From Symbiodinium sp. CCMP2592 (taxonomy: Eukaryota > Sar > Dinophyceae > Suessiales > Symbiodiniaceae), in NCBI GenBank assembly GCA_905221615.1, contig CAJNDT010002913.1, positions 300,167 through 364,166 of the forward strand: a DNA stretch of 64,000 nucleotides, given 5' to 3'. Below the pieces are notes generated by a model. The model had not been told where the DNA came from. It made no database searches and was given only the letters and a program-made list of their open reading frames with translations. Numbering within the stretch: the first letter of the stretch is position 1; every line of letters begins with the position of its first letter. Below are positions 1-64,000 of this stretch, piece by piece. The translations under genes and the position numbers were made by a program.

Positions 1-928
1 ATCACGGTTGGGGCAGTATGTAGCCGACCTCCACTCCCAACCCCATGCCAACGCTGGTTTGAGGGCCCTATGCTACTTCAAACTGCTGCGCAAACTCTAA
101 CTTCTACGAGTAGGGTTTTGGAATGTTGCAGACTATAAGCACATAGCAGTCCTTTCCACTCAGCAAAAACTACGAGCAATGAGGAACAGCCAACATCTGG
201 GACGTCCTGTGGAGCTGAGCGTGCGTACTATGAAGCATACGTCTTCGGGATGGTTTGGGATTTCGGATCTTGTTTAACACCTTTTTCCGTCCACTCAAGG
301 TCTGAGCAAGCGGAAGCCCGTGGAATAGGTGCTGACTGCCCACTAGTCCACTCACTTGTCGGGGTTTGCGGCTTTGCTTACTTGGGTTCGGAGACCCGAA
401 AACATAGCCCTCAACATCAATCAACACGTGGACTTGCGGCATAGACTTGAAGGTTCTCGTTGAAACCTCTATGTTGTGTTCTCAACACAAGAAAAAGCTT
501 CATGACACGCCTTGCAACACCACTAATGAAGTCTTCTAGAACCCGCATATTCCCCTGCATACAGAAACCTCCAAAATCCTGCAATCCTGGGGTTAAGCCA
601 AAGAGCTGCTGCTTCCGTTGCTCCAGCTGCTCGCAGCGGGTTCGCAGGTCCTAAAAGGTTTCTGCAGGTTTCTAGAATCTCTCCAACGAGTCTCGAGAAG
701 GGTTCTGTTTTCCGTGAGGGGCTTAAACACCGGCCACATTTATATGTCGGGAACTGCTTTACCTGTACGACCCTCGTCCCTCAACAGGGATCTGTCAAAG
801 CAAGTACCGAAACTGATCTGCATGCTCTTTTGTGAGGGGACGTCTAAGATGCGCAACCCTGTGCTTCACTTCTGGTTTGTCGCGATCGGGCAGTGTGCTC
901 CAGTTTGGCAAGAGGGGGGGGGGGGGGG
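1..928. other. Left flank of the copia element, no gene recognised
   Basis: Only short, unconvincing open frames are present on both strands, and none carries a motif I recognise. The stretch ends in a run of 16 G (914-929) that is the insertion target of the retrotransposon. The same type of G run (15 G) resumes at 15872 on the other side, so the site before insertion was probably one poly-G tract joining 1-913 to 15887 onward. Confidence 0.6.
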
Positions 929-1111
929 GAAACACTGAATGTTACACATCCAGGTGCCTGTCTGTTTCACGTATCACTTGCATGTATCCATGCCTGTTGC
1001 TCAAGGTTCTAGTGCAGTGGACTACAGCTGTGCGCCTGTAGCAAAAGAGACACCTGAGTGCCTGTGTTCCTGTACGCCTAGCGAGGGGATACACGTCCAG
1101 GTTACATCTCA
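929..1111 (+). repeat. 5' LTR of the copia element
   Basis: This 183-bp segment is identical to 15689-15871. It ends in CA, three bases before the primer binding site. The 3' copy begins with TG (15688-15689); here the T is replaced by the last G of the poly-G run, so the first LTR base was lost or mis-called at the homopolymer junction. The LTR is short for a copia element but within the range known for the superfamily. I could not identify promoter elements in it. Confidence 0.92.
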
Positions 1112-1313
1112 ACGTGGTAGCGGAGCTCCCGGGAAACGGGAAGCTTCACACTTGTGGAGGTACCCGTTCGGTACTCTCTACACAGGTGGAGGCAACCGGA
1201 ATACCCGGTGTGCTTCACTCAGGTGAAGGTGACCGGAGTCTCTCCGGCACACTTCACTCAGGTGAAGATAACCGGAAGAGGTTTCTCCCGGGGCTCGATC
1301 CAAGAACAGCGCA
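1112..1313 (+). promoter_or_regulatory. 5' leader with four tandem hairpins
   Basis: After the primer binding site the leader carries four degenerate repeats at 34-39 nt spacing. Each contains a six-base-pair hairpin with a four-base loop: 1144-1159, 1176-1191, 1213-1228 and 1252-1267. The last two share stem CTTCAC/GTGAAG with loop TCAG; the first two keep pairing through G.U or compensating changes. Each is followed by a conserved tail ending in ACC. The leader position would fit a packaging or dimerisation signal, but that is inference. ORF1 starts 46 nt after the last hairpin. Confidence 0.75.
1115..1126 (+). promoter_or_regulatory. Primer binding site, initiator-tRNA(Met) type
   Basis: TGGTAGCGGAGC lies three bases after the 5' LTR end. 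It would pair with a tRNA 3' end reading GCUCCGCUACCA, close to initiator methionine tRNA ends; Ty1 and plant copia elements use TGGTAGCGCC and TGGTATCAGAGC. It fixes the LTR/internal boundary and supports the copia assignment. Confidence 0.8.
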
Positions 1314-4300
1314 ATGGCTAGCCACTCTGCGACTATCTTTGAGCATGAAGGAGGAGATGATGACTACCTCCTCCACGGAAATGAATCTTTCGCGACTAAT
1401 CATCGTCATCTCAATGAATTACACCGTCTTTCAGCTTTCCAGCAGGTGACCACCAAAGTACCTCCATCTTATGATGGTAGAAGCAGTTGGTTTGCCTATG
1501 AAGATGCGATCGATGACTGGTGTGACATTACTGAGCTAGACAATGATAAGCGTGGACCAGCTTTGAGAAATCGGCTAGAAGGTGAAGCAGCAATCCACAA
1601 GAGGCTTCTCGACAGAGATCGCCTGAAGGACCCGAACAACGGAGTGAAGTACTTCAAGAGTTTCCTGCGGCCGCTTTTCGTGAAGGGAGCAGCGAATGTT
1701 TTTCTCTATCGCTTCCAGCAGTTCATGAACATGCACCGTGGGAACGGAGACATGCTTCGTTGGATTACCAGGTTTCAACTCTCTGTTCAGAGAATGCAAG
1801 AAGCGTGGAACGATACCTATCTGCCGATCGAGGACCCGAACAATGCAGAGGTCAGAGCTTTCATAGCAGGACTTCCACCAGAAGAACAAGAAGGAATCAC
1901 GCCAGTTCAGGCAATGGAAAGAGCCAACGAACGGCTCAGGGAGCAGCATGCTCGGACCATTCCGATCACGGCCAATCTCGTTGCTTTGATTTTTGTCTCT
2001 CTGTCCGACTTGACTCAGGATCAGCGGCAGGTGTTGACATCATTGATGGCGCATCGGAACCGAGTTTTAGCTGACTACAATACGACCGAACTGCGTGAGG
2101 TCTACCTTGAGATCTTCTGCACGACCAAGACTACCGTCGACAATCCTCTCCTCGCTCCTTCCGGCCACGGTGGCCGCAAGACGTTCCTTGTGATCGATGA
2201 AGGATATTTGAACGATCATGAAGGCTACTGGGTCGAGGACGAGGAAGATGGCACAGAAGGTTTTCTCGAAGTGGATGAGGACGCCTTCTGGGTCTACGAC
2301 GACGAGAATTATTCATGGTTCCAGCGGCGTTTCCAAGGCCGCAAGATGAGGCGCGGATTCAAGGGCCACCGTAAAGGCAAAGGAAAAGGTGGCAAAGGAT
2401 CCAAAGGAAGGCGCTTCTTCAAAAGGAAGAAAGGCAGGTCACATCTTGCCGAAGAATCAGAAGCATGGCAAGCAGAAGGACAATGGCAAGATTACCAGTG
2501 GAGCGATCAGTCCTGGGATGACTGGTCCTGGTACGAGTCTGAGGAATCCTATGCAGCCAAAGGAAAAGGAAAGAAAGGAAAGAAGGGCAAAGGAAAGAGC
2601 AAGTTTGGCAAGGATGGAAAAGATGGAAAGTCCGGAAAGGACGGACAGAGCCAGCTTGCTGATGCTGCCCCGAGCGGCACCACAGCCGCCACAACCTTCT
2701 TCGTTGAACATCTCAACACTCCGAACTTTTCTTTCATGGCCACCGAAGAGAAGATCAATGAGATCGAGGAAGCCTTCATCTCTCAGCCTTCGATGGTGTT
2801 GGACTTGGGATGCACGAGAGCAATGGCTTCGAGAGTGGCCGCACAGGACCTCATGGAGTTCTGTGACAAGAACCAGAACTGTGGCATATGGTACACCATT
2901 GCTGAGACCACTTCTCAGTTCACCTTTGCCAATTCCGAGTCTACCAAATGCAACCAGAAGTTGGTCATTTGCATGTACGACCGGGACTTTGCAGTTCAAT
3001 CCACAGAGTTCGACATTGTGGAACAAGGGCATGTTCCCATTCTCATGTCCTTACCTCAGATGCGCAATCTTCGTTTCCAGTTCGAGCTCCATCCGGAAAA
3101 GGCCTTGCTCAGCAGCCCTGTGCTGGGAATCAAGGATGTGAGGCTGAAGGTTGCACCCAGCTCACACCTGGTACTTGATCTTCTTGAACTCAGTCAGCTG
3201 ATGTGGAATGTGCGTTTCAGCAAGCATAAGAAGTCGAGCTTCCTCACCTACTTCTCCCACTACGAGTACGGCTTCCATCAGAAGACCGAGGGATGCTGTT
3301 CTCATGAACAGGTACCCGACAATCTCGTGTTGGCGACTGATGATGAATGGGTGATCAACGAAGCCGACATGGAAATGATTCGCATCCACAAGAAGATGAG
3401 AAGAGTCAAGTACGAACCCAAGGCGGGTTATGTGCCAATTCCGTTGGAGTATCTGGACACCAAGCGCAAGACGATCATGGAGTTCTCCAAGGGAAAGAGC
3501 GTTACTCAAGAAGATGACTGGCGTTCTTCTGAGCCTTCTTCAACAAGAACTACTGACTCTTGGAAGGGCAAGACATTTTTCAAGATTCTGCCTGGTGGCA
3601 TCGAGAGTAGAACCTCGGTGCCAGCTAAGTCCAAGGATCCAACCCGTGGAAAGGTAGGATCTCCAGAGGACATGGTTAGCGCAGGTAAGCCTGAAGACAG
3701 CTCGAAGAACACAGGAGCATCCGGAAGCTTTCCGCAGGGAAAGGCACCGGCAAAGCGAAGGATTCGAGCCAAGGGAAGCTTTCCACAGGGAAAGGCACCC
3801 GAGGAACCGGCTCCTCCTCCTCTTGCTCCTGAGGATGATCCGGATCTTCAAGAGTACGAACCTTCCGAACCGGGGGATGCAGATTTGCTTCCTCCGAGTC
3901 CTCCGAAGGCCCCAGAGCCACAGTCGCTAGAACCTAGGAGGATCGCGCTGCCGTTGCCAGGCCACGAGGTCTCAAGGGCTTCTCCGCAGTATCAGCGCAT
4001 GTTGGAAAAGCTGAACAATGATGTTGAGCTTTACAAGTTGCATGTGAAGCATTACCACATGAGTCCTGCTCAGTTTCGACGCAGGACCAGCATGCTTGGT
4101 CTGCCAGGAGAGATCTATGACAAGTACGACCGCATTGTCAAAGGCTGTCGTGTTTGCAGCACCTCGGTGCCTACGCCTCCGCGAGCCAGAATCGCAGGGT
4201 TAAGAGCATCATCCTTCGGTGATCTCATTTTTGTTGATCACGAAGAAATCAAGTTCGGTACTAAAGCCTACTTGGCTTTGGTCATCATTGATGGTGCTTC

Positions 4301-7300
4301 AAATCTTCTGTGGGCTACGGCTCTCACAAGCCTGGAAGCGCCAGAGACTCTGGGAGCTTTTAGACAATGGACAGAGGAGAACAACTGCGTTCCTAAGGGA
4401 ATCGTAGGAGATCAAGCATTTTTCACGCCGCAGTTCATGTCTTACTACAAGTTCCATGGCATTACTCCGTATCCATGTGGACCACGGACTCCTTGGCCTA
4501 ATCGAGCTGAGACCGCAGTGCGTCTTTTCAAGCGCACCTGGGCAATCATGGCCAAGGCCTTAGCTGATGAGGGTTATGCAGAGAAGGTGACTGTTCGTCA
4601 AGCAGTCAAGAAGGTGGCTTGGGCAAGAAATTGCCAGCTTACCGTCTCAGGCTATTCTCCTTTGGAGATAGCTACAGGAAGACGGCCACCAGACTTGTTT
4701 GATGTCGAGAACAGTTCTCCTGAACAGCTCTCTGCTGAACCTGCCGAGGAGGATCGAACCACTCTGGAACTCCAGAGGATTGCCATGCGGGCTCATCAAG
4801 AGGCCAGACAATCACTTGACCTTCGGAAGGACCTTGCACGAAGAGTCATGCCGTCTGATGGTCCTTATTCGAAGGGTGACCGCGTGTTTGTTTGGCATAA
4901 GGATGAGTCGAAGAAGAAGTCTGAAGGAACCTGGGTCAGAGGCATAGTTGTGTCACAGGAAGGTGCCATGGTGTTGGTTGAAGTTCATCGTGCCGTTCTT
5001 CGGGTTAATCAGTCGAAGGTCAGGCGTGATGGAGATCCGTGGCATGATGTGGCCATTCCTCTGAAGAAAGATGAGGTCCCGAGACGCTCTTCTCAGGAAG
5101 AGGCACTCGACCGCATCGGCGACGATATTCTTGATCGTGCCGGTTCTGGGTTCTGCTATGAGCATGAGATCTGTTACCACACTCTCACTTCAGGCAAGAG
5201 CGATTTCGTTGAGATCACACCTCGCCTCACCGGGCTTACTGCGTGCACAGTCCATTCTGGACTTGATGCGAGTGAACCTGTGTTGTTTGGTGAATGGAAC
5301 GCCAAGTCTATCCAATCTTCGATTGAGGCCGCTTGGCGAGTGATCTTGAAGGCAGAGCCTAATCACATTTTTATTCATCCTGTCATCCCTGATGGTTGGA
5401 CCAGGAAGGCCACCAATGCCTTCTGGCACTTTTGTGCCGAAGTCTGCCGTTGGCAAGATGACAAGGGTGATGGATACTTCGTGACCATCATGTATCCTTC
5501 TCATTGTGGGTTTTGGCTTTCGCAGAGTAGTCGCTCGCTGAAGTGGAGGAGAGGACTTTCATTCCACACCTTCAAGAACCGTGGTGTACTTCCTTCAGGG
5601 GGAGATGACCACGGTAAGCGTCAGCATGGTGAGCTTTCTTTTCTCACTAATCTGCCTGATGGATCATTTGGCCGTTTGGAGTCGTTGGAAGAAGGCTATG
5701 ACTCTGCTAACGCACTTGATCCAAGGTTTGCTGTGCTGCTTTCGCAGTGTCTTGTGGGTGATGAACGATCAGATCTCCGACAATCTTACTTGTTCGAAGA
5801 TATCTTTGAGGATTTCGATGATGGAACACTGTGTGCGTTGTGTTTGCGATCAGACCGCAATTCAGAGGCTTTACCGGTTCTTCCGTCAGAAGCAGAGTAC
5901 TCATTACTCTCAAACAATGACAAAGGGAAGCTTCCGACACCTCTGAGGTTTGTTGCGCCGCAGCGGTTTGTTACATCGTCTTTGGTCCAGACTCTGTCAT
6001 ATGTTGACAGTCTCCTTCCAGGTACTGAGTTGGAAGTTCACACGACCACATCGTCTGACGCGGTCGCCTTGCGGCCGATGATTAAGAATGTGCGCGTGCT
6101 AACTCTGCCGTATCTGGAGTTTGAGTACTGTAACGTCTACAGGGGGACTCAAGGGAAAACACTCCCTTTGGTTCATCGTCATCCTGATGCTGTTGTCATT
6201 TTGTGGCAGAAGGGTGATATGAATCATGTGTTTTTCGTGACGATGGCACAGTTGCTTCCTTGCCTTAAGGATATGCAATCAACGCACTGGTCCATGATAG
6301 TGTTCTGGAACGAGTCACAGAACAACAGTTCCAGACGCGGGCCTGATGTTGGCTTGGACTTCACGGACCAGCCAGCGCCAGCCCCGGTTGCACCGCAACC
6401 GCCAGCCACAGACGACGATGTGGACTATCCAGGATATGATGATCCACACGGTGATATGCCTGTGGACGATGAGGAAATGCCACTACAGCATCCAGAGCAG
6501 GATTTAGATGATAATCCTGTTGAGTTGCATGTCGGTGGTGACCCTCCGTCACAACCTCCTGGAGGCGGTACTCATGTACCGGTACCAGGGGGAGATGATG
6601 ATTCCGACCTGGATCACGATCCGGACGGTGATGGACATCCGCCAGGAGGCGGTCCTCAGGGACCGGGACCTGGTTATGGTCCGTCACCGGAAGAGCCTCC
6701 TCTTCCGATGGAGTTTCACGAGGAGTCGCCTCCTCCTGGAGGTCCTCCCGATTCTCCTGGGGCTCCGCCTCAGTTTGCGAACCCGGATCAGGTTCTTAGT
6801 CCACCGATGCCGTGGCCGGCACCACCTTCACCTATTGTTCCTGTTCCAATTCCGCCGCATCCTCACTTTCCGGTGCCACAGAGTATGCGACCGCCATCAC
6901 CTCGCAATGTGTCACAGACACGTGCGCGAGGCGCACATCCTGACGATGTGTCAAAGGCAAAGTCACGTACTGTCGTGGGACCCCCGGTTGTGCTGTTGCC
7001 TGGGCAATCTGCGGGAAAGAAGGATCCCGATCCGTCGGGTGACTTTCCAGGTTTTCACGAGCCTGCTTCCTCTTCTTCTGATCCGGCTCCTGTTCCTGGT
7101 TTGCCGGTGACTGAGGGGGAATTTCCTATCCAGCAAACCCCACTCCCGGAACCCACCCCGGAACCGCCGGTGCCGGAAGCTGGTGAGGATACTGATTCGG
7201 ATGCAACGGTTGACTATCGTGATGAGAGTTTGCTTGCTTTGGCTGTTGGAGACGACGACGTTTTGATTCGCCTTCCGTCGGACTTCAAGGTTCCGTCCTT

Positions 7301-9695
7301 TGTTCCGTTGGATGGTGATGGTTTTGCGTCGTGGTTGACTAAACAAGATAAAATCAAGGCAGGTACCCTCACGCCGGAGATGCAGCGCAAGTATGCCGCC
7401 GAAATTCGGAAGGCTAAACTTGAGGAGTTCAAGAGTTACTTGGACAATGATGCAATTCGGCTGACGGACCGTCGCAAGCTTAAAAACGATGTCAATTTTC
7501 TTACCGGACGTTGGGTCCTTACTGTGAAGGTCGACAAGAACGGTTACTTTTCCAAGTTCAAAGCCCGATGGGTTTGTCGTGGGTTTCAGGACAAGTTTGC
7601 CTGGGATCAACAAACGGACAGCCCTACGGCTACTCGGTATGGTTTCCGTTTGGTTGCGCAGTGCGCTGCCAATCACTATTGGGATCTTTTTCATTTGGAT
7701 CTTAAGACCGCTTTCCTTCAGGGGGAACACTACAATCTGTCATCTCGCATGGTTGTGGTTCAGTTGCCTCCTGACATCGGTTTGCCTACCTGGATGGTTG
7801 GCCTTTGTCTCAGACCAGTCTATGGTCTGAACGATGCACCGAGAAGATGGTGGAATCGTTTGGACAAATTCCTCAGGTCTGTAGGCATGGAACCGACCAG
7901 AGCTGACCGATGCACTTATGTCGCATACGACGGCATAGAAGGCAAGAAGGGCAAAAGCCACCTTGCGGCAGGAAGCTCCTCTCAGGAGGAGGAACCTGAA
8001 GCAGGTAGCACCTCTCTTGAGGTGGAACCTGCCTACCTCAAGGAGGTTGCCCTTCATGCCATGACATGCTACGCATACGATGAAGGAAACCGTTCTTCCT
8101 CCGACCGTGCGGAGGAGAGATCCTATCTTTCATGTCCCGATATCGCTCAGTGCTTTAACACCGATACCAAGAAGATGGTTGACTATGCTTGGAGGCCTGT
8201 GACTGATGATAAGCTTCTCGGATTCTTGGGCAGTGTTGCTTGTAAGAAAAGAGGTTGGTTCCCTTATGAGAACGGGCATGCTCTCGTTTCTCACAGGGCC
8301 AAGGCTCTTCGTACTCCTGCACCTGTCTATCAGGTCAAGGACTACCCTTATCGAGTTTCCATGATCCTCCGTAAAGGAACATGGTGGATTGTCGAAAGGG
8401 CCCATGACCTGAGGTTGGACAAGGGCGATAAGACCTGCTTCCTTGAAGAAGAAGCTGAGGTCCTAGTCTCCTTGTTCCTTCCAGAGAAGGCTTCATACAA
8501 GGTCGAGAGCTTATCAGAGCTCTCCCCCGAGTTGGTTGATCAGCTTCTTGAACACTTTGTTGACCCTGTGCATGGAAGTCCCAGCAAAGGTCGCAGGACA
8601 GTTGGAGTGATGAGTCTTCATGTTGATGATCTCATCATAAGTGGAACCCCTGAGTTCCTCACTTGGTTCCTCAAGAAAATCAAGGAACATTTCACTGTCG
8701 GCCATGAGGATAGAAATGACCTTACGTTCACGGGACAGCGTGTTCGTTGGGTTCTTGATGCACAAGGGAAGAAGAAATACATATCGATCGATCAAAAGCT
8801 GTGCGTTTCAGAGCTCGAGGAGATCGTCATACCTAAGCATCTTAAGGATGCAGATGCGTGTGACAAGGCTTTACACACCTCTTATCGCTCTTTGCTTGGT
8901 AGCATCAACTGGCTTCAGTCAAGGACGCAATTTCAGGCATGTTACCAGTTCTCTCGTTTGGCATCAGCATCTGCTGCTCGGACCGTTGGTCACTGCAAGG
9001 AGTTGAACAAGTTGTGTCGACAGATACGCAGTGAAGAGGTTGAGTTGCGGGTGTGGCCAGTGAAGGGATCTCCGAGGATTCTCGGAATTCCTGACGCAGC
9101 TTTCCGTAACAACAGCGATAAGTCCTCACAGAGGGCGGTGACTATCTTCATCGCAGATGAGAGGGTCAAGAATCGAAGAGACAGCAGAGGCTCATTGGTC
9201 TTCTTCGAATCAACCAAGATTAAGAGAACGACCCTCAGTACCACTGTCGCTGAACTGTACGCTTTGATGAAGTGTTTTGGTACCTGTCAAATGCTTCGTG
9301 GTTTGTGGAAGGATATTAGTGGTCTGGACGCCGAGATTCACATTCGCACCGATGCTAACAATCTCGTGTCTACCGCTTCTACTACTCACTCACCCGAACA
9401 ACAGGAAACCATTCACATGATTCAAATGCTGAGAAAGGAAGCGTGTTCAGGTGCTATTGCTGATCTTTCTCACGTTCGAACCGAACATTGTCTTTCTGAC
9501 TGTCTCACGAAACGAAGCGCTAATCCTAGAAACCTCCTGAGTTCTGTTCAAACTGGGTGGTTGAAGGAAATCGATTCACATCCTCCTTTTCGTTCCATGA
9601 TTGAGCACAAAGCCTTCTTGAACGCCTGGCTCCGTAAGGAGTACGCGGTTTTGAGTGCAGTGCAACATGTCATGTTCATGCAGGAGCGTTTGTGA
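1314..9695 (+). CDS. Copia Gag-Pol polyprotein (2793 aa): Gag, protease, integrase, RT, RNase H
   Basis: This supplies the capsid and all enzymes for reverse transcription and integration. The Gag-like region covers about residues 40-330. Lys/Gly/Ser-rich basic stretches (350-373 and 414-446) stand in for a zinc knuckle as nucleic-acid binders. A retropepsin-like VLDLGC motif has Asp497. The integrase has a His/Cys region (about 905-950, CRVC) and a core with Asp975, Asp1033 and Glu1066, giving DDx32E, slightly shorter than the usual x35. An acidic, Pro-rich linker spans about 1683-1956. RT covers about 2060-2460, with Asp2129 in HLDLKTAF, a VYGLNDAP motif and HVDD (Asp2438, Asp2439) in place of YVDD. 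RNase H follows with Asp2594, Glu2647 and Asp2680. Between VYGLNDAP and HVDD lie about 200 extra residues not found in classical copia RT. The frame has no interruption. Confidence 0.95.
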   Translation: MASHSATIFEHEGGDDDYLLHGNESFATNHRHLNELHRLSAFQQVTTKVPPSYDGRSSWFAYEDAIDDWCDITELDNDKRGPALRNRLEGEAAIHKRLLDRDRLKDPNNGVKYFKSFLRPLFVKGAANVFLYRFQQFMNMHRGNGDMLRWITRFQLSVQRMQEAWNDTYLPIEDPNNAEVRAFIAGLPPEEQEGITPVQAMERANERLREQHARTIPITANLVALIFVSLSDLTQDQRQVLTSLMAHRNRVLADYNTTELREVYLEIFCTTKTTVDNPLLAPSGHGGRKTFLVIDEGYLNDHEGYWVEDEEDGTEGFLEVDEDAFWVYDDENYSWFQRRFQGRKMRRGFKGHRKGKGKGGKGSKGRRFFKRKKGRSHLAEESEAWQAEGQWQDYQWSDQSWDDWSWYESEESYAAKGKGKKGKKGKGKSKFGKDGKDGKSGKDGQSQLADAAPSGTTAATTFFVEHLNTPNFSFMATEEKINEIEEAFISQPSMVLDLGCTRAMASRVAAQDLMEFCDKNQNCGIWYTIAETTSQFTFANSESTKCNQKLVICMYDRDFAVQSTEFDIVEQGHVPILMSLPQMRNLRFQFELHPEKALLSSPVLGIKDVRLKVAPSSHLVLDLLELSQLMWNVRFSKHKKSSFLTYFSHYEYGFHQKTEGCCSHEQVPDNLVLATDDEWVINEADMEMIRIHKKMRRVKYEPKAGYVPIPLEYLDTKRKTIMEFSKGKSVTQEDDWRSSEPSSTRTTDSWKGKTFFKILPGGIESRTSVPAKSKDPTRGKVGSPEDMVSAGKPEDSSKNTGASGSFPQGKAPAKRRIRAKGSFPQGKAPEEPAPPPLAPEDDPDLQEYEPSEPGDADLLPPSPPKAPEPQSLEPRRIALPLPGHEVSRASPQYQRMLEKLNNDVELYKLHVKHYHMSPAQFRRRTSMLGLPGEIYDKYDRIVKGCRVCSTSVPTPPRARIAGLRASSFGDLIFVDHEEIKFGTKAYLALVIIDGASNLLWATALTSLEAPETLGAFRQWTEENNCVPKGIVGDQAFFTPQFMSYYKFHGITPYPCGPRTPWPNRAETAVRLFKRTWAIMAKALADEGYAEKVTVRQAVKKVAWARNCQLTVSGYSPLEIATGRRPPDLFDVENSSPEQLSAEPAEEDRTTLELQRIAMRAHQEARQSLDLRKDLARRVMPSDGPYSKGDRVFVWHKDESKKKSEGTWVRGIVVSQEGAMVLVEVHRAVLRVNQSKVRRDGDPWHDVAIPLKKDEVPRRSSQEEALDRIGDDILDRAGSGFCYEHEICYHTLTSGKSDFVEITPRLTGLTACTVHSGLDASEPVLFGEWNAKSIQSSIEAAWRVILKAEPNHIFIHPVIPDGWTRKATNAFWHFCAEVCRWQDDKGDGYFVTIMYPSHCGFWLSQSSRSLKWRRGLSFHTFKNRGVLPSGGDDHGKRQHGELSFLTNLPDGSFGRLESLEEGYDSANALDPRFAVLLSQCLVGDERSDLRQSYLFEDIFEDFDDGTLCALCLRSDRNSEALPVLPSEAEYSLLSNNDKGKLPTPLRFVAPQRFVTSSLVQTLSYVDSLLPGTELEVHTTTSSDAVALRPMIKNVRVLTLPYLEFEYCNVYRGTQGKTLPLVHRHPDAVVILWQKGDMNHVFFVTMAQLLPCLKDMQSTHWSMIVFWNESQNNSSRRGPDVGLDFTDQPAPAPVAPQPPATDDDVDYPGYDDPHGDMPVDDEEMPLQHPEQDLDDNPVELHVGGDPPSQPPGGGTHVPVPGGDDDSDLDHDPDGDGHPPGGGPQGPGPGYGPSPEEPPLPMEFHEESPPPGGPPDSPGAPPQFANPDQVLSPPMPWPAPPSPIVPVPIPPHPHFPVPQSMRPPSPRNVSQTRARGAHPDDVSKAKSRTVVGPPVVLLPGQSAGKKDPDPSGDFPGFHEPASSSSDPAPVPGLPVTEGEFPIQQTPLPEPTPEPPVPEAGEDTDSDATVDYRDESLLALAVGDDDVLIRLPSDFKVPSFVPLDGDGFASWLTKQDKIKAGTLTPEMQRKYAAEIRKAKLEEFKSYLDNDAIRLTDRRKLKNDVNFLTGRWVLTVKVDKNGYFSKFKARWVCRGFQDKFAWDQQTDSPTATRYGFRLVAQCAANHYWDLFHLDLKTAFLQGEHYNLSSRMVVVQLPPDIGLPTWMVGLCLRPVYGLNDAPRRWWNRLDKFLRSVGMEPTRADRCTYVAYDGIEGKKGKSHLAAGSSSQEEEPEAGSTSLEVEPAYLKEVALHAMTCYAYDEGNRSSSDRAEERSYLSCPDIAQCFNTDTKKMVDYAWRPVTDDKLLGFLGSVACKKRGWFPYENGHALVSHRAKALRTPAPVYQVKDYPYRVSMILRKGTWWIVERAHDLRLDKGDKTCFLEEEAEVLVSLFLPEKASYKVESLSELSPELVDQLLEHFVDPVHGSPSKGRRTVGVMSLHVDDLIISGTPEFLTWFLKKIKEHFTVGHEDRNDLTFTGQRVRWVLDAQGKKKYISIDQKLCVSELEEIVIPKHLKDADACDKALHTSYRSLLGSINWLQSRTQFQACYQFSRLASASAARTVGHCKELNKLCRQIRSEEVELRVWPVKGSPRILGIPDAAFRNNSDKSSQRAVTIFIADERVKNRRDSRGSLVFFESTKIKRTTLSTTVAELYALMKCFGTCQMLRGLWKDISGLDAEIHIRTDANNLVSTASTTHSPEQQETIHMIQMLRKEACSGAIADLSHVRTEHCLSDCLTKRSANPRNLLSSVQTGWLKEIDSHPPFRSMIEHKAFLNAWLRKEYAVLSAVQHVMFMQERL

Positions 9696-9857
9696 GTCAT
9701 GTCTGCTTCATGTGTGAGCTGTCGGAGCAATTCAATGCATGTGCTTCATGAAGAGTTGTTGGTCTCTTTTTAAATTTGTGCCTGCATTGCTCAAATCAGC
9801 TGGTTCAAAACTCAAGTGAGAAAGTAGCCCACAACTTCCTCTTCTTCTGTTACCAGC
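9696..9857 (+). promoter_or_regulatory. Inter-ORF region with a splice-acceptor-like end before ORF2
   Basis: The 162-nt gap ends in a pyrimidine tract and AG (9835-9856, cttcctcttcttctgttaccag), one base before the ORF2 ATG at 9858. That is the form of a 3' splice acceptor. In dinoflagellates mRNAs receive a spliced leader in trans at such sites, so this may create a separate ORF2 mRNA; a cis-spliced subgenomic RNA is the alternative. At 9768-9784 the 17-mer ttttaaatttgtgcctg is identical to 15669-15685, directly before the 3' LTR. Confidence 0.6.
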
Positions 9858-12698
9858 ATGGCTGCGGCAGGACCCTCGATGGACACTGGACGCTCCTCTC
9901 ATGAGGAGGCACCATTTCAGGCTATCTGGACACCGAAGACTGGATGCAACTTCAAGGTTGACATCCGCACTGGTGTTCCTGACCTGTCCTTGTACCAGAA
10001 AAGTGCGTCCTGGGCAGACCGTCGTGTACTCCGAACAGTTGGAGATGGCGACGGTATTGCCGGCTATCCTACAAGGGATCGTCGAGCCTATCCTCGAAGT
10101 GCTCCTTTGGCTTCCCTCAGGATCATCCCAGAAGGTGTTCCGCGGTTCTTCCGCCAGCAGGACACCACGGCGTACTTCCCTCATGGGGAGATGGCCGCGG
10201 TGAACATTCTGGAAGGACAGTTGGCCTTCCTGTCGCATGTCCTGCGCTACGAGGAAAGCAACCCTGGAACCCATGTGCTGCCGCGGCACCTCACCTGGAA
10301 GTTTGACTTCTTGAGGTGCTTCCTTGGATGTCTGACCAACGACGAGCTCATCGAGCTCGATCGAGAAATCTTCGACATCCATCAGATGCGACACAATCAC
10401 AATGGATGGGCGGTGAAGTCATCCAAGCAGTTGTCGCAGCTGACTCGGCATGACACGAGAGTCACGCCTGGCAGATACATGGAGATTCCTCTGGAGACGA
10501 TGATGAAGCACCACTTGAGGCCTTTCGATTGGGCGCCCAAGAAGTTCTTCGCTTTCTTGATGGCGAACTCGAAGGGCCGCTTCAACATCTGGGTGGCCCC
10601 AGTGGCTCTGCAGTTCGAGCGTTTCTTTGACTTCGACTTCTACGTCGGGGTCTCCGCCGTCCAGGGCCACTCGCGGATGCCCGAGCAGGTTGCTGATGTC
10701 GCCTACGGGGAGAGGCTCACTATCGACCGATGCCGCCAGCTGGGAACGATTTTCCACGCCTCGGATAACTCCAACTACGAGAGCATCCGGGAAAACGGCT
10801 TAAGGCTGGAGGCGACGAAGGCGGCGTGGCAGCGGCACAGGAAGGCCATCCATCTCGTGTATGCGGGTGGAGTGGTTTCTCCTGGGTCTGGGACCGTCAT
10901 TAAGTACGGCTCCTACGTCTTCTACGCCAAGCTCGATTACGAGAGCTATCTGAACCACGGCCACGATCTGTTTCTTACAGACAACGGCGTGGTGCTCTCG
11001 TACAAGGACATTCCGGCGATGTATCTCACACATCATTACCGTCCTCCTCACGAGCAAGATCCGGGTGGCATTCGCCATGAGAGGAAGCAGCAAAGCGCAG
11101 GGGTAGGCTCTTCTCAGGAAGAGGGAACCTCAGCGTCTGCTTCCGCATCTGCTACCGGAGGCTCTCCACATGGAGGGGTACCGGGTAGCAGTTCGGATCC
11201 AACGCCTTCGAAGCCAGCTCCCAAGAAGAGGCCAAAGACATCTCAGGATGAAGGCCAAGCGTCGACGGGAAGCTTCTCTCAGGAGAAGGTACCCACTTTA
11301 GACGCGGCGGCTCTCCAGAAGCTTATTCGCGAAAATGAGCTGAAGGCAGAGCGGGAGCGGCAAGCCACATCCTCCCAAGGGGACACCAAGTATGCATACC
11401 AGTCTGGGGACACCGTCCACGGCAAGGTTGATGCGCACAAGTCCCAGCAGCAGGAGGAGCTCAACGAGGTCCGCAAGGCAAGGACCAATCCATGGCATCT
11501 CTTTGCCCACGGCAAGTTGCACATGGTGGACTCTTCTGGCCAGCCGATGCTTAGCACCTACGGCGATGCCCTCGTACAGGTCACCCCCTGGCATACCTTG
11601 ACTATTTCGATGAGGGAGTCTTTGGGTGGTGAATACGACTGGGCATCCTGGTTGCAGCATCCTCTCTCGGGGTACTCCCTGCACTTCTTCCTCAAGGCTT
11701 TCGAGATGGGGAAGTTGCAGGGGAACTACCTCGTGGAGCTGGACAAGAAACCGAAGGTTTACTCCAACGGTTACTCGTCACCTTGGATGAACATGCGTCG
11801 TCATCCGGGAGGTCTTGCCAAGATGCTGGAGGATGTCACCCTCGCCTCGCAGAACGAATTCCGGCCCAACGTGGGTAACATCGGATTCGATCGCCCTCGA
11901 GACTCTGATCCTCGTGCAAAGATGCCAAAGACGGAGGATCCTGATTACTCTCGCAAGCTCGCCGGACACAGTGCTTTCCTCAGGGAAAGGTATGTGTACG
12001 AAGAGGTCTTCAATGTGCGAGAGGACTTTCAGATGCTCGTTCGCGTCATCAATGAGGCATACGGAGTGGACTTCTTCTCCTACATCCAGCGCCACGCCAG
12101 TGATCTGGAGGTTCGCCGTAAATACACGGCGCGAACCCCTGAGGGCTACAATCTCTATGACAGTACCCTCAAGCAGCCGTTCAGCGGCAGCTACATCCTG
12201 GCCGTTCTGGAGAAAGTCTTCGCAGAATCTGAGCACCGAGATTTCAAATCGGCTTTCGCACGCAAGGCAAAAGCGGACTTGGTGGCTTACGAGGACTTGA
12301 AGGCGAAGAAGGAGTCCGAGCTGAATGAGCTCCTCACTCGACCATATGAAGACATTATGATCGAGGAGTTCATCGACCGACTCCTATGTCCACAGATCGA
12401 GGAGATCGAGGAGCCTCCCGCGGCTACTCAGATGGATACCTCCGAACCGTCGTCTGGATCCACGGACTTGCCACAGGGCAAGAAGGTTGATCCGGTTAAG
12501 ACCGAGCCGACCGATGTGCCAATGGAGACTGAAGCTCCAGAAAGCTCTCCACAGGGAGAGGCATCTGGGCTACTGTCGAGCCAATGGAGACGGACGCTCC
12601 GGAAAGCTCTCCACATGGGGAGGCATCTGGGGTGGATGTTCCACAACAGAAGACCGAAGCCACGGAAAGCTCTCCACAGGGAGAGGCATCCGAGGTGA
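9858..12698 (+). CDS. Copia accessory ORF2 (946 aa) with a Tpt1/KptA-like domain
   Basis: Residues about 190-392 resemble RNA 2'-phosphotransferase Tpt1/KptA, which uses NAD to remove a 2'-phosphate left at RNA splice junctions. Visible landmarks in family order are TRHDT (about 197, matching the LRH motif), KGRFNIWV, SAVQGHS (266-272, matching IRAxQGHS), FHASD (His300, matching HGT), ENGL, KAIHL and NGVVLSYKDIPAMYL (from about 376). The Arg of IRAxQGHS is a Ser here, so classical activity may be altered. The remainder is low-complexity, Glu/Lys-rich or unrecognised. The ATG at 9858 follows a pyrimidine tract and AG. The last 115 nt overlap ORF3, where an ESSPQGEASG peptide repeat continues in ORF3's frame, so ORF2 and ORF3 were probably one frame. 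Confidence 0.75.
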   Translation: MAAAGPSMDTGRSSHEEAPFQAIWTPKTGCNFKVDIRTGVPDLSLYQKSASWADRRVLRTVGDGDGIAGYPTRDRRAYPRSAPLASLRIIPEGVPRFFRQQDTTAYFPHGEMAAVNILEGQLAFLSHVLRYEESNPGTHVLPRHLTWKFDFLRCFLGCLTNDELIELDREIFDIHQMRHNHNGWAVKSSKQLSQLTRHDTRVTPGRYMEIPLETMMKHHLRPFDWAPKKFFAFLMANSKGRFNIWVAPVALQFERFFDFDFYVGVSAVQGHSRMPEQVADVAYGERLTIDRCRQLGTIFHASDNSNYESIRENGLRLEATKAAWQRHRKAIHLVYAGGVVSPGSGTVIKYGSYVFYAKLDYESYLNHGHDLFLTDNGVVLSYKDIPAMYLTHHYRPPHEQDPGGIRHERKQQSAGVGSSQEEGTSASASASATGGSPHGGVPGSSSDPTPSKPAPKKRPKTSQDEGQASTGSFSQEKVPTLDAAALQKLIRENELKAERERQATSSQGDTKYAYQSGDTVHGKVDAHKSQQQEELNEVRKARTNPWHLFAHGKLHMVDSSGQPMLSTYGDALVQVTPWHTLTISMRESLGGEYDWASWLQHPLSGYSLHFFLKAFEMGKLQGNYLVELDKKPKVYSNGYSSPWMNMRRHPGGLAKMLEDVTLASQNEFRPNVGNIGFDRPRDSDPRAKMPKTEDPDYSRKLAGHSAFLRERYVYEEVFNVREDFQMLVRVINEAYGVDFFSYIQRHASDLEVRRKYTARTPEGYNLYDSTLKQPFSGSYILAVLEKVFAESEHRDFKSAFARKAKADLVAYEDLKAKKESELNELLTRPYEDIMIEEFIDRLLCPQIEEIEEPPAATQMDTSEPSSGSTDLPQGKKVDPVKTEPTDVPMETEAPESSPQGEASGLLSSQWRRTLRKALHMGRHLGWMFHNRRPKPRKALHRERHPR

Positions 12699-14524
12699 AG
12701 GTCGAACCTGATGTGCACATGGGTCAGGAAGGAGGTAAGTCCGAGAACATCGAAATGGCTGAGGAAGGCTCACCACAGGGTGAGGAATCCATGCCAGACA
12801 TTTCTCCCGAGAAGGATGATGAAAGTGAACTTCACGATCAAGGCATCTGGGGGAAATGCAAGACTGTTCCGGATCCTGAGTACTACCAGGCCGCGAAGGA
12901 TGCAGAGGACCAGAATGAGAACGCGTTCGACAAGATGGGCAAGGCAAAGGAAAAGATCGAGCTCGTTGATCTCGAAGAGTTCAAACATTTCCTTACGCAG
13001 CTCACCGAAATCGAACGACAAATTCAAAGCCCTATGCGGCTGCTCTGCAAGCAGGTGCGTGGATATGGCTATTCAGGCTTGTATCATACAGGACTTCGTG
13101 ATCCTGACTACGAGCCCGTACTCGCCTACAAGGTGCAGCATATGAGTTGGAGGGTAAATGTTCCGAACCACAAGGGACAGAAATACTCTCTCTCTATGGT
13201 TGACCTATTCGACCAACTCAACAAGATGGATCCCATCTATGAACGTCGTCCCGACAAGAAGGACGTTGTCTTTCGTTCTGGGGACGTTCGCAGCACCTTG
13301 GACGATAAGCTCATGGGTAAGGCCTCTGACATCCGAGAATCAGCATTGGAGGTTATGGAAGCACTTCTTGATAAGCTGAAGTCCTTGGATGAAAGCGGCA
13401 ATCCGGCAACTCGAGAAGAACTTTTGAATGCTATGCTTCACTACTTCTTGAGCACCGGAGTCGATGAAGAGGAGATCGGGGACCTCTCTCTTGAGAAGAT
13501 GCCGAATCCTTATATTCATCGTTTTGGTCTGGCAGAGGACTCCAATGTCCCTATCTTCACCAGCAAGACCAAGTACGCCGCGCTCATCCTCAATCTCGGC
13601 AACATGAGCAGGGGAAGAAAGCGTTCCGCTCCTAGCTCCGTTGCTAATCACATTGACTGGGACGATGCTACACCATCTAAAGGAGCCTTGATAAAATCGA
13701 TTGCACAGTCGAAGACGCATTTGTTTATGCTCTGCGAAGCGGCTAAAATCGATGACTCCGAAGAGGCCTTCCTCAAGTCACGCGGTTGGCAATTCCTTCG
13801 TAACGAGTCCAAGGACCTGATGGTGGGAAGTCGTACAAATGGTGTCGGATCTTCGATCACCCGTCTTGCCGGCTCCACTCTCAGTGGATATGCCCACGAG
13901 TCCCTTCCAATAACCTATATGGTCGCGGAAATCGTGTATGGCATGACGTTACCGACCGGTCTCCAGGGCAGTCGTGGTGATGTTCCAGATGAGTCACTGA
14001 CCAAGGTCTTGGAGCGGGCTGGATCCGACCGGCTCAGAGTTTGTGTCTTCCACCTCCACAACGACGCGGCGGCAGACAAGGTGGCGTTGGCTCATGAAGT
14101 GTTGGGCAACATGTTCATTGACTGCTTGCACTACCAAGTCGACCTCATCGGTGGCGACGCCAACATGGCCCTCTACCGGGCCACCGGTAGAAAGCAAGAG
14201 TCGATGGATATTCGTGGCGGGATGTACCAAAGCCTTCTCGACTACTTCTTGGAGGCATGGTCAGAAAGCCCAAAGTGCCCACACTTCTGTTCGCCTCGTG
14301 CGAGACATGTGTCAGCAAACGCCATGTGGCTTCTGAAGCAGTATGAGGACACGCTGGGAATGCCATACAAGGAAGCTAAGCAACCAGACTGGAATACTTT
14401 TCCTGGTTTGGATCCTGTTATGGCTACAGTCATGGAATGGGGACACAGCATGTCGGACGATCAATGGGCGGAGTTTCCGTCTTCAAAGACGAGTTCGACA
14501 TCCATGTCTCTGAGTGGCTGTTAA
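12584..14524 (+). CDS. Copia accessory ORF3 (646 aa): N-terminal part of an EEP-type nuclease-like domain
   Basis: The C-terminal half (about 330-646) carries motifs in the order of the endonuclease/exonuclease/phosphatase superfamily used by LINE endonucleases and DNase I: ILNLGNMSRG (Asn), LFMLCEAAK (Glu), VFHLHND (His/Asp) and GGDANMALYR, the GDxN motif. The last catalytic motif of the fold, SDHxP-like, is absent here but appears in ORF4 as DYDAHTPLLIEV, so a frameshift near 14476-14495 splits the domain. The start is not a normal start: the frame continues ORF2 across a shift near 12570-12590 within duplicated sequence. I do not recognise the N-terminal half. Confidence 0.6.
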   Translation: METDAPESSPHGEASGVDVPQQKTEATESSPQGEASEVKVEPDVHMGQEGGKSENIEMAEEGSPQGEESMPDISPEKDDESELHDQGIWGKCKTVPDPEYYQAAKDAEDQNENAFDKMGKAKEKIELVDLEEFKHFLTQLTEIERQIQSPMRLLCKQVRGYGYSGLYHTGLRDPDYEPVLAYKVQHMSWRVNVPNHKGQKYSLSMVDLFDQLNKMDPIYERRPDKKDVVFRSGDVRSTLDDKLMGKASDIRESALEVMEALLDKLKSLDESGNPATREELLNAMLHYFLSTGVDEEEIGDLSLEKMPNPYIHRFGLAEDSNVPIFTSKTKYAALILNLGNMSRGRKRSAPSSVANHIDWDDATPSKGALIKSIAQSKTHLFMLCEAAKIDDSEEAFLKSRGWQFLRNESKDLMVGSRTNGVGSSITRLAGSTLSGYAHESLPITYMVAEIVYGMTLPTGLQGSRGDVPDESLTKVLERAGSDRLRVCVFHLHNDAAADKVALAHEVLGNMFIDCLHYQVDLIGGDANMALYRATGRKQESMDIRGGMYQSLLDYFLEAWSESPKCPHFCSPRARHVSANAMWLLKQYEDTLGMPYKEAKQPDWNTFPGLDPVMATVMEWGHSMSDDQWAEFPSSKTSSTSMSLSGC

Positions 14525-14949
14525 ATTCCACCAGCGCCGCGTACCTTCTCAACGATCGGGACTATGACGCCCACACTCCGCTCCTCATCGAGGTTCACGC
14601 GAACCAGTACTCTGGAGGAAGGATGAGGGCGCTCAACCGCAATCCCGACACCGTGAAGGAAGCCGCGGACAGAAAAAAAGAGAGACAGAAGCTGAACAAG
14701 GCGCGTGGTTCTGGTTCTACTGGTCCTGCAGCCGCACCACAGGGAGCAAGCTCTTCTCAGGAAGAGGCAGCTTCTGGTGCTAAAGCTTCTGGTTCTCAAC
14801 GTCCTCAAGAACCCGCACAACCTCCTGGTGGCAAAGAAGGCGGCAAAGGAGGCAAGTCCTCCAAAGGAAAAGGCAAGGACGCCGACAAGGGCAAGTCCAA
14901 AGGCAAGTCCAAGGACAAGTCCAAGGGCAAGAGCAAGGGGAAACACTGA
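14437..14949 (+). CDS. Copia accessory ORF4: end of the EEP-like domain plus Lys/Gly/Ser-rich tail
   Basis: The useful part begins at about 14488 with DEFDIHVSEWLLN and DYDAHTPLLIEV, which fits the C-terminal His motif of EEP nucleases and completes the domain begun in ORF3. It then becomes a Lys/Gly/Ser-rich basic tail that would bind nucleic acid. The nominal ATG at 14437 lies inside the ORF3 overlap and is probably not used; the shift between the frames may be an indel in this copy, an assembly error or programmed frameshifting. The stop is TGA followed by CTAG, a context known for readthrough, and the same frame stays open to 15195. Confidence 0.6.
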   Translation: MGTQHVGRSMGGVSVFKDEFDIHVSEWLLNSTSAAYLLNDRDYDAHTPLLIEVHANQYSGGRMRALNRNPDTVKEAADRKKERQKLNKARGSGSTGPAAAPQGASSSQEEAASGAKASGSQRPQEPAQPPGGKEGGKGGKSSKGKGKDADKGKSKGKSKDKSKGKSKGKH

Positions 14950-15195
14950 CTAGGTTCCGATTCTTCGGATGTGGAAATGGACAATGGACTCGACGAGGTT
15001 CCTTTTGAACAAGATGATGCCGTTGCTCCTGATCCACAGATTTCGTTACCTAGATCCCCTGCTGATCCCCACGGTTACGACCCTGTTCGCCATGCTCCGG
15101 TGATGCCGATCCACACGGTCGACATTTATCGCTGGCATGGTACTGAACATTGGCGTGATAGAACCTGGGATCGCGACATAGAGTTCATCGACTGA
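14950..15195 (+). CDS. Possible readthrough extension of ORF4 (about 81 aa)
   Basis: Immediately after the ORF4 TGA (14947-14949) the same frame is open through 15192 and ends at a second TGA. The encoded segment is acidic and Pro-rich, then contains a Trp/Arg/Asp-rich end (HGTEHWRDRTWDRDIEFID). The sequence across the stop reads TGA CTA G, the strongest known eukaryotic readthrough context. A separate small ORF starting at the internal ATG 14971 is the alternative. Confidence 0.4.
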   Translation, partial: LGSDSSDVEMDNGLDEVPFEQDDAVAPDPQISLPRSPADPHGYDPVRHAPVMPIHTVDIYRWHGTEHWRDRTWDRDIEFID

Positions 15196-15687
15196 ACTGG
15201 CAGAGTGTTTCACGGAATGCTTCTTTCAGAAGAAGGTATCCACTTGAGCATTCGTCATTTCATAAGGAGATGCTTTTCTCAGGAAAAGGTACTTCCTAAA
15301 GAACTCTTTCTCAAAGAAAGATACTTATCTCAGGATAAGATACTTCTCATGCCCTTATATATTTGCCGTGTCGCAAGATGTCATGCTGGCATCAAGTGGA
15401 GCTAAGCTCTACAATCTTTTATGTGACAGTAAGCTTTCCGCCTGGAGAGGAAACTGAACACAAGTGGGCAACTTTCAAGCAAAAGTTTTCAGTTGAAGAT
15501 CCGTTTGCGTTTTCGTGCGTGTTCTGCTCTTTTCATTGAAGCTGTCTTCAGGTGAGAGATGTATAGATTCTCTTCAAGTCGCAGATGTAGCTCAATACTC
15601 CGCTAATTCGACCGAGAGCAATAACAGGCTAGTTGAATGCCGACTCCACGGCCATGCAGCTCTACGTGTTTTAAATTTGTGCCTGGT
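15196..15687 (+). other. 3' untranslated region of the copia element
   Basis: It begins after the possible readthrough extension. Four hairpins of the dispersed family form a tandem run at 15220-15339. A 17-mer at 15669-15685 repeats the one before ORF2 and lies where the polypurine tract is expected, just 5' of the 3' LTR, although it is not purine-rich. I see no convincing coding sequence and no clear polypurine tract. Confidence 0.65.
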
Positions 15688-15871
15688 TGAAACACTGAAT
15701 GTTACACATCCAGGTGCCTGTCTGTTTCACGTATCACTTGCATGTATCCATGCCTGTTGCTCAAGGTTCTAGTGCAGTGGACTACAGCTGTGCGCCTGTA
15801 GCAAAAGAGACACCTGAGTGCCTGTGTTCCTGTACGCCTAGCGAGGGGATACACGTCCAGGTTACATCTCA
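15688..15871 (+). repeat. 3' LTR of the copia element
   Basis: The sequence begins TG and ends CA, and 15689-15871 is identical to 929-1111 base for base. It is followed by 15 G (15872-15886), matching the G run on the left flank. Confidence 0.93.
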
Positions 15872-17436
15872 GGGGGGGGGGGGGGGAGGACTTTAGGGTG
15901 TCGGGTTCCGTGGTAATCAGTTTGGCTTAGGCTTAGGATTTGGGGTCTCATGGTGGACAGTAAGATCCAAAAAGTCTTCAAATGAGGATGATTCGTGCTG
16001 GGATTGCTTCTCACCTTTTGAGGCGTGTGGATACATAGGAACCTATGTACCCCCAAACTCTCTGAAAGCAACTGCGCTAAAGTAACCCCGTTGGTAGCCC
16101 TTGTTGCAACCCTCACCTGAAACTCGCCTTGCATCCCTTGCCTGCCTGGACTCTCTCTTCAAGGCGGCGTTTCGCAAAGCGCAAATGCTCAACGTTCCGT
16201 CGCAGGTATGCTGTTTCCTGCTGGAAGACTCAGAAATTTGGGATGTTTCGAGTCCAGGGGGGTTATGGGGCTTAGGGTATTGATCGAATAATGTTGCACC
16301 CTAAATCTCGAGCCGAAGTAGAGTGTGCTTTCTATCTCTCCACCTGACAAACTTGTCTGTGGGGTCTCGGCCTTCAGGAGTCTAGGATGGGAGGTACCTC
16401 GGACCCTCACTATACCAGGTTCCTAAGTAGCCCCTTTAGAATAAAGGCTGCTGAGAGACTTAACAAACCCAGAGACTCCGAAACCCCATATTCAGGGAAT
16501 ATCCCTGAAAGTATAATAGGAACCCTAATATGCTTTAAATGATATTCCTTAGTTAAGGGGTTTTTGGGGTCTCTGACTCAGAACCCGAAAGAAAGCCCTG
16601 CTTGCCTACCATGGTCTCTTTGCTGCGCCGGGACAATCGTGACGGTCGGGCCGGGTGCACTTTTTCGGGGTCTGGATAAATAGCATCCAGTAGGGATCAG
16701 GGTTTGGGGGTTTGGGGTTCGGGGGTTCTTGACCGTACTACTCCGACAGGAGGGTTCACAGATTGACGTGGACGCGTAAGACTAAGGCTTGGACTGAGGG
16801 TGGGTCGCAGGGTTTGGAGGACACTCGTAAGAAGGGTTCCGGTCTTGCGTTTGCGATTGGCAATGTGTGGATGGTGCTTGAAAGCGATGATTATCAAAGA
16901 TGTCGATCTTGTTGTGATGTTCAAGTCTTCGCGCTGTACGTGCAATACGTGCTACTGCTGGCAGAGCTCATGCCTCTCGTTAGCCTCAGACTTAAACCCA
17001 GAGACAAACAGTGAGTATGATCATGGTGATCTTGAGACAACCAGGTGTTAGGTGAAGGCGATGGAGATGGCCCACTGTATGTTTATGATGGTTAATTATG
17101 GTACGGAATGAAGGGATGATGCTGCTGGTGATGATGATAAGGCTGTAGACCAGGAGGCACAGGAGGTCGAGGAGAACGAGGAGGAGGAGGAGGAGGAGGA
17201 GGAGGTGGAACCCCTGTGCTAACAACGCTCTGGATCGTATCCTAGCGAACCTTGATGCCTCAGACAGGAGCTGATACCAGCTAATACCCCTTCCCCGCCC
17301 CACCTAAAAACATGCATCTGGTCCTCGGCATCCACAGAGGGAGCAGGAAATTCCGCCCCCCTGCTCAGATCGTAACGAATGATGCAGGGCGGCTAAGATT
17401 CAAGTAAAGTTTGGAGACATGACTGTGCTTGACCCA
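15872..17436. other. Intergenic sequence, no gene recognised
   Basis: This stretch starts with the right-hand G run of the insertion site. It contains degenerate CCCTAAA-like words and a short GAG-rich run (about 17160-17205). No open frame has recognisable content. Confidence 0.55.
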
Positions 17437-17438
17437 TA

Positions 17439-17537
17439 TGGGAGTTTCCGTTTCAGGGGACCCCAATATAGTAAAATAGTAGGATTCCCATTATCAGGAC
17501 CCCAACATAAGGTACCCTTAATTTTCGGAAACTCCCA
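17439..17537. mobile_element. MITE-like element, family 1, copy A
   Basis: The 99-bp unit has terminal inverted repeats TGGGAGTTTCCG / CGGAAACTCCCA and is flanked on both sides by TA (17437-17438 and 17538-17539), as expected for Tc1/mariner-type insertion. It is homologous along its length to the reverse complement of 20804-20900. It encodes no protein, so transposition would need a transposase supplied elsewhere. Confidence 0.75.
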
Positions 17538-18289
17538 TAAAGTTCAGTTCAGAACCAAGTAGTAGCCCTGCCAAGTGGGGTGCCAGAGGCGACTGCAGGT
17601 TCAGGACGACAAAGGTCCCAGCAGCGCGTAGGATTTAGTTTAGGATTTAAGGTTTGGCTCAAACTCGTCTAATATAGGGACTGTTAATAACTAGAATGGG
17701 GTGCTAAGTATACTAAGGAACCCTCAAAGTAGTATAGGTAATTATTTAGGCGCCTATATTACGCAAGCCAGCAGGCTGTGGCCCCAGGTGTAGGGGTCTC
17801 GGAGTTAGGAACCCATCCACGGTCTTTCTTGCAAGAGTGGCATACTCCCTTGAGACCCAAACGTACAGAAGTATCCATACGGTTGATGGACAAAATCCTG
17901 CATGACCCCAGGGACCCTAAACTATGGTAAGTATGGTATATTCCTTATAATGGGTAATGCAGGATTTGGTCCATCAACAGTATGTTATAGCTCTGACTCC
18001 AACCCTAAATTCTAAAGCCCACCACGCACCTGAACGTCGTCGGCGCCGGCGCCGGCGTCGGCCACCTTGGTTACGGTAACGGCTATGAAGGTCCACAGCC
18101 ATGGGGGTTCAGAGTCTCAAAAGCTTTAGGACTCAACTTAGGTACAAGAGTCTGGAACCCTAAACCCTAAACCGGGACGTACGATCCGTGGGTCAGGCTG
18201 AGACACACACGCACACATAGGAACCTTTGGTTGAGCCATCAACCGTTTAAATAACAAGGCTGCTTTCAAGGGTTGTATCGAAAAAAGCA

Positions 18290-18720
18290 TACAGATATCT
18301 GATACATAACTATGTACAAGTGTATGTATGTATGCATGTATGTATGTATACATATAACATAACATACGCACGCATACATGCATCCATACATCCATACATC
18401 CATGCCTCCGTGTATCCGTGAATGCAAGAATACACACATCCGCACATATATACATGCGCACATTGCTACATACATGCATGCATGCATTACGCTCATTCAT
18501 TCATCCATTCATCCATGAATGCATGCATACTTGCATTCATCCGTGCATGCATACATGCATATATACATACATACATAGGTGCATACATACATAATGTCAC
18601 ACACACACATACCTACATACATACCTACATACACACATACGTGCGCACATACATACGAACACACGCGTGCATATGTGTATATACACTTCTGTATGAATAT
18701 GTAGATTAAGAGACACACAA
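18290..18720. repeat. CATA/CATG-rich microsatellite
   Basis: About 430 bp of low-complexity sequence built from catacatg, tgtatgta and related words. Open frames here encode only His/Thr/Tyr/Ile- or Cys/Met/Val-rich repeats and are by-products of the repeat. CCCTAAA-type words flank it at about 18155-18175. Confidence 0.85.
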
Positions 18721-20596
18721 ACTTACATGCATGTAGGAGAAGTTCCAGAACAGATTCACCGGGCCCCGCAGAAGCTGCTTCCATCAGGTTCCCTACCAAA
18801 TTTTGCTATAGCCAGGTCACAGAAGGTCAAGGCATAGAAATGAGGCTATCGCGTTGCCCAAAACCGTCCCTATTACGGTTTTTGCTGCCAAATTCCATAA
18901 TGGTAGATTGCTTGAACGCCAGTAAACTTGTCCTAATGTCATCTGAACTCTGTGAACCCAGAACCGTCTGTCGACCACCCAGTCACGTCTGCTCGAATGC
19001 CGGAACTAAGGATGCTAAAGCCTGAAGATTAACCCGAGACAGTCTGAGTCGCGCCGTTGCTTTTGCTCAGATCACCGCCCCCACACCCCCACACCCCCCC
19101 CACCCCCGTCTCGCTGCTGATTCGAACGAACAAGTCTCCGGCAGGGCACCGCTTTGGGCCTCAGGCAATCCAGCGCTTTCACTTTGGGGGGGGGAAGGTT
19201 CTTCCCAGACTCTCAATGTTGCAATGGCGCTGGTGGGGATCCCTGTCGAGCCTTGGCATTGTATTCATTCGCTGTCTGCAAGGAACATTCCCGATTCTGC
19301 TATTGCTGCTGCCACGACGACTACCGACTACTCTTGCTGCTCGTGCTACTCCTACTGCTGCTATTGCCACAGCGGTCAGACCCAGATTCAACACTGGCAC
19401 TCACTCGGTGGCAGGCGCTGTCACCACCTGGCGCGAGACAAGCCTAAACTCAAGCGCCCTCCTGACTCTGAACCCTGAACCCGAAAGAGTAAGGTTCTAA
19501 ACCACAAGCCCTCAAACTTAAACCACTCAGACAACCGGCTGGGACCAGGAAAGCTTCATGAAGCAGGGCTTGGGGTCCAGGGCCCTTTCAGGAAGAACTA
19601 TAGCTACTGCTCCAAACTGTAAACTGAACACCCGAAGCCTGAAACATGAACCGCCTCAACCCCTAAACCCCAATTGCCGCCAACATCAAAGTATGCGCAC
19701 ACCTCGACTTGCCCCAAATACGCGATTGGTCGGGAAAACTGTATTCTGAGCAGCTTGAGGCCAAGGTATGAGGCCTACTCCCGAGAATTCACTGCGCACC
19801 ACTGAAGCCTGGGACCGTAAGCCCTGCCCTAAACCCTAAACCCTGCATGCCTAAACTTTTTACCCCGAAGCCCGCAACCCCCTCTGGACCTGCGCCTGCC
19901 AAGAGCGCGAAAGGCATCTCACCCTCGGGTCGGTCGTCGTCATCCTGCAGCGGAGGACCTCGGACAAGTATATACCCAGAAAGCCCAGGGCGCTTCATTC
20001 AAATAAGGAGAATACACACACACACATATATATATATATATACATGTATATGTGTGTATAGCCTGATATGTATGTATGTATGTACGTAGGTATGTGTGTA
20101 TGTATCCCTGGTACCTAAAACGGTTGTATGTATGGCAGTATGGTTGCATGGCTGTGTGGTTGTATGGATGTATACTTGTATGGATGTATGTATGTATGTC
20201 CGTATGTAAGCAGAATGCTTACAGTATGTTATGAACTCAGGAGCAATATCCTTAACAGTGGGCTTTTGGAACTGACTTGCTTCTAAATGGGTTTTGTATG
20301 ACCCTGTCTTGGTTCTGAAGGAGAGATCGACAAAACAAGGGACACTGAGTCATATAGAGCCTCAGCAAACAAGACCCCTTGCACCAGGAGCCCCGCCCCC
20401 CACCCCCGCTGATAGTATTCATGGCTATTCAGTATTGGGCTTCGGTTTTGGACGCTTCTTCGTTCTGGAACTGATGCTTTCTATTCTGCCGCGTGCGCTC
20501 TCTCTCTCCCTCTCTCCTGGATCTCTGCTCTGTCTTTAGTAGTGAAATCCACTTCTCCTCACATCGCTCCGAGAGGATTCATGGCTACCCATAATT
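18721..20596. other. Intergenic sequence with CCCTAAA words and simple repeats
   Basis: It contains telomere-like CCCTAAA pairs near 19825-19850, (CA)n/(TA)n and TATG repeats at about 20010-20205, and a poly-G stretch near 19185. None of the short frames shows protein-like composition. Confidence 0.5.
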
Positions 20597-20678
20597 AGGC
20601 CGCAAGGTAGTTCCTTTTTGGGATTACCTTATAGGATTCTATATACGAGCCCAAAAAAGGAACTACTTTGGGGCCTTA
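20597..20678. mobile_element. MITE-like element, family 2, copy A
   Basis: An 82-bp inverted-repeat unit. The arms contain AGTTCCTTTTTGGG and its complement CCCAAAAAAGGAACT, extending outward to TAGGCC and GGCCTTA. The central sequence GATTACCTTATAGGATT is shared almost exactly with 21005-21082. There is no coding capacity. Confidence 0.65.
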
Positions 20679-20803
20679 GGCTGTTGGCAATTCCACACCT
20701 TTCAGAGGAACCAGGTCGCCCAGAGTTCCAAAAAAAAGCCAAACATCTCCTCGAAGCCCTCGCCGCAGAAAGCTAGAAGCCTAGCCCAAACCCTCAACTC
20801 GCA

Positions 20804-20900
20804 TGGGAGTTTCCGAAAGTAAGGGGTACCTTACTTTGGGGCCCTTAGAATAAGCTAATTAGGGTACTATATTGGGGTCCCCTACTTTCAGAAACTCCCA
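20804..20900. mobile_element. MITE-like element, family 1, copy B (inverted)
   Basis: A 97-bp unit with ends TGGGAGTTTCCGAAAG and CTTTCAGAAACTCCCA. Its reverse complement aligns along its length to 17439-17537, including the shared GGGGACCCCAATATAGTA block. It is flanked by CA on both sides rather than TA. Confidence 0.75.
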
Positions 20901-21004
20901 CATGTTAAACTCTCAACCCAATACGCTCAACTCTATCAGCCTCCAACAGAGTGAGCTTACATGTCAGCTCTGGAGCTTGAGGTGAGATTCGGGGCCGACA
21001 TAAT

Positions 21005-21082
21005 TACACCAAAATAGTTCCTTTTTGGGATTACCTTATAGGATTTTATATACGAACCCCAAAAAGGAACTTTGGGGCCTTA
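21005..21082. mobile_element. MITE-like element, family 2, copy B
   Basis: Second copy of the 20597-20678 unit in the same orientation, about 330 bp downstream of it. The arm TAGTTCCTTTTTGGG and the centre are conserved; the right arm lacks the ACTA segment seen in copy A. Confidence 0.65.
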
Positions 21083-22236
21083 GGGTAGATTCGGGTGTCT
21101 TTAACAGGTTCTTGAAAGCGGTATATACAGGGGCCTTCGCAATTCGAACGGGGCTAGGAGTGCGCTACAGTATAGTCAAGTCATTATGAAGAGCCCTAAC
21201 GATTGCCGACTACTACATTCCTCATGATGTGAGCTTTTATCTTGCGGAAGAAGCTTCCTACACCGAGCATGCTTAAGCTGTACCTCCAACTTGTAGAAAA
21301 AGGAATGCGGCTTCAACAGTAACAGTAGCTTGTTGACTTAGGTCCCTGGTCTTTGCAGACTATAAACTATAAGCGCTTGAACGGTAGCCAAGTATCTTGT
21401 GTGAGACTACTGTAGGCAGAGGCTCAAAAACAGGTCTGCAAACATCCAGCCTCGTCCCCCGAAGTCCGGACAAGAGAGCAAAATAAACCCAGATGTCTAT
21501 CACTAGTGTAACCTGCTTGCGGCTGAGATTGCTCTTGCCACAAAGCCAAAGCAGAATCCTCGGTCATCAAACTTTGTACTGGGCTGCCCACCCCGAGCGG
21601 CTTTCAGAAGAAAGGCTGGCGAGTTGGCGTCCCCGGCCTGCCGCAAGGGTTTTCGCGGGAGGAGCGGGGGAGGTGGTATGTATATTGTATTCTAAGTATT
21701 GTATGACCCTTATCTTGATTCACCTAATGATGTTGATATGCCTTGTGATGCTGAGGTTGGGGAGCGGGAGGGTGCTATGGATTAAGGCTTAAAAAGCCTT
21801 AGAGCTGGATTCTTCTACGGTTGGGCTGAGGGATTAGCATGACATTCACGGCCGGGTGCTAGCATTGTTGGTGCTGCTGTTTCTTCATACTTCTTGCAAG
21901 TTCCATCTGGCTTTTGTCGCTGATGTTGCTTGTTTCTCTGATCCCGCTTGTTCTGCGCACTATCTCGTCGAAGTCCACCGTACGATGGGAACTACAAGAC
22001 GCACACTTGTCTGCCTCTTCCTTTGTGCCCTTCTGAACAAAACCATAGGCCATAGGCCTGTATCTTATGCCCTACTGACATTCACAGCCTGAAGCACTTC
22101 GACCTGACGCAAGCCCTGACGACTGTAAGGGTCAGGGTGTTTGTTGTTGTGGACCCTTTTTGCTCGGGCCCCGTGTCAGTGGTTTCTAGAATTGTTTTTG
22201 CTGTGGTCTCTGGGCGCGCAAGGTGTTTTTTAATGT
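21083..22236. other. Intergenic sequence, no gene recognised
   Basis: Short open frames occur (for example 21493-21792 and 21856-22092), but they lack recognisable motifs, and I see no exon chain obeying the AG|G pattern found in the genes of this window. Confidence 0.45.
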
Positions 22237-22590
22237 TGCGCCCAGTTGGGCGCCGCGACCTTTCGGGCGGGGCCAGAGCCAAAAAAAACACCACCCAAGG
22301 TGCTGTTTTGTGCTCCCAGGGGAAGGAGAAGCCGGCGCGGGGCCAGAGCAAAAAAAACACCACCCAAGGGGTCTTATCTTTTTTGCTGCGGCCCCGCTGG
22401 GTAGCAGCGGAAGGAGAAGCCTCGTTGGGCGCCGGCACGGGGCCAGAGGGGAAGGAGAAGCCCCGTTGGACGCCGCGGCATTTCGGCGGGGCCAGCGCAA
22501 AAAAAAACACGACCCCGCTGGGTCATTGGGCGCCACAAGCTTGCGGCGAGGCCGGAGCCAAACAAAAACAACACCACCCGTGGTATTTTT
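22237..22590. repeat. GC-rich degenerate tandem repeat with poly-A cores
   Basis: Four to five degenerate units combine TTGGGCGCCG, GGGGCCAGAGC and AAAAAAAACACCACCC words, with starts near 22245, 22420, 22465 and 22525. The repeat creates overlapping open frames on both strands, including one running to 23174, none with protein-like content. Confidence 0.7.
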
Positions 22591-22895
22591 TCTATATTTT
22601 GGTCTGGAACTATTTTGTGATTTGTTGCTTTGGCTTGGGTGGGCTTGCTAGAGTGTTATTTCCCCCAGGTTTTCACAAGGAAAACATACATGTCCTTGGT
22701 TTTGCCTACCGAAAACCTTATTTTCCCTGCATCTTGGATGGATTTTGTGCCGTTCCCCTTAGGTTTCCGGAAGGAAAACGCACGCTACCTTGGGTTCTGT
22801 TGCGCAAAAATTGCTTTCCTTACAGTTTGGACGGATGTCGTGCCATTTCCCTACGTTTTCGCGAGGCAAACCTACGCCACCTTCGTTGTTTTTTG

Positions 22896-22905
22896 CGGTT
22901 GCTGC

Positions 22906-22939
<34 letters not shown>

Positions 22940-23140
22940 GTTGTTGCTGTTGTTGTTGCCGTTGGTCCTGTTGCTGTTATCTGTTATTGATCTTGTTAAT
23001 GTTATTGTTTTTTTGTTAATGTTGTTGTTATGGCTGATGTTGCTGTTGCTGTTGCTGTTGTTGTTACCATTGTTACTAACATGTCAATGTTGTTGCTGTT
23101 GTTGTTGTTGTTGTTGCTATTACTATTATCGTTGTTCTTG
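22896..23140. repeat. TTG trinucleotide microsatellite
   Basis: Impure (TTG)n interrupted by CTG, TTA and TCG. It supplies the poly-Leu and poly-Cys stretches of the spurious frames crossing it. Confidence 0.85.
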
Positions 23141-23329
23141 TGTTCGTGTTATTGTTACGTGTCAATGGGATTGATACTGTTCTTGCTGTCCTGTATCTTA
23201 ATTTGACTTGTTATAGTTTGAATTAACATAGTATGGTATATTATAATATTCCATAACGTACTATAGCATATTAGAACATAACACACTGACGCAACCCCTT
23301 TTGCAAACAGAATGCCTTTATGATTTGTT

Positions 23330-23829
23330 TTGGAAAGCTCTAAAACCAAATTTGTTGTTTGATGCAAGTCTTGTTCATGGTGCGATGCTCCTGAAAACAA
23401 GCCTGCACCGCTTAAAAAGAAAGCGGGGGGTTTGGGGGGAAGCAGCCCCCCCCCCATTTGCAAATGCAACGTCTTCAAGACGGGTTCTGCAAGGGTCCTC
23501 CGTATGGGTTCTGTCTTTGCTGGCAGGATGATACTCGAAGCGACTTTGATCAGCTAAGAAAAACGGGGACGCACCTCCTCAATGCCTCTAAGATGGGTGT
23601 TGCAAAGCTCTACAATTTTGTGTTTGGTGCAAGTCTTGTTCATGGTGTGATGTTGTTGAAAGCAAGCCTGCACGGCTTGAAAAGAAAGCGGAAGAGGGGG
23701 GCGGGGCGGGGGGGGGAGGGCGCAGCCCGCCCCCCATTTGCAAACATAACGTCTTCATGACGGGTTCTGAGAGGGTCCATATGATTTCTGTCGTCGCTGG
23801 CAGGATGATAGTCGAAGCGAGCTTGCTCC
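23330..23829. repeat. Diverged direct repeat, two copies
   Basis: Copies at about 23330-23552 and 23607-23829 share TGCAAGTCTTGTTCATGGTG, AAGAAAGCGG, a poly-G/poly-C patch, CCCCATTTGCAAA, AACGTCTTCA and GGCAGGATGATA in the same order, about 277 bp apart. No coding sequence is evident. AT-rich ATATCAT/TATAGTA sequence lies outside both copies (23225-23280 and 23845-23910). Confidence 0.7.
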
Positions 23830-24521
23830 GCATAATCTCTTTTAATATGACATCATATCATATCATGTAATGTAGTATGTTCTATTACAGTATAGTAAAG
23901 TAAAATATAACAAGATAAGACCCAAGCCGTCCGGTTACCCGATATTTGTGTAACCGGGTCAGTTACCAGAATGGTCGGTAACCGAAACATCGGCTAGGAA
24001 CCAATATGTCATAATGGCCTGTATCGGGTTTGGTCGGTTGCCAAGGGTATGTTTCAGCCATTCCGTGCAAACCGCAGCTTGCAAAAGCCTGTTATTGGGA
24101 AATAGGTGCCCAATTTGCATATATGTTGCGGTATGTTCTTGTGGCATGTTGAGGTTTTAAGCTTGTTTCGAGGTGAATGTGTCTGATCAAGCAGGCATGT
24201 GTGTCATGTGGGAGGAAAGACTGCCAAGTACTGGCACCATGAATTCGCATGTGTGCACCAGCTTGCATCGTATAGCAGATACATTCTTATGTAATCGACT
24301 TGTGCTGGCATGCGCCGTGCCTCCTTTCTGGGCAAGAAGCAGGCAATTCTCGGTGCCACCCCCCACGCTGTGCTTGCATTGCATATTGCTATGATGATCG
24401 ATGCTTGCGGACATTGCACATGCAGTGCTGTTTTGGGGTGTGTTGCTATCCTCTCGGGTGTGCTTCAGGCGTTGGCCCAGGCTTAGTGCTTTAAAGTGCT
24501 TTGAAGCACCGATCGCGATCG
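23830..24521. other. Intergenic sequence upstream of the micro-exon gene
   Basis: It includes a short CGGTTAC/GTAACCG inverted repeat at 23930-23960. No motif that I can recognise as a promoter is present; dinoflagellate promoters generally lack TATA boxes. Confidence 0.4.
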
Positions 24522-25715
24522 ATGGCTTCGTCGGCGGAGCCAGAGCCCCCCGTGCAGGTGGTGCTAGAGGATCCTGAGTTGCGTGGCGATCCGAAAAGTG
24601 TATATGTATTTGTATGTGTGTTCGTGTGTGTTGGTCGGACAATACACCAGCCAAGGGTGCAGTTCCTCAATGGGGTGCTGATGGAGTTTTTCGGGCAGCC
24701 GTGGCTGAACGATTCTTCGAATCGTTCGCGACTGCGGTATGCGCGAGAATCCGAGGTGGGACTCTTGAGGCCCTCATGAGATTTTATCGGTCCATTATGA
24801 GTGATCTGCAGGAGCATGCGATCTTGACTGCCTACCGGTTTATGTGTGATGAAGCAGTGGAGGAGGTGGCCATGGCTTTGAGACACGTGTTTTGCACCTT
24901 TGGCAACAAGATTCCCGGGATATCGAAATGGCGAGCACCTGGGTAGCTGATCGAATGTGTGTGTTAGGACTGTTTGGATATTTGATCATGGGCTGGTGAA
25001 GGCCTTCGTCTCATGTGCATGGTAGCAGAGGCTAGTCTGAAAATCCTCAACGACGAGCTCATGATTTGGCCATGCAAGACGATGAAGAAAATCGTCCAGG
25101 AGTAATTGCATGCATGTGCATTTATCGCAGAATTGAGTTAGGAACTGCATGCACAGGAATGGGTGGACTACAATGCTGGCTGCTTGAGAATGCGGGCCTG
25201 CTATGCAGTACGGTTGTGGCGAAAAACGCCCCATCGATCCAGGACATACATTTATATGTACATGAATATATGAGTGTTTGTTTACACCACTGCATGTTCA
25301 TGAAAGCCTGCAGTTCGAAGATCTTTGCAGGAGCGAAAGCATACAGCTCCTCAAGGACTTGCTCACACATGTTTGTGGGGAACCAACTGGTGGAAGGACT
25401 CCTGGCAACACAGATGACGAATCTGTGGGGGAAGCAGCAGCAGCAGCGGCTCCGGACCCGGATCCTTCAATGGGTCCGGACGATGAGCCGGCAGCAGAGC
25501 CAGTGCCATCTGTTGATGATGGTGCTGTGGTTGCAGATGTGATTTATGACGACAACATGGATACACAGATTGCTGTTGAGATGGTGGATGCTGTGCACGA
25601 GGAAGACGAGGAGATAGCTTTTTCGGATGCTACGACTTTGGTGCTTGGTGGTGTCCCCCGCGCTGACCCACAGCTGGATGGAGAGTCCTTGGATGGAGAA
25701 GAATATGATGTGGAG
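24522..25715 (+). CDS. 5' exons of a split gene of unknown function (micro-exon repeat protein)
   Basis: Proposed exons: 24522-24569 (MASSAEPEPPVQVVLE), 24656 to about 24862 (containing GAVPQWGADGVF and IMSDLQEHAILTAYRF), 25031-25099 (ASLKILNDELMIWPC...), 25157-25242 and 25331-25715 (acidic, with an Ala/Pro/Asp-rich stretch). Junctions follow AG|G, and most introns begin GA and end AG (24570-24655, 25100-25156, 25243-25330). Frames join without stops; the end of the second exon is uncertain. No domain is recognised. The last exon ends in phase 0 at DGEEYDVE and joins directly to the micro-exon array. Start chosen at the first ATG of the open frame; earlier exons cannot be excluded. Confidence 0.5.
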
Positions 25716-25799
25716 GATATGCAGTGTGCTTGATAGTCGAGAGAGATATTTCTATATATAGCTAATAGAGGACATGGCAGTGTTCCGCATTCCTGTGAG

Positions 25800-28024
25800 G
25801 ATGTTGGTGAAGCTGGGATGGTGGCAGCAGATGCAACAGAGGACTCACGTTTCATGAAGCCAAGTTCGGAGTTAAATATTCTTGCAATAGGCATGCATTC
25901 TTCAAAGGATGTTGGTGAATCTGCAGATTCAGCAAAGCCAGCAGAGGACCTTTGTATGTTTGAGGAAGCCTCGTTTGGAGTGTGCCTGTTGTTCTTTTGC
26001 ATTCCGAGGAGGATCTTGGTGAAGCTCAGGTTGTACATTTGTCAGCAGAGCCATCAGAGGACTCATGTTTCGTCATTGTGTGGATCATTCCGGGAAGTTT
26101 CATATATGAATGAGAGATTAGCCGTAAATGAGCGATTAAACCTTAACCCCATAATTGAGAGATTAACCCTATACACCCATGATAATGAGAGATTATTAAT
26201 GTACCCTATAAACCCTAATAAGAGATTAACCCTGAACCTAAATGAGCGGTTAACCCTAAAACCCAACTTGTGTGTTCTGAAGAGGATCTTGATGAAGCTG
26301 GAGTGGAAACACAAGAGCCAGCAGAGGACTGGCATTTCGCGCAGCTTGCTTGGATCCGGAGTGTTACTAGCAGATGTTTCTTCTGTGTTCGGATGAGGAT
26401 CTTCCTGAAGCCGATGTGATGTCAGCAGAGCCAGCAGAGGACATGTGTTTCATGAAGATTGTATGTAGAGTACTCTTGTGCCATTCTCGTGAGGATCATG
26501 GGGAAGCCGGTGTGATGCCAGCAGAGCCGACAGAGGACATGTGTTTTTAATCGCAACTCTCATTGAAATCGCATTATTTGCACATACAGAAATTGGAGAT
26601 TTGTCTTGATGAGGATCATGGTGAAGCCGATGTGGTGTCAGCCGAGCCAACAAAGGACATATGTTTCGTGAAGTCAGTGAAGTAGTTATTGTCGTATTTT
26701 GTTTGATGTCCCGATGAGGATCATGGTGAAGCCGTGGTGCCCGCAGAGCCAACAGAGGACACGTTTATGAAGCCTTGTAGTTCTTGCCTGTGCACACATA
26801 TATGTACATATTCATTCTGTTCTGATGAGGATCATGGTAAAGCCGACATGGTGGCAGCAGAGCCAGCAGAGGACACATGGCCCATGAAGCCTTGTTTTTG
26901 AATCTTCCTGTGGATTTTTTCGTGGTGTCCCGATGAGGATCTTGGTGAAGCCGTGGTTTCTGCAGAGCCAACAGAGGACACGTTTATGAAGCCTTGTAGT
27001 TTGCCTGTGCACACATATATGTACATATTCATTCTGTTCTGATGAGGATCATGGTAAAGCCGACATGGTGGCAGCAGAGCCAGCAGAGGACACATGGCCC
27101 ATGAAGCCTTGTTTTTGAATCTTCCTGTGGATTTTTTCGTGGTGTCCCGATGAGGATCTTGGTGAAGCCGTGGTTTCTGCAGAGCCAACAGAGGACACGT
27201 TTATGAAGCCTTGTAGTTTGCCTGTGCACACATATATGTACATATTCATTCTGTTCTGATGAGGATCATGGTAAAGCCGACATGGTGGCAGCAGAGCCAG
27301 CAGAGGACACATGGCCCATGAAGCCTTGTTTTTTGATCTTCCTGTGATTTTTTCGTGGTGTCCCGATGAGGATCTTGGTGAAGCCGGAGTGGTGTCTCCT
27401 GGGCCAACAAAGGACACATATTTCATGAAGGCATGCTGGGAGTAGCCATGTGAATTCTGTGTGAGGATTCATCAGAAGCTGGAGTTCCCCCAGATGAGGT
27501 GCCAGCAGCGCCAGCAGAGGACACATGGGCCAATTGTTGCATGAAACTTTGTTTGCACTACTCGGGAATCTCATGTTCGTTGGCATCCCATTAGGATGTT
27601 GGTGAAGCTGGAGTGCCGTCAGCAGAGCCAGCAAAGGACCGTTGATACATGATTATGTGCCCAGCTTAGGCCTTCCGTGGAGCAGCCATACACATTGCTC
27701 GCATTGTGAGGATTCAGAAGAAGCTGGAGTGCCCCCAGACGAGGCACTCCTGGACAGTCTTGTAGCTTTGGATTCGTAGCTAATCAAGATTCCAGAGAAG
27801 CTGGAGTACAATAGAGGTGCCATTCATGTGCATTCATGAAAAGTTGTGATTGTGTACCCTGACACAACCTAGGAGTCTGGAGATGCACGTGTGTTGCCAA
27901 CAGAACCAGCCAAGGACGGATCCTGTTCCAGTAAATGTATATCTAGAGATAAAAACGATCATGATAATTACCTTTCAGTCAGGATTCCGGAGAAGCTGGA
28001 GCGCCCCCGGATGAGACGGCCAAG
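25800..28024 (+). CDS. Tandem array of about 19 micro-exons encoding a D-x-G-E-A repeat
   Basis: Micro-exons of 33-54 nt, nearly all multiples of three, begin GAT and end GAG or AAG: 25800-25841, 25908-25946, 26012-26059, 26285-26326, 26398-26439, 26494-26535, 26614-26655, 26719-26757, 26830-26871, 26938-26976, 27047-27088, 27155-27193, 27264-27305, 27371-27412, 27466-27519, 27595-27636, 27711-27743, 27873-27914, 27983-28024. Each encodes a version of DHGEADVVSAEPAE. Introns of about 55-225 nt mostly begin GAC and end AG, with AG|GA at both borders. The intron start (gacayatgtttcatgaag) is also conserved, showing that exon and intron spread together by duplication. The acidic repeat product is of unknown function. 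Confidence 0.6.
26770..27400. repeat. 217-bp tandem duplication within the micro-exon array
   Basis: A 217-bp unit containing one 42-nt and one 39-nt micro-exon with their introns is repeated almost exactly (exon starts 26830, 27047, 27264 and 26938, 27155). The high identity marks this as the newest part of the array. Confidence 0.9.
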
Positions 28025-28244
28025 GAATCATTCATCGTAGATACCATAAATAATTTCTGAGCTTGTCTGCAGATGAGTCATCGAATCATTAGTCGTGATC
28101 AAACAAGCTGTTCAGGCTGCTTGTGCTGGAGCCAGAGATCTTAATCGCACCTGTGAGAAGGAACCTGGGCCATGTTTGTTTCTGGAGTGTGTGATGTGTA
28201 TATGCCAACCGGTACCTACATAGTGTATATCTGGTTTGTGTGAG

Positions 28245-29059
28245 GATCGGGAGCCGCTCGTGAAGAAGCCACCCAATCTTCAAAGGGCTCTTGCTGCCTT
28301 GGAGCTGGATGTTGGGGGGCCGACCGCCTCGGCCGTAAGCGATATCGTCAAGGCTCAGCACAAGATGTGACTCGACAGTTTTATTCCGATACATGTGTAT
28401 CATTTGCATGTCGGCACGTCGGCACAATATACATGTACATGTGCTACACCACTTGTTCAGGAAAATGGCCATGCGAGAGCAGGAGGTGCTTGACACTGAT
28501 GATGTCCCGAAGCAAGCTCCGGGCAGGGGCAGGGGTAGGGGCCGCGGTCGCGGCCGAGGCCGCAAAGGCAAGGAAGGTCCACCTGTTGTAGCAGAGGAAC
28601 CACTGTTGACGGCTGCCGAGCCGCAAGCACAGGAACCGGTGGGGACTGCTGCAGGGCCGCAAGAGGTTGAGAATGGTGCAGGCAAGGATCCGCAGCCTCA
28701 GGAGAAGCTTTCGCCAGAGAAAAAGAAGCAGAGCCCGCAACAAGCCCAATAAGATGGCCACCCCTGAGAAGCACAGTGCGCAAGCTTCCACAGCTCCAGA
28801 GCCCCCTGCCCAACCAGCTAAGCTTGAGTTTGGGGACCAGAGTGCCCAGGCTTCCAAGGCCCCAGGTCGCCGCCGTCCTCGACTGTCGAAGGGGCAGCAG
28901 GAGAAACAGGAGGCAGCTGGTGCAACCGCCGAGGAGGGCCGCAAGAAGCAGCGCAACAGCAAAGATGATCAAGGCAGCGAGTATGTGCATTACCAAGAGT
29001 CGATTATCGCCATGCTTATGTTAAATTCCATTGTCGAAGAGATCCAAGAGAACCTGTGA
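28245..29059 (+). CDS. Distal exons of the micro-exon gene: basic GR-rich and Pro/Ala/Glu-rich region
   Basis: Exon 28245-28366 (DREPLVKKPPNLQRALAALE) joins through a GT-AG intron to 28461 onward, giving KMAMREQEVLDTDD and a run of alternating Gly-Arg residues (28528-28570) resembling RGG or AT-hook regions. That frame stops at 28752; from 28754 a neighbouring frame (MATPEKHSAQAST..., to 29059) continues with similar Pro/Ala/Glu composition. An undetected short intron or a one-base error in the A-rich stretch near 28718-28730 would connect them. Nucleic-acid binding is possible from composition only. Confidence 0.45.
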
Positions 29060-30394
29060 TTAAAAGCCCTGTGCTGAAAGCTGTATAAGACCTTTTATAA
29101 ACCCCAGAAGCCCTGACCCAGCATCCAGCATGCCAGGATTGGCAATCCCCATGGAGGATCGTGCTGCCCTCTTTGATCTTAAGCCAGATCTGGAGGATTA
29201 CAAGGCCTCCACTGAGTCGTCTGTTTTTCGCGATATGACACTGATGTCGGTTGTGAAAGCCCACTGCACTTGCCGATCTTTAGTGTTTCTGGAATGGGCT
29301 CAGCTGTCAGGGTTCGAGGGTTCCGGTTTGGTATGCTTGGTGCTTGGGCTGGAGTTTTCACTGGGGTTGCTAGTGTTGAATGAATAACAAAATGAGGCAG
29401 GACTTTGCAAAGGAACCGTTTCAGGTTCTAGGTTATTTATGGGTCTCTATACGATATATATATATATATATATAATATGGATAGATAGTGGAGTGGGATT
29501 GAGGGTTTCAGTGGGGTATTGTCTTAAACTCCGTAAAGATCGGCATTTGCTTGTAGCCGCTCGTGGCTTTTGCCGGTTTCTGCCACTCCCACGGTGCCAC
29601 CGGGAGTACTATTTTAAGGGTTTTCGGGCTTTACAGGAGTTCCTGATAAACCTGAAGAATCCCTTACAAACATTTAAACCCAAATATACTCCTAGATACT
29701 CTAGCACATCGAAAAGCTGTATGGGATCTAAGTACGGGTTTAGAGGTTCGATATGCAATCATATATATATAGAGCTACGGGTGGTATAGAGTTCAGAGGG
29801 GGTGAACGGAATTAGGTTTCGGTGCTTCCAGTGCTGTTCTACAGGGTCAAGGGCAGGTTTGGTTGCAGACCCCGGCCGTGTATAGCCATTGCTACACCCA
29901 GCAGAATACAGCAATTATCGTAGTAATGTAACAATCTATATGCCTGAACACCCATCCTGATCCAAGGTGCAAATTGTATAGGGGCTTAACATAAGGGCAC
30001 CCAGTGTAGGTTTGTTAGAGCTATGAATAATGCACAACCAATCCGAAACCCTCACAACCCCTAGCTGGCTCTTGAACATCTCAGAACTCCTACAATACTT
30101 CCTGAGGAATTTTCAGGCCATAATACAAATAACATTTTAAAGCCAAACTCCTGATCCCCAAAACCCTATATATACTAATTTATATAAGTCCAAAACACAT
30201 AACTCCAAAGCCCCAAAACCCAAACCCCTATTGTAATATGTCCATATCTATGCCCGCAGCAGGTGAACATCTACTACTCACGAGCGGAAGCCGGTGTCGA
30301 GCACAAGGTCAAAGCCGCTTGCCACCTGAGATTACAGTAAGCTCCACTCGGCTGGTGTTGGTTGTTCATGGTTTCCGATGTTGCTTGTGCTAAG
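29060..30394. other. Sequence between distal exons, no further exon established
   Basis: AT-rich short repeats (tatata at 29455-29475 and 29760-29772) and many short frames. A possible small exon near 30285-30350 (GAGCGGAAGCCGGTG...) could not be placed in a frame with its neighbours. Confidence 0.4.
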
Positions 30395-30559
30395 GGAAAG
30401 ATCGGCTTTTTCTTTGCTAAGCCAAAGAATTGCACTATGGTCGATGTCGTCCGAACGTGTGCGGATGCAGCCAGAGAGCTCCAGAGTGGCGAGCCAACTG
30501 AGACTGTGCTTGCTAAGTTCAAAGCACGAAAGGCTGAGCTGAAGCTCGGCAACAGCTAA
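30395..30559 (+). CDS. Possible terminal exon (54 aa)
   Basis: After an AG|G acceptor (30394/30395) a phase-0 frame encodes GKIGFFFAKPKNCTMVDVV and an Ala/Arg/Lys-rich helix ending at TAA. Composition is protein-like and the border matches the other exons here, but the preceding exon is not resolved. It may be the last exon of the micro-exon gene or of a separate gene. Confidence 0.4.
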   Translation, partial: GKIGFFFAKPKNCTMVDVVRTCADAARELQSGEPTETVLAKFKARKAELKLGNS

Positions 30560-32889
30560 GCTAGTTTAGAGATTCACACAGGCAGGCAGCCGGCCAGATC
30601 CTCGATTTAATTTATTTTCGATTTATTTTCGAAATAATTTTAGAAAAAATTTACGACTTGCAAATTTTTATGAAAATATTTACGAAATATTTACGAAATA
30701 TTTACGAAATTATTTACAATTCATTCTTCGGCTATGTTGTTTTAATATGCTTTAAATATTAGTCAAATAGCGGTTTTGCAGTGTTTTTGCGTTTGCTATA
30801 AGGTTCGTTTCACCTGGCAGCTATTTGTATGTTAACTGCTTATTTCTCGGATTTCCAGTTGCTGCTCATGGTTTTCCTTGCCTTAAAACAAAAACCCAAA
30901 TCCAAATATACTATTAGAAAATGCTCCACACTATCCGCTATAGGTGTTCTCTCAAATATAAATCCGTGTATGAATTTATTGAAATCAAACACACGACATC
31001 GGTCCATCGAACTCCCGCCACACAAAAGAAAGGGCTGTTTCTTTTCAACACGAACGGCAAATCCTCACTGAGTGTATTGGATACTCGGTCACTGTGGCTA
31101 TTTGGTTGTTACGGTTGCGGTCGCACTTACAGTTGTTATTGATCTCGTCGGCGCACCGGATGAGGAGAGGATCATGCATGACTACGGTTACCGGTTACCA
31201 CCACTGTGAGAATCGAATGCTATCCGGTAGCCGAAAACTACTACCGACGTACAGACATCTCGGTGACACGGGATACCATGGAGGGGCCAGGACCTGCAAG
31301 GCTCAACCGACGACACCGACACGTCAAGAGACTCTGCAGGGGAAGCCCCGCATCTCCAGTGATTTGTTTCATGGTTTCCAAAACGTGTGGGATGCTGTCG
31401 GCTCTAAAATTCCAAAATATAAAGTAGCAAAGCTCAGATGCGATAGTGAGAATGTCGACGGCTGACATTTTCCTTTCGACTGCGCAGAACCGGAGAGTCT
31501 GAGGTCTGAGGGTCGACGGTCAAGCTTCCGTTGTAGCATGGTGCTATGGGATGTCCGGTAGCCTGGGAGGTCTAAAGTCTAAGAGTCTAGTCTAGGTGTA
31601 GGTCCAGGTACGTCTCCTACTCAGAAACTGAAGGCTTTGTAACTGACTATGTCCCCGCGGCCAGGCTCCAAATTCCCCGCCATGCACTCTCGACTCTACT
31701 CAGTCTAGTCTCTCGAGGGCTGGATGGCATCTGCACGCAGTGGTTGCGTGTTAAAGATAAGGACCTGGCAAGCACGCCAGCGAGTATGACTAGTGACTAT
31801 GACTAGTGACTAGTGACTAGTGATTAAGCACACCTTGAGCTCGGGGTGTTGGAACCATGAGGCATTAACTATTTTAAATAGGTTCCGAAGTCGGGGTTCC
31901 CAACTCCAGGAGCCACTGCAACTTGCCGCAGTACGCCGTAGATACCGTAGATGAATGGCCAAACTGCGTCGAGAGAGTTGCTTCTGTTACTCATTGTTTG
32001 TCTGAAAGACACTACCTACCTACCGGGACCTATGGCATCACGACTGAGGCTGCCACAGTATTGCAACACCACAGATGTAACTGCAAGCACCACTAAATTC
32101 GCTGCTAGACTCGACTCTAGACTGAAACCCAAGCAAGTACGTAGCTGCTGATAACCGGATAACCGTCACACAAGGCTGACGTGAACTTGCGTCGTGGTCG
32201 AAGCGGAGAAATTTGGCACACAGGCGGACATTCTGCGAACCCCTCGTCGTGATCACAATAATGATACTAATTCCGATTCCTATTCACTGACGAACCATTC
32301 CCGAGGGCCCCGACGGACGAAGATACAGGCTCAACACAAGCACCAAGTGACTAATGACTAGTCCGTGATACACCATCTGATGCGCAGCATTCACTCAGAA
32401 AGCCGGGTTAGCAGTAGGAGCTGCTTTGAAGGCTTAGGCTTACACTACACGGCCTCCAAGCTAGTGACAGCTAGCGGGCAGGACAGCTCCGAGTTCAGAT
32501 ATTTCCAAAGATCTGCGCACATAACTTCCATACACTTCAGGACATACTAGCATCCCTGTTTCACTACTGCAAAACAGACTAGCAGACTAGCACTTCATTA
32601 CGCTACACCACACGACTACAGGTCTATGGAATCTATTGCTACACTGATCTACAATCTAGAACGTGGAAAAAGCTAGTCAGCTAGTGTCTGCTAGCTGCTA
32701 GTGGCTAGTGCTACGGCTACTGCTCTACTGCTACTGCGAACGCCTGAATCCCCGCACTGTGCGACAAAACTACAGCACTTGCGACGTGCGGCTGCAGCAC
32801 ATGTTAAAATTGAAAGGGCCACGTGTTTCTCCCCACGTTGCTCGTCAAGCTGACGGAAGAGCACTCTCAAGGACGAAGTCAGTTGTTGC
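30560..32889. other. Intergenic region between two convergent genes
   Basis: The 3' ends of the + strand micro-exon gene and the - strand 1259-aa gene face each other here. An AT-rich patch at 30601-30725 repeats ATTTACGAAAT three to four times. ACTAGTGACTAG repeats lie at 31785-31825. No coding frame is convincing. Confidence 0.5.
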
Positions 32890-35800
32890 TCAACCCAACC
32901 GCAACTTCTTTCGCGAAGCTGCGCCTGCCTCCTCAGATGTCGCGGCTGGTGGGGCCTTGTTTTTGCCCTCTTTCTCGTCCCTGGCTTGCTTGCCGGCCGA
33001 CTCCACCAGAGACCTTGCGGACTGCAGCAGGACCGGATGCAGGTCGGCCTCATCAATGTTGCCGATCATAATTTCCGTGAGCTGATGTCGGATCAACCTC
33101 GCTTGCCATTCGATCGATTTGCAACTGCTGTGCGCGAAGGCGAGAAGAGACTCGCAGGAGAGGGCCTTGCATCTCTTTGCAATGACCCTGACGCCGTCCA
33201 CGAAAGCCTTGAAGCCCGTCATCTGAGGCATCACGGATCCATAAAAGGTGGCCTTCCCGATGAAATCCTCGCACTTGGAAAGAACCTGTCGGCTGCGAGG
33301 TCGGCTAGTTACTAGTTGACTCAATGGGCCGTGGCCGTGAACTGCCACATGCTTTTCTAAAAACTGAAATGTCTAGTCACAGTCTCAAACTCAACATCCC
33401 AAAGCCCGCAACTTCTAAACTTTCCCCAAACTCTACACTCTACACTCCGAAAGTCCGGAACAAAACTCCTTACACTCCGATGCTTTCGTCGCCTGAGCTG
33501 AGAGGCAGAACATAAACAATTCGACTGACTCACGCCAGCAGGAGCAGTTTGCAGCTACCAGCTACCAGCTACCAAGCCAATTACTTCATCAGTTGCACGA
33601 GTCTTTAGTCACTAGTCACTAGTCAGCAATGCGAAAAACAACACCAATCACTTCCGTTAAAGAGCAAGTTATGATGCTCGAGATGCATGAGCACAACAAG
33701 CAGCGTAGCCTGAGTCGCGGAGTAGTGAGTAGTGACAGAAGTGAATACGGACACGGTTGCAGTAAGTATGTAGACTCTGTCCAAGTTGAAGACAATGCGG
33801 TCACCATGGCAAACGGTTACTAGTTCATGGGCCCATCGAATAACTCCCAAACTAGCCGGGACCTCAGGAGCCATTACACTACACCGGGGTAACAGGCTGC
33901 GATGATGAGCATATTGACAAAAAAGGGGCCACCAGGACACAAGACTCCAGTCACTATGCCACTGACAACACCAATAGTCACTACTCGTCAGCCAGCCGAC
34001 CCACACAATCTAAGTGTTTAACTTATCACCCGCGAAGTGACAGCACGTCCAAGCAGCAATTCTAAGTATTTTCGATAACCGGAACCTCGGGCCTGCTTCA
34101 GACCGTCGATCGCCTCATCTGCCTGCTCTCCGTCAATGTCATCGATGCTCTTGCTTGCGGCCGCAAGCACCTCGGATATCTCGGCTGTTGCCGCCAGCTG
34201 AGCTTTCCAGTACCTTTCCCCGCCGTTCTGGAAACCCTTGACGGCCGTCGTCGCCTTGTCCTGTGCCTCTCTGACACTCTGGGTCATGCTGTCCACAGTC
34301 ACCTTCAAGCAAGCCATGAAGTCTTCATCCTGAAGGATCTGCCGGATCGTGGAGTCGGCATTCAAGCTGACCAACGCTGTCACATCCTCCTGGCCGGGGT
34401 TGCTGGGGACCAGGGCCTCGGTTTCAGTCCCGTCCGCCAGCATCGACGCCACTCTGCTGGCCTGAACCAGCATGGAAGTCATCACAGTGGCATTGGCATC
34501 CGCTGCAACACGCGACTCTGGGCTGTCCCCCATCTGCTTCAGCACACCGACCTGGTCTAGGAAGTCACAGCCGGCCAGGATGATCCGGGCAACAGCCTCC
34601 ACTTTGTCGGCGCACGGATGCTGAAGATGATGAACAGCTTTGATGCCCAGGGTCAGGACGGCCTTGGCATCAGCGTTCCACTCGTTGCTCGGAACCTGCG
34701 CCTGCGGCTGCTGCTGTCCAGTGTGGCTTACACTGCTTACACTCTCACTGTAGGCCCTGTAGGCTGTCACTAAGTCAGCAGATCACCAGGTCACGAGGTT
34801 CACTAGATCGCTACGTCGATGTCATAACGACTCGGCTCAGACGGCCTGCACTGGTCTAGACTGCCAAGACTCTAGACTCTAGACCTCACCAGACTGCTGA
34901 CTTGCTGCAACCAGTAACTAGTGACAACGATCTTATGTCTCATAGTTCGGCTGAACTCCAAACCATCCAAAGTTGTATGGGGCTCTACGACTCTACGGCG
35001 TGTGTTGGGTGTGCGTGTGTCTGTGCTTCGAGGGGATGTTGAGAAGCGTTGAAACAAACCCCGTCAACAAGAGCACTGCACAGGATGCACTTGAGAACTC
35101 CAGCACCTTCGAATGCACATGTAATTAGGTTGCAACCACTTACTGAAACATACCGTTCGCAGGAGCCCAGTGCTCGAACCTGCAATTGTGCAGAAAGCAT
35201 GGCAGCATGGCATAGCAATGTACGGTGCACGATGGTACGACGCAGGACATGGGACATGGGACTATAGGACATAGGACTTGCGACCTGGGACCCACGACTC
35301 CCCAAAATGTCAGGACGTGCGACATGGGACATAGGATATAGGACATACGACATACGACCGACACCGTTGAGTACAATGCCAAACAAAAAATGTCACTGCA
35401 TGTTCTGAAATCTGACGCAAAAACTGACAAGGACAACAGTCGTGAGCAGCCACACCTGCAACAAGCTCTCGAAGAGCACGGCAAAAGCTACCCCGCAGGC
35501 TCGCCGAGCTTTGTCATTCTTGCTCAGCATCTCCGTTCCGACAGCCAGGATGCTCTCAAAGAGGATCTTGCCGTGGTGGGCAAAGTGCAAGTCTTCCGGA
35601 ATCTCCGCTGCCAGGGTCTCGGGGTAGTAATGCAACACCTTCAGGAGATCGAGCAGTTGGAGGGAAGACCGCTCCCGTTTGTGCCAGCCCTGCAAACTCT
35701 TCTTCGCTTCGGCCACGCCTGGTGCCTCAAGACAGGCGTCCAACGCTGCAATGGCGACGTCCACGTTGAACTTCGGGTTGATCGAGGCCAGGTCCTCCGC

Positions 35801-38800
35801 CGAGTGGGCCGGCACTGCCTTTGCAACCAGCAGGGCCACTCTGCAAAGCTGCAAATCGAAGCTCTGCAGAAGGCCATTGCGCATGTCCTTCTCGAACTGT
35901 GGGCGGTGCTCCACGCAGCGTTCCAGCAGCTCTGCATCCACTGAAGCAATGACGTTTTGCTGCTTGTCGTCAACCTTGAAGTTGCTCAGCTTCTCGGTCA
36001 GCTCGTCCAGCACCGGCAGCAAGGCCGTCGTGCTCTGCCCCTTGCTGAGCAGCTCATCGTACAGCTTTTGCCACACCGAGCCCTGCTCGCTGAAAGCCTT
36101 GCGCATCCTCTTCTCTGCCGCATGAGAACTTGCATTGGTCACCAAGTCAAGCAAGTCCTTTGCGTTCGACCCCGCATGCCCCGGACGGGGATGATTCAGG
36201 CTGATGAAGGCACTGCACATGGCTGCGAACCGGTCCAACACAGCACAGATCTCCGCAGGAAGCATCTCGTAGACAAGCTTCTCAGCCTTTGCATCGGCGA
36301 AGGCCTTCAGGTAGGCCTCCGACATCAGAAGCATTTTCTTCCGATTCGGGGTGGACGGTGTCTGAAGCATCGACAGAAACTGCTCGCTCGCGAGGCAGTC
36401 GATGAGGTACTCGGCCAAGGCCTTCGCGAAACATCCCGTCATGCACAAGCAAGGCTGTTTACCATATTTGTCAAGCTTGGGCTTAGGGCTTAGGCTCGGC
36501 TTAAACTCATGACTCATGCGCACACCCAGGTCAGGCTTGAGTTTCTACTGCTCTACGATGCTACGACCACAGGACTTGCAAGACTGCATGACACCTAGGA
36601 CCTAGGACGCAGCCGCCTGCTGCTTGCCACGATTCGTCAATTGCACCCCTGCAAACTGACGAGACTGTCTACATCATACTGACTACCCTGCACTGTAGCG
36701 ACTACCTTGTGATGGTTTTGCCAACACCAAACATCACAACAACAGCCCAGGCTCAATGCCAGAGCCGAGGTGTTGCCATGTTCACGAGCACACAGGATTC
36801 AAGTCCATTGAATATTGAATTGAGAATTTAGAATGGACCTAGCATCTAGAATCTAGCACCTGCAACCCAAAATAAATACCATGGGACCATAGGAACCACA
36901 ATGAACCTTGAGCTCATACCAAACGTTGGTCTAGAGTCCAGGGGCTAGCAGATTCACGAAGATCACTCAAACAACACTTGTTTCAGTAGCACTTATCACT
37001 TACCACTTCACTGCAGCGATGCTCTCGTGCGCTTTGCCATGAACCAGATTCGGCCATGACACGGTACCCGTACCTGGACCTAGACCCAACCAGACCTATA
37101 CTACTATACACGTCGACCTAGCCTATAGGGGCACACTGCTGCAACCCATCCCGAAAGCCGAAACAATCTCTTCACGCTTCGCCCTCGCGCGAACACTCGA
37201 GCAGGACTGGACCTGTAAAATAAGTAATGCAACATTGATGCAAGAGTGCACTGCGTAAAGAATGAACTATATAATAAGTTCGCACATGATTGGGACTTGA
37301 CTAGAATGACTAGAAGCGAGCCGCGGGACCGCCATGCATGTTTCTGGGTTCCGAGGAAGGGAAAGCACCAGACGGTTTCTGTATGGTTTTCACCCCAAAA
37401 ACGAAACCAAGAGACCTTTCTGCTGGGCTCCGAGGCTTGAAAATCGGAAGTGAAAGCATCAGACGTGCCTTTGTGTGGTTTTGGACCATTTTTTGAACTG
37501 CGAGGCTTAGAAGCCGGGAAAGAAACCCTTCTGGTGGGCTCCGAAGCTTACAAACCGCGGTGAAAGCATCAGAGGTGCTTTCATGTGGTCTTCACCCAAA
37601 ATGAGACCAAGCAGTAGCAGTAGCAGTAGCAGTAGCAGAGTAGCAGTAGCAGTAGCAGTAGTAGTAGTAGTCGTGGTAGTAGTAGTAGTAGTATAGCAGA
37701 ATTAGGAGGCTACTAGCAGCGGCAGCAGCAGTCGCAGCAGCAGTAGCCGTAGCGGTAGCCGTGTCCACCTTTGCTCTTAGAAATAGTTGAATTTTCTGGT
37801 GCAACTACTGAGCTACTCAGGTAAAGCTACTCAGTAACGACCCTGTATCTTTATCGACTCTAATCGAATCTAATCTTAGCGGCTCTAGCGAATGTATAGT
37901 AGTTGATTACTAGTTACTCGCGGCCTTACTCGTTACTACTATATCCGAATCTATCTATACCTACCTACCCGACCTGCCCGACCCCGCACAAAACACAGCC
38001 ACTTCTTGTCAGCCTCGTGGTTCTCCTTCTTCTTGTTCTCCGCCTCCTGGGCGGACAACTGCTTCAGCTTCAGGCTGACACCGGTCTCGTCTTGCATGGA
38101 CTGGAGAATCCACCCAAACGTAGGGTCGCTCTCGTGTCCCGCCTGCGTGCCCCCATCTTTTGTCCTGGATGCCTCCCACACGGCGCACAGCCTCATCCAT
38201 TTCGGCAGGCCCTTCTGGAAAGGCTTGTCTTCGTGGGTGGCGCTTTCGGACATCTCGTCCAACACTGCCATCGTGAAGCGCTCTGCGGCCTGCAGCCGGA
38301 GATCGTATGGCAATGCGATGTCTTCCTCTTGCAGCTTCATGAGGGAGCCCCGGAGAATCGGAGGCGTCATTTTGCTGATTGCGTTTGCGGGGTTGATCAA
38401 ATTGTCCACATGCTCCATGAGCTCAATCCTGCTTGTCAGCAGCGAGTGCTGGGAAAGGCGGTTGCCTTTCATCGTATCAGCCACTTTCTTGGCCTCGGTC
38501 GTGATTCAACTCAACACGTCAAGGATAAACCATACTGAGCCTAACAACGGCACCTTGCAACATAGGTCCTGCGAAAGGAGTCTACGGCTACTGAGTCTAC
38601 GAGTCTACCAAAGTCTAGCAGTCTAGTATCGTCAACTCAAATCAATCCATGTGAGTAGAGATTGCAACTTCTTCATCCCTGATGTTGCCTTCTATAACAT
38701 ACATGACATACACTGTACATATCGAGGATGCCCAAGATGTTTGCAAATCCAGTGTTTCACAGATTCAACACGTAAAAGTTGAATGGAATCAATGTTTCCC

Positions 38801-41800
38801 GCAGGGGCCAAGCACGGCAGGGCTTTGTATTATGACAAACAAGGAATGCGTAAGATCTGAAGCTTCCGTGCTGTCCATGACGCAAGTTCCTAACTAGCAG
38901 CCGTATAGCTACAAAGCGGATGAGAAAGCATCTGGCGGTCTCTATGTGGTCCTCAGTCCTCACCCAAGAAAGCAAGAGACCTTGCTGGTGGGCTCGAACA
39001 TTTACATACAAACCGGAAGTGAAAGCATCTCACTTGCATTTAAGTATTATTCGCCCAACCCTAAATGCTGAGACCATGTTTTGAAAGCATGAAACCGAGA
39101 GCCCTTTCGGGTGGGCTCGGAAGAATACCAACCGGAAGCGAAAGCATCAGACGTGCTTTCATGTGGTCTTCATCCAAAATGATACCAAAAAGCAGCAGCT
39201 CAGCAGCAGCAGCAGCAGGAGGAGGAGGAGTAGTAGTAGTAGTAGTAACCTAGCAGTGTGTAATTGGGTCATTGAGTAATTGTCGTTGTAGAACTAGCAA
39301 CTACTGAGAGCAAAATCAGCAGTAGAGCTAGCAGTAACTTGGTAGTAGTAGTCGTCCTTGTCGTCTTCGTCGTCGTCATCGTCATCGTATATAATATAGT
39401 CCTAGTCGCCGTAGCAGCAGCAGCAGTGCATGTGTCATAAGGACATGATATTCTGATATTCACCCGGCCGAGCAACACCTCGCAACTGGTGTCCCAGGGC
39501 CAGCCGCTGCTCAAACGCCGAGCTGGGACTGAGATGATGGAAGCACTTGTAGACCTTGCCCAGCTTCTTGATGACCTGACTCAAGATGCTGTCCTCCTTC
39601 ATCCACTTGGGCGCGTCGGCCTGGTCGATCTCGCACGCGTCGTCCTCGGCCGCCGACGCATCTTCGAGCACGGCGCTCTTCCTGGACTTGGCCGCCTTGC
39701 TTGACGTCTGCCGACTCTTCACGGGCGGCTGTTCAAAGGCCGACGACGAAGCAGCGCCTGCCAGCAAGTCTGGCCGCAGCGCCAACTGGGAAGCTGTCAC
39801 GGACCGCTCGTCCTTCGGGACTTCCTCCACGTCGTCCTCGAGGACAGGGTCCGGCACGAAGTTCTCCTCTTCCTCGCCTTCCTCGCCCTCCGCGCCCCCC
39901 GTGCCAGCGCCACCGGCTTCCTCCTTTTTCTTCGCTTCCTCCTCCGCTTTCTTCTCCTGCAGACGACTTGTCACTCTGGAAGACTACCCTGACTACCCGA
40001 GTACCCAGAAGTTGAAAAGTTCAAGACCCTGCATTGGACAATCATTAAGGCCCCCGTACGCGCCACGGGCGCAGACATGGTCGGGCAACACAGCACAGGA
40101 TTGAACACTTCACTACAGAGGCATGGACACATGAAATGGCACAAACGTAAGTATGAACGGATACGCCCAAAAAGACTCGAAATAACAGATAAGCAAAAAC
40201 AACAATAACATCACAAGTAAGTAGCGACATATCGGACATATCGGTACAAAATACAAACATGGCTACCTCATCGCTGGGCCCGTTTACCTCGCTGTTTCAA
40301 ATTCCGCAGGTTTCAAAGACCAGCTGATGAGGAAACACACATGCCGACGGACGACCACGTCATTGAAGGATGTGACCAATGGGCTTCCACTTGCTTGGAC
40401 ATTGATTGACGGTGACAAAAGCTATTGCTGGGAGTGTTTCGCGGGCGCACAAAGGACTTACCCACGGAATCTTTGCAACTCTGTCATAGACTCAGTTTTC
40501 CAACTCCGAAACTCAGCAGCCGTAAAACGACATGCTGCATGTTAGGTGGCTTCGACGACCTGTGACTCTGTGATTGCGAAAATACGAATGCCTCGGCAGC
40601 CTTTACACACAGCGACACATACCATGACACGGTCCAACTCAATAGATTTGCAATCGGCTGCCGTAGCTCACCAACCCTGACCCCCGCATCTGGCAGAATC
40701 TAGAATCTAGCAGCTACCAGCCCTCTGGCCCTAAAGGCCCAAGCCGAGGCGGCTAGCAGGGTCCTCCTTCTGACTCGCCAGCTGGTTGATGAGTGCGGGA
40801 ATCATCGGGAGTGACGGGCGGTGCTTGGACCTGCTCGCGCTTTCCGAGGAGTTGAGCAGGATCTCCGAGAAGTGGTCGAACAGGACCTGGCCTTGGGAAC
40901 CACGGATCTGATGCTCTGGGCTCAGACGCGTGTCGTCCTGCTGCACCTGGGTCAAGTAGCCAGTTCGAACCTTGCGGATCCATCCAAGGAGGCCCTCTGG
41001 CAGATCCCGCAAGCTCACGTACACGCCTTGGACGGACTCACCGCGGTCTGTCACTTGCTCTTGGCCTTTGTGCGTCTTCAGGTTCTTGAAGGAGGTCTGC
41101 GCCGAGCCGACAACGGACAAGAACTCAGCGTCAGTCAAAAACCCCACGTCATGGTAGACCATCTTAAAGCGCAGCTTGGACGTCTTCACAGAGCTTGACG
41201 GGCTGAACCGCCGCTTGAGGATGCCGGCATCTTTTTTGATCCGGCGGGCGGTCGCGTACTCGGTTCGGAAGGCCAACGTCTTGTCCTCCTTCGAGTGCCA
41301 AAGCTCGGCTGCGTTCTCCACCGGAAGCCCCGGCCAGCCTTCCTCGCTCGTCTCCTTGTCCACACGGCACACGGACCCCAAAGGCTCGCCACTCTCGCTG
41401 TACTGTCCCCAGACTTCCCTGGCCTTTGTTACCTCCTGTCCGGGCTTTACAAACTGCGCGAGTTGGGACGACTCAAAAACGCCCTACCCTACAGCATGGA
41501 GTCTCCTGTCCATCGGGTGCCCTGGAGTGTGCTCGATGCAGTGTTTGACAGATCAAAACGTCTAGTCAAATCGAGTTGAGTCTAGAATGTCGGGGAATTT
41601 ACTGGTCTAGCGGGTCTAAAAAAATCGATGTCTCTCTATAGGTTCTGAAGGCTCTAGACTCTAGAGAAACTAGACTCTGGACACTAGACTCTAGAGTAGA
41701 CGAGCCCACAGGGTGGATATAATTCCATGTGGATATATGAGAAAGTTGATTCAGGCGGTCTCCTCGGGAGTGCGCCCGCACAGCAGGCACGGCGCCCACT

Positions 41801-42277
41801 TCTTGGTCTTGGGCTTCAGGCTGGGGCGCTCAGCCTTCTTGGCTCCACTGGCCTGCACGGTGCGATTGTTGGAACCATAGCTGCCATAGTAATGCCCATA
41901 GTAGGCTGCAAATGAAAGTTGAAAGGATACAAGCAATGCACAGTGCACACTTTCATGTACTACTCCAAAACAGCATTCTGCACCGGTGATGCTCTTCGGA
42001 TTTATTGTCAGCAAGTCCAAGAAACCACATGGGATGTGGGCATGCGATAACGATAACCTGCCAGTCCCAACATCATACCCGTCACATCCCTCAACCAGCC
42101 AGCCTTCTTGTTGCCACGCTTCATGGCCTTGCGATCCTTGGGATCCTTGCTCGACTTCTCTGCCTCGGGCTTGCTGCTGCTAGCCTTCGGCGCCGCCTTG
42201 GCTTTCCCCTTGGGTTTGGCTTTGGCCGCGCTCTTAGCCGTAGCCTTGCCCTGAAGCTTCTTGGTCGGCTTGGCCAT
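32890..42277 (-). CDS. Eight-exon gene encoding a protein of about 1259 aa, unknown function
   Basis: Exons from the 5' end: 42277-42104 (MAKPTKKLQGK, Lys/Ala-rich), 41852-41763 (contains CLLC), 41435-40767, 39956-39555, 38493-38014, 36421-35456, 34695-34093, 33285-32890 (stop TGA). Every exon is a whole number of codons and every border reads AG|G, with donors GC, GA, GA, GT, GC, GT, GC. This regularity across seven introns is strong evidence of a real gene. The basic start suggests nuclear or nucleic-acid association; a Lys/Glu-rich coiled segment follows 39956 and long helical, Ala/Leu-rich regions fill the 36421 and 34695 exons. I recognise no catalytic domain. The 39555 and 38493 borders are the least certain; coding-like sequence continues to about 39470. 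Confidence 0.75.
37330..37610. repeat. Intronic dispersed repeat, copy A, with (AGC)n/(AGT)n tail
   Basis: Lies in the 38013-36422 intron. It has two to three internal subunits containing GAAAGCATCAGA, TTTCATGTGGTCTTCACCC, CCAAAATGA and GTGGGCTCCGA, and runs into an (AGT/AGC)n microsatellite at 37612-37760. The same module and the same kind of tail occur in the neighbouring upstream intron at 38920-39190. Confidence 0.65.
38920..39250. repeat. Intronic dispersed repeat, copy B, with (AGC)n tail
   Basis: Lies in the 39554-38494 intron. It matches 37330-37610 in module order (GAGACC, CTGGTGGGCTC, CCGGAAGTGAAAGCATC, CTTTCATGTGGTCTTCA, CCAAAATGA) and ends in AGC/AGG/AGT repeats. Same orientation as copy A. 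Confidence 0.65.
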
Positions 42278-45200
42278 GCTGCCAGACGACGGGCTGTGAT
42301 ACACGATCGCAACCCACTGCACGTCACTACCTGACAACCTCACCCGCTCTCACCCCAGCGCTCGATCCGTCTTGCTCCAATGACTGTATAATGAAATGCC
42401 GTCTGACCTCCAGACTGCGCTCTTCCGGAGGCACATTGGGAGTCTTTTTTCCGCAAAGAAGTTCGAGAGACTCATCGTCGGCATAAGGAGTGCATTCTTC
42501 TTTCACTTGGGCCCTGGGGCTGCAATGAGGGCAAGCCGGCAAAAACAACGCACGTTAGCAGGAGGAGTTGTAAATAGATAGCATATATAACTTATACATT
42601 ATACAAATACTAATATAGAATTTCTCCACGCAGCTCCAGGATCCCACATGGCATACGAGAGAAAAAACAGGCGACCTCGCAGCAAGCCACTGTCCATCGA
42701 GACAGACTCTCAGGGGCTTTGTTAGCCCTGCATGTACAACCTCCCAAACCTACAAGGTGCTAGAAGTTTTTGCAAATCATATGAAGATGTGATAATATAA
42801 ATCCTAAATTCAGGAACTTAGTTCCTGAAGTGAAGCAGTAAAGCCCAGCAACCATAATTAACCGAGAAATTACATAAAGGTGCGATGCTATAGCTAGTCA
42901 CTAGCAGCATGTCAGGAACACATCACAGAGCTTGCAACAGCTATGCCGCACGCTGTTCTACGTGTCAACTCTGCCGCACACTGCCGCCACTCACATCTAC
43001 TGAATCTACTTATGTACCTGAATCTCCTTACCATCCTAGCAGCCTAGCTGCACCGATGTAAATGGTATTGATGCCGTGCAACATAGAACGTGGCCTCTCC
43101 AGCCTCAGCCCAACTAGTAACTAGTAACTATATTACAATCGGTCCTACTTCATTCTGCCTCGTTCATGCTCCAGGCTAGCCCTTGTCACTACACACACAA
43201 GACTCTGCTTCCTGTAACAATCTCTTTCTAAAAAAGGTTTACTAGGTCCTCGGGTCCTAGGTCCCTGGGGCCCTGGGCGCTGATGACGATGATGGTCATG
43301 AGGATGATAAAGATGATGATGACGACGGTAATCCTGGCAACGATGAGGATCATCATAAGGGTTAATATTGCTGGGACATCTAAAGAGAGGATGAGCATGA
43401 TAATGAGGACAAGGTGGATAGTGAGGATGACGGAGAGGACACAAGTAAGGGGAATCCCGTCAAGGGCTCCAAACAAATAGTAACAAACAAGCCAACCAAA
43501 TAAAACATAGCACACGAGCAGCGCGTACAAACAAAGAAACTAACTCAGCAACCAGGCAGTTGATTGTTCCAACGAAGAACCCAATCTACCTTAGTTCATT
43601 AGTGTCGCGCTTATGTACGTTGTATGTGCAATACAAGTACACAAAGATCTGACATTAGCAACTACATCCCCAACTCAGCTAACTAGCTAACTAGCCGGAA
43701 CCAACAAGTACGAACAAGTAACTAGCAGTAACTAACACGCGCCGTCAGTCTTTGCTGATATAATATAGTGGATCTAAGACTCCAGGACTGCGTAAGCATG
43801 GGGTCACCGGTCCCCGAAGTAACAAGCAATGCAGATGCATACCTACAGCCACACTCTAGACTCTAGACTCTAGTTAGTCCAAGAGATATTGTGTCATAGT
43901 ACGTGGAGATGTGGAGCCTGGTACCAGATTCCGCGATTCATGAGTATACGGTGGGTCCGCGGGAATGGGTAGTGCATGCTTTTGCAGTAAGACAAGTAGC
44001 TCCACTGTTTGATTACATACACAGAAATGTGGCTCGGTGCGATCCTGCGCCTAAAGTTAACCGGCTGAAGAAACCCTCATGGCAGCAGCAGTCAGCAGTA
44101 ACTATGAAGGCAAAAAATCCACTGAGAAGACAGGACCTGCAGTGGGCATCGGCTAGCGGCTAGCATTTTGCATGCCAGCTTCAGAGTAGCCGACTGACTG
44201 TCCGACCACCGTATCTTAACAGAGCCTGCTTCGAGCTGCGATGCCACATGGGTCAGGAGCACTACAGTACGGTACTTCTAGCTAGCATGGTTCTTCGGTG
44301 GTCTAGTTAGTAAAGCCGCATAACAATACACCGCAGACACAGGTTCCGGGGTTCTGAGACCAGGGATCTGAGCCAAGGACCTATAATAACCCATAATACC
44401 TATAAGGCCATAGACTATAAGGAAGAGCCTCAGACATAGGTTACCAGGTTACCACAGAAGCTTTAAGGAGACGTCTTCCGCCGGGAAGGCAGCAGGAACA
44501 GCTCGCAGCCAAGTGACAAAGCTCAGACAACTTTACTGTACGGGTACTGTGCGCACCAGCTATTTCGAATTGACAATGTGCAGTTACTAATTAAAGCAAT
44601 TGAAGACGCACATCCAGAAGTGACGTCGGTAAACCTTGCACGTCCGGACTACGGCCCCAAGCACCTCTTGTGTAAAAACAACACAGCAACAATCCTGGAA
44701 TTAGAAAATTCCCAAACACCGTTGAAGCTGCACACGACTTTAGATGGGAGCCTGGGTCCCTGGCCGACGGCAGTGCTAGGACCGACCTAGGACCTAGGAC
44801 CAACTGAAGCGGAATGCATGGGACTGCGCTGAAGCCAGCTGTGCAACAGCTTCCTATGAACAACTAACAACTGCCAACGACTATTTCGGACTTGTCGATT
44901 GCTCAAACTCTCGCCTGAAAATTTGCGGTACGCGGGTCAAGCACACTTCCGCCCAGCTGGCTTGTTCTCCGAATGGTGCAACAAGCACCACAGCCACGAA
45001 CGAGCCCCGCATCTCAACAGAATGTGGCACGGTCTTAAAGTGCAACTGCAAACATTAATAACAAACCACGTTGTCGCTACCACACCTCAGCACAGAAAGC
45101 CCGGCACACAACATCAACAGAATTGGAGCCAGGTCCTCCTGACAAATGCCTTGCACGACCACAAAGAAATATCCACGGGGTTGAACGCCATTAACCGTTA

Positions 45201-46270
45201 CCCGTCCTGCTACGGCCATGATGGTCTGGCCGAACCTACAGATCTGTTGGTATATTGTCCCGTTCACCAAAGGACCCAGACCAACTCGCGTTCAGTAGAG
45301 CACAACTCCATACAAGCCACAAGCTCGTGTTTAATGAATTTGTTGTATTTGCTAAGGTGTGCTTCATGCTCAATAACAGACACTGGTTACACTCTCAGTC
45401 TTGACTCATGCCAGAAGCTTGCTCGCATGGCTTGCTCGCATGGACTGACAACGGCGGGCTATCTCCATGACGAACTGATGCCACAGGTCTGGCGGTGTCT
45501 TGCACAGAATGTAGTCACTCCAGCGACCACAGTACTACACTCCCAATTTGCATACATTGCAATACAAGATCGGAATGTACTGCTCCCAACGTCAAACCCG
45601 CAAATCCTGGTGGCATGTCGTATAGGCCGTACAGGCCATAGGCATCACAGACAATCTCTCACTATACAGAACATACTGGCTTAATGACTTTGTGGTTCCG
45701 GTGTGCGCGTGCGTGTGTATGTGTGTGGCATTTGCAATTGAAACGACATGAAATACTACCATATGGACCGTTTGCAAATTCTAATTCTAGTCTAGAACAC
45801 TTGAATCACCAGAACCGATAAGCACATCACCTGAGTTCGTATAATACAGAACACGGTTGGCAACCCTGCGTTTACACTCTAGACTCTACACTCTATATGG
45901 ACCATCGTTGACCGTCTTCAGCAAGTTGTAGTTAGTTCTTAGCGTCTTAGCATTCTAGCAGGATTGACCGGCATTGTTCAGGCTTCAAATGGCTTGAACC
46001 CATCTATACATCTTGTTGCTGAAGGACTACTGTTGCAAAGTACCACGTGCAGGCAGCTGTGCAGAATGGTTCGCAAGCTCATAATTACACCGCATCGCAC
46101 AGTTGAAAGGCCAGCAGCCCAGAGACCTAGAGCACGGCTACAGTCTAAAGTGCCTTACCTCTCAAGTTTAAGAATTCAAGTCTATGACGAAAGCCACACT
46201 ACGTAGTTACTGCTTACTTCTTGTACACCCCGTCGAAGAATATCATAAAGATACTGATAGGTCCTAGGCC
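42278..46270. other. Intergenic region, no supported gene
   Basis: It contains a GATGA-rich simple repeat (43280-43440), repeated CTAGACTCTAGA words (43855-43878, 45880-45895) and many short frames. The longest (44899-45684, +, 261 aa) has no recognisable motif and His/Thr/Ser/Cys-rich composition, so I do not call it. Confidence 0.45.
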
Positions 46271-46960
46271 CTAGGCATCCGGGAAGCCTTTCAACAGAAA
46301 GATGCACCATAAGCACATTCCCAGACAGGGAAGAGCCATCCCTTCCCCGGCTAGCTTCTTCAAGGCAGCCTGGCTCATGCCTTCAGGCACTACAGTCGAA
46401 GTCGGGTGGCCTTGCTGAAACATCATTTCGCGAGGCGTCACGATCCTGCATTTGCCAAGATGCACCTGGAGACTGGACGTTGTAAGCGTGCGATGCACAC
46501 CGTCCTTGTTCGTGAAAGGACGCCTCCCCGGATTCTGCGACACGTCGACAATGATCCCCTTCACAGAGGCCTTCAAGCTGGAGTGATCCTGTGGTCCATC
46601 GTTGCCATGGTGAAGAATTACCAGATTCAACAGGGCTCTGATGCGATCGTTCATGTTGGGCAGCCCACGGATCTGCATTCGCATGGCATCCAAAGGTTTC
46701 ACACCAGCCCCACACCCCAACGACCTCCGCCAGGCACGGGCCTGTACCCTCCAAGCCGCTTCTTCCTCGTTGTCGTTGGGATCCACGTTCTCGCCCTTCT
46801 TCGCCCCAGATCGACGATCGCGGCCAGTCCAGAACTGACCACTGCGCTCCTGCCAGGGGAGGTGTCCGAACAGTCCCAGGGCCCCACGGGCTCGAGCTCG
46901 TTCGTACATAGGAAGCACCCTATCCAGCAAGTCTAAAACTCGTTCGTAAATCTGCGAAAC
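46271..46960 (-). CDS. Terminal exon with a cytosine-5 DNA methyltransferase-like C-terminus (partial)
   Basis: The frame starts after an AG|G acceptor (46961/46960, phase 0) and ends at a stop at 46271, about 229 codons. Near its end VSQNPGRRPF, TLTT, RIVTPREMMFQQGHP and LAGEGMALPCLG follow the order of the C-terminal motifs of C5 methyltransferases, whose general forms are LTT, R-x-LTPRE-x-x-x-QG-x-P and GNA-x-x. The catalytic PC motif and the SAM-binding motif are not here and would lie upstream, where only AT-rich repeats are visible. It may be an isolated exon after a long intron or a fragment of a mobile gene. The N-terminal half is not recognised. Confidence 0.5.
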   Translation of the reverse strand, partial: VSQIYERVLDLLDRVLPMYERARARGALGLFGHLPWQERSGQFWTGRDRRSGAKKGENVDPNDNEEEAAWRVQARAWRRSLGCGAGVKPLDAMRMQIRGLPNMNDRIRALLNLVILHHGNDGPQDHSSLKASVKGIIVDVSQNPGRRPFTNKDGVHRTLTTSSLQVHLGKCRIVTPREMMFQQGHPTSTVVPEGMSQAALKKLAGEGMALPCLGMCLWCIFLLKGFPDA

Positions 46961-46977
46961 CTGCAAATCTGATGATT

Positions 46978-47245
46978 TCATAAAAATATCAAAAAATACA
47001 GTGTGTTTTTTGATTATTTTACAAATTCCATAGTGCGGTCCACGATGTGGGCCGGAATCCTGGTTTTCGTAAATAAATTCATAAATTATTTCATAAAAAA
47101 ATCAAAAAACACACTGTGTTTTTTGATTTTTTTATGAAATCACTGATGCTGCCAGATTCTACCGTGTCGTGTGGCCGGAAACCTGATTCCGTAAATATTT
47201 CGAAAAAAATCAAAAAACACACTGTGTTTTTCAATTTTTTTATGA
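46978..47245. repeat. Tandem AT-rich palindromic repeat, three copies
   Basis: Three units of about 105-110 bp each contain an inverted repeat built on ATCAAAAAACACA / TGTGTTTTTTGAT (46985-47025, 47088-47140, 47200-47240), alternating with GGCCGGAA-containing spacers. The middle copy is a perfect palindrome of 26-base arms (47088-47113 and 47115-47140) around one base. The array sits just upstream of the methyltransferase-like exon. The words GTAAATATTTCG and TTCGTAAATA resemble the AT-rich patch at 30601-30725. Confidence 0.85.
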
Positions 47246-48086
47246 ATTCCTCAATTTGGGCCCCTGGGCTGGGGTGCCCAGCCCCGTTCGTCCAGCCCAG
47301 CCCCACCGGCCCCAGCCAGAGTGACCCAGCCCGTCCAACCCAGCCCGTCCAACCCAGCCCCTAAACAGCCCCACTCCCTCCCAGCCCCAGTCTCAACCCA
47401 GCCCAACCCAACCCAACCCCACCCAGCCCCAGGCCCAGGCAGCCACCACCCATCAACATAACCGAAAGCCGCCCGCCAGCCCCCAACCACTTATATGAGC
47501 AACCTGTGCCACAAGCCAAACCACGGGCAGAAGTAGCGGCAGTACTAGTATAGTCGTCGACATTGTAGTAGTTGGCAGTGGTAATAGCAGTGGCAGAAGT
47601 AGTAGAAGCAGTAGCAGTAGCAGTTGCAGTAGCAGTAGCAGCAGCAGTAGCAGTAGCAGTAGCAGTAGCAGTAGCAGTAGCAGTAGCAGTAGTAGTAGTA
47701 GTAGCAGCAGTAGTAGTAGAGTAGTGGAGCAATAATAATAGTACTAGTACTAGTCGTAGCGGCAGTAGTAGCAGAAGAATTAAGAGGCATAATACTAGTA
47801 CTAGTACCAGTCCAAATAGTACTAGTCTTAGTAGTACCAATCCTAGTAGCACTTGCCCTAGTAGTACTAGTCCTAATAGTGCTAGTAGTGGTAGTAGTAG
47901 TAGTAGTAGTAGTAGTAGCAGTAGTAGTATGTGGAGAACGGAAACCCAAAGGGGCAGCACGCACCCTCGTTTTCCGTCCAAGCAGAAAGTCCAACGACCG
48001 TGACAGGTCGAACGTCCGCCCAGGACGGGCTGCGCGCAATTGCGTCGCGGCAACGAGAAGCTACCAACGACACACTGCCGTGCTCA
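47246..48086. other. Low-complexity intergenic DNA
   Basis: CCCAGCCC-type C-rich repeats (47260-47440) and a long (AGT/AGC)n microsatellite with ACTAGT words (47535-47935). Open frames crossing these are repeat by-products. Confidence 0.7.
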
Positions 48087-48101
48087 CTTGAGCCAAAAAT
48101 G
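48087..48101 (-). other. Probable relict of the dinoflagellate spliced leader
   Basis: Read on the minus strand, CATTTTTGGCTCAAG contains twelve bases identical to the 3' end of the dinoflagellate spliced leader (TTTTGGCTCAAG), with one extra T in the run. Such relicts mark reverse-transcribed, trans-spliced mRNAs returned to the genome. It lies downstream of the gypsy accessory ORF on the same strand. Confidence 0.5.
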
Positions 48102-48581
48102 TTATGAATACGAATTACAGAAGAGCATGCATAAAAGCATACAGCACAACAGCCAGCCCGCAGACTATGTACAGTTACATTCGCCCCTCAGCCGAGAGCA
48201 CGATAGAGCCGTAGGATTCCGCGGGCGGCCGGAGGCCGTAAAACTGACCTACAGACCCTGCCCTCCTACAAACCCTTCGCACTCAGCACAAGACCTTCGT
48301 TTTTCACGGCCTGTGCTGCACGAGGCTCTGGTTTCCTACTGTACACAGCCTGCGCCGCACTGCGGCCACAGGGCTGGTGAAACGAGCAGCTGAAGCTGCG
48401 GCGTTACTCCACGCGCTTCGGGAGCACTACCGTGCCTCCCTAGCCGCTCCCGTCAAAGACCTGTAGAGCGGATACGCCACCCTGTCGTCTCATCGGAAAG
48501 CAGCTAGGTGCTGCGACCAAAACTGAAGTTGCCACAGGTGGCTAGAAGGGCGGAGCGCAGTCCGCGACTTCTAGTCCACGG
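48102..48581 (-). other. Probable 3' untranslated region or LTR of the gypsy element
   Basis: This GC-rich, non-coding stretch follows the accessory ORF stop at 48582. A 3' LTR would be expected here, but the partner LTR lies beyond 64000, so it cannot be tested within the window. Confidence 0.35.
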
Positions 48582-51500
48582 TCACTGCGGCTCCACGTTG
48601 GGTTGCGCGGCGGGCTGCTGGACATTTGAGGGTTTTGCCCGCCCGCGGTGGTTCCGCTGAGGTGCTTCGAACTCCTCGAGCTTCAGCGCCTTGGACCACT
48701 CGGTGCCAAACGAATCTAGCCACTTTTGGCTAAATTCAGAGGTCAGCACACTGGCGACCGCGATGCCGACCTCCGCGTTGGCCCGTGAACTAGCACTAAA
48801 GTTTAGGCTTCCTATCACGGCGCTAACTGTGGAGTCCGGCCTCGTCACGAGCACCGTCTTGGCGTGGTGGATGCCCGCGAGGCCTGCGCCGATGCTCACG
48901 TCCGTGCGGTTCTCGGCGGCGTAAGCCGCCTTGACCGAGGTGCCCTTGCCGACACGGACCTGGACGCCAGCCGCCCCTAGCTCCTTGAGGGACTGCAGCT
49001 GGAGCTTGGTCCGGCTCGTCTGCGAGTTGTCGGCAAGCACGTGGGCTCGGGCGCCTCGCTCCAGCGAGGACACGAGGGCTCCAACCAAAGGCTTGCTATC
49101 GAAGCTGTAGGCTCGCACGTAAACGTGGTCCCCATGCCCAGCGTCCGATAGCATCGTTTGTACCACAGCGTGATACTCCGGAAGGGTCAGAAACTTGACC
49201 CCGGCTCGCTCGAAGCCGTCAGGGATCGGGAAGTCTCTGACACGCCGTGCCTGGCTCGACATGGGAGCTGTCGGAGCCGGAGACGCCGCAGAGGTACCCT
49301 GGCGGGAAGCCTCCGCTGCAGGCGTCTTCGGAACAGTCTCTGTCGGAGGCGCCGACACTGTGGCCACCTCGTGGCGGCCTCTGAGCTTGGTAAAGCCGTC
49401 AAGGCAACCCTCGGACGGGTTCCCGACATTCCGAGCTCTTTCAGAGAGCGATCTCGCTTTCGACACCATGCCGGCAAGGCACCCCTGTTCCAGGGCCGGC
49501 GCGCCGAGGATCGCACGGGCGCGTCTAGTCGCGGCCGGGGCGACGGACAGCGTTGGGGCAGCGCTCGCGCCTGTCATGGCCACGAGTTGCCCCGCAGCTT
49601 CAACAGCGCGTTCTATGTGACCACAACGTCCCTCGTTGAGGAATGCCTTGCAGTCGCAGCCTGCGCCGTCCGCGCCCGACCCGACCTTCACAAGAACCCT
49701 GTGTGCTCCGGCCTTAGTCTTTGATGCAACCTCAAAGACAGCCTCCCGGCCTTCGAGCGACACCAGAACAGCATTCCCAAAGGGGTTACCGTTCATGGCG
49801 TGCATTAGCCGGTTAGTGGCGACACGTCCGGCCCACCACAGCACTACGGCCGCGAACGTCCACAGTAGGACGACGGCCGTCAAGCCAACCACGCGGACAC
49901 CCCGAACGAGGATACCAGAGGATTCCTCGATGAGGTCCTCCGCCGCAGTGGCAACTGCAGTGAGGCTCACGTGTGCCACCTCTCTGGCACCGCGCTCAAC
50001 AGTGAAGAGGGTAGGCGCCAGCGCAGCGGCCACCAAACCCATCTTCCATCCAATGTTGCCCGTTGTGGCGTGGGCTGCGCGATTGCGCGCTCTCCTGGAG
50101 AGAGCCCAGCTGGAGACCGCAGCGCCTATCGAGCGCACGGCCCCAAGGAACCCACCACGGTTCGAGGGCCCGGAAGAGACAGCGGGGCGAGAAGAAACGG
50201 CAGGGGCCTCGGGCGCCACTCTGTGGCCACCCGGGCCACGCAGTGGGAGCGTGAGGGCGGGCTGCCCAGCACGCTCGCCGAGTCGGGAGGAGTATGCCAG
50301 TCCGGCAGCACCTCCGGCCCACCATCCTCGGTTGCCGTAGCGGTTCGAGCTTCCCCTTCCACCACCTTTGCCACCACCCTTGCTGCCAGAGCTGCGGCCC
50401 CCACTGGGTGCACCGCGCCCGGAGGAAGGTTGGCTCCACCAGGCTCGGGCAGAGTCTTGAGAGAGCTCTGCCTGCCTGCGCTTTTCAGCGCGGAGCCTCT
50501 TCCGTCCGGAGCGGAGGAATTTCCTCGCATGCTCCGCAAGGGGATCGGCGTTGATGGAACGCTCGATCCGTTCCATCTTCGTGCCCTCGCTCTCTTCCGA
50601 CGAAGAAGCAGCTTCATCGTCGCCTTCCTGGGGCGGCATGCCGTGGGTTATGAACGACGCGCCCGACTTAGGGCCACTGCACTTAAAGCACAGTTTGCGC
50701 CATAACATGTTCCTCTCTTGGCATGTGTCCCGCCCACAGGTCCAGTAGGCGTTGGACATTGCGGCGGCGATCGCGTCCGAACGCTTCGCATAAAGGTACT
50801 CCTTTATGCGTTCCTTATGTTCATCGAGCCAGACCTCGATGAACCACGCCGGCGCCGTTCGCAGGTCCACCGGCGTGCTCCAGTACAGGCTGTCCTCGAA
50901 GATCCCCACACAGGGGGCACCTCCGAGCTCCTCGGAATCATGGTGCCGGCAGGTATTGCGTTCTGGTGGGTTCGCACGCCCACAAGTAAAGCAATCCCAC
51001 CAGCCCCAAGGCCAGACCTTGCCTGTGAGGAGCGGAACGCGCTCGGGTGTCGGTCCAAGCTCGTTTTCATCGTAATCGGGCCAGATTTCAAACACTGGCC
51101 TGTTCGACAAAATCGCAGCCTGGTAGACGAACGCGCGCCTCCGGCGCCGCGCCAACGCGAGGAGCTGCTCGAGCGTATGCTCACCACCGCCTCGGAAGAA
51201 TTCCCTGATCTGTTCATCATGTTGGAGATCAAGGGGGACCGTGAGCCTGGGATCCACGTCGCGGGCGCCGGGCCTTCCAGGCCCCGGCGGTGGAGTCGCA
51301 TCCCAGTCCACGTCGCGCCAATCGGCCCCGGGAACCTCGTTCGAGAGTCCGTAAACCCCCGAAACTCGGTGTTGGGGAGCCGGCGACTCCATGGTATCCT
51401 GCCATGTTGTGAATCGCTTCTTGGGCGGCGGCGGTCCCTCCGGCTCCGCGGGTCGCCGCTTGTCTGTGCTCGACGGAGCAGCGGCCCCGCTGGCACCTTC

Positions 51501-54500
51501 TTCGGCACCTGCCTCGCCACTAGACGAGGGAGCCGCGCCTGTCCCGGCCGCGGCTCCTGCAGGGCCGGCTGGTGCCGAGGGCGCTTCTTCCTTCTTGGTG
51601 GTGGCCCGCTTGGCCGCGGGGCCTTGACGCTCAGAGCCGCTCTCCTCAACGGCGCGCTTGAGGGAGGAGAGGGACTTAGCCTCTGCTGTCTCCTTTTCCT
51701 CCTTGGTCACTGCAGGAAGGCGGGTGTCGCGCCGTGCCTCAGGAGCCGCAGCCGCGGCCTCCTGGGCCGAAGCAGCAAGCTCCTCCTTGGCGCGTGCCGC
51801 CGCTCTTTCCCGTGCCAAGCCTGCCTTCATAGACTCCGCGAGGCTAGGGATCCGGACCTCCGGACTCCCTGCCTCAGCTGGGGGAGTCACGTTGGCCGCA
51901 GGCGCTGCAGAGGAGGAAGACGCCTCCTGAGAGGCATCCGGAGGAGCAGGAGCCATCTCCTGATCCTCGGAATGCGTCGCCGAAGATGGCGGAGCTTTCT
52001 TCTTAGGGCTGGAAGCCTGAGGCTCCGCACCCCATCGTGGATCAGGCGGGGTTCCAGTCCTCTGGACACCCCCCTTCTCTCGAGGGAGCAGATCCGTTTC
52101 CAGCATAGGGGGATCTATCTCCAGTTGGGTGTCAGTCTGCTTTGCGATAGGGTTCAAGACACCCGCGGCGAGCTTTTCTTCTCTGAGCCCATCGTGGGCG
52201 TTCCAGATAAGGTCTGAAAAGGTTTCCCTCATCGCTTGGACGTGCTCCCTCGGGGTATCTTCCCGGGGAGCGTCCACGTCCGGATCTTGGGGCTCCAAAA
52301 GCTCGTCGGGGAACGCCGGAGGAGGCGGTTCAACATCTTCGGGAACCTCTCCGGATCTCCCCTGCTCTTCGCGAATCGCCTCCAACGCTTCGCCCAGCGG
52401 GGTCTCGTCCCTAAACAAGTGACGGTAGGGACTCGGAGCTGCGGCGTTGGGCATCATGAAGTCCGTCTCCTCGTACGCTGGCCCGAGAATGGTACTCGGG
52501 TAGCGCACGGGAGGCTTCGCCCGCTGCACCGGCCTCCGGTCAAGGCGATACGTGCGCCAGAGACCATCGGAAGTGACACAAGGCGCCCCATCCGGGAGCC
52601 GCCTGAAATCACGCAGCTCCGCCCCGATGCGATCACAGAAGCGGTCCGGGTTGGAGATATGCGTAAACCGGCCCAGGTCAGCCTCAAAGACCCAGACACG
52701 GTCTCTGTGGTCTCTGCGAGCTTCTCCGTGGCGGAAGCGTCTCAGAGCCACAGCGGCTTCTCCAAAGAACGCATCGTCGCACGGGGCCGGCACCATGTTC
52801 GCCGGAAGGCCCCTTCCGTGGACCGCCGCTCGGTGGTACGCGGCTTCGTACTCGTGCTCGAATTCGGCACGGCACCCGCGGATACCACACTTGTGGCCGG
52901 ACCCACGGGAAGGAACCCTTCTAGGGTCTCCGTTCCCAATCTCCTCGGGTGTAGGGCAACCAGCCACGCCCCCGCCATGGATCGCACTCCGGTCGGGGGT
53001 GTCCCCGAGATCGACGAATTCCCCAGGCACTGCAGCCTCCTCGGGAATCGGATCCACACTGAAAGGCACAAAGGTGTGCCGCGCAGGAGACTTCGGAGCG
53101 GGCCGTTCTTGGCTTGCCGACCGACGCTCCACGGATGCCATGAAATCGTCGATCCCGCGGAGGATGGCCTCAGTCTTGGCCCGTTCCTCCTCGGTCTCCT
53201 CTGGGACGGCCGTACCTCCTTCTCGGGAGCCCTCTGGGCCTCCCGTGGAGGCCGAGCTCGCAGAAGGGGCTTCAGCACTAGGAACGGCCCCCTTCGGAGC
53301 GGCCTTGAGCGGAGGCCCACCAAGCTTAGGCCGGATAGGGCCTTGGTAAGGACCGGGCCCCAGCCCTCCATGAGGCAAGGGCCTTTCCGACCGGTTCCTC
53401 GCAGCAGGTGGCGGAGGAGGAGATCGCGCGATGGGCGGCTCAGCCGGCCCACCCAGCAACCATCCAGGCCTGGGGCTCAAGAACTCCTCGGCCCTCTCGG
53501 TTTCCATGATCAGGAACGGCGGTGGAGGCCTGACCCCTTTCGGCGTCGGGCCAGGCTTCACCGTGACCATTCCTTCCGGAACGGCTGGCCTCTTCGGCGG
53601 CGGCTTCGGGTTCGCCTTCTTGCTGAAGTTCTTCGGGTGGAACAAATCCGCTGGCGTAAGCGTACGGTCCGCCTCCATCGGCTGATCCCCAGGCGCTGCA
53701 CCGGCACCCTCAGGGTCACCGGGCGCGGCCTGAGGATCCTCAGGCAGCTCATCCCGGGCCCTGGGCGGCGTCCTGTAGCGGATCGTGTCCGCAGGCGGTG
53801 CTTCGGGAGGCACCTTTTGAGGGGGGCGGTGTGATCTTCCCCGCTCCTGTTCCCCTGCCGAAGGCGCTCCCTCTGGGGCCACCTTGGGGGTAGGCTTTAG
53901 TTTGCCTTCCCGCCCTGGCGGCGGCCTAGCATCGACCGTCCTGGACCGATGCAGCGCAGAGGGCATCCCACGGGGACCACCCTCCTTAGGTGGTCCAGGC
54001 GGGGGTCCCGCCGGCATTGCCGAGCTCTTGGCCCGCACCTCAACTTCCAGCTCGGAAGGCGAGTCCTCGTCCCCGATATAGTAGTTGACCGGGCCGGCTC
54101 CGCCAGGCGGCGCCGACTGCTCTCTGCGGACTCCGCTCCCGGGCTCCGCATCATCGACCCACCGCAGGGTGTTACCCTGACGCTCTGCAAGCGAGAGGTC
54201 GAAGACTTCACAGCCGGGTGGCACCGTGAGGATTCGGAGGATGCATTCTGGAGGGACACGCCCTGTCAGAACACATCCGTCTGTCCCTCTCCAGACGGGC
54301 ACCCCGGAAGCCCTTAGGAGCTCGAGGTTCGAGACCACAAGACAGGTCGAGTTCTTTCTAAAGCCCGACGTACTGTCCCGCTGTCTTGGGTACCCGGGCC
54401 CGATCACCCAATGGACAGTCAGGCGCGGGACGTTTCCGCCTCCCGGGAGGAGGCCGTCGCGGCCGATCCGCCGCGCATGAAACACCTCTGTGCCATGACA

Positions 54501-55163
54501 GAGGGTGGAGCCTCCGTACTCTACCGAGAGCTCCCTCATGCCGGCCTCATCGAGGCCGTCTCCATACACGGTGCCCGCGGTCAATCCTGACCCACGGCCG
54601 TGTCCATGGAGAGCCCGGATCCGGCCATCGACCAGCTCCAGCCGCTGCTTCTCCCGACCGCCAGCCGCGTTTTCCAGATCACTCGCCGCACCTGCCTCGA
54701 TCGCGGACGAAGTGATCTGGAGCTTCTCGGCTAAGGCGGATACGCTAATCCAGCCCCCTTCGCCGAGATGGCCCTGCAGGCCGAATTTGCCGTGGCGGAG
54801 GGCTTGCGTAAGCGCCATCTGGCAAACCGCGGGGTTCTCTAGCCACACCCACGGCTGCCATCGTGAGTTGCTATCACGACCGCCTTTCCCTTCGTTCCCG
54901 CGTCTGCGGCCACCTCCCATGGCGCCCCTCGCGGCTCCCTGGCCCACGAGGGGCACGGCACACGGAGGAAAAAGTGGGAGTGGCTCCGCGACCAGCCGGT
55001 CCACGGAGGACCCACCGGCAGCGAAGGAAAGAGGGGTACACGCGACCTCCCGGCCCACGTGTGCCAAAGCACACCGCGAGGCGCAAGAAGCCGATGGCAA
55101 GGGCCAGCGCGGCCCGTCGCAAGCTACTGGGCTACTCGTCTTGAGCCCACGCTGCGCGGCCAT
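48582..55163 (-). CDS. Gypsy accessory protein (about 2193 aa): Tpt1/KptA, zinc fingers, SWIM, membrane segment, PLD domain
   Basis: Start chosen at ATG 55163 (MAAQRGLK) after a splice-acceptor-like tract; the frame is also open upstream into pol. Residues about 100-305 are Tpt1/KptA-like, with the winged-helix part (QALRHG, KQRLEL, RIRALHGHG) and catalytic part (LCHGTEVFHARRIGRDGL, DGCVLTGRVPPE). A long Pro-rich region follows. Then come C2H2 finger CGIRGC...HRAAVH (52833-52895), RanBP2-like fingers (50938-51008 and 50690-50755), a hydrophobic helix (VVGLTAVVLLWTFAAVVLWW, about 49815-49890), a SWIM finger CDCKAFLNEGRCGH (about 49610-49670) and a C-terminal PLD/HKD domain (HHAKTVLV, GSLNFSASSRANAE, about 49180-48640). 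The Tpt1 and HKD residues look intact, so activity is plausible. Confidence 0.8.
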   Translation of the reverse strand: MAAQRGLKTSSPVACDGPRWPLPSASCASRCALAHVGREVACTPLSFAAGGSSVDRLVAEPLPLFPPCAVPLVGQGAARGAMGGGRRRGNEGKGGRDSNSRWQPWVWLENPAVCQMALTQALRHGKFGLQGHLGEGGWISVSALAEKLQITSSAIEAGAASDLENAAGGREKQRLELVDGRIRALHGHGRGSGLTAGTVYGDGLDEAGMRELSVEYGGSTLCHGTEVFHARRIGRDGLLPGGGNVPRLTVHWVIGPGYPRQRDSTSGFRKNSTCLVVSNLELLRASGVPVWRGTDGCVLTGRVPPECILRILTVPPGCEVFDLSLAERQGNTLRWVDDAEPGSGVRREQSAPPGGAGPVNYYIGDEDSPSELEVEVRAKSSAMPAGPPPGPPKEGGPRGMPSALHRSRTVDARPPPGREGKLKPTPKVAPEGAPSAGEQERGRSHRPPQKVPPEAPPADTIRYRTPPRARDELPEDPQAAPGDPEGAGAAPGDQPMEADRTLTPADLFHPKNFSKKANPKPPPKRPAVPEGMVTVKPGPTPKGVRPPPPFLIMETERAEEFLSPRPGWLLGGPAEPPIARSPPPPPAARNRSERPLPHGGLGPGPYQGPIRPKLGGPPLKAAPKGAVPSAEAPSASSASTGGPEGSREGGTAVPEETEEERAKTEAILRGIDDFMASVERRSASQERPAPKSPARHTFVPFSVDPIPEEAAVPGEFVDLGDTPDRSAIHGGGVAGCPTPEEIGNGDPRRVPSRGSGHKCGIRGCRAEFEHEYEAAYHRAAVHGRGLPANMVPAPCDDAFFGEAAVALRRFRHGEARRDHRDRVWVFEADLGRFTHISNPDRFCDRIGAELRDFRRLPDGAPCVTSDGLWRTYRLDRRPVQRAKPPVRYPSTILGPAYEETDFMMPNAAAPSPYRHLFRDETPLGEALEAIREEQGRSGEVPEDVEPPPPAFPDELLEPQDPDVDAPREDTPREHVQAMRETFSDLIWNAHDGLREEKLAAGVLNPIAKQTDTQLEIDPPMLETDLLPREKGGVQRTGTPPDPRWGAEPQASSPKKKAPPSSATHSEDQEMAPAPPDASQEASSSSAAPAANVTPPAEAGSPEVRIPSLAESMKAGLARERAAARAKEELAASAQEAAAAAPEARRDTRLPAVTKEEKETAEAKSLSSLKRAVEESGSERQGPAAKRATTKKEEAPSAPAGPAGAAAGTGAAPSSSGEAGAEEGASGAAAPSSTDKRRPAEPEGPPPPKKRFTTWQDTMESPAPQHRVSGVYGLSNEVPGADWRDVDWDATPPPGPGRPGARDVDPRLTVPLDLQHDEQIREFFRGGGEHTLEQLLALARRRRRAFVYQAAILSNRPVFEIWPDYDENELGPTPERVPLLTGKVWPWGWWDCFTCGRANPPERNTCRHHDSEELGGAPCVGIFEDSLYWSTPVDLRTAPAWFIEVWLDEHKERIKEYLYAKRSDAIAAAMSNAYWTCGRDTCQERNMLWRKLCFKCSGPKSGASFITHGMPPQEGDDEAASSSEESEGTKMERIERSINADPLAEHARKFLRSGRKRLRAEKRRQAELSQDSARAWWSQPSSGRGAPSGGRSSGSKGGGKGGGRGSSNRYGNRGWWAGGAAGLAYSSRLGERAGQPALTLPLRGPGGHRVAPEAPAVSSRPAVSSGPSNRGGFLGAVRSIGAAVSSWALSRRARNRAAHATTGNIGWKMGLVAAALAPTLFTVERGAREVAHVSLTAVATAAEDLIEESSGILVRGVRVVGLTAVVLLWTFAAVVLWWAGRVATNRLMHAMNGNPFGNAVLVSLEGREAVFEVASKTKAGAHRVLVKVGSGADGAGCDCKAFLNEGRCGHIERAVEAAGQLVAMTGASAAPTLSVAPAATRRARAILGAPALEQGCLAGMVSKARSLSERARNVGNPSEGCLDGFTKLRGRHEVATVSAPPTETVPKTPAAEASRQGTSAASPAPTAPMSSQARRVRDFPIPDGFERAGVKFLTLPEYHAVVQTMLSDAGHGDHVYVRAYSFDSKPLVGALVSSLERGARAHVLADNSQTSRTKLQLQSLKELGAAGVQVRVGKGTSVKAAYAAENRTDVSIGAGLAGIHHAKTVLVTRPDSTVSAVIGSLNFSASSRANAEVGIAVASVLTSEFSQKWLDSFGTEWSKALKLEEFEAPQRNHRGRAKPSNVQQPAAQPNVEPQ

Positions 55164-55205
55164 GTCCTGAAAGGCAGGGGGTTCAAGGGGGCTGCACAGA
55201 GAGAG
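55164..55205 (-). promoter_or_regulatory. Splice-acceptor-like tract before the gypsy accessory ORF
   Basis: On the minus strand two pyrimidine-rich tracts ending in AG precede ATG 55163; the nearer ends ccctgcctttcag, three bases before the ATG. This matches the arrangement before copia ORF2. It could be a spliced-leader trans-splicing site or the end of a cis intron. Confidence 0.5.
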
Positions 55206-58200
55206 GGGGTAGGGCTCACACTCAGCACGACCTACACCCTGGACTACCTCACTACACCCTGGCTGCAGCACGCACGCAACGAGTAGTAGCATAGAAAGGA
55301 GGTAGCGACCCACGGGCGTACAGGCCTGCGTCCGAGCTGCCCCCCACGTTCCCCCCCGAACCCCCCCGACGCGGCACACTAAGACCCCGAACCCTAACCT
55401 AGACCCCGCGGTCAAGAAACAAGCGGTCAAGACGAACACAAGCGAGTTAGGGTATAGGGCTCTTGTGGGGTGGTTAGTGTCCGTTAGGGATTCATCGTGT
55501 TTTGCTTTTGCTTTAGGCGCAACCTTCCGGTCCGCGTCAGGCGGACTGGAGCTCGAGCCGTCGCGGCCTCGAGCGCCTAAGGCTTCAAGGGCGGAAGCGG
55601 CGGTCTGAGGCGCGGAGCGGCTGCCCTTCCGGCACGCCGTCCTTATCTCCTCCTCTGCCTCCGCATCCGTGAGGAAACGGCCGTCAACGACCCTACCTGT
55701 ACGAACCGGCAGGTCGTCGACATAGGCCACCCATTCCTTAGTGAACCTAAGCCTTCGATTGCGACCCGGCGCATACGCGCGGTCCACGACGTAGTTAAAA
55801 TCGTCGGGACCATTGACAGGCCCGAAGGTAAGCCCAATAGGGAGGTACTTACCGCTACGCGCAACAATGGCAAGAACCCCCCTGGCACGCTTCGTGTTGC
55901 GGATCTGATTGAACCCGGAAACCGCATCAACGAAGCTATACCAGACTGATCCTACCGCTGCAGCGAGCACATCCGTGCTCCGCCGGTAGTAGTAAGTGGA
56001 TCTCTTCACCCTGGCGTTTACCCTGCGGTAATCTACCACCAAGCGGCGTTTCCTCGCCCGCTTGTGGGAAGGCATCTCCTTCGTAGGGAAAGGGGCCGAA
56101 CCCCAGGCCGAAGGGCCTCGCACAAGCTGCCCTCTCTGGACCTCCTCCTCAAGCCGGTCATCAACCCACTGCGCCGCTTCCACGCGGAGCGCATGGGGCT
56201 GAGAGCTGACCGGAGGCCCCGTAGGGACGCAGTCGTGCGCAAACTTCCGGACCGTGGTACGCGCCGTACCTTCGACCCAGAATGCAGCGGCATTCCGGCC
56301 CACCGTCTCCTTAATGGCTGCGAGATCAGCCTCGGTGAGCCCCGGACGGTTCTCCGTAGGGCCCAACCTGAGGCCTTCAATGACCTGCGCCTTATACTCT
56401 GGCGTACGGCGGGGATTGGCAGCCACAGCCTGGCCTGCCAACGCATAGACCTCCAGGTCCGCGAAGACACCATCCCAATCCTTGGCGTCTGCCTTCGACC
56501 GCCAGTGAGCATCCATCTTCCCGGAGAACTCCAGAACTTCAGCCTCCATCTTCGCTCTCTCTTGAGGGGAGAGGTCCTCGCCAGACTTAACGTCCGGCAA
56601 CGGTACCTCCGGAGCGGAAGGGTTCGCAGGCTCAGCCGGCGGCTGGCCGCTCACTGAGCAAATGCTGTCGTAGCAAGGGGGCTGGTCGCCCCTCAGACCA
56701 GCATCCGCCAGGCAACGGCACAAGGCCGGAGCGAGCACCCTCGAAGAGGTCCGGGCCTGCGCGTGCTGATGGGCTACCCTGCCCAAAGCGTCAGGCTTTG
56801 CACAGCGAACGCAAACCGAATCCATCTTGAAGTTGGAAAGACAGATCAGCGCTCCTTCCGAAGGCTTAGAACCCCTAGGAACTGATCCCAAGAGCTGACA
56901 TCGATCAGCTCGGCCGAAAGCCCAAGGGAACTTCGGTTCCGAAAGCGTCCCAAACACGGGAGCCCACCCCTGGGCCTCCCAAGTCTCCCAAAGTCCTTCC
57001 TGATCTGAGATAGTAACAAGCATCTGGCGCCCCTTCTCGGCCACCATTGCTCCCCACCTACTGACCAGGGAGAGGAACTCCTTGGGGATACCCGTACCGG
57101 ATAGGCCCACAACGAGGCACTTGGGGTCGAGCGTATCGACCAGAAGGCTCAGGGCTTGCCGGTCCTCCTCTGAGGAGAAGTCCCAGCGGATCCCGTAGGA
57201 GCTGGCTCCTTGAACCGCAGCAGGAGGGATACGCAGGCCTCCTGCCTTACTGACCTGAGTAAGCGAGTGCTCCGACACCGCTACTTCGACAAGGTCCATG
57301 TCCATACCCTCTAGGTGATCTCTGATCCACCCCTGGACCGCGGCACAGGAGCTACCTCTACCGACGATCAAGGAGGGCGCGGGAGCCTCAGCAAGGAGCT
57401 CCTTCAACGCAGCAGGGACGTCAATAGGGGAAGCTGCCACACCCACTCGGTCCGGCACGGACTCTTGCAAGGAGTAACCGGCCTTATCGAGCTTCCGGGC
57501 AGAAGACGCAGCGAGAACCCCATCCCTACTAAGATCCACCCTGGAGATAATCTCCTTCACGGTGATGGACTCTATGGCCTGTCTCGTCCCTTCGCGGGTC
57601 AGAGAACCGCCTTCGTCCAAAAACGCAAGGTGCCACCGGACTCTGAGTCCTGAGGCGTCGGGGATGTACCGGTGGACGCCCACCTGTGCCCTGGCTTCGT
57701 CCACTTGCGTGACCTTGCCTAGGCGACAGGTTTTAGGCCCCACTCGGGCGCCATGGTACGCAACATGGTCACCAATACGCAACACGAAGTTGCGGCCCCG
57801 GCGCTTGACAGTAAACTCGACCTGCTTAGCTTCACCGGCCGCTTGCTGACCCAATGAAGGCGGCTGATGCTCTGGCTCGTCGAAAAACTCTATGGGGTCC
57901 CTCTTCTCGGGCACCTCCGCATCTTCCGGCACGAGCACTACATCCTCCGCGTGGGCTTCACATTGCCGGCCTGGCCCCTCACCAGGGCCACCAGGAACAA
58001 GTTCGAGTTGCAGCCTATGGCCTTTAACCGCCACTATCCTCCAAGGGCCGGTCAGACCAGGCTTCCAAGGGACACGCCCCGCCCCCTCTGGCCGGGGCTT
58101 GGGGGAATTCCAGACAACTCTGTCCCCCACGCGGAGCTCAACTGTGCGACGCGACCGATTAGCAAGTCGGGCACGCGCCTCACTGCTCCCGTCCCAATGG

Positions 58201-59003
58201 CGCCGCACAGCGGCCGCCAAGTCGGAAAACTGCTTGAACTGGGAACGGGCCCAGTCCGTGATGGGCTCGAATTGGAGGGCCTCGCGGAGAACGTCCTTCT
58301 CCAACGGCAGGGCGAGGCTCCAGGACCGTTCCAGGTCCCTGGGGGTGTACCCATGCGCCCCCGGGGTATTATCCAACACATACTCGGCGACCATGAGCCA
58401 TTCGCTCCAGTTCTCCATGGAGCCGCCGATATGCCGGATGAGGTTACCCAGAACCTTCTGGACCTCTTGGTGGACCCTCTCGTTTGACCCCATCTCACAA
58501 GGCCTGAGAGCCATACTGAACTGCTGAGTTGTCCCAAGCATGGAGCACAACTCCAGCATCATGGCATTCTTGAACTCAGTGCCTCGATCAGATCGGATGA
58601 GGCGGGGCAGGGTGCGTGATCTCAGCACGAACCGCAGAAATGCCCTACGCACATCCGTATGCGTAAGTGTCTTCATGGGTTCCAGAAGCACTGCGTGGCT
58701 AAGGCAATCAAAGTACGTAATACTGTATCGGAAGCCATCGCGGTCCTCCCGATTAGGACCCTCGCAGTCGACGGAAACTTCCTGCCAACACGCTTCCGCG
58801 AGACATTTGACAGGTTTCCCTTCGACCTTCGTGGCTCGGGCCCTGCCCTTAACACACGCCAGGCATTTGGACACCCACAACTTAACGTCTGGTTCCATTC
58901 CTGGCCACCAGACGGCCCTTTCAAGGAGACGGAACGTGACCTCCGCCGAACGGTGCGCCCCAGGAGGCCACAATGCACAGTCATGTAGCATGACTTCCGC
59001 CAC
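55164..59003 (-). CDS. Gypsy pol part 3: integrase followed by RT fingers/palm (YVDD)
   Basis: The N-terminus carries the His/Cys zinc region (HDCALW, GAHRS, WWPGM, CLAC; about 59000-58840). The frame upstream of the listed GTG start reads RPERYRRAQWRH, typical of this position. The integrase core has VDCEG, SDRGTEF and SNERV, with exactly 35 residues between the last Asp and Glu. A post-integrase domain and a long unassigned spacer follow. At about 56100-55700 come gypsy RT motifs: LVVDYRRVN, FVDAVSGFNQI, FGPVNGPDDFN and YVDD (55724-55713). The thumb expected after YVDD is missing here and is encoded upstream, before the integrase. From about 55500 the frame enters CCCTAA-containing sequence that looks non-coding but has no stop before 55163. 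Confidence 0.75.
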
Positions 59004-60154
59004 GTGACGCCATTGGGCCCGGCGATACCGTTCGGGACGACCGGGACGACCACCGTCGGGCCAGTCTTGATGGTCACTTCCCTCTCCAAGACTCCGTCCG
59101 AGCCAAGCTTGAAAGGGGCTTCCGGCTTCTTGACCGAAGCCGTAAGGGACGGATCTCTACGTTGAGCCTCGTGCCAAGCCGTGCGAAGAGCTGGCGTGAC
59201 GCCGAACTCGCAGAGCCCGGCGCCATCCCTGGCCGCCAAGGCCAGCTTTTCTCTCTGCCTCTCCGGGCTGTCCTTGTCCGACAGCACAGGGAAAGAACCG
59301 AGGCTGAGGGGACCAGAACCCCCGGACGCGGACACCTTAACCCGGCAAGTCCGCACGGAATGTGACTTGACACAAAAGGGCCGGTGGGAGGAGTACAACT
59401 CCACAACCACCCGTGGGGCCTTGGTAGCGAACCCCACAAAAGCCAGGGTCCTGCTAAGCTCTCCTTCCTTGACCTCGATCTTCTTCGAGAGCTGGACGGC
59501 CATCCAATGGCCTTCCTCTCCTGAACACTGGAAGGCGGCGATGACAGGCGAAGCCCTGAGCGACTTCCGATGCCCACGGGACTGGATGCCGTCCCCATCA
59601 TTCCAACCTTCCACGCGGTCCACCTCTCCCTTGAGACCAAGGAGACACGCAAAGGATTCCCGGAGGCGAACTTCGCCCTCCTGGAGATTCCATATGCGTT
59701 CGCACTCAGAATTAACCACATGCCTGTGGCTGTGCCAGTTGGGCTCGACAGCCCAGTTGAGCGAGCTCGTCCCGCTCAGGCAGGACGGGAAGGCCTGGTG
59801 CCCTTGCAGGACTTCACCAGAGGCGTTCACGACCCAGGAACTCCACAAAGAAGGGCCGTCCTTCTCGCACTCCTCGACTGGAAGCTCCAGGTCGCCCCCA
59901 GTCCAGACCCTCGCCTTAATCCTGCCGTACACCGTGGGCAGGAGCCCTTCCACGGGCTTTTGGAGGAAACCTTTGGCCCATTCTCGGATGAGGTCCGTAT
60001 CAATGTCCACCGAACCATCAGCAAGGCTGGCGGACAAGAGGGCGTTCACCTCGAGTGACACGCTCGGGTCGGCAGACTCCGGGCCCTCAGCGGCCTCCTT
60101 TTCGGCTTGGGCCTCAGCAACCTCCAGAGCTGTTTCCTCCGCCTCCTGCCGGAT
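58673..60154 (-). CDS. Gypsy pol part 2: continuation after an in-frame TGA, pre-integrase region
   Basis: Directly after the TGA at 60155 the same frame continues without another stop to 58673. The first 30 codons are Glu/Ala-rich (EAEETALEVAEAQAEKEAA) and look coding, so the TGA is either a nonsense mutation or a readthrough stop. The useful frame probably ends near 59040, where it should shift into the integrase frame inside a GTCGTCCCG double repeat; the last 120 codons in this frame would then be out of frame. No domain is recognised in the 300 residues before the integrase. Confidence 0.55.
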   Translation of the reverse strand: MRQEAEETALEVAEAQAEKEAAEGPESADPSVSLEVNALLSASLADGSVDIDTDLIREWAKGFLQKPVEGLLPTVYGRIKARVWTGGDLELPVEECEKDGPSLWSSWVVNASGEVLQGHQAFPSCLSGTSSLNWAVEPNWHSHRHVVNSECERIWNLQEGEVRLRESFACLLGLKGEVDRVEGWNDGDGIQSRGHRKSLRASPVIAAFQCSGEEGHWMAVQLSKKIEVKEGELSRTLAFVGFATKAPRVVVELYSSHRPFCVKSHSVRTCRVKVSASGGSGPLSLGSFPVLSDKDSPERQREKLALAARDGAGLCEFGVTPALRTAWHEAQRRDPSLTASVKKPEAPFKLGSDGVLEREVTIKTGPTVVVPVVPNGIAGPNGVTWRKSCYMTVHCGLLGRTVRRRSRSVSLKGPSGGQEWNQTLSCGCPNAWRVLRAGPEPRRSKGNLSNVSRKRVGRKFPSTARVLIGRTAMASDTVLRTLIALATQCFWNP

Positions 60155-62410
60155 TCACGAAGGACACCTTGAAAATAGGTATGTCCTCTTTCCGCAGGCG
60201 CAGACTCCTTCGTGATCCCAAAGCTCCCGAGAGGGCGCGTCAACGAGACCACGCAAGGAAACATCCGCGACTTTGGAGATCCCTTCTAGCTTCAGGGACG
60301 AAAGGACCTCAGCGGAAGCGGCAATCTTGCCCACTATCCAATATCCTGGTATAGGGGGCTCGGGAAACTCACGCCCCATCTCTGGGCACGCCTCAGCCAC
60401 CTCAGCATGAGTAGAGTGCGCCTTCCAGACCTTAGGCTTAAGGCTCCAGATACCCTTGATCCCTGCCCAAGCGAGGCCCGCGACGCGGGCTTGCTTGCGC
60501 TGCAGGTTGCGAGCCTGGAGGGTGACTTCAACCACCAGCGGCCACCGCAAGGCAGCGGTGACAACTCCTCCTTGGCCAAGTCCTACCAGAAAGGTAGGGG
60601 AAAAAGCAGCGGCTTCCCGAAGTACCTTCGCACAGGACGTAAGCAGGTCGACGCGGAGCTTCTTGACCTTCTTGGGCCCGGTAAGCTTACCGGTCATACC
60701 GTCGAAGTGGGACCCCACTCCGTCATCGTCCTCAAAAGGGCCCCAGCAGCCTCTCACCGCAATGGAGTGCCCCGGGATTCCCGAGACGAAGACTTCACGG
60801 ATCTCCGTGAGCGCCCTTTCCTGCTCCGTCCAAGGGGCATAATCGAAAACAATCATAACGCGGACAGGGGGACCGCCCGCGACCCAGACCGGCACCGCAG
60901 CCGCGGTCGCCGGGGCAACCTGCGTCGCGTGATCGGGAACCGCGTCTTCCCCTACTGCCCAGGGAACAGGACCGTCACCTTCGGTCACTTCTCCAAGGTA
61001 CTGGTCCAGGTCGAACCCCTTCAGCTGGCCAGTCATCCCGACCAAGTCCTTGGTCCGGGCGGCCAAGAGCTCGTCCCGACCCTTCGGGTTCCTGGAAAAG
61101 GAGTCCCCCAGAGTCGCACTGCGACCACTGAGACTCCTGATCTCAGACCCATCCATCAAGATCTCCGCAACCCATCGAACCAGTTTCTGGTCGGAGCCGA
61201 TATCAGAGGACTGCGCTCTCGTAAGATTGGCATGGTCCGTCCAACACAGGGTTCGGATAGTTCCGAAGACCTTTCGGGTTGCTCGCTTGACTTCGAGCTG
61301 TGCGAAGGCTTCTTGAATCCGCGGGGGCCAATTTTGCTGCGCAGGGGTCAGACTCTTGGAGTGAGTCATAAGAACCTTAATCCTTGAGAGGTCCCTGCTC
61401 ATTTGCACCACCGAGCCCCCTACCGCAATCCCACTGGCGTCCGCTATCTGCTCAAGCGGGCAAGAGCCATCAGCAGCCGACGCCTCATCGAAGGCCGCCA
61501 GGCTGATATGGTGGCTCATCATCTTCTTGATGGCCTTGAAAGCCTTGCAGCCGGCAGTGGTGCATGTCCCCAGGCCACCTTCCGGAAACTCCGCTCCCGG
61601 TTTCTGCCATTGGCCCAAAACCTTAGCAGCATGGCCATATTCCGCTGGCAGATAGCCCCGAAGCCAGTTCGCACACCCAAGGAATTGCTGGATGTGGAGC
61701 TTTTCCTTAAGCGGCGGGAAATCCACGACCGCTTGGCATCGCTCCTCGTCGGGCGCACTCCCGTGCCGCACGATCCGGTGCCCGAGGAGCTTACCCTCTG
61801 ACACACAGATCTCAGCCTTGGCGACACCAAAGGAGAACCCAAAGAGGATGCTCTTGTCGAGGAAAGCTTCCAAAGAGACCAGGTGATCGAGAAGGTGCGG
61901 GCAAGCACCCTTGTGCCTCGCACACATATCCTCCCGCAGCTTGTCGTAGTAGTAGTCGGAGGGAGGTTCCTCGATCATCTTCTCAATGTCGGCCGATTCC
62001 ACTATGTGGTACACCGGCTCGTTCCTAGTGTCCACTCTGGAACCACTAGTGACGTCTCGGCCGTGGATTCCTCCAAGCCCCCTCGTAGCGGAACCCGCAT
62101 CCCATCCTGCCCAACGCGGCCCCGTCTTCGTCCTGAAGACCGCGAGATCGGACGTGACGGGCACGGTCGACCAGTCGACAGACTCGGGCCAAAGCCTGAG
62201 GTCCCTAGTCTGCCACAACCGCCACGGGCCGCCAGAAGACTTCAAGAGGCAAGTCTCGTACGGAAGCCTTGCGACATCCGGCCGATTCTCCGGGTCACCT
62301 TCCTGGGGCCTGCCGCTCCAAAGGCCAGCCATTCCTCCCTTCGTCTGCCACCACTGGCCCTCAGTGGGGATGGAGGAGAGGAAGGACACGGCATCCGGAT
62401 CCGTAACCAC
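60155..62410 (-). CDS. Gypsy pol part 1: RT thumb/connection and RNase H
   Basis: At about 61640-61900 HLVSLEAFLDKS, GKLLGHRIVRHG, VDFPPLKEK and QQFLGCANWLRGYLP match the segment of gypsy RTs that follows YxDD (thumb). RNase H features follow: IADASGIAVGG (about 61420-61460), TLCWTDHANL (about 61230) and LGDSFSRNPKGRDELL (about 61080). No RT fingers or palm motif precedes the thumb in this ORF. The region after RNase H includes FLVGLGQGGVV, resembling a nucleotide-binding or hydrolase turn, but I assign no function. The listed start is GTG; the frame is open further upstream and overlaps the Gag ORF. It ends at TGA (60157-60155), and the same frame continues as the next ORF. Confidence 0.75.
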   Translation of the reverse strand: MVTDPDAVSFLSSIPTEGQWWQTKGGMAGLWSGRPQEGDPENRPDVARLPYETCLLKSSGGPWRLWQTRDLRLWPESVDWSTVPVTSDLAVFRTKTGPRWAGWDAGSATRGLGGIHGRDVTSGSRVDTRNEPVYHIVESADIEKMIEEPPSDYYYDKLREDMCARHKGACPHLLDHLVSLEAFLDKSILFGFSFGVAKAEICVSEGKLLGHRIVRHGSAPDEERCQAVVDFPPLKEKLHIQQFLGCANWLRGYLPAEYGHAAKVLGQWQKPGAEFPEGGLGTCTTAGCKAFKAIKKMMSHHISLAAFDEASAADGSCPLEQIADASGIAVGGSVVQMSRDLSRIKVLMTHSKSLTPAQQNWPPRIQEAFAQLEVKRATRKVFGTIRTLCWTDHANLTRAQSSDIGSDQKLVRWVAEILMDGSEIRSLSGRSATLGDSFSRNPKGRDELLAARTKDLVGMTGQLKGFDLDQYLGEVTEGDGPVPWAVGEDAVPDHATQVAPATAAAVPVWVAGGPPVRVMIVFDYAPWTEQERALTEIREVFVSGIPGHSIAVRGCWGPFEDDDGVGSHFDGMTGKLTGPKKVKKLRVDLLTSCAKVLREAAAFSPTFLVGLGQGGVVTAALRWPLVVEVTLQARNLQRKQARVAGLAWAGIKGIWSLKPKVWKAHSTHAEVAEACPEMGREFPEPPIPGYWIVGKIAASAEVLSSLKLEGISKVADVSLRGLVDAPSRELWDHEGVCACGKRTYLFSRCPS

Positions 62411-62445
62411 GGACTCCGTGGCCCAAGGCCCTCCTAGGACCGTGC

Positions 62446-64000
62446 TTATACGGCGGCAAGGGCGAAAACCGCCCCAACCCTCAGGCCCTTACGCCAACCC
62501 CTGCTGTGCGAGCATGCGCCGCAGCCTTGCAGGCCACAGACGGCGGTCCTCTCGGTGGACCCGCACGCAAAGCATCCAGGGAAGGTCGAGTCTTCGGCAG
62601 TGCCTAATCCGCAGTTCCCAAACGGGTCACCACTCGCGTCCGTAAAGAGGGTCTCAACCCCTCCGCATTCACACGCGGTGGTCTGCGCGAGCCCGGTCCG
62701 GACCTCGCCGACGACGGCACCCGGAGAGACAGTCGTGTCCTCTTCGGCTACCAGCAAGATCGAACCTTCCTCGGCTCCTGGGGGCCACAGCCCAGGCACT
62801 GCTTCGCAGTTGGCGGACTCTACCGGGAGGACAGCCTCCGTAAGGGAGCCATCCTGGCCTCCACTGCCTTCCCTCTTCACAGGTGCGATGACCCCATCTC
62901 CGGCCAAGAGCTCCAGCGGGTTCTCCCCGCTGTACCGGAGCAGGTCCCTGCCTCCGGTAACCGGCTCAAAGCACAGAGCACCGTCGAGACTAGAAAGCCT
63001 GGACTCGAAGGCGTAGGCGCGGTCCTTCCGCGACCTACTGTAGTCTTCGCACCTGGGAATCTTAATCCCAAGGGTTTCCAGGGAGTGGCAGTCAGGAAGG
63101 GGCTTGAAGCCCAAGCCCTGCCGTCCCGAGCAATCCAAGGCGCGGCCGCCAAGGATGAGCCCATGCCAATCCGAGGTTCCTTTCGCGGCTATTTTACAGC
63201 GCACGAATATCTCTGGACCCTCGCTGCAGTTTTCGGGGGAGAGCCCCTCCAGAAAGCGGACTCTCAGCACGACGGCCCCCTTCAGGGGCACCGGCTTCCC
63301 TGCAGCGATCCCATGGACGAACTCCGGATGCACCCAGAGTTCGAACTTCACGACAGGAAACCTCCGGTCCTCCGTGCCGATCCCCAAGGCAGCAGCCCGG
63401 TTGAGGATCCCACAGAGGAGTTCCTCCGTGATGTGGTTCGAGCCTGCACACCCGTCCAGCATGCATTCCACCATGCCGTCGATGACCTGCACGACTGTTC
63501 TGTACTGGTACCCCCCGACCTCGTTCTCGCAGAGGTGACACCAGTCCTGAGGCAGCTCGTCCAACGAGCTGAACTTCGACGACGAGCTCTTGGCAAGCGG
63601 GAAAGCGGAGGAGTTCGCCGCAACAACCGTGCCAGCGCTCCCAATCTGGATGGAGAGCGTAGCGAAGGGATTCACCATCCCGGCGCCACTCGGGGCCGCC
63701 CAGTTCGAAGGCAACGCGGCTCCCCCAGTGGTGGGAAGCGAATGGACCATGTCACAGTCCGCTCCCTTACGGCACGACCCGTTCTTCTTGAAGAAAGGGC
63801 AGATAGTCCCTGGCGGCTTCGCGCCCGCCTTGGACTTCGCCTTGGGCTTGGCCTTGGCCTTGCCTTTGGGCTGCCCTCCGGGGCCACCCTTGCCCTTGCC
63901 CTTGCCCTTCCCCGGCGTTGTCGCCAGGGTGGACGCGTCCCGCTCCTTCTTGGCCGCGAGGGCCTTTTTGCGGAGCTCCTTGTCGTGCGAGTAAGGGCAC
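62446..64000 (-). CDS. Gypsy Gag-protease ORF, 5' end outside the window
   Basis: The frame is open from the window edge to the stop TAA at 62446. At the edge it reads CPYSH, the end of one CCCH zinc finger. A Lys/Gly/Pro/Ala-rich basic linker follows, then a complete CCCH finger, CPFFKKNGSCRKGADCDMVH (about 63745-63805). Such fingers take the place of the nucleocapsid zinc knuckle. At about 63430-63475 CMLDGCAGSNHI resembles the retropepsin active site, with D-G-C-A for D-T/S-G-A. The C-terminal part has several Cys pairs (CACGS-like FPGCFACGS) of unknown role. The frame of the next ORF is already open before this stop, so a frameshift could link them. Confidence 0.7.
   Translation of the reverse strand, partial: CPYSHDKELRKKALAAKKERDASTLATTPGKGKGKGKGGPGGQPKGKAKAKPKAKSKAGAKPPGTICPFFKKNGSCRKGADCDMVHSLPTTGGAALPSNWAAPSGAGMVNPFATLSIQIGSAGTVVAANSSAFPLAKSSSSKFSSLDELPQDWCHLCENEVGGYQYRTVVQVIDGMVECMLDGCAGSNHITEELLCGILNRAAALGIGTEDRRFPVVKFELWVHPEFVHGIAAGKPVPLKGAVVLRVRFLEGLSPENCSEGPEIFVRCKIAAKGTSDWHGLILGGRALDCSGRQGLGFKPLPDCHSLETLGIKIPRCEDYSRSRKDRAYAFESRLSSLDGALCFEPVTGGRDLLRYSGENPLELLAGDGVIAPVKREGSGGQDGSLTEAVLPVESANCEAVPGLWPPGAEEGSILLVAEEDTTVSPGAVVGEVRTGLAQTTACECGGVETLFTDASGDPFGNCGLGTAEDSTFPGCFACGSTERTAVCGLQGCGACSHSRGWRKGLRVGAVFALAAV

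Follow-up and report, generated by a model that had tools for sequence, protein, structure and literature searches.

Sense-strand tetraloop hairpin modules repeated along a Ty1/copia retrotransposon of Symbiodinium

Closest described systems

Earlier reports describe packaging signals dispersed through the RNAs of MS2, satellite tobacco necrosis virus, parechovirus and hepatitis B virus (PMC6281560, PMC4751978, PMC5431903, PMC7612645). Like these signals, the modules of the retrotransposon described here are numerous short stem-loops that share a loop motif and are spread along an RNA; the viral signals are read by one particle protein, whereas binding of the element's modules is putative. Its stem-loops with a common loop motif exceed chance, and RNA-level conservation is found in their inner stem and loop, the outer stem not rising above background. 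The element differs from the viral cases in being an LTR retrotransposon whose sites are recognisably one module, with a fixed loop length and a loop class that depends on lineage and, in the family of this element (family 1), in a 3x3 internal loop of identical purines. The A-N-C-A loops of a second family seem to resemble ANYA, the loop bound by MS2 coat protein.

Little is known of how LTR elements choose their own RNA, and because single sites are weak, dispersed packaging signals are difficult to detect. The described packaging signals of retroviruses and of Ty1 and Ty3 share with this element a structured RNA between LTR and gag, but they are leader-centred and are not known to form 30-copy arrays through open reading frames. 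Rickettsia palindromic elements are palindromes that sit in frame within protein genes, where the added peptide is tolerated. The present modules are also inserted in frame in ORFs, but they do not occur in both orientations (27 sense, 0 antisense), their synonymous sites are conserved, and no spread beyond the family was seen in a weak pattern search. The Byp and double-hairpin elements of organelle genomes are short hairpins that interrupt coding sequence, whereas here the host is a nuclear retroelement and the modules are read through in frame. A literature search of open-licence papers found no description of such modules. The present sites stand out as copies of a single covarying module, in relatives whose loops differ and in two families within a single genome.

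A repeated module along one copia element

The window, the whole stretch of DNA that was analysed, comprises 64,000 nt of Symbiodinium sp. CCMP2592 (assembly GCA_905221615.1, contig CAJNDT010002913.1, positions 300,167 to 364,166 of the forward strand). On its + strand lies a 15-kb Ty1/copia element, recognised by both flanking LTRs and an RVT_2 reverse transcriptase (PF07727 in Pfam, E=8e-16). The two 183-bp LTRs (929..1111 and 15689..15871) are 100% identical, and the insertion is therefore recent. ORF1 (1314..9695, 2793 aa) encodes a Gag-PR-IN-RT-RH polyprotein in which the domains other than RVT_2 were assigned by eye, among them an integrase-like stretch 5' of the RT, for which the Pfam search gave no integrase match. 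ORF2 (9858..12698, 946 aa in the window copy) has a Tpt1/KptA-like domain; its PTS_2-RNA match (E=1.5e-5) falls slightly short of the Pfam cut-off, which the domain passes in the relatives P0121 and P0123, and a comparison of ORF2 with solved structures gave a single match at chance level. Further frames lie beyond ORF2 at 12584-14524 and 14437-14949. The predicted structure of the third frame was unusable (mean pLDDT 38.6) and a structure search found no relative of it among solved structures; our guess by eye is that it may have a nuclease-like fold. The CX2CX4HX4C motif was absent from all 120 polyprotein relatives listed, many of them near-copies, and the RNA-binding motif usual in copia elements therefore appears to be missing. 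A search of viral contigs found no relatives.

Thirty modules of about 32 nt lie on the sense strand of this element between 1136 and 15457. Each is built of a tetraloop, mostly NCAG or NCAT, a 6-bp inner stem, a 3x3 internal loop carrying mismatches of identical purines (G.G or A.A), and an outer stem that covaries. The homo-mismatches occur at two positions, in 28/29 and 27/29 copies. In the outer stem, which played no part in finding the copies, 86% of cells are paired and both sides change in 5/5 pairs. The first-pass annotation had described 25 copies of a 16-nt hairpin within 1144..15339: the 6-bp stem and the hairpins in that span hold up, while the count, size and limits had to be revised. 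Loops of the NCAG/NCAT kind, five of which it named, are present in 27 of the 30 modules, the others being ACTT at 1144, TCTT at 8009 and GCCT at 15434, and its estimate of at least ten stem sequences is borne out by 19 distinct 5' arms. The internal loop, the outer stem, the lineage-specific loops and the second family were not part of that annotation.

As had been annotated, four tandem modules occupy the leader between the LTR and the first ATG (1136-1167, 1168-1199, 1205-1236 and 1244-1275). They are predicted to pair with one another and not to form single hairpins (inner-stem probability 0.00), and the folding stability of the array is z=-6.3. The first 2 kb of ORF1 (Gag) hold no module. 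The remainder of ORF1 has modules at 3288..3319, 3720..3751, 3771..3802, 5079..5110 (the relatives P0001, P0002 and P0005 have an extra module-like peptide slightly upstream), 5581..5612 (in another codon phase, and matched by a 10-residue gap in P0001-P0003 and P0005), 6558..6589, 6642..6673, 7968..7999 (directly 3' of the RT core) and 8001..8032 (loop TCTT; the site lacks a module in P0003, P0006 and P0007). In ORF2 they are found at 9885..9916, 10021..10052 (another codon phase, not evident in relatives), 10167..10198, 11100..11131, 11154..11185, 11265..11296, 11966..11997 (third codon phase, not evident in relatives) and 12459..12490, where the mismatches are flipped, with A.A inside and G.G outside; a three-unit array with a period of about 63 nt follows (12537..12568, 12599..12630 and 12662..12693). 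Two more lie at 12761..12792 and, close to the end of the last frame, at 14743..14774. The 3' UTR has four, the number that had been annotated, at 15212..15243, 15265..15296 (weak in context, inner-stem probability 0.37), 15316..15347 and, 5' of the 3' LTR, 15426..15457 with loop GCCT, which lies outside the annotated span. A degenerate fifth 3' UTR module can be seen by eye near 15302.

A covariance model was built from the copies, as the annotation had suggested. Trained on 29 of them, which it recovers by construction, it adds 15426-15457 at E<1e-5 (E=8e-6, outside the training set) and a weak match at 13475-13506 (E=0.003); outside the element its best E is 0.099. Rfam covariance models run over 900-15900 gave 0 matches at E<=1.

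The hairpins occur where they had been reported and well beyond chance. In a strict form (6-bp stem closed by C..G, loop NCA[GT], at most two G.U pairs), the element has 27 on the + strand and 0 on the - strand, compared to a mean of 0.31 and a maximum of 2 in 100 dinucleotide shuffles, and the other 48 kb of the window has 2 and 0 on its two strands. A scan that left the sequence of stem and loop free and admitted loops of 3-6 found 25 sense hairpins, every one a tetraloop, and 0 antisense hairpins in the element; for the two strands of the other 48 kb it gave 0 and 1. By the strict scan, the covariance model and the constraint-free scan, modules are not above chance in the rest of the window. 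Within the open frames, 21 strict hairpins compare with a mean of 1.29 (maximum 6) in 200 synonymous-codon shuffles, the null that had been set beforehand as the refuting test. Such shuffles underestimate hairpins, as joined frames from the rest of the window hold 1.3-1.9 times their shuffled number; these control hairpins are nearly equal on the two strands (60 sense, 65 antisense) because the joined frames overlap on both, evening them out. The reported preference for one codon phase was also recovered: 18 of the 21 coding copies share it and encode small polar peptides (SSQEE or SPQGE, for example), and 3 lie in other phases. Chance hairpins in the synonymous null are biased to the same phase (220/258), and the bias therefore follows from the encoded peptides.

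Conservation, relatives and a second family

We examined third codon positions in eight sibling contigs of the same genome, retrieved with a pattern matching modules 5589 and 11108; both modules were excluded from the conservation test. In the inner stem and mismatch purines, 5/118 third positions were variable, compared to 901/4265 elsewhere (p=4e-7) and 136/630 near modules (p=1e-6). Over all codon positions, variation was found at 14/336 inner-stem sites versus 1497/13616 (p=2e-5), and the mismatch purines were weakly conserved (6/112 variable, p=0.07). Only 1/56 sites varied at loop bases 2-3 and 0/48 in the inner stems of the leader modules; loop base 4 (10/28) and the middle mismatch (16/56) varied freely. 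The outer stem was not conserved above background (9/44 third positions, p=1; 32/280 overall, p=0.77).

Compensatory changes were seen at homologous sites in both siblings and protein relatives. In particular, at position 11273, in module 11265..11296, T-A is replaced by C-G in 10/50 siblings of the same genome, and one further copy has a single change that breaks the pair. Among the protein relatives, the residue pairs P/G, S/E and F/K exchange together at homologous sites. Of the single inner-stem changes in siblings, counted by hand, 8 preserved pairing and 6 disrupted it, no better than chance. Taken together, synonymous-site conservation of the inner structure, compensatory changes and outer-stem covariation agree with the selection on RNA structure proposed in the first-pass annotation. 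RNA-level selection on the modules is well supported, and the best explanation of these data and of the sense-only occurrence is that the module acts in the sense RNA, neither as DNA nor as peptide.

Comparison of relatives and siblings revealed gain and loss of modules, each as an in-frame unit. Other species were compared at the protein level, where modules were found at 7/9 of the ORF2 sites compared. The proposed comparison of copy positions among siblings showed the unit at 12599..12630 to be missing in 2/9 aligned stretches (1/10 of this second region failed to align and was dropped), so that the 63-nt unit varies in copy number, and in P0125 a module is repeated together with its flank. 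One sibling lacks 46 nt over module 6566, but this deletion was discarded as evidence on mobility because flanking sequence was also lost. The search for spread, a weak test whose pattern fits only a few modules, gave 415 matches versus 47 in the control; among the 100 matches listed, 84 were element-type strings and 16 were others, at a control rate of about 11, and 1 of these 16 has a full stem.

Within an element the loop residues tend to be alike, and between lineages they tend to differ, though not without exception: mixed classes were found in P0002, P0121, P0122, P0124, P0131, P0132 and P0139. The classes of relatives were read from residues and not DNA, and Ser and Leu are each encoded by two kinds of codon. 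In 17 of 33 scanned proteins, hand-picked to reduce near-copies and with Leu counted with Pro, 95/132 loop pairs were of the same class versus 43.1 shuffled, a count that yields no probability because of shared descent. The F/S class forms one clade in the tree of the Tpt1-bearing ORF2 (support 100/100); the Q and P/L classes are not clades in it. Loop class does not track Gag as judged by Gag-core identity to the window, which is 89% for P0003 (F/S/L loops) and 86% for P0002 (mostly Q loops). Among the 50 of 120 polyprotein relatives scanned, most beyond P0007, except P0083, have no clear module excess.

A second copia family in the same genome (L097 and L098 on one contig and L099, together with L033-L036, of which L035 overlaps L099) has an analogous set of its own sense-strand tetraloop hairpins, and no family-1 modules were found in it. 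Its N[ACT]C[ACT] loops number 23 sense versus 2 antisense, with 2.4 expected; this class was defined after the data had been seen, because the hairpins appeared only with the loop left free. Over 96 two-base loop classes, the largest sense-antisense gap is 34 (36 versus 2) in this family and 11 (11 versus 0) in a cleaner control consisting of a single 3523-codon minus-strand frame, which shows that base skew by itself can produce some asymmetry. In the control frame N[ACT]C[ACT] occurs 5 times in sense and 17 in antisense, and tetraloops are no commoner than other loop lengths. Third positions in the first frame of the second family gave a borderline result (1/68 versus 78/975 variable, p=0.054), and of its single inner-stem changes 2 keep pairing and 2 break it. 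The NCAK and N[ACT]C[ACT] loops were seen in DNA; the loops of other lineages follow from residues.

What the modules may do

The most likely role of the modules, to which we give about even chances, is multivalent binding of a protein, encoded by the element itself, that would select or package the genomic RNA. Each module would then be one site, probably recognised through its tetraloop and mismatch loop, and many weak sites would provide the avidity needed to single out the element's full-length RNA, in preference to host RNA and rival copia RNAs, and to condense it into particles. The four tandem leader sites would sit where retroviral packaging signals lie. New sites may arise by in-frame duplication or insertion of the module in linkers, and we propose that a loop change passes from site to site, since the sites have to fit their reader. 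Gag, integrase and the Tpt1-like protein, which the first-pass annotation raised as possible binders, are still candidates. More tentatively, and with the balance somewhat against it, the tetraloop hairpins, at least 30 in each lineage, may be an RNA self-recognition code of the copia elements in this dinoflagellate-like group, matched by an element-encoded, lineage-specific reader, in which families within one nucleus would keep their RNAs apart and loops would switch in concert.

The presence of modules in leader, ORFs and 3' UTR alike, together with conserved RNA structure, would also suit selected RNA modules whose reader, from host or element, serves a step other than packaging, such as export, stability, translation or escape from silencing; the protection of a copia RNA by its structure has a precedent in the Evade ENE motif (PMC12501189). 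We regard this as rather unlikely: two copia families of one host differ in their loops, which fits lineage-specific readers better and argues against one shared host factor, and some 30 sites per RNA exceed what stability or export would seem to need. Dimerisation, in which self-complementary modules of two RNAs would open and pair and the leader array would be the dimer linkage, draws on the highly stable mutual pairing predicted there. However, neither NCAK nor N[ACT]C[ACT] loops are self-complementary and thus offer no kissing start, and the fixed loop bases and the dispersal over 15 kb are left unexplained; we judge it improbable.

In-frame gain and loss, the repeat in P0125 and the copy-number change of the 63-nt unit could instead come from a neutral hairpin that spreads inside the element when RT switches template at hairpins, the arms matching because such switching repairs imperfect palindromes, with a peptide harmless in linkers; the modules do avoid the RT core and the Gag part. 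The self-spreading, tolerated linker of the first-pass annotation thus survives as regards in-frame gain and loss. Its neutral tolerance is at odds with third codon positions of the inner stem that are frozen relative to adjacent stretches with fixed loop bases 2-3 beside a variable base 4 and with the absence of strict antisense copies, and A.A and G.G mismatches would not result from palindrome repair. This neutral reading is unlikely and already disfavoured. That the peptide is selected, as a linker or protease site, with the hairpin a by-product of codons, would account for the common phase and the small polar peptides, but is highly improbable: eight untranslated modules in the leader and 3' UTR contradict it, three strict coding copies fall outside the common phase, the hairpins are lost when synonymous codons are shuffled (mean 1.3 versus 21), and synonymous sites are conserved. 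With regard to the candidate binding sites, the differing loops are natural swap partners for tests of specificity, and the modules, once aligned, form a large data set on a new RNA motif that contains identical-purine mismatches. They may also explain why the linkers of these polyproteins are long.

A structured module larger than the hairpin

A strict scan of the copia element found 27 sense-strand hairpins, compared with 0.31 in shuffled sequence, and none antisense. Inside the frames there were 21, compared with 1.29 after synonymous shuffling; the codon-shuffled null posed in the first-pass annotation thus does not match the real count. The 16-nt hairpin that it described is itself there, but the unit is larger, with an internal loop and outer stem that had gone unseen. 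In an alignment of 29 copies, three unpaired positions lie outward of the 6-bp stem and are followed by the outer stem. The first mismatch is G.G in 22/29 copies and A.A in 6/29, the second (middle) is T.T, C.C, A.C or others, and the third is A.A in 22/29 and G.G in 5/29. Pair by pair outward, the outer stem is paired in 28, 29, 28, 22 and 18 of the 29 copies, with two-sided changes in all five pairs, and it played no part in locating the copies. Covariation over the whole structure was 0.784, compared with 0.208 when shuffled and 0.14-0.21 when slid. A covariance model, proposed earlier as a check, was built and gained one copy beyond those aligned (15426-15457). It also gave a weak match in the third frame (13475-13506; E = 0.003), maybe a decayed module copy.

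A structure-only scan allowing loops of 3-6 nt returned 25 copies in the element, all with tetraloops and none antisense, compared with a single copy in the other 48 kb of the window, both strands summed. In their own context, inner-stem probability exceeded 0.5 for 24/30 modules, 9/16 non-module hairpins of the element and 17/23 hairpins of a second copia family, a modest difference. RNA folding predicts that the leader modules pair with one another. No Rfam family matches the element's module region.

Selection among copies within the genome

We compared near-identical sibling copies site by site (eight contigs, 91-99% identity in matches of at least 1 kb), and left out of the conservation counts the two modules through which the siblings were found. 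At third codon positions of the inner stem and purine mismatches, 5/118 sites were variable, compared with 901/4265 in the rest of the frames (p = 4e-7) and 136/630 in the parts of the frames no more than 60 nt from a module (p = 1e-6). Inside the module, 1/56 sites varied at loop bases 2 and 3, 10/28 at loop base 4 and 16/56 at the middle mismatch; fixed and free positions within one module are expected of a recognised RNA shape. The mismatch purines over all codon positions gave a weaker result (6/112 variable, p = 0.07), and the outer stem was no more conserved than background among siblings (9/44 third positions and 32/280 sites overall variable). A compensatory change from T-A to C-G was seen at module 11273 in 10 of 50 copies within the genome, as were others in outer pairs of modules 12545 and 12670. 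By manual count, single inner-stem changes kept pairing in 8 cases and broke it in 6, a ratio too nearly equal to be informative by itself. Taken together, third-position conservation, compensatory changes and outer-stem covariation bear out the earlier suggestion of selection on RNA structure: sense-strand structure is under selection, with loops differing among lineages. Mobile palindromes of the Rickettsia type do not fit, because the element's modules have the wrong orientation and conserved stems.

Modules in relatives and in other copia lineages

Relatives were compared as proteins (120 listed of 148 for the polyprotein; 22 for ORF2), as searches for their DNA came back empty; arm pairing in the main codon phase forces a residue match across the loop codon (S/E, P/G or F/K). 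One scan covered 33 proteins: three encoded in the window, eight selected polyproteins and all 22 ORF2 relatives. Matched-residue windows were more frequent than in amino-acid shuffles for 29 of them, and P0136, P0140, P0141 and P0142 had none. In a wider scan of 50 polyproteins, most past P0007 lacked a clear excess, P0083 excepted. Alignments showed that relatives fill seven of nine ORF2 module sites, 10029 and 11974 being the exceptions, with stems swapped in matched fashion and loops swapped across several sites. Loop residues are Q/H in most kin of the window's element, whose DNA reads NCAK (NCAG or NCAT). They are F/S in one ORF2-tree clade (100/100 support), P/L elsewhere and T in P0083, and the nucleotides would probably be NTYN, NCYN and NACN, respectively; the relatives' nucleotide classes can only be inferred, since Ser and Leu codons are ambiguous. 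Loop class agreed within proteins in 95/132 pairs, compared with 43.1 shuffled; seven proteins were mixed, and the Q and P/L classes were not clades in the ORF2 tree. Sequence comparison shows modules gained and lost in frame. P0001-P0003 and P0005 have a 10-residue gap at site 5589, P0001, P0002 and P0005 carry an extra module near 5079, P0003, P0006 and P0007 have none at 8009, P0125 repeats a module with its flank, and a 63-nt unit is absent from 2/9 siblings.

The module was not found in a second copia family of the same genome (stretches L097-L099), which has its own hairpins with 5-6 bp stems and N[ACT]C[ACT] tetraloops, a class defined post hoc from L097. In a 2647-codon frame, truncated where the stretch stops, tetraloop hairpins with six-bp stems numbered 36 (9.5 expected), compared with 10-16 for other loop lengths (7-9 expected). 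Of the 36, 23 had N[ACT]C[ACT] loops, compared with 2 antisense (2.4 expected); with 5-bp stems the counts were 49 and 8 (about 7-8 expected). Over 96 two-base loop classes with 5-bp stems, the largest sense-antisense gap was 34 (NNCA, 36 vs 2), compared with 11 (11 vs 0) in a single 3523-codon frame, run as a separate control because overlapping frames evened out the joined open-frame control. NNCA was also the top class at three separate loci (L033, L034 and L036; gap 14 each) and in L099 (52 vs 4); that of L098 was NACN (20 vs 0). Two second-family copies, 94.4% identical, differ at 4/486 stem sites vs 351/6239 others (p = 8e-8), a contrast mostly from the part past the first frame, where codon position is uncontrolled; within the frame, third positions gave 1/68 vs 78/975 (p = 0.054). 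L034 and L036 belong to an additional copia subfamily (RT 54% to P0083); in their open frames, N[ACT]C[ACT] tetraloops are likewise commoner on the sense strand (14 vs 2 and 18 vs 3).

The window's other, different retroelement (48588-59156, reverse strand) has a 3523-residue open frame with integrase (H2C2, rve), RVT_1, Tpt1/KptA (E = 3.7e-9) and PLD-like domains; this frame lacks the tetraloop excess. Module-type hairpins are therefore a property of the copia lineages examined and are not general to the coding DNA of the genome.

A possible reader, and the element itself

In the likeliest model, an element-encoded protein would read the tetraloop and mismatches, and many sites per RNA would supply avidity, much as dispersed packaging signals have been proposed to work in small RNA viruses. 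Packaging signals of LTR elements lie in the leader, as do four of the sites. A search of the 120 polyprotein relatives listed, a set with many near-copies, found no canonical zinc knuckle, and the Gag sequence carries basic K/G-rich tails instead, so another means of RNA choice may be needed. Loop class does not track Gag. One ORF2 clade has its own loop class, a link that may reflect descent alone. The predicted mutual pairing of leader modules counts against this model. We found no description of such modules in the open-licence literature; two papers have passages on copia elements of Symbiodinium (PMC5890265, PMC11453091), and word searches in them gave neither 'hairpin' nor 'palindrom'.

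The element (929-15871, forward strand) is bounded by two identical 183-bp LTRs, which indicates that this copy is young. A G run flanks it on either side (905-930 and 15872-15886), so a target duplication is indistinguishable from the run. A Pfam domain search found RVT_2 in ORF1, and the 1.1-Gb assembly (5383 contigs) holds at least 150 RT matches (the best 150 of 2811 candidates scored). The polyprotein's nearest named relatives are from Symbiodinium natans (76-77% identity), which makes a Symbiodinium-like dinoflagellate the probable source. The region after ORF1 (9858-14949) has three overlapping frames in the window's copy and a single open frame of ~1,650-1,730 codons in more than 40 of 135 rows compared (manual count). 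Tpt1 is common to both retroelements. In the copia element's Tpt1-like domain (10416-11001), compared by eye with known motifs, QGHS is retained and the arginine that usually precedes it seems absent, which makes catalysis doubtful. Immediately 5' of the ORF2 ATG, a pyrimidine-rich stretch and CAG (9834-9858) form a candidate spliced-leader acceptor, so the ORF2 mRNA may be trans-spliced.
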